Shown here: piece after piece, positions 1 to 33,439 of the stretch
Layout: the number at the start of each line of letters is the position of its first letter
Numbering within the stretch: position 1 is the stretch's first letter
Origin: Gemmatimonadota bacterium
GTDB taxonomy: Bacteria; Latescibacterota; UBA2968
Assembly (NCBI GenBank): GCA_009838845.1
Contig: VXRD01000032.1
Span: 1 to 33,439 of the forward strand
Length of the DNA: 33,439 bases
Direction of reading: 5' to 3'
Notes under the pieces: generated by a model
What the model saw: the letters and a program-made list of their open reading frames with translations, nothing else
Database searches by the model: none
Told to the model about the DNA's origin: nothing
Program-made: the position numbers and the translations under genes

Positions 1-10
1 CATCAGACTA

Positions 11-60
11 AATCCGCGTAATCCCATAATCCGCGTAATCCCATCATCCGCGTAATCCGA
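11..60. repeat. Short tandem repeat, three ~17-bp units
   Basis: Three consecutive units sharing the core ATCCGCGTAATCC lie at 11-27, 28-45 and 46-60, with a partial AATCCGA following at 61-67. The repeat sits about 95 bases before the first gene start. It may be a microsatellite-like spacer, and similar short-unit repeats occur at three other gene borders in this window. No function can be assigned from the sequence. Confidence 0.7.
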
Positions 61-154
61 AATCCGAAAGGAGGTTATGCCTATAATTTACGAATAGAAG
101 TGTTTTACCCGCAGCACGCAAATCGTCGCAAACCGCAACAAAGGAGGTCGTTGT

Positions 155-853
155 ATGAGATTCATTGTAGCAGCGTTATTAAGTCTGGCCCTTACAGGGC
201 CGGGAGTGGCAGAAGTGAACGGCACCTGGTCTGTTGGGGTGACCGGGCAATACGACATGCCGCTATTCAAATTGAACCAGTGGTTTCCCTCGGGAGGCAT
301 TGACATCGGGGGAACAATCTCACGCATCAACAACCCGACCTGGACATTTGAACTGGACGCGCGGTATGCCAAATACGGCTCGGGAGAACTGGAAAACCGC
401 AGATTCCTCTGGTCCGTTGACCTGCAGGAATACGAAAGCCCCAACGCCAGTTCGGAAATGACCTGGTTTACAGTAACCGCCAACTATCTTTACCACTTCA
501 ACGGCGGAGGTGAAAAACTGAACACCGGGGGTGGCGCGCCCTACTTCGTCATCGGATCGGGCTTTTACCACTACAACAACGAAATTAGCGGATTAATTTA
601 TCCCGGTCAGAGCGGCACCCTGGACACCAATTTGACACAGCGTCCCGAATCAGATGTTCGCACGGCTCTGGGCGTAAACGCCGGTGTGGGCGTCGAATAC
701 TTCGCCTCTCAGAATTTTGCGTTTGACCTTCGGGCACAATACCACGTCATCTGGGGCCACGTGCGCCCCCTCGAAGCCTGGGGCTTACAAGAGGCATTCC
801 CATTTCACAAACTCAACATAGGTGTTCGGCTCAAGTTGTATTTCCCCAAATAA
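155..853 (+). CDS. Small outer-membrane beta-barrel protein, function unknown
   Basis: A 232-residue protein with a typical Sec signal peptide (residues 1 to about 19, cleavage likely after Gly-Val-Ala). The mature part alternates aromatic and glycine residues as in an OmpA/OmpW-like 8-stranded barrel. Examples are the segments around residues 85-120 (YLYHFNGGG, FVIGSGFYHYNN) and the closing strand LNIGVRLKLYF near the C-terminus. The ATG at 155 follows AAGGAGG at 141-147, which fixes the start. It lies 15 bases before a TonB-dependent receptor gene with the same strand and an equally strong ribosome binding site, so it is probably the first gene of the 155-7297 operon. I see no enzyme motif. 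A porin, adhesin or assembly-accessory barrel are all possible. Confidence 0.75.
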   Translation: MRFIVAALLSLALTGPGVAEVNGTWSVGVTGQYDMPLFKLNQWFPSGGIDIGGTISRINNPTWTFELDARYAKYGSGELENRRFLWSVDLQEYESPNASSEMTWFTVTANYLYHFNGGGEKLNTGGGAPYFVIGSGFYHYNNEISGLIYPGQSGTLDTNLTQRPESDVRTALGVNAGVGVEYFASQNFAFDLRAQYHVIWGHVRPLEAWGLQEAFPFHKLNIGVRLKLYFPK

Positions 854-868
854 TAACGGAGGTTCAGC

Positions 869-3800
869 ATGCGATTTAGCATTCGTTTGGGCTGTCTCCT
901 GATCCTGGTCGGCGCGCTATGCGTCTTTCATCCGGGCGATGGGATGGCAGCTACAACAGGAAAAGTCACCGGTGTGGTGAAAGATGCCCAGGGTGAGGCA
1001 CTACCCGGCGTCAACGTCGTAGTAAAAGGCACGCGGCGCGGCGCTGTAACCGATACAGACGGCTATTTTTTAATATTAGCTGTCGATCCGGGCGTACATG
1101 AAGTAGAAGCATCCCTGGTCGGCTACCGCACCGAAACCATACAAAACGTGCTGGTACAGGTCGAATTGACCACCACAGTAAATATCGTACTCCAGGAAGC
1201 AGCCGTAGAACTCGGCGAACTGGTCGTCATTGCCGAGCGACCTGCCGTGGAACCCGATAAAACCGTGAGTCGCTATATTGTCGGCGTCGAACAGGTCGAA
1301 CAGGTTCCCCTTGCGCGAAACGCGGCAGAGGTCATCGAATTGCAACCCGGCGTATCCCTGGACGGTGCCATGCGCATCCGCGCAAGCCATACCGCCTCGG
1401 TAACCAATGGCACCAATGAAGTCTTTGTGGAAATCGACGGCATTCGCCTGTCCAACGACGATGGCGTAGCCGAAAACAACACAGCTTCACAGGTCAACAG
1501 CCTGGCGCGCGGGGCATTGCAAGAAGTCGCCGTCGTAACCGGCGGCATGAACGCCGAATACGGCAATGCACAGGGCGGCGTAATCAGCCTGGTGAGCCGC
1601 GAAGCCAAAGAGCGATACGGTGGCCTGGGCGAATACCGCCTGACCCTGCCGGGACTAAAGCACTGGGGTGCGAATGTCTATAACAGTCCGCTGTTAGAAG
1701 GCAAAACCCCGGACACCGGCAATCCCAATATAGATTCAACGCCTTCGGATTACGACAGTGCATTGGGACATTTTTTGGAAGGCAACGTCTCCGGACCGAT
1801 TAACCCACAACTCGGATTCTTCCTCAGCACCTATACAGATCGGCAGGCATCCGTTTTTCCGGGTCCCTCCAATCACGCGCCCTTTAACCTGAACACATCG
1901 GCCAATGCGACCTATCGGCCGGGCGACAAGTACAAAGTTAAGCTCGGCACCACATGGGTGTACAAAGACGGGTTCAACAACGGCTCAACCAGTGTGGTAC
2001 GCGGTCCGGGTGGTGCAACCACGGGCGTGCCGCCGGGCGGCGTGCGGGGCATCTCGGAAAGCGGGCGCAACCTCTACCTGCCCGCAGGGTATAGCTCCTC
2101 GGGCAAGTCGCCGCGCACCGATCAGGTATTTTACGGCGTCTTGACACACACCATATCGCCCAAAACATTTTACGAAGTCCGCGTATCTTTCCAGAGCACA
2201 TCCCTCGATACCAGCGACGTACCGTCACAGACAACCGATATCGTCCGCGGTGCAAACGGATTTTACGGCACGCGAGATATCCACGCCTTTAGCTGGGCGC
2301 AGCGCACGCGCATCCTGCTAAAAGGCGATTTGTCCAGTCAGGTAACGCGGGGACACTTTGTAAAAGCTGGCTTTGAAATCATCCGCAACAGCATCGAACA
2401 GCAAGATGTGGTCTATAACACAACCCGCGAACGCAACATCCGCTTGCTGGGCAAGGGCGACCCCATCGTGGGCATGGAACCTTTTAATCCCGCGACCTAC
2501 GCGGCCTATATTCAGGACAAAATGGAATTTGAGGGCCTGATCGTCAATCTGGGTGTGCGCTACGAAGTCCTCGCGCCCGGCGAATCCTTTGGCCGCGCCA
2601 TGGACCACGTCACCTGGAACCACTACAACTCGCTGACGCGCTGGCGAAACGTACCCATCGTAGATTCGCCCACGCAGACGGCCATCAGCCCGCGCCTGGG
2701 TATTTCACACCCCATCACAGATCGTTCCACCATCCGATTTTTCACCGGACGCTTCCACCAGTTCATCGGTCTGCAAAGCCTTTACAACCGCACCTGGAGA
2801 GCAACTGGACCGGACAAAGACCTGAATGGCAACGGACAAATCGACCAGATGGAAATTTTCAACGCCCTGGTCTATCCGCTGGCGGGCGAATTTGGCAATG
2901 TCCACATGAAACCCGAACGCACGACCAACTTTGAGGTCGGCTTCGACTACAACTTCTACGGCGATTACGTCCTGGGCCTGACGGCCTTTTACAAAGACCA
3001 GGAAGGCACGCTATCCAGCGGTGGATCGGACTTCTTCATCGACGAACCGGTATTTGGTTTCAACTCTTCATATACCCACGCATTCTTCAATCGCCGCTTT
3101 GCCACATCTCGCGGATTTGAGCTGTCCTTCCAGAAAAAATTCAGCCAGATGACAGCCCTGTATGTGGCTTACAACGTCAACTGGGCCAAAGCGCACCGCG
3201 GCGGCAAATCATCCTGGGAATGGTTTATCGCTCCCACGGCTCAATATGTGAACAGCGACAAATTCTTTGCCGGCGTCACCGTGCAAGCCGACGGCCAGGA
3301 AGTGCCCCGCGCACCAACGGCCGAAGAACGGAGGGCATTCGCAGAGAAAGCCAATGAAATTGCCCTGAAATACAAAGCCAAAGCAGATGTGATGGAACCA
3401 AAGAGCAACGCCTTCTGGGAACAGCCAGTCCTCGTCGAAGACGGACTGTACTCCTTCAATATCGCCAACTACAGCATTCCCACCTTAGATGGCGGCCTGG
3501 ACAGGCGCAACTTTGCCAGCGTGCAATTCCTCTTCTCTGCACCGCCGGATTTCCACATTACTGCTCTGGCCGGATTCCGCGCGACCATGGTCTGGCAGAT
3601 GCACACCAGGGGTGCATTCTGGTACACGCCACCCACGGGACCCAGGGAACGGCGCAACGGCCCGCCCTCCACACTGACAGATGTCAGCTTTGAAAAAGAC
3701 TTTGGACTGGGGCAGACGGGTACAGCCACGACATTCCTGGAAGTCCGCAATCTCTTTGGGCAGCGCGACGACACGAGCACTGGCTTCCGCTGGATCCAGT

Positions 3801-3931
3801 ACGGCCTCCAGAAACCGCCGCCCGGAGACAGCAAATTCGATACTTTCGGCGATATTTCCGAACTGACCCGCTACAACGGCGGGCTGGGCAGACCCCGAAC
3901 CATCGTGGCCGGGGCGCGGTTTAAGTTCTAA
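869..3931 (+). CDS. TonB-dependent receptor with carboxypeptidase-regulatory-like domain
   Basis: A 1020-residue outer-membrane receptor for TonB-energised uptake of an unknown substrate. Residues 1-28 are a signal peptide. Residues about 30-108 form a CarboxypepD_reg-like beta-sandwich (GKVTGVVKDAQGEALPGVNV, then DTDGYF and SLVGY). Residues about 130-245 are the plug, ending in the typical GGMNAEYGNAQGGVISLV. The rest is a beta-barrel that ends in phenylalanine (ARFKF), as expected for BAM recognition. The extension before the plug is the SusC-like arrangement, but the next gene is not SusD. Instead it encodes a sorting-domain protein, followed by a PorV-type barrel. GGAGG at 858-862 precedes the ATG. 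A paralogue with the same architecture is encoded at 33350-30141. Confidence 0.93.
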   Translation: MRFSIRLGCLLILVGALCVFHPGDGMAATTGKVTGVVKDAQGEALPGVNVVVKGTRRGAVTDTDGYFLILAVDPGVHEVEASLVGYRTETIQNVLVQVELTTTVNIVLQEAAVELGELVVIAERPAVEPDKTVSRYIVGVEQVEQVPLARNAAEVIELQPGVSLDGAMRIRASHTASVTNGTNEVFVEIDGIRLSNDDGVAENNTASQVNSLARGALQEVAVVTGGMNAEYGNAQGGVISLVSREAKERYGGLGEYRLTLPGLKHWGANVYNSPLLEGKTPDTGNPNIDSTPSDYDSALGHFLEGNVSGPINPQLGFFLSTYTDRQASVFPGPSNHAPFNLNTSANATYRPGDKYKVKLGTTWVYKDGFNNGSTSVVRGPGGATTGVPPGGVRGISESGRNLYLPAGYSSSGKSPRTDQVFYGVLTHTISPKTFYEVRVSFQSTSLDTSDVPSQTTDIVRGANGFYGTRDIHAFSWAQRTRILLKGDLSSQVTRGHFVKAGFEIIRNSIEQQDVVYNTTRERNIRLLGKGDPIVGMEPFNPATYAAYIQDKMEFEGLIVNLGVRYEVLAPGESFGRAMDHVTWNHYNSLTRWRNVPIVDSPTQTAISPRLGISHPITDRSTIRFFTGRFHQFIGLQSLYNRTWRATGPDKDLNGNGQIDQMEIFNALVYPLAGEFGNVHMKPERTTNFEVGFDYNFYGDYVLGLTAFYKDQEGTLSSGGSDFFIDEPVFGFNSSYTHAFFNRRFATSRGFELSFQKKFSQMTALYVAYNVNWAKAHRGGKSSWEWFIAPTAQYVNSDKFFAGVTVQADGQEVPRAPTAEERRAFAEKANEIALKYKAKADVMEPKSNAFWEQPVLVEDGLYSFNIANYSIPTLDGGLDRRNFASVQFLFSAPPDFHITALAGFRATMVWQMHTRGAFWYTPPTGPRERRNGPPSTLTDVSFEKDFGLGQTGTATTFLEVRNLFGQRDDTSTGFRWIQYGLQKPPPGDSKFDTFGDISELTRYNGGLGRPRTIVAGARFKF

Positions 3932-3952
3932 TCTGACAGGAGGATCATATCT

Positions 3953-6295
3953 ATGTATCTGAAAAACTTGAAAAGACAATGGTTGCCGGGTCTGATGGTA
4001 TTGTGCCTCATGTCAATCGGCACAATAGATTCACAAGCGCAGGTGGTCTATAGCGCGTCGCGGCACATGACCCGGTCGCTGGTATGGCTCTCGTTTACCA
4101 ACTCCGGTACTTCGAGCATGCACTATCAGGTAACCCCATCTCGGGTAATGATGCGCATGTCCTACCCGGGCGAATTATACTCATTGTACGCCCTGTTGGG
4201 CACCGAAGAATTTGTGGAATATTGGGGCGACAAAGCATGGGGATCGTCCGCACAAAAGGGCTTTACAAACATGCACTCGGCCGGTGAAGGCGTGCTGGTA
4301 TTGACCAATGTGGGCGGTGAAAAATACGTCTCAGTCACAGGCCCGCGCACACCCACCGAAGACGTAATACCGATGAATTACGACATCGCCAACTCTAAAG
4401 AATCCTCGTGGGGCATCCAGTCCATTGTGCCCAATCGCGGTGTGGGTCCAGGCACGGTAAAATCCAACTGGTGGCAAGGTGCTTCGCCCCAATCCGCTGA
4501 CCCGGCCAATTTGAGACCCTACGAAATTCACAACTTCGATTACGGCATTTATCCGCCCGTACAAAATGCAGGCGAAGAAATCCATATCACGCAATGGCAG
4601 ACAAAGCACAACGTGGTCGTAACGCGCAAAGCCCATGCGTGGAGCCATCAGGACTTCGACGACTTTTTCATCCTGGAACTCGAGTTTGAAAATCGGGGCG
4701 GACAACAACTCGACAACACCTACTTTGGTGTCATGAATTCCATGTATGTCAATAGTGCTGGCACATCTTTCCGCTGGGGTCATGAAGGCGGCCTGGTCAC
4801 CTATCGCCGCAGTCAGGCGCTGGACGACCACTATCGCTATAGCGAAGCATCCAACTTCGAAAACAATCCCTTAAGCGGATTGTCACCTGCGGATTTCCAG
4901 GGCAAATACATCATGTACCAGTGGGATGGCAACTCCCCGTCCAGCTTTGAAGAAGACACGGGCGATCCCTACTTCTCGGACCTGGAAGCGCGGGGCTTCC
5001 CGGGCAGCAGGAACAGGCCCGAGGGCATGCCCATTGCACCGGCCTATCAGTTTATGGCACCGCTCGCATTTCGCAATGCCGGGGCGAGTCACACATTCAA
5101 CGCCGCAGACGCAGCGGAAGGCTTTGTCGATCCACAGGGCGAACCCCTGTCGCACTGGTACGAAGTATTCGGCCGCCGCAACATCGACGACCCCACGCGG
5201 GGCGCGCTGAGCATGGCCGACCAGTACGACTTTTTCACCTCGCCCACAATGGACAACCCGCCCTCTGAACAAATGCAGTGGGAAGACCTGATCTTTGGTC
5301 CCTACAGCCTGGCACCCGGACAAAAAGCCAAAATCGTGCTGGCCTACGGCTTTGGATCATCAGCCGAATTTGAGATCAACGCCGAGACGGGTTATGCCAA
5401 CGACATTACCAAGTGGTCGTGGAACGTGGGCGATATTGGTCCAGACGCCCGCAAATCGCTTTTGGCCAAAGGCGAAGAAGCCATGCTGCGGCATCTGAAC
5501 CACGCGCAATTTACCTACGACAACGAGTACCAGATACCCAACGCACCCCCGGATGTGGATTTCTTCCAGGGGAGCAATGCACAGGCCAAAATTACCCTGA
5601 CGTGGTCAGATGCCGCTGAAAAAGCCATCAACCCCGAATACGGCCAGGCCGATGTAGTCGCCTATCGGGTCTATCGCTCGACCTGGCAGGAAACCGGACC
5701 GTGGGATCTGGTGGGCACGGTTCCAGCCGGTAGTAGCCAGGGCGGCACGTACACCTGGATAGATGAAAATTCGCTGGCCGGATTCCAATTTGCCTACAAT
5801 GTGCGCTCTGTTGCCAGCCCCAAATCGTCCTGGTCCGAAGGCTCCAAAACCCTGGACGATTTGCCCGAGACCGTGCGCAAGCACCTCACGGAAAACGGAT
5901 TGGAGAGCGGATGGTCAGCGGCCGAACAGCGCATGATCGTTCCGGGCAGCCCAATTTTGGCCGCCAATGACGCCGCCGACAATATGGAGAGGCCGGTAGT
6001 CGTGGTGCCCAATCCGTTTAGTCTGGCGCAAGCCCAATCCAATTATCAGGGCACGCTCAAACTGCGCTTTGTCGGGGTACCGCACCAGGCAAAAATCTCC
6101 ATTTTTACGGTTTCGGGAGATCTCGTTGCCGAAATCAACCACAACGATCCAACGGCCGGGGAAGCGCAGTGGCTCTTAAAAGATCGCTTCCTCACCGGTG
6201 AAGCCACCTCGTCTGCGTACTTCTTCGTGGTGGAGTCGCTCGTGCCTGCCAGTCGCGGTCGCAAGACCAAGGGCGCGTTCATAATCAACCGTTAA
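3953..6295 (+). CDS. Secreted multidomain protein with FN3-like module and type IX-like C-terminal sorting domain
   Basis: A 780-residue exported protein. Residues 1-30 form a signal peptide ending in SQAQ. The large central region is rich in aromatics and beta strands and shows no enzymatic motif I recognise. Around residues 530-630 there is a fibronectin-III-like module (VVAYRVYRSTW, GPWDLVGTV, FAYNVRSV). From residue 682 to the end lies a sorting-type beta domain: VVVVPNPF, then LRFVGVP, ISIFTVSGDLV, AYFFVVES and the terminal KGAFIINR. This matches the layout of type IX secretion C-terminal domains and FlgD-Ig-like modules. AGGAGG at 3938-3943 supports the start. It sits 21 bases after the receptor and 18 before a PorV/PorQ gene. 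The protein at 30108-27991 has the same domain plan. Confidence 0.85.
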   Translation: MYLKNLKRQWLPGLMVLCLMSIGTIDSQAQVVYSASRHMTRSLVWLSFTNSGTSSMHYQVTPSRVMMRMSYPGELYSLYALLGTEEFVEYWGDKAWGSSAQKGFTNMHSAGEGVLVLTNVGGEKYVSVTGPRTPTEDVIPMNYDIANSKESSWGIQSIVPNRGVGPGTVKSNWWQGASPQSADPANLRPYEIHNFDYGIYPPVQNAGEEIHITQWQTKHNVVVTRKAHAWSHQDFDDFFILELEFENRGGQQLDNTYFGVMNSMYVNSAGTSFRWGHEGGLVTYRRSQALDDHYRYSEASNFENNPLSGLSPADFQGKYIMYQWDGNSPSSFEEDTGDPYFSDLEARGFPGSRNRPEGMPIAPAYQFMAPLAFRNAGASHTFNAADAAEGFVDPQGEPLSHWYEVFGRRNIDDPTRGALSMADQYDFFTSPTMDNPPSEQMQWEDLIFGPYSLAPGQKAKIVLAYGFGSSAEFEINAETGYANDITKWSWNVGDIGPDARKSLLAKGEEAMLRHLNHAQFTYDNEYQIPNAPPDVDFFQGSNAQAKITLTWSDAAEKAINPEYGQADVVAYRVYRSTWQETGPWDLVGTVPAGSSQGGTYTWIDENSLAGFQFAYNVRSVASPKSSWSEGSKTLDDLPETVRKHLTENGLESGWSAAEQRMIVPGSPILAANDAADNMERPVVVVPNPFSLAQAQSNYQGTLKLRFVGVPHQAKISIFTVSGDLVAEINHNDPTAGEAQWLLKDRFLTGEATSSAYFFVVESLVPASRGRKTKGAFIINR

Positions 6296-6313
6296 AACAC
6301 AAGGATTGATACT

Positions 6314-7297
6314 ATGAAAAATACGATGTCTGTAGTGCTGATCGTTTTGATCGCGCTCGCCCTATCGGCTCCGGCCTCGGCGCAGGCACTCTTCCCAGAA
6401 GCCGAAGAAGTCCTGAATCCAGAGGGCCGCAGCAAGATCAAGCCATCCACATTCAATTTTCTGAAAGTGACCAACAATGCCCGAGTCGCGGGCATGGGCG
6501 ATGCTTTTACCGCGGTATCCGACGGGATAGACGGCATGATCTGGAATCCGGCCGGTCTGACCAAAGTGAACAAGTTGGGATACGCTTTTGGCTATACCCA
6601 ATGGCTGGTCGAATCGTCATTTGTCACCGGATCCCTCGCCTACAATACCGGACAATGGGGCGTGCTGGGTGTATCATTTGTGAACTTTACCCTGCCCGAC
6701 ATACCCGAAACGACTACCATGGAACCAGACGGCACGGGTGCTATGGTGAACTCGGGCGACCTCGCCTTAGGCCTGGTTTACGCCTATCAACTGACCGACA
6801 AGCTCTCGGCAGCAGCAGCCCTGCGCTTTGTCCAATCCGCGCTGGGACCAGAGACACTCAGCGCAGTCTCTGTGAATGTCAGCACCTTGATGTACACGGG
6901 CTTTCAAAGCCTGCGCATTGGCATGAACATGAAAAACCTGGGCGGAGAGCAGGAAATCGTGAGCGAAAAATCGGAAATGCCCCTGGTATTCCACACCGGG
7001 ATAGCCATGGAATTGTACGGCAACCTCGGCGACCCCGTATCCCTGACCGGCTCGTTTGAAGGCGCTTTCTTCACCGACCGGGAGCAACGCTGGAACCTGG
7101 GCGGTGAACTCTGGATACAGAACCTCATCGCGCTTCGAGCTGGTTATAAGATCAAATACGACGTGGAAACCTGGAGTATTGGCGGTGGTCTCAAGGGGAA
7201 ATTCGGCGGGCGACACATCGCCTTAGACGTGTCGTATAGCAATCTTGGCGATTTGTTCGACCCGCCCCTGCGCCTGAATCTCTCAGGTTCACTGTAG
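6314..7297 (+). CDS. PorV/PorQ family outer-membrane protein
   Basis: A 327-residue protein with a signal peptide (1-24, ending PASAQ). The PorV/PorQ signature follows: FLKVTNNARVAGMGDAFTAV around residues 50-70, then an Asn-Pro-Ala turn (WNPAGL), followed by regular amphipathic strands typical of a FadL-like 14-stranded barrel. In studied type IX systems PorV collects cargo carrying the C-terminal sorting domain and delivers it to the PorU sortase. PorQ belongs to the same family. The immediate upstream gene encodes exactly such a cargo-type protein, so a shuttle role is a reasonable inference. The start follows AAGGA at 6301-6305. The downstream region has hairpins, so the operon probably ends or attenuates here. 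Confidence 0.88.
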   Translation: MKNTMSVVLIVLIALALSAPASAQALFPEAEEVLNPEGRSKIKPSTFNFLKVTNNARVAGMGDAFTAVSDGIDGMIWNPAGLTKVNKLGYAFGYTQWLVESSFVTGSLAYNTGQWGVLGVSFVNFTLPDIPETTTMEPDGTGAMVNSGDLALGLVYAYQLTDKLSAAAALRFVQSALGPETLSAVSVNVSTLMYTGFQSLRIGMNMKNLGGEQEIVSEKSEMPLVFHTGIAMELYGNLGDPVSLTGSFEGAFFTDREQRWNLGGELWIQNLIALRAGYKIKYDVETWSIGGGLKGKFGGRHIALDVSYSNLGDLFDPPLRLNLSGSL

Positions 7298-7306
7298 GAG
7301 GAGTCT

Positions 7307-7328
7307 GACAAGGAGTATTTCCCTTGTC
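7307..7328. other. Small hairpin downstream of the PorV gene
   Basis: GACAAGG (7307-7313) can pair with CCTTGTC (7322-7328) across an 8-base loop, ten bases after the stop codon. There is no T-run after it, so it is a weak terminator candidate or a 3' end stabiliser. Confidence 0.4.
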
Positions 7329-7350
7329 CCCACAGGTGTTAATTCTTTTC

Positions 7351-7398
7351 CATACCCCGCCGGAATTGGAACGCAATCCGACTTCCGTGCGGGGTGTG
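7351..7398. other. Long hairpin in the leader of the tandem membrane-protein genes
   Basis: CATACCCCGC (7351-7360) plus CGGAA (7361-7365) pairs with TTCCG (7383-7387) and GCGGGGTGTG (7389-7398). The stem has about 15 pairs with one bulged T at 7388 and one G-T wobble, and a 17-base loop. No T-run follows, so it is not a classic terminator. It lies 15-25 bases before the ribosome binding site of the TTG-started gene at 7424. It could be an attenuator, a processing site or the end of the upstream operon. Confidence 0.5.
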
Positions 7399-7423
7399 CC
7401 ATTTGTGCTAATAGGAGAGACGT

Positions 7424-9403
7424 TTGGCCGAAGCACTGCAATCAGACCCAACAATTGAACATGCAAGAGGCATAACACTCCGCTCGGTTGCCCTGGGCAT
7501 TGGAATCGTAATCTTCATCAACCTGTGGGTGACCTATGCCGAGACCGTGGTAAAAACCTCTCGCCTGAACCTGAGCGTATTTCAAATCACGCTCCTCGCC
7601 ATCTTCATCATCCTGATCGGGGTAGTCAATCCCCTGATCAAATCTATAAACCGCCGCTACGCCTTTGCCCCCGCCGAATTGCTATCCGTTGTCGCCATTG
7701 GCATCGTCGGCTGCGTCGTGCCCACATCCGGCATCACCGGATTTTTGATCGGAGTAATTTCCACCCCCTTTTATTTTGCCACGCCCGAAAACGGATGGGC
7801 CGAGTATTATCACCCCAACCTCAACTCGTGGGTCGTGCCCACCAATCAGGAAGCTGTACGCGCCTTTTACGAGGGCTTATTGCCCGGCAGCGCTATCCCC
7901 TATCGCGTGTGGCTGGCACCACTCGCGTGGTGGGGCAGTCTGGTGGTAGCCGTATTTGCCGTTTCCGCCACACTGATGATTATCTTGCGAAAACAATGGG
8001 TAGAATACGAAAAACTCGCCTACCCCATCGCCGCCGTACCCATTGAAATGTCGCAAGATGCCCTCTCTGCGCGTCTTCTCCCCGCATTCATGCGCGGTCC
8101 CATGTTCTGGATTGCAGCGGCTATACCATTTTTGATTTTTGTCTGGCACTCCCTGTCATGGGCATACCCGCTCCTGCCCAGCATCGGCATCCTCCCGCAC
8201 GGAGGATATTTCCGCTTCACGCGCTATTCGCCGGGCATGTACATTCAACCCATGCAATTTTTGACCATCGGATTTGCGTACTTTGCCAATACACAGGTAC
8301 TATTCTCAGTCTGGTTTTTCTTTTTACTCCACGTCCTGGAAGGGGGTATTTTTAACCGCCTGGGCTATCAGATCGAACGGTCAACCGACTCATTCAGCGC
8401 AGACCCGCCCACCGAAGCCTGGCAGTGTTTTGGCGCACTCGCCTGTCTCGTCGTGTGGCGATTGTGGGTCGCGCGGCGGCATCTGCGCGATGTCGTCCTC
8501 AAAGCACTCGACAAAAATCATCCGGTAGATGACCGCGAAGAAATACTTTCCTACCGGTCGGCAGTTTTAATTTTGTCGTGTAGCCTCATCTACGTCTTAT
8601 TCTGGCTCCTGCAAATAGGGATGGACCTGACCACCGCATTGATTTTTATGTCCGGCGTCGCCGTCATCTACATCGGCATCGCGCGCGTGGTATCAGAAGC
8701 CGGCGTCGTGTATTCGGGCGCCACCGTAACACCGCAGGCATTTGTCATGGACCTGCGCGGCACCCACGTCATATCCGGAAGCAGCATGACAGCCATCGCA
8801 TTGTCCTATTCCCTCATCGATTATATGCGCGGGCTATTCACCCCGGCGCTGGCGCAATCGATCAAACTGGGCGACCTGATCCGCGGCAACCGCCGTCTGT
8901 TATTCTATTGCGTGGGCATTGGCGTACTCGCCGGATTTGTCTCTTCTGTATGGCTCATGCTCTATCTGGGCTATACGCATGGCGCGTACAATTTCCCGCG
9001 CTTCCCCTTCTTCAGCGGCGACCCAAAAGGCATCTACGGATCTACCCTTACAATGATGCGAACGCCCAAAGCACCCGACCCAAACCGCATCATCTTTTTC
9101 GCCATTGGCGCGGGTGCAATGGCCCTGTTGACATTTTTGAGATACCGATTTTCCTGGTGGCCCATCAACCCCATCGGCCTGACCATTTCCGCTGCGGATA
9201 ACACGGCATCCCTGGTCATGCCCGTATTCATCGCCTGGGTATGCAAAGCCTCTTTGCTCCGCATCGGCGGCGTAAACCTCTACCGCAAAGCCATGCCCCT
9301 ATTTCTGGGCCTGCTCGTCGGCTATACCGCTGGCGTCGCCTGGTCATTTCTCGTCGATGCGATCTGGTGGCCCGGTCAAGGGCACTCGGTTCACTGGTGG
9401 TAA
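7424..9403 (+). CDS. Polytopic membrane protein, DUF6785-like (copy 1)
   Basis: A 659-residue integral membrane protein with about 14 predicted helices, spread from residue 20 (SVALGIGIVIFINLWVTY) to the last segment near residue 630. Conserved-looking loops include YFATPENGW, GYQIERSTDSFSADPPTEA, VSEAGVVYSGATVTPQ and FPRFPFFSGDPKGIYG. I associate it with the DUF6785/DUF6784 type of uncharacterised transporter-like proteins, from memory only. The start codon is TTG at 7424, behind AGGAGA at 7413-7418. The start is backed by N-terminal alignment with the paralogue encoded immediately downstream. Acidic, aromatic and serine residues in the SEAG and STDSFSADPP loops could line a substrate path. 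Substrate and direction of transport are unknown. Confidence 0.8.
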   Translation: MAEALQSDPTIEHARGITLRSVALGIGIVIFINLWVTYAETVVKTSRLNLSVFQITLLAIFIILIGVVNPLIKSINRRYAFAPAELLSVVAIGIVGCVVPTSGITGFLIGVISTPFYFATPENGWAEYYHPNLNSWVVPTNQEAVRAFYEGLLPGSAIPYRVWLAPLAWWGSLVVAVFAVSATLMIILRKQWVEYEKLAYPIAAVPIEMSQDALSARLLPAFMRGPMFWIAAAIPFLIFVWHSLSWAYPLLPSIGILPHGGYFRFTRYSPGMYIQPMQFLTIGFAYFANTQVLFSVWFFFLLHVLEGGIFNRLGYQIERSTDSFSADPPTEAWQCFGALACLVVWRLWVARRHLRDVVLKALDKNHPVDDREEILSYRSAVLILSCSLIYVLFWLLQIGMDLTTALIFMSGVAVIYIGIARVVSEAGVVYSGATVTPQAFVMDLRGTHVISGSSMTAIALSYSLIDYMRGLFTPALAQSIKLGDLIRGNRRLLFYCVGIGVLAGFVSSVWLMLYLGYTHGAYNFPRFPFFSGDPKGIYGSTLTMMRTPKAPDPNRIIFFAIGAGAMALLTFLRYRFSWWPINPIGLTISAADNTASLVMPVFIAWVCKASLLRIGGVNLYRKAMPLFLGLLVGYTAGVAWSFLVDAIWWPGQGHSVHWW

Positions 9404-9413
9404 AGGCACTTAA

Positions 9414-11399
9414 ATGGCAATACAAACAGAATTTGCACATGAAACCGATCCCTTACAGGAAAAAGGTCTGACAGTCCGTTCAGTGGGTATTGCGCTGGGC
9501 GCAGTGGTCTTCATCAACCTGTGGGTAACCTATGCCGAAACCGTGGTGCATGCATCCAGACTAAACCTGAGCTTTTTTCAGCTCACATTGATGGCCGTAT
9601 TTGTCTTGCTGGTCGCAGCCGTCAACCCGATCTTGAAACTCCTGGGATCGCACCACGCGTTTTCGCCCTCAGAACTGCTGGCAATTGCGGCAATCGGCAT
9701 GGTGGGGTGCGTGGTACCCGCTTCGGGCGTAACCGGATTTCTCATCGGCGTCATTTCCACGCCGATTTATTTTGCCACACCCGAAAATCGATGGGGTGAA
9801 TTCTATCATCCCAATCTCGACTCGTGGATCGTACCCATAGACCCCGAAGCCCTGCGCATGTTCTACGAAGGCCTGCCACCCGGCGCGTCCATGCCCTGGG
9901 AAGTGTGGCTGATGCCCCTGCTGTGGTGGGCGAGCTTTATCGTCGCAGTATTCGCGCTCTCAGCCAGCATGATGGTCATCTTGCGCAAACAGTGGGCAGA
10001 ACACGAAAAACTGATCTATCCCCTCGTGGCCGTACCCCTGGAAATGGCTCAAGATTCACGGTCAAAACAACTGTTGCCGGGATTTATGCGGGGCAAGCTA
10101 TTCTGGATCATGGCCGCAATACCCTTTTTGTTATTCCTGTGGAATTCCCTATCCTGGTTTTACCCGCTCATGCCCGGAATTGGGATCTTTCCCCACGCCG
10201 GAAAGTTTAATTTTACGCGGTATTCTCCCCACGTCTATCTGGAACCCCTGAACCTGTTCACCATCGGCTTTGCGTACTTTGCCAACACACAGGTATTGTT
10301 TTCCGTCTGGTTTTTCTTCTTATTACACGTAGTAGAAGGCGGCATATTCAACCGCCTGGGCTACCAGATAGCCAAATCAACCGACTCGTTCAGCGCCGAT
10401 CCGCCCACCGAAGCCTATCAGTGCTTTGGTGCGCTGGCGTGCCTGGTCGTATGGCGATTGTGGGTCGCGCGGTGGCATTTGCGAGACGTCTTCCTCAAAG
10501 CATTTAGAAAGGCGTATCCCGCCGACGATTCCCGGGAAGTTCTGGCCTACCGCACAGTGGTCTTTGTATTTTTGGTGAGCCTGTCTTTTGTACTCTTCTG
10601 GCTCTGCCGCATCGGCATGGACATAACAACCGCACTCGTCTTTCTATGTGCCCTATCCATAATTTATATTGGTCTGGCGCGGGTCGTATCAGAAGCCGGG
10701 ATGGTATATTCGGGCGCCACCGTAACACCGCAGGCATTTGTCATGGACATGCGCGGCACACAAGTCATGTCTGCGGGCAGTTTGACGGGCATTGCCCTGT
10801 CGTATTCCATTGTCGATTACATGCGGGGGCTATTCACGCCCGGCGTGGCGCAATCGATCAAAATGGGCGAACTCATCCAGGGCAATCGCCGCGCATTGTT
10901 ATTCTGGGCTGGCATAAGCGTTTTGCTGGGACTGGCTGCATCCGTATTTTACACCCTGCACCTGGGCTATTCTCATGGGGCGTACAACTTCCCGCGCTTC
11001 CCCTTTTTCAGCGGTGACCCAAAAGGCATCTACGGATCGACGCTAACCATGATGCACACGCCCAAAGCACCCGACGGCGAGCGCATGGTCTTCTTCGCAA
11101 TCGGAGCGGGCCTGATGGCATTTTTGACGTTCTTGCGCTACCGGTTCCCGGGCTGGCCCCTGCATCCCATCGGACTCACCTTATCGGCAGCCGACAACAC
11201 CGGTCACCTCGTCATGCCCGTCTTTATCGCCTGGGCGTGCAAATCCGTAATCATGGCCGTCGGCGGTGTAAACCTCTACCGCCGCTCCAAACCCGCGTTT
11301 CTCGGCCTCCTCGTGGGCTATACAGCCGGAGTAGTGCTATCATTCCTCATCGACGCGCTGTGGTGGCCAGGAGAAGGGCATCTGGTGCACTACTGGTAG
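9414..11399 (+). CDS. Polytopic membrane protein, DUF6785-like (copy 2, tandem paralogue)
   Basis: A 661-residue protein collinear with the preceding gene product over its whole length. Roughly two thirds or more of positions look identical by eye, including GFAYFANTQVLFSVWFFFLL and both ends (IxFINLWVTYAETVV near the start, GHxVHxW at the end). It has about 14 membrane helices. The ATG at 9414 lies ten bases after the previous stop. Only a weak AAAGG (9403-9408) precedes it, so translation may be coupled. Divergence is highest in the N-terminal 15 residues and in loops such as the SKQLLP region. The pair suggests a recent tandem duplication, with either a heteromeric complex or two related substrates. 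Function unknown. Confidence 0.8.
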   Translation: MAIQTEFAHETDPLQEKGLTVRSVGIALGAVVFINLWVTYAETVVHASRLNLSFFQLTLMAVFVLLVAAVNPILKLLGSHHAFSPSELLAIAAIGMVGCVVPASGVTGFLIGVISTPIYFATPENRWGEFYHPNLDSWIVPIDPEALRMFYEGLPPGASMPWEVWLMPLLWWASFIVAVFALSASMMVILRKQWAEHEKLIYPLVAVPLEMAQDSRSKQLLPGFMRGKLFWIMAAIPFLLFLWNSLSWFYPLMPGIGIFPHAGKFNFTRYSPHVYLEPLNLFTIGFAYFANTQVLFSVWFFFLLHVVEGGIFNRLGYQIAKSTDSFSADPPTEAYQCFGALACLVVWRLWVARWHLRDVFLKAFRKAYPADDSREVLAYRTVVFVFLVSLSFVLFWLCRIGMDITTALVFLCALSIIYIGLARVVSEAGMVYSGATVTPQAFVMDMRGTQVMSAGSLTGIALSYSIVDYMRGLFTPGVAQSIKMGELIQGNRRALLFWAGISVLLGLAASVFYTLHLGYSHGAYNFPRFPFFSGDPKGIYGSTLTMMHTPKAPDGERMVFFAIGAGLMAFLTFLRYRFPGWPLHPIGLTLSAADNTGHLVMPVFIAWACKSVIMAVGGVNLYRRSKPAFLGLLVGYTAGVVLSFLIDALWWPGEGHLVHYW

Positions 11400-11426
11400 A
11401 AGTGTGAAGTATGAAGTGTGAAATAA
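11399..11426 (+). repeat. Heptamer microsatellite
   Basis: GAAGTGT, GAAGTAT, GAAGTGT and a decayed GAAATAA follow one another at 11399-11405, 11406-11412, 11413-11419 and 11420-11426, starting at the last base of the preceding stop codon. The remaining 135 bases before the chosen peptidase start hold no convincing gene, promoter or terminator. Confidence 0.7.
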
Positions 11427-11561
11427 AAGAAGACAGCGATGAAGGCAGGAGGATCTTTAGCTCACGAGTGGAGCGAGGAGGCTGGATTGGTTTTTGTTCG
11501 ACAAGGCCATCCGAGTTCCCTATATTTTGATGTTGTTGTCGAATTCCGAGGAACTGGCAAT

Positions 11562-13883
11562 ATGGACACCATAAACAGAAACGAACATCAAGAGCGAGCA
11601 ACGTCGCAAGTGCTGGAATCTGAAAAAGGCGGTTCTGGGTCCACCCTGAAAATAGGATTGCTGTTAATTATCTCATTTGCAATTGCAATGCCGGGCAAAG
11701 CATCACTTTGCCCCGGTGATGATGACCTCAACGCCCTGCTCGATGGTGTCGCCGAGATCGCGGCCCCTGGTGTCCCGAGTTCCTTCTTCGTCTATGGCCC
11801 TGAGAGCTTTCCGGTGATCGTGGGTGCCCCGCGCAATGCCGCGGATGCCGTGCGCGCCCCGGTCATCGCAGCAGGCTGTTGGCAGGCAGGCCGCGTCGTC
11901 GCTCTGGGGCACAAAGGCTACTTTAATAGCTCCACACTTGAGAAGGCGGACACCGCACGCCTGATGGCGAACGCGTTCGCCTGGGTCTCGGGGGGCGGAG
12001 ATTTAGCCAGTCCCCGCATTGGTGTCGTCGGTAACGCACAGCTACGCGCCTGGCTGACCAGGACCGGTCACGATGTGGTCGAAGCTGCCCTGACATCGGA
12101 ATCGCTGGGAGCGGTGGATGTCGTGGCCGTGGACATGGGGAATCAGAGCGCGCCAGAACTCGAAGCACTGTCGGCGTTCGTGCGCGCCGGAGGTGGTCTG
12201 GTGACGGCTGCCAACGGTTGGGGCTGGGCGAGTCTGCACCCAAAACTGGATATCATCAATGACTTCGCTGGTAACCGCCTGCTCGCGCCCATCGGCATCC
12301 AGTGGTTAAACAGCTCCCTCAAACGCACATCGCCGGCGGGCTATGCCGTTGCCGAACCACCGTCTGAACTGACCCACGCTGTCAAGGCATTCAATGCGGT
12401 CAAGGCCCACATCGCAGGCAGGCGTAAGCTCACCCAGCCGGAGGTTGACCAAACTCTGTACACCCTGGCAAGAACCATCCGCGCTCTGCCTCCGAACGAC
12501 GTGCTGTTCGCGCCGGATCTGCAGATTTTTTTTTCGAACTACGAAGGGACCCGCTGGCCTTCGGCGAAGCACCCGGTGGACGAATCTGATGTAGTCGCCC
12601 GCATGGTCGCTACGCTCTTCGTGTCTGAGCATCACCGCACCCCACCCCAATCCGTGCGCGCTCATCCTGCGGCCACAGATTTTCCCGGTTCCGTCCCAAC
12701 CGACGCCCCACGCCTGACACGTAGCCTTATCATCGACACCACCGTGCCTCGCTGGCACTCAACCGGCCTCTACGCCGCGCCGGGCGATCTGGTCACGGTA
12801 ACGGTACCGACTCACGTCGCCAACGGCGGCTTCTTCGTGCGCATTGGCGCCCACAGCGACCAAATTTGGAGACGGCCCACATGGAAGCGCATGCCCGAAA
12901 TCAGCTACCGTTTCCCCATCTCCGCTTCCAGGACCCACGTCGCCAATGCCTTCGGGGGCCTGATCTACATCGAAGTTCCAAAAAAGAACCCCGGTTTCGG
13001 GCGCATCACCGTCGAGATCGAGGGCGCAGTGGCGGCACCGCTCTTCGTGCTTGGTGAGACAGACCCGGCCGTCTGGCGTGCGGAGATCCGCCATGCACCG
13101 GCTCCCTGGGCAGAGATCGCCGGGCGGAACATGATCGTCACCACCCGCTCTTCCGAGGTGCGCGGACTCGACGACCCGACCGCCGTGGCTGAGACCTGGG
13201 ATCGCGTGCTGGACCTGGCCGCAGACCTGGCCGCCTGGCCGCCCAATGCACGCTCAAGCCCGGAGCGATTTGTCGTGGACCGCCAGATTTCGGCGGGTTC
13301 CATGCATTCCGGCTATCCCCTGATGGCCCAACTGAACCATCAGTCCAACCTGGTGGATGCCGAGCACATTCTCTCGGAGGGCAACTGGGGCTTCTTCCAC
13401 GAGGTGGGCCACAACCACCAGCACAAAGACTGGACATTCGCCGGCACGACCGAGGTGACCGTCAACCTGTTCACGCTCTACATCTATGAGTTTCTATGCG
13501 GGATCCCGATGGTTGACGGAGAGTTTCCCGGTAGAAGAAAAAGATCATGGGCCGCTCTAATGGCATCCTACAACTTTGATAATCCGACCTTCGAACACTG
13601 GAAGGAAAAAGCATTCCTTGCTCTGATCATGTACGCGCAGATGCAGCAGGCGTTTGGCTGGGACGCCTATCGGCAGGTGTTCACCACATACCGCGTCCTG
13701 CCCAACGACGAGCGCCCGAAGAGCGACGACGAGAAGCGCGACCAGTGGCTGGTGCGCTTCTCGCGCACGGTGGGTCGCAACCTCGGCCCGTTCTTCGAGG
13801 CCTGGGGGATACCGACGTCGAAGGCCGCACGGGACTCGATCGCCGACCTGCCAGTGTGGATGCCTCCCAACTTCCCGCCTTAG
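11562..13883 (+). CDS. M60-family (TCAF/enhancin-like) zinc metallopeptidase
   Basis: A 773-residue protein from the ATG at 11562, which follows AGGA at 11549-11552. An in-frame ATG at 11439 would add 41 residues with no export signal, so I prefer the shorter form. A hydrophobic segment at about residues 30-46 (IGLLLIISFAIAM) may be a signal anchor or signal peptide. Residues about 50-350 look like a GATase1-like domain, as seen in TCAF proteins. The rest is the M60 core: ANAFGGLIYIEVP near residue 462, then the zincin motif HEVGH with His613, Glu614 and His617, and a third-ligand candidate Glu631 in TEVTVNLF. M60 enzymes cut mucin-like glycoproteins. The neighbours give no linked gene beyond the upstream membrane proteins. 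Confidence 0.85.
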   Translation: MDTINRNEHQERATSQVLESEKGGSGSTLKIGLLLIISFAIAMPGKASLCPGDDDLNALLDGVAEIAAPGVPSSFFVYGPESFPVIVGAPRNAADAVRAPVIAAGCWQAGRVVALGHKGYFNSSTLEKADTARLMANAFAWVSGGGDLASPRIGVVGNAQLRAWLTRTGHDVVEAALTSESLGAVDVVAVDMGNQSAPELEALSAFVRAGGGLVTAANGWGWASLHPKLDIINDFAGNRLLAPIGIQWLNSSLKRTSPAGYAVAEPPSELTHAVKAFNAVKAHIAGRRKLTQPEVDQTLYTLARTIRALPPNDVLFAPDLQIFFSNYEGTRWPSAKHPVDESDVVARMVATLFVSEHHRTPPQSVRAHPAATDFPGSVPTDAPRLTRSLIIDTTVPRWHSTGLYAAPGDLVTVTVPTHVANGGFFVRIGAHSDQIWRRPTWKRMPEISYRFPISASRTHVANAFGGLIYIEVPKKNPGFGRITVEIEGAVAAPLFVLGETDPAVWRAEIRHAPAPWAEIAGRNMIVTTRSSEVRGLDDPTAVAETWDRVLDLAADLAAWPPNARSSPERFVVDRQISAGSMHSGYPLMAQLNHQSNLVDAEHILSEGNWGFFHEVGHNHQHKDWTFAGTTEVTVNLFTLYIYEFLCGIPMVDGEFPGRRKRSWAALMASYNFDNPTFEHWKEKAFLALIMYAQMQQAFGWDAYRQVFTTYRVLPNDERPKSDDEKRDQWLVRFSRTVGRNLGPFFEAWGIPTSKAARDSIADLPVWMPPNFPP

Positions 13884-14000
13884 TGCATCTTGGCGTAAGT
13901 CTTGCAACTGGAGTTTGGACTTGCATCCGATAAGCAAGCCCTTAGTAATAAAAAATCAAGTAACAAACGAGCTACGACTTGGGGATCGTTGGACCATTCT

Positions 14001-14201
14001 ATGCCCAGGAAGATACGAGAACTCATCGCGGACTTAGAAAGAGCAAACTTCCGCCTCCGAAAAAACCGAAGTGGTGGAAGCCATAGACGATACCTGCACC
14101 CCAATGGCCCACGAGTAACACTTTCGGGAAACAGGGGTGATGATGCCCACAATTATCAGGAAAAAATCGTAAAAGAAGCTATTGAGGAGGCTCAAAAATG
14201 A
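14001..14201 (+). CDS. hicA: HicA-type mRNA interferase toxin
   Basis: A 66-residue basic protein with the HicA double-stranded-RNA-binding-like fold: a leading helix (RELIADLERANFRLRKN), then GGSHRRYLHP with the expected catalytic His28, and a final strand and helix ending EAIEEAQK. The reading frame is open further upstream to 13902, but the extra residues do not resemble HicA, so the ATG at 14001 is chosen. No strong ribosome binding site is visible for it. The stop overlaps the start of the antitoxin gene as ATGA. HicA toxins inhibit translation by cleaving mRNA until bound by HicB. Confidence 0.85.
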   Translation: MPRKIRELIADLERANFRLRKNRSGGSHRRYLHPNGPRVTLSGNRGDDAHNYQEKIVKEAIEEAQK

Positions 14202-14464
14202 CCCAGAATGCACAGATGATGCACGATAGCTCCCCAAAAAATAAAACCGCCTTAGAGTATCCTCTCATCGTCAAGTGGTCGGAAGAAGATCAAGCCTTTA
14301 TCGGCTCGTGTCCCGGCATTATAGGGCCGTGCTGCCACGGGCAAGACCGCGGACACGTACTCCGACAACTCGTCCAGATTGTGAATGATTGGCTCGCTGA
14401 CGAGGAAGCGACTGAATCCGGGGTTACGCCATCCTGGGCTATCGAGCAAGAGACCACTGCATGA
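14198..14464 (+). CDS. hicB: HicB-like antitoxin
   Basis: An 88-residue partner of the upstream toxin. GAGGAGG at 14184-14190 gives it a much better ribosome binding site than hicA, as expected if antitoxin must be in excess. Residues about 20-70 fit the HicB-like partial RNase H fold (EYPLIVKWSEEDQAFIGSCPGI, then GQDRGHVLRQLVQIVNDW). There is no C-terminal ribbon-helix-helix or helix-turn-helix domain, so autoregulation through this protein alone is doubtful. The start overlaps hicA by four bases and the stop overlaps a 13-codon reading frame at 14461. Confidence 0.82.
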   Translation: MTQNAQMMHDSSPKNKTALEYPLIVKWSEEDQAFIGSCPGIIGPCCHGQDRGHVLRQLVQIVNDWLADEEATESGVTPSWAIEQETTA

Positions 14465-14502
14465 GCAAAGACGAGAAGTACATTGTTCGGCTCATTGGCT
14501 AA
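14461..14502 (+). pseudogene. 13-codon reading frame, possible remnant of an IS630-type transposase start
   Basis: The frame begins with ATG overlapping the hicB stop and reads MSKDEKYIVRLIG before TAA. The string KYIVRL right after the start resembles the beginning of IS630/Tc1-mariner-like transposase or helix-turn-helix genes. If so, only the first codons survive. It is equally possible that this is a chance frame. No inverted terminal repeat or TA duplication is evident. Confidence 0.25.
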
Positions 14503-14565
14503 GTGTGCCATGAGCCTGCAAACCGTTGATCTGTTCAACCATTTGTCTATTGGCCTATTATGAAG

Positions 14566-14597
14566 AGGCGTCTTGAGTGCATTCAAAGACGCCTTTT
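14566..14597 (+). terminator. Rho-independent terminator after hicAB
   Basis: AGGCGTCTT (14566-14574) pairs perfectly with AAGACGCCT (14586-14594) around an 11-base loop. The run of T at 14594-14597 follows. It separates the toxin-antitoxin pair from the TPR/GWxTD gene, whose ribosome binding site begins only 21 bases later. Confidence 0.8.
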
Positions 14598-14631
14598 AAC
14601 TGATTAACATTGCACAGGTGGAGGTTCTCTA

Positions 14632-17052
14632 ATGACCTGGCCTCGAATCTGTATCCTCTACGCGTTCCTCTGTATCCTATCTCTGGAACAGGCGGCAGCA
14701 GACCAGCGGGACTCCCTGTTGACCCTGGGGCAAAAGTACCTTCGGGAAGGGCGGGCAGATACGGCGGTTGCGACATTCTCGGACTTAACCAAAGCCTTCC
14801 CCAAAGACGCACACATCCAATCTCGCCTGGGTTATGCGTACTTAAAAAACCGCGACTTTGAAAAAGCGGAAACCGCTTTCAAGACAGCCAAAGGACTGGA
14901 TAAAAATTTGGCAGAAGCGTATGTGGGTCTGGGACTCGTCTATGCCGAACGCCCGGCCTCGGGCCTATCGGCGTATAGCAACTTCCGCAAAGCCGTAGGC
15001 GAAGCCAAACGAGCGACCAAACTCGACTCGACTTATGGACCTGCGTACCGACTACTGGGCGAATTGTACGAACGATTTCAGGAAGACCACCAGAAAGCCG
15101 TAGATTACTATCTAAAATACATCCAGGTAGAATCGGACAACCCCGACGGACTGTACTATTTTGGCCTCGCCTGCGTACAGGCCGATCAACACGACCAGAT
15201 CGCGGCGCACATCATCCCCTATATCAACGCACACGATCCCGAACTCCGCCTCTTGCCCCTCGCCGCCGCAGGCTATTTTCACCAGAAAGAACACCGCCTC
15301 GCCCTGAACTACTACGAACGCTATTTACAACGCGTTGACAAAACCGAACGCGCCTATTACACCGACATATCTCTCGTCGCCTCAGAAAAAGAATGGCACG
15401 CATATCAGAGCCTATCCGAAGAACCTGAAAAGCAGAACTATCTGCAAAAATTCTGGCGGCGGCGAGACTCGGATCTTCTGACCCAAATCAACGAACGCAT
15501 CGTGGAACACTACCGGCGGGTATGGTATGCGCGCACCTTCTTTTCCAAAAAAATCAGCCCCTGGGACCAGAGGGGCGAAGTCTATATCCGGTACGGCGAA
15601 CCCGATTATCGGTCTCGCTCCAACCAGCGCGAATTTGTAATATCGCCAGAAGTAGAAGCCGTTCGCAACCGAATGGCAGCCGATATCTGGGGACCAGCCG
15701 CGACCTATCACACATTCACGGGACCGGTCTTTCCCATACGCAGCCAGCGCAAACCCTTTGAAGGTAATATCACAAACCAAAGCCTGAACACCGGCGTATT
15801 TGGCACAGATGCCGGGGAAGACGACGCCGTCCTCGCCCTGAACCCCGGAGAAGAGGCAGAAACCCTGGGATTCCAATTTGTAATACCCGACCTCGTCGCA
15901 TCCAGTCCATTTGATCTATCGGTCGCTCCCAGAACAGAGCAGCGTTTCTTGAATTACAGTCCCGTAACATCAGACCGCGAATTCGAAACCGTCCCCTGGG
16001 AAACCTGGACATATACCCAACTGCAAGGCGGCGTGGAATTTACCTTTACCGACGAAGTCGGAAACGGACACTTTGACTTCGCGCCCATACCGCCCTTGCC
16101 CCAAAGCGACAACCGCATCGCCAGCGTGGCACGGCTCATGGAATACGCCCCGGGGGTCATCTATCAGCAATCTATCGGCGCTGTACCCGACTATTATCGC
16201 CCCAGCGTGGGCAAAGACGCCCTCCACTTCTTTTACGACGTCGCGGACTTCCGCGGACCAGATGGCAAAACCATCGTAGAAGTGTATTACGGAGTACCCC
16301 CGGCAGAAGTCACTGTGGGCAAAGGCGACCGGGATTATCTCATACACACAAAAGCCACTCTCGCCCTGGCGGACGCAAGCCATGAAAATATCTACCGCGC
16401 ACACGAAATACTCTCCTACCAGAACAGCCGGGAATTTCCCAAAACCCGGGGCGTATTCATCCCCGACGTCATACGCATTGAAGCATCTCCCGGAAAAAAA
16501 TATCAGCTACAGGTACAATTGGAAGACGAATTATCCGGGCGCGCAGGTGCGTACAAACAAGAACTCGCGGTTTCCGACTTCAACTCCGAAAGCGTAAAAA
16601 TCAGCGGTATCCAGTTAGCCTTCTCAATCACCGACACGGGTACCAACGACCGCCTCCAAAAAAAAGACATCTACGTATCGCCAATGGCTTCCCGAAGCTA
16701 TCCCCTGGGCAGCCGGGTATTCGCCTATTTTGAAATCTACAATTTGAAACGCGACACCTTCGGGCAAACCCGTTACAGAGTACAGTACCGCGTACAATTT
16801 AACCCCCGCAACACCGTAGGCCTCGCAGGCGTCATCACCTCGGGAATCCGCGCACTTCTGCGGCAACAAAAACCCCAGGTCTCCGTAACCTATGAACAGG
16901 TAGGCACCGACGAAGAAGAACGCGAATACGTAGAACTCGACCTGAAAAAAGCCAAACCAGGGGTAAATGTGGTGGAAATCACCGTACAGGACAAAGTAAG
17001 CGGAGAAAAAGCAACGCGAGAAGTCGTATTCTTTTACGGCGGATCGGGATAA
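14632..17052 (+). CDS. Exported TPR protein with GWxTD domain
   Basis: An 806-residue protein with a signal peptide (1-23, cleavage near EQAAA). Several TPR-like helical repeats follow between about 30 and 235: GQKYLREGRADTAVATFSDL, GYAYLKNRDFEKAETAF, GLGLVYAERP and KAVDYYLKYI. The GWxTD domain starts near residue 274 (FWRRRD) and contains WDQRGEVYIRYGEPDYR at 311-327, which is the family signature although the Gly-Trp-x-Thr-Asp string itself is altered to SPWDQ. The C-terminal 400 residues are beta-rich and unassigned. GTGGAGG at 14618-14624 sets the start. GWxTD proteins are common in FCB-related genomes but their role is not established. TPRs suggest a scaffold for surface or periplasmic partners. 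Confidence 0.85.
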   Translation: MTWPRICILYAFLCILSLEQAAADQRDSLLTLGQKYLREGRADTAVATFSDLTKAFPKDAHIQSRLGYAYLKNRDFEKAETAFKTAKGLDKNLAEAYVGLGLVYAERPASGLSAYSNFRKAVGEAKRATKLDSTYGPAYRLLGELYERFQEDHQKAVDYYLKYIQVESDNPDGLYYFGLACVQADQHDQIAAHIIPYINAHDPELRLLPLAAAGYFHQKEHRLALNYYERYLQRVDKTERAYYTDISLVASEKEWHAYQSLSEEPEKQNYLQKFWRRRDSDLLTQINERIVEHYRRVWYARTFFSKKISPWDQRGEVYIRYGEPDYRSRSNQREFVISPEVEAVRNRMAADIWGPAATYHTFTGPVFPIRSQRKPFEGNITNQSLNTGVFGTDAGEDDAVLALNPGEEAETLGFQFVIPDLVASSPFDLSVAPRTEQRFLNYSPVTSDREFETVPWETWTYTQLQGGVEFTFTDEVGNGHFDFAPIPPLPQSDNRIASVARLMEYAPGVIYQQSIGAVPDYYRPSVGKDALHFFYDVADFRGPDGKTIVEVYYGVPPAEVTVGKGDRDYLIHTKATLALADASHENIYRAHEILSYQNSREFPKTRGVFIPDVIRIEASPGKKYQLQVQLEDELSGRAGAYKQELAVSDFNSESVKISGIQLAFSITDTGTNDRLQKKDIYVSPMASRSYPLGSRVFAYFEIYNLKRDTFGQTRYRVQYRVQFNPRNTVGLAGVITSGIRALLRQQKPQVSVTYEQVGTDEEEREYVELDLKKAKPGVNVVEITVQDKVSGEKATREVVFFYGGSG

Positions 17053-17056
17053 AGAC

Positions 17057-17102
17057 GAATAGACGAGAAAAGCGCGAATAGACGAATAGACGAATAGACG
17101 AA
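17057..17102 (+). repeat. Octamer array GAATAGAC
   Basis: One GAATAGAC unit is at 17057-17064. After an 11-base interruption, three perfect tandem copies lie at 17076-17083, 17084-17091 and 17092-17099, with a partial fourth. The array begins five bases after the stop of the GWxTD gene. Confidence 0.85.
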
Positions 17103-17129
17103 CCCCGCCCAACCACCCAAAACCTCTGG

Positions 17130-17154
17130 ATTGCGGCTAAAACCATGCCGCAAT
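17130..17154. other. Perfect 8-bp hairpin between the two octamer arrays
   Basis: ATTGCGGC (17130-17137) pairs with GCCGCAAT (17147-17154) across a 9-base loop. No T-run follows on either strand, so it is a weak terminator candidate. It could be a REP-like palindrome. Its centre lies almost midway between the octamer arrays on each side. Confidence 0.6.
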
Positions 17155-17184
17155 GACGGCTTTCATGTACATTACCTGTTTCAT

Positions 17185-17224
17185 TGATTCGCTGATTCGT
17201 TGATTCGCTGATTCGCTGATTCGC
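17185..17224 (+). repeat. Octamer array TGATTCGC, five units
   Basis: Five head-to-tail 8-base units occupy 17185-17224. Four read TGATTCGC and the second ends in T. The last base is nine bases before the AGGAGG of the dioxygenase gene at 17243. The array is therefore probably in its 5' untranslated leader. On the opposite strand the unit reads CGAATCAG-like, resembling the CGAATAGA unit of the left array. Confidence 0.85.
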
Positions 17225-17242
17225 GCTTTTACAGGAGGCCCC

Positions 17243-18070
17243 ATGCCCATAACCGACGCCCTTCCCGGCATGAAACGGGAACTAAAATTTTATCCAGCAA
17301 AAAATGACGCGCCCAAAAAACTGACGCGCGCGCAAATCCAGCAATTCAACGAAAAGGGATACATCTTTCCCCTCGACGTCTTCTCAAAAAAAGAAGTCGA
17401 AGCCAACCGCGCGTACTTTGACAAACTCATGGACAAAACACAGGCAGCGGGCAAAAACAGCTACTCAATCAACGGGTGGCACCGCATTTGCAAAGGCATC
17501 TACGACCTGCTCGTCGATAACCGCATCCTCGACTACGTCGAAGACCTGCTCGGACCCAACCTCGTCTCGCGCATGACCCACTACTTCAGCAAAATGCCCG
17601 GAGATGGCAAAAAAGTCGCCTTTCATCAAGACGCATCCTACTGGCCCCTCACACCCTCCAAAACCGTAACCGTCTGGCTCGCCATTGACGACGTTGACCT
17701 CGCAAATGCCCCCATGGAAGTCATACCCGGCTCGCATCTCCACGGACAAATACCCTTTGAACGCAGCACACCAAAAGAAAATAATGTCCTTGGACAATCT
17801 GTTCACCACGCCGAAAAATTTGGCGACCCCGTACCCTTAATCATGAAAGCCGGGCAAATCTCCATCCACTCCGACTTATTGCTACACGGCTCCAGACCCA
17901 ACACCTCAAAACGGCGTCGCTGTGGCCTGACCCTGCGCTACATGCCCCCCGAAGTCCGCACCCGAGAAACCGACCATTCACCCGCGGTCTTATGCCGCGG
18001 CATTGATCCCTCCGGCTATTGGCAACACATCCCCCGTCCCAACGGCGATGACATCCCAGAAAGAAAGTGA
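17243..18070 (+). CDS. Phytanoyl-CoA dioxygenase (PhyH) family oxygenase
   Basis: A 275-residue cytosolic Fe(II)/2-oxoglutarate oxygenase. The iron-binding HxD is His128 and Asp130 in VAFHQDASYWPL. The distal histidine is His215 in SDLLLHGSRPN. The 2-oxoglutarate-binding arginine is probably among Arg224-226 (SKRRRCGLTLRY). The family hydroxylates diverse small molecules, from phytanoyl-CoA to ectoine and natural products, so substrate cannot be read from sequence. The start follows AGGAGG at 17233-17238. The stop overlaps a GTG start of a second PhyH-like gene. Expression may be affected by the tandem octamers just upstream of the ribosome binding site. Confidence 0.9.
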   Translation: MPITDALPGMKRELKFYPAKNDAPKKLTRAQIQQFNEKGYIFPLDVFSKKEVEANRAYFDKLMDKTQAAGKNSYSINGWHRICKGIYDLLVDNRILDYVEDLLGPNLVSRMTHYFSKMPGDGKKVAFHQDASYWPLTPSKTVTVWLAIDDVDLANAPMEVIPGSHLHGQIPFERSTPKENNVLGQSVHHAEKFGDPVPLIMKAGQISIHSDLLLHGSRPNTSKRRRCGLTLRYMPPEVRTRETDHSPAVLCRGIDPSGYWQHIPRPNGDDIPERK

Positions 18071-18882
18071 ATACCATGATGACCCCTGAACAACGCTACC
18101 TCTTTGACCTCAACGGGTACCTGCACCTGCGCAATGCCCTCTCTGACGACGAACTGAACGCCGCGCGAAAAGCCGCCGAACGCTACGTCACAACCCCCGA
18201 ATCGGAACTACCCGAAGGCTTTGGCAAAAACGGCAAACGCCACCTGCACGGCTTTGCATTCGACAAAGCACTCGAACGCCTCACCCTGCACCCCGCGACC
18301 TGGCCCATCGTCACAGAACTCACCAATGGCCGGCCCCGCCTCACCAGCGGCACGCTTCAGGTCAACATCCCCGATCAAAACGACGAAGCACTCCGCCTGC
18401 ACTGCGCCCGCGACGATTTCGGCTGGGACGCCACCCGTTACGAAGTCCGCAACGGACGCATCTTTTGCGACAACACCGTCTGCTTCCCCTACCTCACCGA
18501 CGTGCATTCGGGCGATGGGGGTCTCCTCGTCGTCCCCGGCTCGCACAAAAGCTTGTTTGACCGCCCCCGGCACCTCTTTCAAAACGGCCTGGTCGAAAAC
18601 CGCGACCACATCCCCGAAGGCGTGGTCAACATCACACCCAAAGCCGGCGACATCGTCGTCATGAACGAACTCGTCACCCACGGCGCCCTGCCCTGGACGC
18701 CAAAAGATCGCATGCGGATGATCCTCGTCTTGCGCTATCACCCCCAATACGCAGGGAGATCAGAACTGCCCCAGGCCATTCAACAACGCCTCTCTCCCGA
18801 AACGCTTGAACTCACAGCACGCGCGGGTTATCAGGACAAAAAAGAAATCGCAACACGGAACAACATCGCGCTTACCGTATAG
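18067..18882 (+). CDS. Second PhyH-family protein, metal site not canonical
   Basis: A 271-residue relative of the upstream oxygenase. The start is GTG at 18067, overlapping the previous stop; ATG at 18076 or 18079 is an alternative, and no good ribosome binding site separates them. The double-stranded beta-helix elements are visible: LTDVHSGDGGLLVVPGSHKS (144-162), AGDIVVMNELVTHGALPW with His205, and RMRMILVLRYHP with Arg217 or Arg223. A clean HxD is not seen. The nearest candidate is His112 in RLHCARDDFGW, where Asp is four or five positions away. It may be a subfamily with a different facial ligand or a non-catalytic partner of the first enzyme. It ends two bases from the convergent MATE gene. 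Confidence 0.82.
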   Translation: MNTMMTPEQRYLFDLNGYLHLRNALSDDELNAARKAAERYVTTPESELPEGFGKNGKRHLHGFAFDKALERLTLHPATWPIVTELTNGRPRLTSGTLQVNIPDQNDEALRLHCARDDFGWDATRYEVRNGRIFCDNTVCFPYLTDVHSGDGGLLVVPGSHKSLFDRPRHLFQNGLVENRDHIPEGVVNITPKAGDIVVMNELVTHGALPWTPKDRMRMILVLRYHPQYAGRSELPQAIQQRLSPETLELTARAGYQDKKEIATRNNIALTV

Positions 18883-18884
18883 CC

Positions 18885-20267
18885 TCATATCACTGTCTGT
18901 TTCCATCTACCCTTTAGATAGGACGCCCAGACCAGAACGCCCTGGATGATGCCGCCAATCAGCCAGGCAATCCAGATGCCGAGGGTATCCATCCCAAACA
19001 GAAAAGCCAGAACATAGGACAACGGCAGCATAACCACCCATTGCGCCAAAATCGTGTAGTAGAGCGGGGGCCTGGTCTCACCGCCACCCGCCAGAACGCC
19101 TGCGGACACGATGGACAACGCTGAGAAAACCTGTGCAATCGTAAAAAACCAGAGCATGACATAGCCCATATCAATGACGGCTACCGAATCGGTGAATAAA
19201 TCGACGATTTCCCGGGCGAAGGCACAAATGATAATGGCGCAAACAACGATAAACACCATGCAGAGCCGGATCGCACTTGCTCCAAAGCGTTCCGCTTGCG
19301 GTATTTGCTTTGCGCCCAACCGCTGGCCAACCAGAGCAGTTGCCGCTACGCCAAAAGCCAGAGCCGGCATAATGCCGATCATCCGCATCTGCAGCCCAAT
19401 CGTCAGCGCGGCGACCGCAGTCGTGGGCTGCGAGGTCCAACTCGCCACCCGATAAAACAGGATACGAGCGCCATTGCGGAAAAAACCCTGAATTCCCGCC
19501 GGCACCCCGATTCGCATCATCCGCCCGATAATATCGCGGTTAAAAGACAGACGCCAGGTCCAGCGCATATGCACACGCGAGCGCCCGGAAGTAAGCAACC
19601 AGAAACCCACAACACAACCCACAGCCCGCGACGCGAGCGTACCAACTGCAGCACCACAAACCCCCATCTGCGGCAGCCCCCAGGCGCCAAAGATCAAGCC
19701 ATAGGTGAGGGGAAGCTTCAAAATTATAATAAGACACGAAATTTTTAACGGCGTTCGGGTATCGCCAGCACCGCCAAAAATCGCACTGATGAGATAATTG
19801 AGCATCATAAAAATGACGCCAGCAAAGTAGATGCGCAGGAACGGCACGGCATGGCCGAGCACCTCTGGCTGTGCACCCAGCAAAATCAACGTCGGACGGG
19901 CGATCAAGCCCCCGAGCAAGGCCATGACAACGGCCAGCAGTGCCCCCATCAGAATCGCCTGTTGCGCCGTATGACTGAGATCCTCGTGGCGTTCAGCCCC
20001 GTAAAATTGGGCAACCAGAGTACGCGACCCGGTGCTGATCGACATCGCCATCACCATCGTCAAAAACAGAATTTGCCGACTGAGCCCCACCGCTGAAATC
20101 GCAGCCGGACCCAGCTGCCCGACCATGGAAATATCGATGAGACCCTCCATGGCATCGAGCATCGAAGCCGCCACCACGGGCCAGGCAATAGCCCAGACCT
20201 GGGGCAGAACAGGCGTCTGATCTATGGGAGTTGCAGGCGTGCGGGAAGCCGATCCGGATTGGGACAT
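18885..20267 (-). CDS. MATE family efflux transporter
   Basis: A 460-residue inner-membrane antiporter with about 12 helices in two homologous halves. Typical MATE features are the start of the first half (VWAIAWPVVAASMLDAMEGLIDISMVGQLGPAAISAVGLS) and its counterpart near residue 255 (VPAGIQGFFRNGARILFYRV). The segment GFWLLTSGRSRVHMRW is a cytosolic loop. MATE proteins export cationic or amphipathic compounds using Na+ or H+. The start codon lies eight bases after the stop of the CocE-like hydrolase gene and has no clear ribosome binding site, so coupled translation is likely. It is the last gene of the minus-strand operon and is convergent with the PhyH genes. Confidence 0.92.
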   Translation of the reverse strand: MSQSGSASRTPATPIDQTPVLPQVWAIAWPVVAASMLDAMEGLIDISMVGQLGPAAISAVGLSRQILFLTMVMAMSISTGSRTLVAQFYGAERHEDLSHTAQQAILMGALLAVVMALLGGLIARPTLILLGAQPEVLGHAVPFLRIYFAGVIFMMLNYLISAIFGGAGDTRTPLKISCLIIILKLPLTYGLIFGAWGLPQMGVCGAAVGTLASRAVGCVVGFWLLTSGRSRVHMRWTWRLSFNRDIIGRMMRIGVPAGIQGFFRNGARILFYRVASWTSQPTTAVAALTIGLQMRMIGIMPALAFGVAATALVGQRLGAKQIPQAERFGASAIRLCMVFIVVCAIIICAFAREIVDLFTDSVAVIDMGYVMLWFFTIAQVFSALSIVSAGVLAGGGETRPPLYYTILAQWVVMLPLSYVLAFLFGMDTLGIWIAWLIGGIIQGVLVWASYLKGRWKQTVI

Positions 20268-20275
20268 AGATGTGC

Positions 20276-21994
20276 TCAGTCGGCAGTCGGGTGGGAAATA
20301 GTGGGGAGCACGAGTCGCGAAGGGTGGGCTGCCGAGTGATGTACGGCATTCGTCGCCCTCACCAGCTCGGTATCAGCCAGATCGTTCCTTCCCGTATTGT
20401 GATTGCGGTCGTGGTTGGGGAAATCGCTGGATGTGATCTCCAGGCGAATGCGATGGCCCGGCTCGAAACGGCAGGCTGTTGGACCGAGTTGGATGCGCAA
20501 TTCCACCACCTCTCCCAATCCCAACAGCTCTTCAATATCAAGGCCATTGCGGTGACGCGCACACACCATGCCATAGCACATCTCCAGCGCGGGCGCCTGG
20601 TCCCCGTCTGTGGGCGGGTACTCATCCACCAGACGCGCAAAAAAGTCCGTATCTGGCGCTGACGAACTGACATAGAGAACAACCTCTGGATAGCCGGCAA
20701 CCTCCACGGCTTCAGTCAGAGGCGCAGAGCGGTAGCAGAGAATATCATCGCGATCCTCCAACACGCGCCGATCCGACGGACCCGTAAACAACTCCTTCGT
20801 CCACAAGGTTGGCACCGGATCGCGAGGATCGTAGTCGAAACGATCAACACCGTCATTTCCACCGTCGGCAGAGAGCCGCCCGGAGCCGCCAAATCCGGCA
20901 TTGCCATCGCTACTCAACAAATACGCACGCGGTGTCGTATTCGGCGGCGGCCAGGTATCGGCCTCGCGCCAATATCCTCCCTTACCCGCCATCGCGAAAT
21001 AGCGCACTGCTGGCTCGCGATCAATACCATTGTCGTCTTCTTTGAGCCAGTAGTCGAACCAACGGATGATCATGCCAGGCAAATCGACCTCGGCATCCGG
21101 ACCAAAGTCAAACCCCGCCACCTGCTGGCGACCGAGACTCGGATGGTTCCACGGACCCGCGATCAGCTTTGTCTGCGACTGCGCCTGCTCGGTGCGGCCG
21201 TTGCGCTGCATCAGTTGCAAATGCCGCATCGAGCCATTGCAGTGGTCATACCAGCCGCTGAAATCGAGATTTGGCACCGCAACTTCCCCGTGTACCTCGT
21301 CGAACCGCCATGCCCGCCGGTTTGGATGCGCCAGCCAGTCTCTCGCGTACTCCGCCAGCCCCGGCGGCAAGTGGCGCGGAAAATCGAGCCACGGAAGGTA
21401 GTCAAGCCATTGTTTTTCGACATCCTCGTTCCATTCCTGCAGCGCCTCCGCTGGCGTGTGCGGCGGCGGCAATCCCTGGCGTCGCCGAAGGTCTGGAGCC
21501 ATGGAAGTGAGCCACCACTTGATACGCCGTCCCGGGCGAAACCCGCCCGGCCAATCCACCTCTGTCAATTCCAGTGGAATGGTGTACGCACACATCGCTA
21601 CCAGATGCGGCGGGCGCAATTTGGCCAACTGCCACTGCATCCAGGCATTATAAGAGGCTCCCAGAGTACCGATCCTACCATTGCACCACGGCTGCGCCGC
21701 CAGCCACTCCACAGAATCGTAACCATCTTCGGCATCCCCCGTATGCACCTCGGTAAACGGAACCCAATCGCCCTCAGACCCGTAGCGCCCGCGCGAATCC
21801 ATACTCACCACGGCGTAACCGGCGCGCACATAGCGCTCAAATCCGGACTTTGGACGGCCGTATGGCGTGCGCAGCAAAATTCCAGGAAAGCGCCCCTCCG
21901 CATCGGGACGGAACACATGTGCCGCCATCCGCACCCCATCGCGCATCGGCACCCACACGTCGGGATCAGTAAGAATCTCCATAGCATTGTTCAT
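20276..21994 (-). CDS. CocE/NonD-type alpha/beta hydrolase (X-Pro dipeptidyl-peptidase-like)
   Basis: A 572-residue serine hydrolase. Residues about 10-290 hold the catalytic fold (WVPMRDGVRMAAHVFRP, DSRGRYGSEG). The nucleophile is probably Ser114 in GASYNA, a variant of the usual GxSYxG. Asp250 (SGWYDH) and His284 (AGPWNHPSLG) complete a triad. From about residue 400 a C-terminal jelly-roll typical of X-Pro dipeptidyl-peptidases follows (GYPEVVLYVSSSAPDTDFFA, then GHRIRLEITSSDFPNHDRN). The family cleaves esters or amides, including cocaine and glutaryl-7-ACA. There is no signal peptide, so it acts in the cytosol. The start overlaps the stop of the MBL-fold gene as ATGA. Confidence 0.9.
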   Translation of the reverse strand: MNNAMEILTDPDVWVPMRDGVRMAAHVFRPDAEGRFPGILLRTPYGRPKSGFERYVRAGYAVVSMDSRGRYGSEGDWVPFTEVHTGDAEDGYDSVEWLAAQPWCNGRIGTLGASYNAWMQWQLAKLRPPHLVAMCAYTIPLELTEVDWPGGFRPGRRIKWWLTSMAPDLRRRQGLPPPHTPAEALQEWNEDVEKQWLDYLPWLDFPRHLPPGLAEYARDWLAHPNRRAWRFDEVHGEVAVPNLDFSGWYDHCNGSMRHLQLMQRNGRTEQAQSQTKLIAGPWNHPSLGRQQVAGFDFGPDAEVDLPGMIIRWFDYWLKEDDNGIDREPAVRYFAMAGKGGYWREADTWPPPNTTPRAYLLSSDGNAGFGGSGRLSADGGNDGVDRFDYDPRDPVPTLWTKELFTGPSDRRVLEDRDDILCYRSAPLTEAVEVAGYPEVVLYVSSSAPDTDFFARLVDEYPPTDGDQAPALEMCYGMVCARHRNGLDIEELLGLGEVVELRIQLGPTACRFEPGHRIRLEITSSDFPNHDRNHNTGRNDLADTELVRATNAVHHSAAHPSRLVLPTISHPTAD

Positions 21995-22878
21995 CGCACA
22001 GGCTCCGTATCAATAGTACCCATCGGCACCTCCAGCAGATCCTCTCCGAGAATCACCTGACCGTCGAAAACTTCCCCCACCTCGTGCAGCACCCGCTCCC
22101 GCACGCCGGGCGTTTCCAACTGCTCCGTCAAATGAACGAGAACCAGCGTCTCGACGCCGGCATCCCGCGCCGTAGTCGCCGCATCGAGATGACCGGAACA
22201 GCAACTCGTCAGACGTTCGTCATCGACCGCGCCATTGATAAAGTGGCACATGTGCAACAGCACATCCGCACCTCTTGCCAGATCCGTAAGCCGATCCACT
22301 GGCGCTGTGTCCCCGCCGAATACGATGGTACCATCAGGTGTGGTCAAACGATATGCCAGACAGGTGAGTTGGGGCTGCACGTGTACTACCTCTGCCACAT
22401 CGACCTGCCAATTATCGGTCTCAATCCGATCTCCGGAACCGACCTCGCGCACCTGTGGATTGGGCCTCTTCCGCGGCATAGTGCCGCCGCGCGCCTCGTA
22501 CACAAAATGGCTGCCCGGGTGCAAAGTGCGGGCCGCCAGATCCGGACCAAAGGCGCCATCGGCAGAAAACAACCGGTGTGCCATATGCGCTGTTGGCGCC
22601 GGGCCGTACACCTGCAACTCCGGTATCTGGCCGACGCTCTGATCCCAACGCGTCAGCACCAGATAGGCAAAATCAATGCAGTGGTCGTAGTGCAAATGGG
22701 TCAGAAATAAATGGTCAATCGAGGGCAGAGCGAGACCCGCTTCGAGCATGCGCCGCACCGACGCCGGACCGCAATCGAAGATCAGGGTTTCGTCACCCGT
22801 CTGGACGAGATAGCTGGAGCCGCCGCGGTGCGCGAGCGGGGCAGGAGTACCGGTACAGAGAAGTTGAAGTCGCGTCAT
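21991..22878 (-). CDS. MBL-fold metallohydrolase (RNase Z-like subgroup)
   Basis: A 295-residue protein. The open frame extends to 22926, but homologous-looking sequence begins at MTRLQLLCTGTPAP, where ATG at 22878 follows AGGA about nine bases before, so this start is chosen. Zinc ligands visible are HLHYDH (His61, His63, Asp65, His66), Asp190 in VFGGDT and His249 in VLVHLT. His166 or His230 (SGHLDA) may complete the site. The sequence resembles RNase Z, arylsulfatase and phosphodiesterase-like MBL proteins rather than class B beta-lactamases. There is no export signal. The stop overlaps the next hydrolase gene, so the two are co-translated. Confidence 0.88.
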   Translation of the reverse strand: MTRLQLLCTGTPAPLAHRGGSSYLVQTGDETLIFDCGPASVRRMLEAGLALPSIDHLFLTHLHYDHCIDFAYLVLTRWDQSVGQIPELQVYGPAPTAHMAHRLFSADGAFGPDLAARTLHPGSHFVYEARGGTMPRKRPNPQVREVGSGDRIETDNWQVDVAEVVHVQPQLTCLAYRLTTPDGTIVFGGDTAPVDRLTDLARGADVLLHMCHFINGAVDDERLTSCCSGHLDAATTARDAGVETLVLVHLTEQLETPGVRERVLHEVGEVFDGQVILGEDLLEVPMGTIDTEPVR

Positions 22879-22953
22879 CACTTTTGTCCTATCTTGCAAT
22901 TCACACGCGCAGACAATATCCGACAAACCTCACCAAAGCGCAATGCCAACTCA

Positions 22954-23982
22954 TCATCCTCTGCGCAACCTTCCCAGAACCCTCTGGGCCACGGTCATAT
23001 TGAACTGATGCCCCCCGTCGAACCGATCCACAAACAGATCCTCTATAGCACCTGCAGCCCGATACGCCTTCCGAATCCGCGCCAGACCGCGCGCTGCCCA
23101 ATCGTGGGGAATAAGCCGATCCCGCGTCCCAATCTCAATCACCATAGGCCGGGGCGCGATCAAAGAAAAAATTTCCGGCGTATCGCCATAGCGGAGCAGA
23201 CCGGGAATCAACTGCGCGCCGCACTGACTCAGAGCCTGATAGCGTTCCTGGTACAAATTCATACACCCGGACGGAACCGCGATCTTAATCCGAGAATCGA
23301 ATGCCGAAATCATCATCGTCATCCGCCCCCCCAGCGACAGCCCCGCGCACCCCAACCGATCCCCATCGACAAAATCGAGCCCTTGTAAAACATCCAGGGC
23401 AGCCTCCAGATCGCAGAGATGGAGCGCCACCACAGTAGTACCCAGCAAAGTAGCACACATATAATTCCGGGGACAAAAATCAGTCCTGGGACCGGGATAG
23501 CCGGGCCGGCGCTCTCCAAACCCACGAAGATCCGGGGCGAGAACCACATAGCCCTGTTCTGCAAACCCGTGCCCAAAATCGTAACTACATTTATCGATCT
23601 CAGCCTGCCGCTCGGGCGTATCATTCAGCCCAACCACGCTATCCTTTCCAAAATGCCCGTGTCCGTGAATACAGAGAAGACCCGGCGCTTTATCCCCCTG
23701 CGCCAGCCCCTTCGGCACCAGAAGATAAGCCGGCACAAAAACCCCCGACTCTGTCTGATAGGAAATCCGCCTGCGCACGTACAGACCGCAATCGATCTCC
23801 TCCTCAAACTCAAGACAAAGCGCAGCCCGTTCGGGCCGCGGGCCAATCAGCCCGGTCAGCACATCTCGAAACCCCTCCTGCCAGGCGCAAAAATCCTCCG
23901 GCGTACTCCCCTCAAACAGAAGAGACGGCTGCGCCTGATCGATCAAACGAGAAAGATCGTCTTCAAAGGATATAGGTCGCAT
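22954..23982 (-). CDS. Alpha/beta hydrolase, dienelactone-hydrolase/acetyl-esterase type
   Basis: A 342-residue hydrolase from the ATG at 23982, which is preceded on its strand by AAGGAG (23989-23994). The frame is open to 24051, but that extension has no ribosome binding site. The fold is clear: CIHGHGHFGKD oxyanion region, APDLRGFGERRPG, nucleophile Ser216 in GLSLGG, Asp288 in GTRDRLIP and His325 in GGHQF. The N-terminal 80 residues form a cap-like extension often found in acetyl-xylan-esterase-like bacterial proteins. It is the first gene of the minus-strand operon, 75 bases before the MBL-fold gene. The substrate is probably an ester, but which one is unknown. Confidence 0.88.
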   Translation of the reverse strand: MRPISFEDDLSRLIDQAQPSLLFEGSTPEDFCAWQEGFRDVLTGLIGPRPERAALCLEFEEEIDCGLYVRRRISYQTESGVFVPAYLLVPKGLAQGDKAPGLLCIHGHGHFGKDSVVGLNDTPERQAEIDKCSYDFGHGFAEQGYVVLAPDLRGFGERRPGYPGPRTDFCPRNYMCATLLGTTVVALHLCDLEAALDVLQGLDFVDGDRLGCAGLSLGGRMTMMISAFDSRIKIAVPSGCMNLYQERYQALSQCGAQLIPGLLRYGDTPEIFSLIAPRPMVIEIGTRDRLIPHDWAARGLARIRKAYRAAGAIEDLFVDRFDGGHQFNMTVAQRVLGRLRRG

Positions 23983-24031
23983 AGAATGCTCCTTAACACA
24001 TAGGATGAAATCGCCGCAGGAGGGAGGTCCA

Positions 24032-24133
24032 ATGAAAGAATCCAGGGGCAAGATAGTGTGTCATATCTGCAAAAACAAGAGAGGATTTCCGTTGACACCC
24101 TATTGTCACATCCCTACTTTGCGGACACGCTAA
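24032..24133 (+). CDS. Candidate 33-residue cysteine-rich small protein
   Basis: ATG at 24032 follows AGGAGGGAGG at 24018-24027. The product reads MKESRGKIVCHICKNKRG, then a segment ending PYCHIPTLRTR. It has a CxxC pair (Cys10 and Cys13) and a Cys-His pair further on, as in a minimal zinc finger. It lies in the divergent spacer between two genes and overlaps the promoter proposed at 24092-24120. Both the ribosome binding site and the cysteine spacing argue for translation. Its length leaves room for chance. Confidence 0.35.
   Translation: MKESRGKIVCHICKNKRGFPLTPYCHIPTLRTR
24092..24120 (+). promoter_or_regulatory. Sigma70-like promoter for the isomerase-like gene
   Basis: TTGACA at 24092-24097 is a perfect -35. 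TACTTT at 24115-24120 is a weak -10 after a 17-base spacer. TGACA (24093-24097) and TGTCA (24104-24108) form a short inverted repeat over the -35, a possible operator. The start codon of the isomerase-like gene is 41 bases from the -10. Confidence 0.45.
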
Positions 24134-24160
24134 CATTTGGAAATTTAAAAGGAAAAAACA

Positions 24161-24979
24161 GTGATCCTGGGACTGGCATCGCCAACCTACAGCGGCACTC
24201 TCCCCGAGCAGGCGCCGCTATTGTGGTTGCTGGACCGCTGCGCAGAATACGACCTGAAGGCCCTGGAGGCGCCGCTGCCCCTATCGGGGACGGACCATCC
24301 GAAGGAAGTCAAAGAGAAAGCGGCCGACCTGGGGGTGACGTGGGTAGGCTACTGGAGCGAGGATTTCGTAACGCCTAACGGGGGTGGAATCTGGTTGCGA
24401 GAGCGGGCAGAGCGGGCATTTGACCAGGCCAGTATCGGCGGGGTGAAAACGGTCGTGATCTTCGGGAGAGGGAGCCTTCACAACCGGTTTACGCGACAGC
24501 CCCCGCTGGTCGACCAGTTGCGCCTGGCGGCCGATCACCTGAGACCAGTGGCAGAAGCGGCATCGGAAAGAGACATCCAACTCGCCTTGCTGCCCCACCT
24601 GGACTACCGGAGCCACGAAATGGTATCGGTAATGGAGAAGGTGTGCCACCCGAACCTGATGATGGCGTTCGATACCGCCAATCCCTTTCCGGTCTGCGAA
24701 GAACCAGTAGCTGCCGCGAAGGTGGTGTTGCCCCACGCGGTGGCGGTGGCATTCAAAGACGTACAGATCTATCCCCATCGCTCGAACGACGTGACAATCT
24801 GGGGAACGCCGATCGGGCGAGGCTCGGTCGATTTTGAGACACTTCTGCCGATGCTATCCGAACGGCTTCCCGATCCGGAAAAGACCACTGCCTGCATCAA
24901 ACTGCGGCTGCCGCCCGGCAGCGCCGAACACGCCGACTGGATGGACCAGAGCCTGACCTTTCTGCGGTCGCATCTCTAA
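24161..24979 (+). CDS. Sugar phosphate isomerase/epimerase-like TIM-barrel protein
   Basis: A 272-residue protein of the xylose-isomerase-like TIM-barrel superfamily. The start is GTG at 24161 with AAAAGGA at 24147-24153. Family landmarks are LLDRCAEYDLKALE (24-36), LRPVAEAASERDIQLALLPH (127-146), MMAFDTANPF (167-176) with Asp171, VAFKDVQI (196-203), and GTPIGRGSVDF (215-225). The usual metal ligands look altered: the Glu of the LxxEnH strand is not present, the His before Lys-Asp is Phe or Ala, and the C-terminal Glu strand reads CIKLRLP. It may therefore bind metal differently or be non-catalytic. It is convergent with the unknown gene downstream, 20 bases apart. Confidence 0.8.
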   Translation: MILGLASPTYSGTLPEQAPLLWLLDRCAEYDLKALEAPLPLSGTDHPKEVKEKAADLGVTWVGYWSEDFVTPNGGGIWLRERAERAFDQASIGGVKTVVIFGRGSLHNRFTRQPPLVDQLRLAADHLRPVAEAASERDIQLALLPHLDYRSHEMVSVMEKVCHPNLMMAFDTANPFPVCEEPVAAAKVVLPHAVAVAFKDVQIYPHRSNDVTIWGTPIGRGSVDFETLLPMLSERLPDPEKTTACIKLRLPPGSAEHADWMDQSLTFLRSHL

Positions 24980-24999
24980 CCTCCTGGACAGTGAACCCC

Positions 25000-25896
25000 T
25001 TAATCGCGCGCTCCCCGGATAGGATGAATCTCCCGAAACTTCTGGAACTCCCAATAGGCGTGGTCTGCCGCGTACCCGTTTGGAACTTCCTCTGTCTTTT
25101 CCAGCCGCTTGTACGCCACACGCACATGGAGCACCTGTGGTTCATCCACGGGAAGCGCGTTCACCTGCCAGTTAAAATCCCACGCGGGGCTACTCTGCCC
25201 CGGAACAATTGATCCGCCAGCACCCGAAGGAGAAAGATAGAACCGGGACCCCGGATAATCGTCCGCCATAATCAAAAACATCATGCCCCGGATAATGCCA
25301 AAATAAAAGGGATAATCGAAAGTATGTCCCGAATCCGAATGGCTGAAGTTCCGCTTCCCATCCAGAAATGTCGTAGCTGCATCCCGCCCCCAGGGCTCGC
25401 GTTCATCCACCGGCAGATCAGTCGGAAAAATCATCGCCCCCTGTCCGTGAATTGGATTATAATAATAGGTCCACAACCCCTTCTCGATAAAATGAATACC
25501 GCCATCCAGCGGAGAATTGACATAGCAACACCAGCCAAAGGAATAGTCTTCCTGTGGCCTGTGCCCCTCTCGGGCCGTGGCAGTCATCTCATAGTCGATA
25601 TAGTGTGGCGGGACCAGTCGATAGACCCCCCGCGTCTCCACGAAATTATTGGCCTCTGACGCCTCCTTAAACAACTCCACGGCGGTCTCATCTACCCGCC
25701 GCACCGCAGGCCGTCTTCCTCGGTGGTGGCCGAAAAGCAACACCCCATTTCCCTGCGACACAGCGGTATGACCGTCTTTGACCGAAGTCAAAAACCAGAC
25801 CCCGCTGTGTTGATCCTGCCCGGCGCCGTGATCGGTATCGTCTCCAATAATCGCGCGCAATTCGCCAGCAGAGATAAAATAACATGGCTCAGACAT
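25000..25896 (-). CDS. Unrecognised 298-residue cytosolic protein
   Basis: The start is the ATG at 25896 (MSEPCYFISAGELRAI), preceded on its strand by AAAGGAG. The open frame extends to 25992 without a better site. There is no signal peptide or membrane helix. The protein is rich in aromatics, glycine and histidine and looks beta-rich: VWFLTSVKDGHTAV, YYYNPIHGQGAMIFP, SGHTFDYPFYFGIIRGMMFLIMA and WDFNWQVNALPVDEPQVLHVRVAYKR. This suggests a beta-sandwich such as a carbohydrate-active or mutarotase-like fold, but I cannot name a family. It is transcribed divergently from mazEF and convergently with the isomerase-like gene. Function unknown. Confidence 0.8.
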   Translation of the reverse strand: MSEPCYFISAGELRAIIGDDTDHGAGQDQHSGVWFLTSVKDGHTAVSQGNGVLLFGHHRGRRPAVRRVDETAVELFKEASEANNFVETRGVYRLVPPHYIDYEMTATAREGHRPQEDYSFGWCCYVNSPLDGGIHFIEKGLWTYYYNPIHGQGAMIFPTDLPVDEREPWGRDAATTFLDGKRNFSHSDSGHTFDYPFYFGIIRGMMFLIMADDYPGSRFYLSPSGAGGSIVPGQSSPAWDFNWQVNALPVDEPQVLHVRVAYKRLEKTEEVPNGYAADHAYWEFQKFREIHPIRGARD

Positions 25897-26038
25897 AGGT
25901 ATTTCTCCTTTTGAAATAACAAACCGCGAACTACTGATAAGGTACCCACCAAAACGGGTCATGTCCAGTTTTCTGTCATTGGTATATGGCACGCAATACC
26001 GCGCATTGCCACTGCGTGAGCGATATGCAAAATTGGCC

Positions 26039-26067
26039 TTGATAAGTTCTAAGTCTCAATGTATCTT
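26039..26067 (+). promoter_or_regulatory. Sigma70-like promoter of mazEF
   Basis: TTGATA at 26039-26044 and TATCTT at 26062-26067 are separated by 17 bases. The antitoxin start codon is 31 bases beyond the -10. The spacing and both hexamers fit a housekeeping promoter. Confidence 0.5.
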
Positions 26068-26077
26068 CATTGTATCT
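26060..26077 (+). promoter_or_regulatory. Direct repeat TGTATCT over the mazEF start region, possible operator
   Basis: TGTATCT occurs at 26060-26066 and again at 26071-26077, eleven bases apart, which is one helical turn. The first copy overlaps the proposed -10. AbrB-type antitoxins usually repress their own operon, so this is a plausible MazE-MazF binding site. Confidence 0.4.
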
Positions 26078-26097
26078 ACTATTTAGAGGAGGAAGAT

Positions 26098-26340
26098 ATG
26101 GAAACCCGTGTGCAGAAATGGGGCAATAGTTTAGCCCTGCGTATTCCCAAACCACTCGCTATCCAGATCGGGCTTGAACCCAATTCACCAGTGGAATTAT
26201 CGCTACGTGGTAAAGAGTTGGTCATTGAACCTGTGAAGCCGTCTAAATTGAAATTGGACGATCTTCTATCTCAGGTGACGAAACACAACTTACACGGTGA
26301 AGTAGATACTGGACCTGCGACAGGCGGTGAAATATGGTGA
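26098..26340 (+). CDS. mazE: MazE-type AbrB-fold antitoxin
   Basis: An 80-residue protein. The N-terminal 45 residues show the swapped-hairpin AbrB/MazE DNA-binding fold: VQKWGNSLALRIPKPLA, then GLEPNSPVELSLRGKELVIEP. The acidic, flexible C-terminal tail from residue 55 on is the part that normally wraps the toxin. AGAGGAGG at 26085-26092 selects the ATG at 26098 over the in-frame one at 26059. Its 3' end overlaps the toxin gene by seven bases. Confidence 0.92.
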   Translation: METRVQKWGNSLALRIPKPLAIQIGLEPNSPVELSLRGKELVIEPVKPSKLKLDDLLSQVTKHNLHGEVDTGPATGGEIW

Positions 26341-26693
26341 AGACAGACGAGTACGTCCCCCAGCGCGGTGATGCGGTCTGGATTAACTTCAATCCACAAG
26401 CAGGACATGAGCAAGCCGGACGTCGCCCTGCCGTTGTGCTCTCACCGGGCGCTTATAATGGCAAGACCCATTTGGCAATACTCTGCCCAATTACCAATCA
26501 AGTGAAGGGGTATCCTTTTGAGGTCGTCATTCCTGCGGGATTGGATGTGACGGGTATTATTCTTTCAGACCAGGTCAAGAATATGGATTGGCGGGCGAGA
26601 AATGCAGCGTTGATATGTCCTTTGCCCACAGAGATAGTGGATGCGGTTTTACAAAGAGTCGGAACGCTCCTATCAAGGGAATCTGAGGCGTAA
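26334..26693 (+). CDS. mazF: MazF/PemK-type endoribonuclease toxin
   Basis: A 119-residue MazF-family ribosome-independent mRNA interferase. Signature segments are RGDAVWINFNPQAGHEQAGRRPAVVLSP (11-38), with the Arg of GRRP expected in the active site, LAILCPITNQVKGYPFEV (48-65), where Thr is the second catalytic position, and SDQVKNMDWRARNA (78-91). The start is ATG at 26334; GTG at 26337 is an alternative. Either overlaps the mazE stop. It is followed by a fragmentary coding stretch and then a two-way hairpin terminator. Confidence 0.93.
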   Translation: MVKTDEYVPQRGDAVWINFNPQAGHEQAGRRPAVVLSPGAYNGKTHLAILCPITNQVKGYPFEVVIPAGLDVTGIILSDQVKNMDWRARNAALICPLPTEIVDAVLQRVGTLLSRESEA

Positions 26694-26818
26694 AAGAAAT
26701 ACTACTCTGGCTCAATCTGCAGACGCGCTACAATTTGGAGTTGGAGAAAGATCGCCTCGGTGAGCGATTGGAGGCCGAGGTGCGCGTTTTAGATCGTCAG
26801 GTATTGACAGATACCTAA
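26687..26818 (+). pseudogene. Orphan coding-like fragment with coiled-coil character
   Basis: A 43-codon open stretch after mazF, out of frame with it, reads KEILLWLNLQTRYNLELEKD and then GERLEAEVRVLDRQVLTDT before TAA. The leucine and charged-residue spacing suggests a helix or coiled coil, and the composition looks like real protein. It has no ATG start and no ribosome binding site. It may be the tail of a lost gene. I do not recognise a family. Confidence 0.35.
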
Positions 26819-26831
26819 CAGCAGACAAAAA

Positions 26832-26868
26832 CAAACGCCAGTGCAACAAAGACCTGCACTGGCGTTTG
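26832..26868. terminator. Bidirectional intrinsic terminator between convergent mazEF and the PorV operon
   Basis: CAAACGCCAGTGCA (26832-26845) pairs perfectly with TGCACTGGCGTTTG (26855-26868), giving a 14-bp stem and a 9-base loop. On the minus strand the stem is followed at once by a run of T (the A-rich 26827-26831 read in reverse), so it ends the operon 33350-26893 well. On the plus strand the tail CATATTTG is weaker. Confidence 0.85.
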
Positions 26869-26892
26869 CATATTTGAAAATCTCGAACGATT

Positions 26893-27960
26893 CTACTTAT
26901 AGCTAATACCGAGCGTTACGAGATGCACATAGTTCAACCGCCCGAAATCCACGAGCGCGTAGTCCACCCTCAGACCCAGTTGTCCGGTACTGTGCCGAAC
27001 ACCTGCCCCAATCGTCAACCCCTCCTCATCGTAGTTGTACCTGTATCCAGCCCGTAAAATCCCCATATTATTATAAGTGTACTCCGCACCAAAATTCAAT
27101 TTTTCCCGACCATCGTTCGGGTGTACAAACTCGCCCACGAGAGTCATGAAATGCGGATCTTCTTCATCCTCGAACAAATCAATAGCTGCACCCAGTGAAA
27201 ATGACATAGGCATGCGGACATTGACCGGAGGCGTCTGGATGCGTTCGTCGTATTCGGAGAACTGCGTATCCGGACCGAAATTCCGACCGACCATTGCAAT
27301 CCGCAAACTTTTGATCCCCGTGTAATACACAGTGCCGATATCCAGCGCCCAGTTGGCTGTTTTGGCCCCCTGCACATCGTCTAACTGTTCTTCCATATAG
27401 CGCAGATTACCACCAATTTGCAACCGATCTGTCACTTTCCTGCCATAAGTCAGGCCAATGGAGAGATTGCCGCCGCTAAATGTGCCTTCGTCCAGATTGA
27501 TGGATACGTTGCCAGTGCGCCTGCCCGCAGCATCCAGAACTTCAATATTTTCTGTGCGGTACATGGTGCCGTAATCCAGAGCGGTCGCGTTGATCCCCAC
27601 ATAGCCCCATTGGTCCAGGTTTTTGACAACACTGCCCACATTGTATCCGATATCGGCAATCCAGTTGATTCTACCCACAAAAACATCTAAGTCTTCAACA
27701 TCTGTTGTAGAAGCCGGATTGTTGAATGCAAAACTGGCATCGCCGTGGCTAATGGCGGTAGCAACACCACCCATTGCAGCGATGCGGGCGCTGGTCGGAA
27801 TTTTCAGAAATTGCCAGCCGGACATGCCAACGCGTTCAAAAGGCGCTGGCGAAATGCCCAGACCAAATTCCTGTTCGCCGTAGGTCGTCTGCCCGCTGGC
27901 CCTGTGCGGCAGGAAGAACACGGCCAATATTGCGCATAAGATGTAGAAATGGCGATTCAT
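26893..27960 (-). CDS. PorV/PorQ family outer-membrane protein (second copy)
   Basis: A 355-residue protein from the ATG at 27960, which follows GGAGG eight bases upstream. A TTG at 27975 would place the ribosome binding site inside the gene. Residues 1-24 are a signal peptide ending HRASGQ. The family signature follows: WQFLKIPTSARIAAMGGVATAI (about 48-69) and an Asn-Asn-Pro-Ala-Ser turn. Later strands carry the spaced aromatic pattern of a FadL-like barrel (LRAGYRYNYDEEGLTIGAGVRH, VTLGISYK). Compared with the first copy it is about 30 residues longer, mainly at the N-terminus and in loops. It is the last gene of the minus-strand set and follows a sorting-domain protein gene. Confidence 0.88.
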   Translation of the reverse strand: MNRHFYILCAILAVFFLPHRASGQTTYGEQEFGLGISPAPFERVGMSGWQFLKIPTSARIAAMGGVATAISHGDASFAFNNPASTTDVEDLDVFVGRINWIADIGYNVGSVVKNLDQWGYVGINATALDYGTMYRTENIEVLDAAGRRTGNVSINLDEGTFSGGNLSIGLTYGRKVTDRLQIGGNLRYMEEQLDDVQGAKTANWALDIGTVYYTGIKSLRIAMVGRNFGPDTQFSEYDERIQTPPVNVRMPMSFSLGAAIDLFEDEEDPHFMTLVGEFVHPNDGREKLNFGAEYTYNNMGILRAGYRYNYDEEGLTIGAGVRHSTGQLGLRVDYALVDFGRLNYVHLVTLGISYK

Positions 27961-27990
27961 TAGTCTGTCCTCCAATTATCCGTAACAGGG

Positions 27991-30108
27991 TTATTTGATG
28001 ACGACGAATTTGCCCATAGCAGATTCGCCTTCATGTCCGGGCACTTCAGAAGTTATCTGATAAATATAAAGCCCTGGCATCACATTGTGGAAAAACCGCG
28101 TGAGCATATAATCGTTATCCGTGGTAGATCCCCAGGCTTCTTCGCCGAATCCATCGTCGTGCTGGATGGTGCGAATCAAATCTCCCGCCAGATTGTAGAT
28201 GCGAATAGTACATTGCGACGGCACATTCACAAATGTCAACCGCTTTGCCTGCCCGGGATCGGGGTGTCCACTGACCTGGCGGAAGGGATTGGGCACCACG
28301 CGCACATCTGCAAAATCATTTGAGGGTGCTCGCTTCGACGTGATCGAATCGTAGGTATAAGCCGTCATGCCGCTTTCCAATCCCTGCGTATCAAAACTGG
28401 TCACGCCATAGCGCAGTGGAATGCCGGGATCGGTTTCAAGCTGGAAAACCACCCGCCCGTCCTGAATGTTCTCCTGGCCTTTGTTGATGGTGGCCCGCAA
28501 CTCCCAGGGACCTTCGATGCCGACGGGGGACGAATACACCTTGTAGCCTGCAAAATCGGCTTCGCCCGTGAGCGGATCCACATAATTGCTCGGAACGGGT
28601 ATCCACCGGAGTTCGACGCCGGACTTGAACGACCCGCCTTCCTCGGATTTAAAAATCTCCGCTTCCAGTTCATCACCCAAAAGCATCTTGGGCGGATTGC
28701 CCACGGTAGGTGGAGGAACAGCAGTTGGCGTGTAAAAACCCGTCGCGTTCCTGGTTTCGATCAATTCTATTGCCGCGTCCCAGTTCTTGCGAAATTCCTT
28801 GATAGAAGCGTGTTCATTACTCGCCCCTTCCACCTCACTTGCAAAGTCCATGTCGATCAGTCTCGTGGCCGCTTCGCCGCCCAGCATGGCGAGGTTGCGG
28901 TCCATTTCCCCGGCACACATGATACGGGTAAATGTGATCGAGTCTCCAGGGGCCAGATTGTACGGTCCGATGCCCATAGCATAGACCGGCCACCGTTCGT
29001 ATATGCCACCATCTGAGGTCGTTGGATCCTGTGCGGCTGCTCGATAGCTCATTTTCGACTGGGAAAAGGCGAACGGACTGGGCATATCCGAAAATCTATC
29101 GAGGTTTAACACATTAGGACGACCTCCTCCCCACACCCATTTTGCGTTTTCCGACTCCGGAGCCGCCGGATGTACGCCAGTGGGGGAAAGGCTCCAGTCG
29201 TAATTGGTGATTGAGTGGTGTACCCTGGACTCGCCGAACGCATTTGGCGGCACATCCACAAATCCGTGTCCGACGACCTGGGGAGAATAGAGCTGATAGT
29301 CGATTGATCCCTGGCTCTTGATATTGCCCGGATCTCCGACATCTCCCGTGACATTACCCGGTGCGATGTCGTAAGTGACTGCCTGCTCGGTATTGATCGG
29401 AATGGAGTTGTCATCGTAGAAAACAAAAACCCCTCGTTTTTCATCCCAGATATACTCGGTATCATACTGGGTTTTCAACTCCCCAACGCGGCCCTGCCGC
29501 GTGACCTGCACCGTAAAGCTATGAATGAAGAACATATTGCGAAAAGGGGCGAAATCGTCATTGATAATCGTATATTCCGTAATGACGAAGTCGTCGTATT
29601 TGGGAATGCTCCAGACCATACTTCGGGACCTGAGGATATACTTCAGGTTGTCCGCTTCGGTTCCAGGGGGCCATCCGGTATGGTTCGAAATCAGCCCCCC
29701 CTCCATAACCTCTTCCGGAAAATGGATACCCCTTTCGACAAAATTGTAATTCTTAATAACCCTCGTGGGTTCGCCGATGCTGACCCAGGGAGGCTGGTAC
29801 TGATTCCCATCAAACCCATGCACGAAGGCAGTGTCGTTCCGCACCGCCCGCACCGAGCCTGTGGTCCAGGAACCCGCACCATTCAAAGAATTTTTGAGAC
29901 TCCCCTGATAACCGGGATACGAGATCTGTCCGCATCCTGCAATACTGCCCGAAACCGGGATACCCGCTTCATAGGATTCCATCCACATTTTCGCCCGCGT
30001 CAGGGCCTCGTTATTCACATTCTGTGCCCGCACTGCGGACGCGGCAACCGCCAACCCGAGCAGTGAGGTCAACAGTACCCATCTAAACCGCCTGAAATAT
30101 GAGCGCAT
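27991..30108 (-). CDS. Secreted multidomain protein with type IX-like C-terminal sorting domain (second copy)
   Basis: A 705-residue exported protein with a signal peptide (1-29, ending AVRAQ). The N-terminal half contains repeated beta-rich segments (MVWSIPKYDDFVITEYTIIN, FFIHSFTVQVTRQG) and an FN3-like module around residues 510-590 (FAGYKVYSSPVGIEGPWELR, GIPLRYGVTSFDTQGLESG). From residue 602 a sorting-type domain follows: VRVVPNPF, LTFVNVPSQCTIRIYNLAGD, GLYIYQITS and the terminal MGKFVVIK. The last segment agrees with the type IX C-terminal domain pattern. AGGAGAGG precedes the ATG. The gene lies 32 bases after the receptor gene and 30 before the PorV gene. It is collinear in plan with the 780-residue protein of the first set. 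Confidence 0.85.
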   Translation of the reverse strand: MRSYFRRFRWVLLTSLLGLAVAASAVRAQNVNNEALTRAKMWMESYEAGIPVSGSIAGCGQISYPGYQGSLKNSLNGAGSWTTGSVRAVRNDTAFVHGFDGNQYQPPWVSIGEPTRVIKNYNFVERGIHFPEEVMEGGLISNHTGWPPGTEADNLKYILRSRSMVWSIPKYDDFVITEYTIINDDFAPFRNMFFIHSFTVQVTRQGRVGELKTQYDTEYIWDEKRGVFVFYDDNSIPINTEQAVTYDIAPGNVTGDVGDPGNIKSQGSIDYQLYSPQVVGHGFVDVPPNAFGESRVHHSITNYDWSLSPTGVHPAAPESENAKWVWGGGRPNVLNLDRFSDMPSPFAFSQSKMSYRAAAQDPTTSDGGIYERWPVYAMGIGPYNLAPGDSITFTRIMCAGEMDRNLAMLGGEAATRLIDMDFASEVEGASNEHASIKEFRKNWDAAIELIETRNATGFYTPTAVPPPTVGNPPKMLLGDELEAEIFKSEEGGSFKSGVELRWIPVPSNYVDPLTGEADFAGYKVYSSPVGIEGPWELRATINKGQENIQDGRVVFQLETDPGIPLRYGVTSFDTQGLESGMTAYTYDSITSKRAPSNDFADVRVVPNPFRQVSGHPDPGQAKRLTFVNVPSQCTIRIYNLAGDLIRTIQHDDGFGEEAWGSTTDNDYMLTRFFHNVMPGLYIYQITSEVPGHEGESAMGKFVVIK

Positions 30109-30140
30109 AAATCATCCTCTCCTTTCAGCTATAAAAGGCT

Positions 30141-33100
30141 CTACCACCTCACCTGAACGCCAAATATCACCTCGCGCGGCATCTGCCGCTGGTTGTACCA
30201 ACGCCAGACATCGTCCTCTTCCTCCCGGAAATCGCCAGTGCCATACACGACAAATGGCAGCCTGCCGTTCTCGTGGTATTGCTGCAAATTGTTGCCCGTT
30301 GGGAGACGCAGTTGTTTCTGATTAAAGAGATTGATCACCGTGACATTGATTTCCGTTCGCGCGCCCGGAATAATATTGTCAAATCCCTTCGAGACCATCA
30401 TGTTGGTATTCCACATGGGTTTCCACCGCATGTTCAACGGCTCAGTAGATGGATCGCCCGGCGAGTGGTAGGTGTATTTGAAGCCCTGATTCCAGGTGGA
30501 ATGCAGGTTCACATTCCAATCACCCAGAGGTCTCCAACCGCCCAAAACAGGTCCGAAATTCACCGGCGTAAACACCGTAGCCGTCAATTTGGCACTGTTC
30601 CGGGGGTTCCAGTACGCGTTATCTCTGCCAGACACCCCCTTATCCCTATTATTGGCACCGTGACGGCTGTCCGGACGCGCCTTCTGGCCACCCGGCTGAA
30701 CGCGATAGACATTCCGCAGTCCATAGATACCGGTATTCGAGTAAGATAAATTGTAGTGGAACTTGAGATGGGCATACTGTTGGAAGCGGCTATTCATCGT
30801 TATTTCCAGCCCGCGCACATCCTGGAAAAACATATTGCCGTTAACCACCAGACTCCCACTCTTGCCCGGTCCCCTGGACCCCAGGCCGTTAAAGTCGGGG
30901 AACAGGCGGTGGCCCGTCCCGGTATATGTCCCGTAATCGGCGAGAAAACTTTCATCATTCTTAAATCCAGCGGCTGTCAGGTTCTTGCCATCCTTGTAAT
31001 ACAGGGTCACGTCCAGATTGAGCAGAGCGGCGATGTTCTGGTCAAAGCCGACCTCATACTGGATCATTTTTTCGAACTCCAGGCCGGGATTTCCGGCGCC
31101 AGCCCAGTGGGTATAAGAATATCCATGGTTCAGTCCGTAATCCGCCGGCAGCGGTGTGAGGATGGGATCAGTCTCGGGATAGGGCCTCAGTTGCATGAAA
31201 GGCGTATTGGTCATCTTCTGCCACGAAGGCCGCTGATTGAAATGCCCATACATAAAGTGCAGCACGGTCTTATCTGTAATGGGGTGGGAAATGCCGATCC
31301 TGGGCGAAATCGCCCACTGCGTGGGCGTGTGTTCTGCAAACTCATCAGTACTGGAAATATTCTTATACCCATAGGGATCGCCGATGGATATCTCGCTCTG
31401 TTTGACATTGCCCGGCGTATCCTCATCGATTCGCAGCGGGTCGAAGACATCATCACTGACGTATGCATTCACATTGTACATATCCACCCGCAGCCCGGCG
31501 TTTACGATCATGCCCATGGTCTCGATCTTATCCTGAATATAGATCGCACCCTCGTAGGGATTGGTATCCCGGGCAATCGGATCTGTGACCCAGGCTGTGC
31601 TGATATATCCGAAGTGGAAGTACCGGTCGAAAAACTGGTAAGATCCGTATAGCCCGGCCTTCAGCTGATGCACTTCATCTACCTGCTTGGTAAAATCGGC
31701 CTTGATGGTATAATTATAGGCCTTGGCGTAATCCTGAGCGTGGTCGCCCGGGTAGTTGAGGCCCCAACCGGGAATTCCAGAGATTCTGCCAACGCCGTGA
31801 AATGGCAGGCCCCTGGTCAGGCGCTTGTTTTCCTCCTCCACCAGCACTTCGTTCCAGTCAAAGCCCTTCGAATAGGCGGCGTGGCTGGTCTTCCACAAAT
31901 TGTCCCGCCTGTAATTGGCTTCGCGGAAATACCAGAAGTAGCTCAAATTGACATCCAGAAATGTTCTGGGATCAAAGATATGGGTCAACTTTGCCTGTCC
32001 GCTCCACATCCGCACGTATTCGGGCGCTCGGGGGGTCGGTCTCGGGGTGCCCTGAGCCACAAAGGGGAAAAATTTCCAGCTATTGGAGGGATACGCAATA
32101 TGCGCACCGCTGCGATGCTGCCACAGACCGTTGTCTTCGCTGGAACCGTACAGCGTGCGGAACTGGTCCGTATTGTTAAACCCGCCGTGCATCCCCTGAA
32201 GTTTGACCCTCGAATTCTGAGTGACATCAAAAGTCAAGGAACTCTGTAAGTTCCATTCCGGGTTGTAATTCAAGGCGGAAGGATACTTGGGAACACCCTT
32301 TTGGTACCTGCCCGAAGCCATAAAAGAAGCCCTCTTGGTCAGGGGACCGTAAAGCGTGCCTTCATATCCGTGCTGCGTGCGTTTGTCGTACTCTTTTAAA
32401 TCCTGTATCCAGGGCGCAGTCAGGTAGTTCATAATCCAGTGCTGCGCCAGGGCCGTATTCACGCCATCGCGATTATCGCGAAGACCCTTCTTATACTCGT
32501 CTGCCGCAGTGACGTGGCCCGTCCCGAACCAGCCGGGTGGGGGGTGATTATTCCACCAGTCCGGATTGCTCATCACGCGGTTTTCGTAGCGCTCAGGGCC
32601 GTAAATATGCCCGCCCCAGTGATAGATGCCAGCGGGGCGCATTTTGTAATCGAGCGTACTGTGGACCCTGGTCCTCGACGATTTGGTCACCATATTGATC
32701 ACAGCGCCATTGGCGCGGCCGTATTCGGCATTGTACCCTCCCGACAGGACCTCCAGTTCCTGCACTGTGGAAGTGTTGATACCCGTCCAGTTGGAGTTGG
32801 ACGCACCATCGCGCAACTCCATACCATCGACATAATAGGAAACATCCAGACCGAACCCACCGCGGATGCCGCCGTTGTAGTTGACGCCCTGCTGCGTATC
32901 TACGGCTTGCTTGATATTGGCGACAAAGCTCCGGTCGAGTTCGATAGAAGACATGACGGCTTTGCTGCCGGTCAAATCGACTTCGACGGGTGGCCGTTCG
33001 GCCACAACAACCATTTCCTCGGCAGCGAGGACCTCTTCGCGGAGGCTAAAGTTCAGCGTTGAGGTCTGGTCGATTTTCACGCGAACCTCGGTCTGCGTGA

Positions 33101-33350
33101 CATCGTGGTATCCAACCATAGATGCCTTGACGGTATGCAGGCCCGGCGGAACGGCCAGAATGAAAAACTGTCCGTCCGCATCGGTAGTAGCACCCACCAG
33201 AATGCCCTCTACCTGGACGACGACATTTGCTCCTGGCAAAACCTGCCCGGCTGCATCTTTGACGGTCCCGGTAATTTTACCGGTTGTGCCGGCATATACC
33301 ACCGATGCCGAACACATAATAACGAGAAACGCTATTGCAATCTTTTTCAT
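30141..33350 (-). CDS. TonB-dependent receptor with carboxypeptidase-regulatory-like domain (second copy)
   Basis: A 1069-residue receptor. Residues 1-20 form the signal peptide (SVVYA). Residues 21-104 are a CarboxypepD_reg-like domain (GKITGTVKDAAGQVLPGANV, DADGQFFILAV, SMVGY). Residues about 125-225 are the plug, ending LSGGYNAEYGRANGAVINMV. The barrel ends in tryptophan (VIFGVQVRW). It differs from the first copy in loop lengths and in the plug, for example SYYVDGMELRDGASNSNW against EVFVEIDGIRLSNDDG, which suggests a different ligand. The ATG is preceded by AGGAGG (33358-33363). Its leader is strikingly AT-rich. Confidence 0.93.
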   Translation of the reverse strand: MKKIAIAFLVIMCSASVVYAGTTGKITGTVKDAAGQVLPGANVVVQVEGILVGATTDADGQFFILAVPPGLHTVKASMVGYHDVTQTEVRVKIDQTSTLNFSLREEVLAAEEMVVVAERPPVEVDLTGSKAVMSSIELDRSFVANIKQAVDTQQGVNYNGGIRGGFGLDVSYYVDGMELRDGASNSNWTGINTSTVQELEVLSGGYNAEYGRANGAVINMVTKSSRTRVHSTLDYKMRPAGIYHWGGHIYGPERYENRVMSNPDWWNNHPPPGWFGTGHVTAADEYKKGLRDNRDGVNTALAQHWIMNYLTAPWIQDLKEYDKRTQHGYEGTLYGPLTKRASFMASGRYQKGVPKYPSALNYNPEWNLQSSLTFDVTQNSRVKLQGMHGGFNNTDQFRTLYGSSEDNGLWQHRSGAHIAYPSNSWKFFPFVAQGTPRPTPRAPEYVRMWSGQAKLTHIFDPRTFLDVNLSYFWYFREANYRRDNLWKTSHAAYSKGFDWNEVLVEEENKRLTRGLPFHGVGRISGIPGWGLNYPGDHAQDYAKAYNYTIKADFTKQVDEVHQLKAGLYGSYQFFDRYFHFGYISTAWVTDPIARDTNPYEGAIYIQDKIETMGMIVNAGLRVDMYNVNAYVSDDVFDPLRIDEDTPGNVKQSEISIGDPYGYKNISSTDEFAEHTPTQWAISPRIGISHPITDKTVLHFMYGHFNQRPSWQKMTNTPFMQLRPYPETDPILTPLPADYGLNHGYSYTHWAGAGNPGLEFEKMIQYEVGFDQNIAALLNLDVTLYYKDGKNLTAAGFKNDESFLADYGTYTGTGHRLFPDFNGLGSRGPGKSGSLVVNGNMFFQDVRGLEITMNSRFQQYAHLKFHYNLSYSNTGIYGLRNVYRVQPGGQKARPDSRHGANNRDKGVSGRDNAYWNPRNSAKLTATVFTPVNFGPVLGGWRPLGDWNVNLHSTWNQGFKYTYHSPGDPSTEPLNMRWKPMWNTNMMVSKGFDNIIPGARTEINVTVINLFNQKQLRLPTGNNLQQYHENGRLPFVVYGTGDFREEEDDVWRWYNQRQMPREVIFGVQVRW

Positions 33351-33363
33351 AAGATTTCCTCCT

Positions 33364-33439
33364 GAAAAAATGAAAAATAAGGAATATATCTCAAATACAT
33401 TATATTTCCTTCAATACTTTAAAAAGGCATATATATATA
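33364..33439 (-). promoter_or_regulatory. AT-rich leader of the second receptor operon
   Basis: The 76 bases upstream of the ribosome binding site are far richer in A and T than the rest of the window and end in an alternating AT tract (33429-33439). Reading the minus strand, TATAAT is present at 33404-33399. No good -35 lies 16-18 bases upstream of it, and the true promoter may extend outside the window. Confidence 0.35.

Follow-up and report, generated by a model that had tools for sequence, protein, structure and literature searches.

Our analysis of a 33,439-nucleotide stretch of the genome of an uncultured Latescibacterota bacterium (the window) shows that a surface-protein gene and the PorV-like barrel gene behind it are the tail of a larger cassette, in which a TonB-dependent receptor gene is followed by a cargo gene and then by a gene for a PorV/PorQ-family barrel. 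The cargo is in each case a secreted protein of 700–1040 amino acids (AAs) with a C-terminal domain (CTD) of the type IX secretion system (T9SS) type. Two such cassettes lie in the window and 18, with constant gene order, in the 5.75-Mb genome. On balance we favour reading the pair as the surface module of a TonB-dependent uptake cassette, whose cargo is delivered through SprA on the cassette barrel, is kept there by its CTD and plays a SusD-like role.

Cassette A is on the forward strand and begins with a gene for an outer-membrane β-barrel of about 232 AAs (positions 155–853; PF13505, OMP_b-brl, E 2.3e-7); an outer-membrane protein gene of this kind, about 235 AAs long, heads 11 of the genome's 18 cassettes. 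Next come a TonB-dependent receptor with a CarboxypepD_reg-like domain and a plug (869–3931; PF13715 E 2.1e-18, PF13620 E 2.6e-17, PF07715 25.8 bits) and the 780 AA cargo A (3953–6295), which has a signal peptide, a β-rich ectodomain, an FN3-like domain and the CTD. A Pfam profile search assigned cargo A to no family; its AF2 model has a pLDDT of 86.6 and a pTM of 0.89. The T9SS-like sorting domain occupies AAs 682–780 (5996–6292) and matches the PorZ CTD (E 0.0021). The 327 AA barrel A, a candidate dedicated carrier and anchor, follows after 18 nucleotides (6314–7297). Cassette B is on the reverse strand and belongs to a class without the outer-membrane protein gene; it consists of a 1069 AA receptor (30141–33350; PF13620 E 3.5e-21, PF07715 30.3 bits), a secreted 705 AA cargo with a CTD that belongs to the family of cargo A along its length (27991–30108; 475.9 bits), and a 360 AA barrel (26893–27975), which begins 15 nucleotides after the cargo gene if the TTG start is used and 30 nucleotides after it at the likelier internal ATG. 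The sequence-only reading of this DNA, that a sorting-domain gene is followed within 18 to 30 bases by a PorV/PorQ paralogue, is thus borne out for both pairs, the second distance being that from the ATG; the barrels score 163.1 (A) and 169.5 (B) bits against the NF033709 PorV/PorQ family model, whose cut-off is 90. That reading missed the TonB receptor directly ahead of each pair, the most important hint of function. Behind cassette A, also on the forward strand, lie a gene for a DUF6785/DUF6784 polytopic membrane protein, a candidate inner-membrane partner (7424–9403; PF20581 E 5.2e-115), and an adjoining second DUF6785 copy (9414–11399; PF20581 match); 11 of the 49 DUF6785 copies in the genome lie within 5 kb of a cassette, where 2.6 would be expected.

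The association of cargo and barrel is systematic. Eighteen of the 23 PorV-family genes above cut-off in this genome stand immediately behind a homologous cargo gene, and about 0.09 would be expected, so chance pairing is excluded, as is the idea that the pair is an isolated curiosity, there being 18 copies. None of the roughly 12 ordinary type A cargos in the genome has an adjacent PorV gene (Fisher 9e-8). The receptor of the 18th cassette sits at a contig edge. Related loci, gathered with six closer cargos out of the genome's own 18 as queries, show the same order in Latescibacterota, Neomarinimicrobiota, Rhodothermales, Ignavibacteria, KSB1 and others; when these are taken together with the own loci, a PorV-family gene lies behind 87 of 94 cargo genes (88 with the overlapping PorV gene in locus L125; median gap 16 nucleotides), and a TonB-dependent receptor gene ahead of 84 of 96. 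Of the PorV matches listed for 64 genomes, none was a natural fusion of cargo and PorV, which would have proved contact; the longest open frame had 518 AAs. The three proteins have diverged together: in 50 non-redundant cassettes the distance correlations among receptor, cargo body and barrel are 0.90–0.92, although this is also expected from inheritance of the cassette as a block. With the receptor controlled for, CTD and PorV have a partial correlation of 0.29, little more than the 0.18 ± 0.09 of the other cargo segments, which makes coevolution of the two beyond their shared history weak and not decisive.

All 18 cassette barrels match NF033709, but the two barrels of the window fall short of both equivalog models, with 70.4 (A) and 45.0 (B) bits for PorV (NF033710, cut-off 250) and 74.2 and 106.1 bits for PorQ (NF033711, cut-off 220). 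The general PorV of the phylum itself reaches only 167 bits with the PorV model. It is found in each genome examined, adjoins a PorU-like gene in many relatives and forms a clade apart from the cassette barrels (support 100/100); the barrel of cassette B clusters instead with a Rhodothermales cassette barrel (support 100/99). Since the pairing is systematic and the cassette barrels form a lineage separate from general PorV, a dedicated barrel for each cassette is the architecture. The cassette barrels lean towards PorQ, which scores above PorV in 11 of the 12 that were scored individually, whereas general PorV shows the opposite (PorV 167, PorQ 81 bits).

The strictest form of dedication, proposed in the sequence-only reading as a private shuttle, would have 18 distinct barrels each carry its own cargo and no other through SprA. 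In its favour are the barrel directly downstream of each cargo in all 18 own cassettes, the matching trees of cargo and barrel paralogues, and the SprB–SprF system, which by analogy is a precedent for such pairs (PMC12618676). In Flavobacterium johnsoniae a CTD contact of PorV is Phe115 (PMC10994853), and in the extracellular loop of barrel A that aligns to the PorV loop around this residue (6686–6748, forward strand) there is an ETT..P.GTG motif. Against strict dedication, the same motif occurs in this predicted cargo-binding loop in 26 of 29 class 1 cassettes, which makes cross-talk within a class likely. Moreover, a few cargos come without their own barrel (C155/L101, L166 and, in Neomarinimicrobiota, second cargos), and the type B pairs themselves show cross-talk and share an orphan shuttle (PMC12618676). 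The last strand of the CTD and the PorV loop have matching features between classes and not between individual pairs. Dedication is likely at the level of the cassette class, strict one-to-one dedication of barrel to cargo is uncertain, and we consider the fully private shuttle unlikely. Nor is a barrel per cargo as unusual as had been supposed; it is so for type A-like cargo, but SprB–SprF, PorZ–PorQ and PorU–PorV are precedents.

It could also be that general PorV exports all of the cargos and that the cassette barrel comes into play only later, to anchor them on the surface or to form a structural part of the receptor complex. The presence of general PorV in every genome examined and the PorQ-leaning scores of the cassette barrels agree with this, PorQ being the anchor of PorZ on the cell surface (PMC5562754). 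The cassette CTDs, on the other hand, suggest a tail unlike that of the general cargos. In class 1 the last strand has G[TASML][FL] in place of K[FL], so that the Lys found in nearly all type A CTDs is absent, and few tails are matched by the type A model TIGR04183 (cut-off 23 bits): neither cargo A nor cargo B matches it, and only 4 of the 18 own cargos do with E up to 0.05, the best at 22.5 bits, just under the cut-off. The tails are nonetheless homologous to type A CTDs, as they align with the genome's own type A tails in a profile comparison (hhalign probability 96.6, E 5.8e-10), and 11 of the 18 match PorZ at the CTD; the match does not extend to the PorZ equivalog model for the whole protein (NF052228, cut-off 260), with which cargo A scores 16.5 bits, through its CTD only. 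We regard export by general PorV alone as rather improbable. A more distant alternative makes the barrel a channel of the FadL type that admits a small hydrophobic ligand, with the cargo as a mechanistically unrelated neighbour and a shared nutrient bringing the two together. PorV is a member of the FadL fold, and FadL, TodX and CymD are among the weaker structural matches of the barrel A model. In both sequence and fold, however, it matches T9SS translocon PorV chains best (6h3i_F, E 4.1e-27; 8gl6_F, from a translocon with bound RemA CTD, TM 0.73), and the barrel is linked to the CTD protein directly upstream and not to a set of metabolic genes; such a channel seems very unlikely. That the CTD is a mere FlgD/FN3-like sandwich on a cargo that stays in the periplasm or leaves by another route is more doubtful still, since the few type A model matches and the lack of GldL/GldM (PorL/PorM) motor gene matches in this genome (the same searches were silent in control genomes too) are opposed by the profile tie to type A tails, the PorZ matches and the PorV-family gene next door.

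Of the type IX core genes, this genome has SprA (TIGR04189, 618.7 bits, cut-off 200), general PorV, and a PorU-like sortase of 1894 AAs with C25 peptidase and propeptide (341.6 bits, below the equivalog cut-off of 420). Among known systems the nearest arrangement is the anchoring pair PorQ–PorZ, because PorQ outscores PorV for most cassette barrels and most cargo CTDs match PorZ. In the PorQ–PorZ (and PorU–PorV) attachment complex of the Porphyromonas gingivalis T9SS, one particular CTD protein is held by a PorV-family barrel, as is proposed for the cassettes; PorZ, however, has two β-propellers and serves A-LPS delivery, and the cargo ectodomain is unlike it, while the cassette pair occurs in some 18 copies and is associated with a TonB receptor. 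SprB–SprF and Fjoh_3952–3951, with type B CTDs and PorP/SprF shuttles, likewise have a cargo gene followed by its own barrel gene, several paralogous pairs per genome and a proposed anchoring by the barrel, but their CTD is TIGR04131, their barrel TIGR03519 and there is no TonB receptor; the cassettes differ in all three (barrel A scores 16.3 bits with TIGR03519, cut-off 90.55). The PorV of Flavobacterium johnsoniae is homologous to the cassette barrels and the predicted cargo-binding loops coincide in position, but there one PorV shuttles all type A cargos, whereas the Latescibacterota genome has general PorV and the cassette barrels as well. With SusC/SusD the cassettes share their many copies, a TonB receptor with a CarboxypepD_reg-like domain and an outer-surface protein encoded with it, although the cassette A receptor scores 71.9 bits with TIGR04056 (cut-off 368). 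The cargo is not a lipoprotein (a lipobox is absent from the 18 own and 50 compared cargos) and has instead the T9SS-type CTD and a PorV-family barrel. Neither sequence nor fold supports it as a SusD homologue; profile searches gave no SusD or other Pfam match in cassette cargos, and the genome's one SusD match (PF07980) adjoins a SusC-like receptor. The cargo was also considered as an enzyme and rejected, since Foldseek relates its sandwich domain to N-terminal domains of GH94 and GH116 enzymes at a TM of only about 0.2 and a catalytic domain is not evident. Because Foldseek found no confident structural match for the ectodomain, ligand binding by the cargo is a guess.

In the surface-module reading that we favour, the barrel probably serves the cargo both as carrier and as attachment to the cell surface. 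The cargo, whose signal peptide is visible, would be exported by Sec; its PorZ-like or type A-like CTD would direct it to the SprA translocon, to be picked up there by the barrel of its cassette at the lateral gate. It would then not be handed to PorU for cleavage, its CTD presumably staying on the cassette barrel as that of PorZ does on PorQ, and the barrel would anchor the ectodomain beside the TonB receptor. There the ectodomain might be a ligand-binding or lid subunit, having the role for its receptor that SusD has for SusC, minus the lipid anchor. More tentatively, the cassette may be a lipoprotein-free counterpart of SusCD, a T9SS-delivered surface subunit held by a dedicated barrel, that is widespread in the FCB phyla and is the main customised nutrient-capture device of the Latescibacterota. 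In the open-access literature searched we found no description of a cassette of receptor, cargo and PorV, and no paper that mentions both Latescibacteria and T9SS. If our interpretation is right, type IX secretion would, beyond exporting enzymes and adhesins, also build receptors for TonB-dependent nutrient uptake, in which the carrier barrel stays on as anchor and three outer-membrane protein families are united in one uptake complex. The dedicated-barrel principle of PorZ–PorQ and SprB–SprF would then be widened to cover tens of paralogous systems in a genome, and a function would be suggested for many PorV/PorQ-family genes of the FCB phyla.

The sorting-domain gene followed by a PorV-like barrel gene that the sequence-only reading described is indeed there, as ORFs 3953-6295 (780 amino acids) and 6314-7297 (327 amino acids) on the plus strand with 18 nt between them, and there is a second such pair (30108-27991 and 27975-26893, minus strand). 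The product of ORF 6314-7297 belongs to the PorV/PorQ family (163.1 bits, cut-off 90). No Pfam family was found for the 780-residue product, and its C-terminal end, VVVPNPF...LRFVGVP..AKISIFTVSGDLV...W...YFFVVES...KGAFIINR, has the layout of a type IX secretion (T9SS) sorting domain (CTD). That reading had not included the TonB-dependent receptor with a CarboxypepD_reg-like domain encoded immediately upstream of each pair; we call the unit of receptor, secreted cargo and barrel a cassette. The first gene of the plus-strand cassette encodes a small beta-barrel (155-853). Between the two cassettes lie paired genes for a MazE-like antitoxin and a toxin of the MazF/PemK kind (26059-26693; PF04014, PF02452).

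The whole genome (5.75 Mb, 172 contigs including this one, 97.8% complete) has 23 PorV/PorQ-family matches above cut-off and 18 cassettes, and when their neighbourhoods were read all 18 had the order receptor, cargo, barrel (the receptor of the eighteenth, L044, lies at the start of another contig, L183, and scores 638 bits on the cassette receptor profile). Their cargos are 694-1037 amino acids long, the cargo-barrel gaps run from -11 to 58 nt, and a small OMP gene stands at the start of 11. The 18 receptors form a subfamily among the 35 plug-domain matches of the genome; the non-cassette receptors examined score <140 bits on the same profile and have no PorV nearby. One extra cargo (locus L101, contig C155) has no barrel, and a receptor fragment follows it at the contig end; this 910-residue homologue (L101:7225-9957) recurs at L166:6019-8751, and in both places there is no PorV behind and the TonB receptor-like gene comes after rather than before. 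Solo PorV-like genes at L046 and L047 (contigs C3 and C74), with neither cargo nor receptor, are arrayed among repeated WD40-propeller proteins with C-termini that look dockerin-like by eye, and they branch with the cassette barrels of L031 and L044.

Cargo-family and PorV-family genes are present in 64 of the 64 genomes compared for the phylum. We collected 76 related loci from Latescibacterota (including Candidatus Latescibacterota MAGs), Neomarinimicrobiota, Rhodothermales, Ignavibacteria, Calditrichaeota, KSB1 and one Bacteroidetes MAG. Among own and related cargo genes with sufficient downstream sequence, 87 of 94 (88 with the overlapping L125) have a PorV gene within 400 nt downstream, at a median gap of 16 nt, and 84 of 96 cargos have the receptor upstream. 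The pattern is broken by L101/L166 and by second cargos in clusters from Neomarinimicrobiota. It cannot be put down to binning errors, since two of the relatives (OX638329, OY282377) are chromosomes in one contig each. In Neomarinimicrobiota L139, L141, L143, L144, L148 and L150 a second cargo paralogue without its own barrel lies downstream of the cassette (two nearly identical tandem copies in L144), and in L139 and L141 the OMP and receptor genes are separated by one for a ~330-residue protein whose tail is of the ordinary type A kind.

Among the T9SS core genes named in the sequence-only reading, SprA is present (2093 amino acids; TIGR04189, 618.7 bits against a cut-off of 200). For PorU the outcome is mixed: a PorU-similar C25 sortase of 1894 amino acids is encoded, and its 341.6 bits fall under the cut-off of 420. 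GldL and GldM have no match in this genome, which carries little weight because the same searches matched none of the control genomes. There is also a general, non-cassette PorV (contig C15; 167 bits on the PorV model against 81 on PorQ), whose orthologues in other Latescibacterota families lie directly 3' of a large CTD-bearing PorU-like gene. TIGR04183 has 14 matches in the genome, including the PorU-like protein and one cassette protein (22.5 bits, slightly below cut-off); none of the remaining, ordinary type A cargos has a PorV directly behind it (Fisher test against cassette cargos, 9e-8). Four type A cargos of ~600 amino acids with nearly identical tails stand in tandem at L105:3504-11095 (C98).

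Profile comparison links the cassette barrels to the PorV subunit in the translocon of F. johnsoniae (6h3i chain F, E 4.1e-27), and the best match of a barrel AF2 model (pLDDT 87, pTM 0.80) is PorV of the RemA-CTD-bound translocon (8gl6_F, TM 0.73). The PorQ model outscores the PorV model in 11 of the 12 individually scored cassette barrels. The tails are homologous to the type A tails of the same genome (hhalign probability 96.6, E 5.8e-10); the PorZ model matches at the CTD in 11 of the 18 cargos, and the general type A model in just 4. In P. gingivalis, PorZ is anchored on the surface by PorQ (PMC5562754), and a review suggests that cognate PorV-like barrels shield such CTDs from cleavage (PMC10202324).

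According to cryo-EM work, PorV loops around Asn87 and Phe115 hold the CTD, and a Lys close to the C-terminal end, nearly invariant among type A CTDs, touches PorV (PMC10994853). The loop motif P.GTG is found in none of the barrels of 15 cassettes that keep this Lys (KF/KL), and in 26 of 29 barrels, mostly as ETT..P.GTG, of class-1 cassettes without it (G[TASML][FL]); the classes are clades, so these matches are not independent events. As read from sequence, the CTD and barrel are matched between classes, and the loop is common to class 1 members, which counts against one-to-one specificity. A strict private shuttle for each cargo, as the sequence-only reading had it, is possible but weaker than class-level dedication combined with anchoring.

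Barrel, receptor and cargo-body distances go together: their matrices correlate at about 0.9 over 17 own cassettes and at 0.90-0.92 over 50 non-redundant ones, where CTD and barrel distances correlate at 0.78. The CTD-barrel partial correlation (0.29; the other segments of the cargo give 0.18 +/- 0.09) does not convincingly single out that contact, so the co-divergence backs a unit of inheritance rather than, as yet, a specific contact. A tree of the barrels places all general PorVs in one clade (100/100) separate from cassette barrels, and the barrels of L032 and of the minus-strand cassette of the window cluster with one from a Rhodothermales cassette (100/99); at least some cassette classes are therefore older than the phyla.

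The cargo AF2 model is confident (pLDDT 86.6, pTM 0.89), and Foldseek finds for it only partial matches, to GH94/GH116 N-terminal sandwich domains (TM about 0.2), FN3 pairs and the PorZ structure 5m11; neither SusD similarity nor a catalytic domain was found in it. The sole SusD match found in the genome is directly downstream of a SusC-like receptor (L102:7929-12162, C117). The cargos carry ordinary signal peptides, and a lipobox is present in 0 of 18 own and 0 of 50 compared cargos. Whereas SusD is anchored by lipid, the cargos must then be held by some other means, for which the bond between CTD and barrel is the obvious candidate. Ala-Gln occurs close to where the signal peptide is predicted to be cleaved in 14 of 18 own cassette cargos and 14 of 18 barrels (12% expected in random cargo stretches); these sites resemble the Q-rule, which a published description limits to Bacteroidetes (PMC5837995).

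Two DUF6785/DUF6784 membrane protein genes (7424-9403 and 9414-11399) lie in the window. The genome has about 49 copies (49 full matches), of which 11 lie no more than 5 kb from a cassette against 2.6 expected (P 4e-5), which suggests import of some class of organic nutrients and a possible inner-membrane partner.

Dedicated CTD-protein/barrel pairs have precedents. Nine of twelve F. johnsoniae type B cargos have an SprF-like barrel encoded directly downstream, and the rule published for cargos of type A is that one PorV serves them (PMC12618676). PG1035-PorP is a known dedicated pair (PMC9143113), and PorZ-PorQ is another. On the best-supported reading, each cassette would encode a TonB uptake complex with the cargo as its surface subunit. 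The cargo would pass through SprA on the PorV/PorQ-type barrel of its own cassette, would stay attached to that barrel by its CTD, and would act with the receptor in transport. Seen directly are the gene order, its conservation, the protein families, the T9SS translocon genes, the co-divergence and the lack of a lipid anchor; export route, retention, complex with the receptor and transport are inferred. Judged by the open-access papers searched, what is new is that such pairs have multiplied as parts of cassettes with a TonB receptor, and in several phyla of the FCB group.
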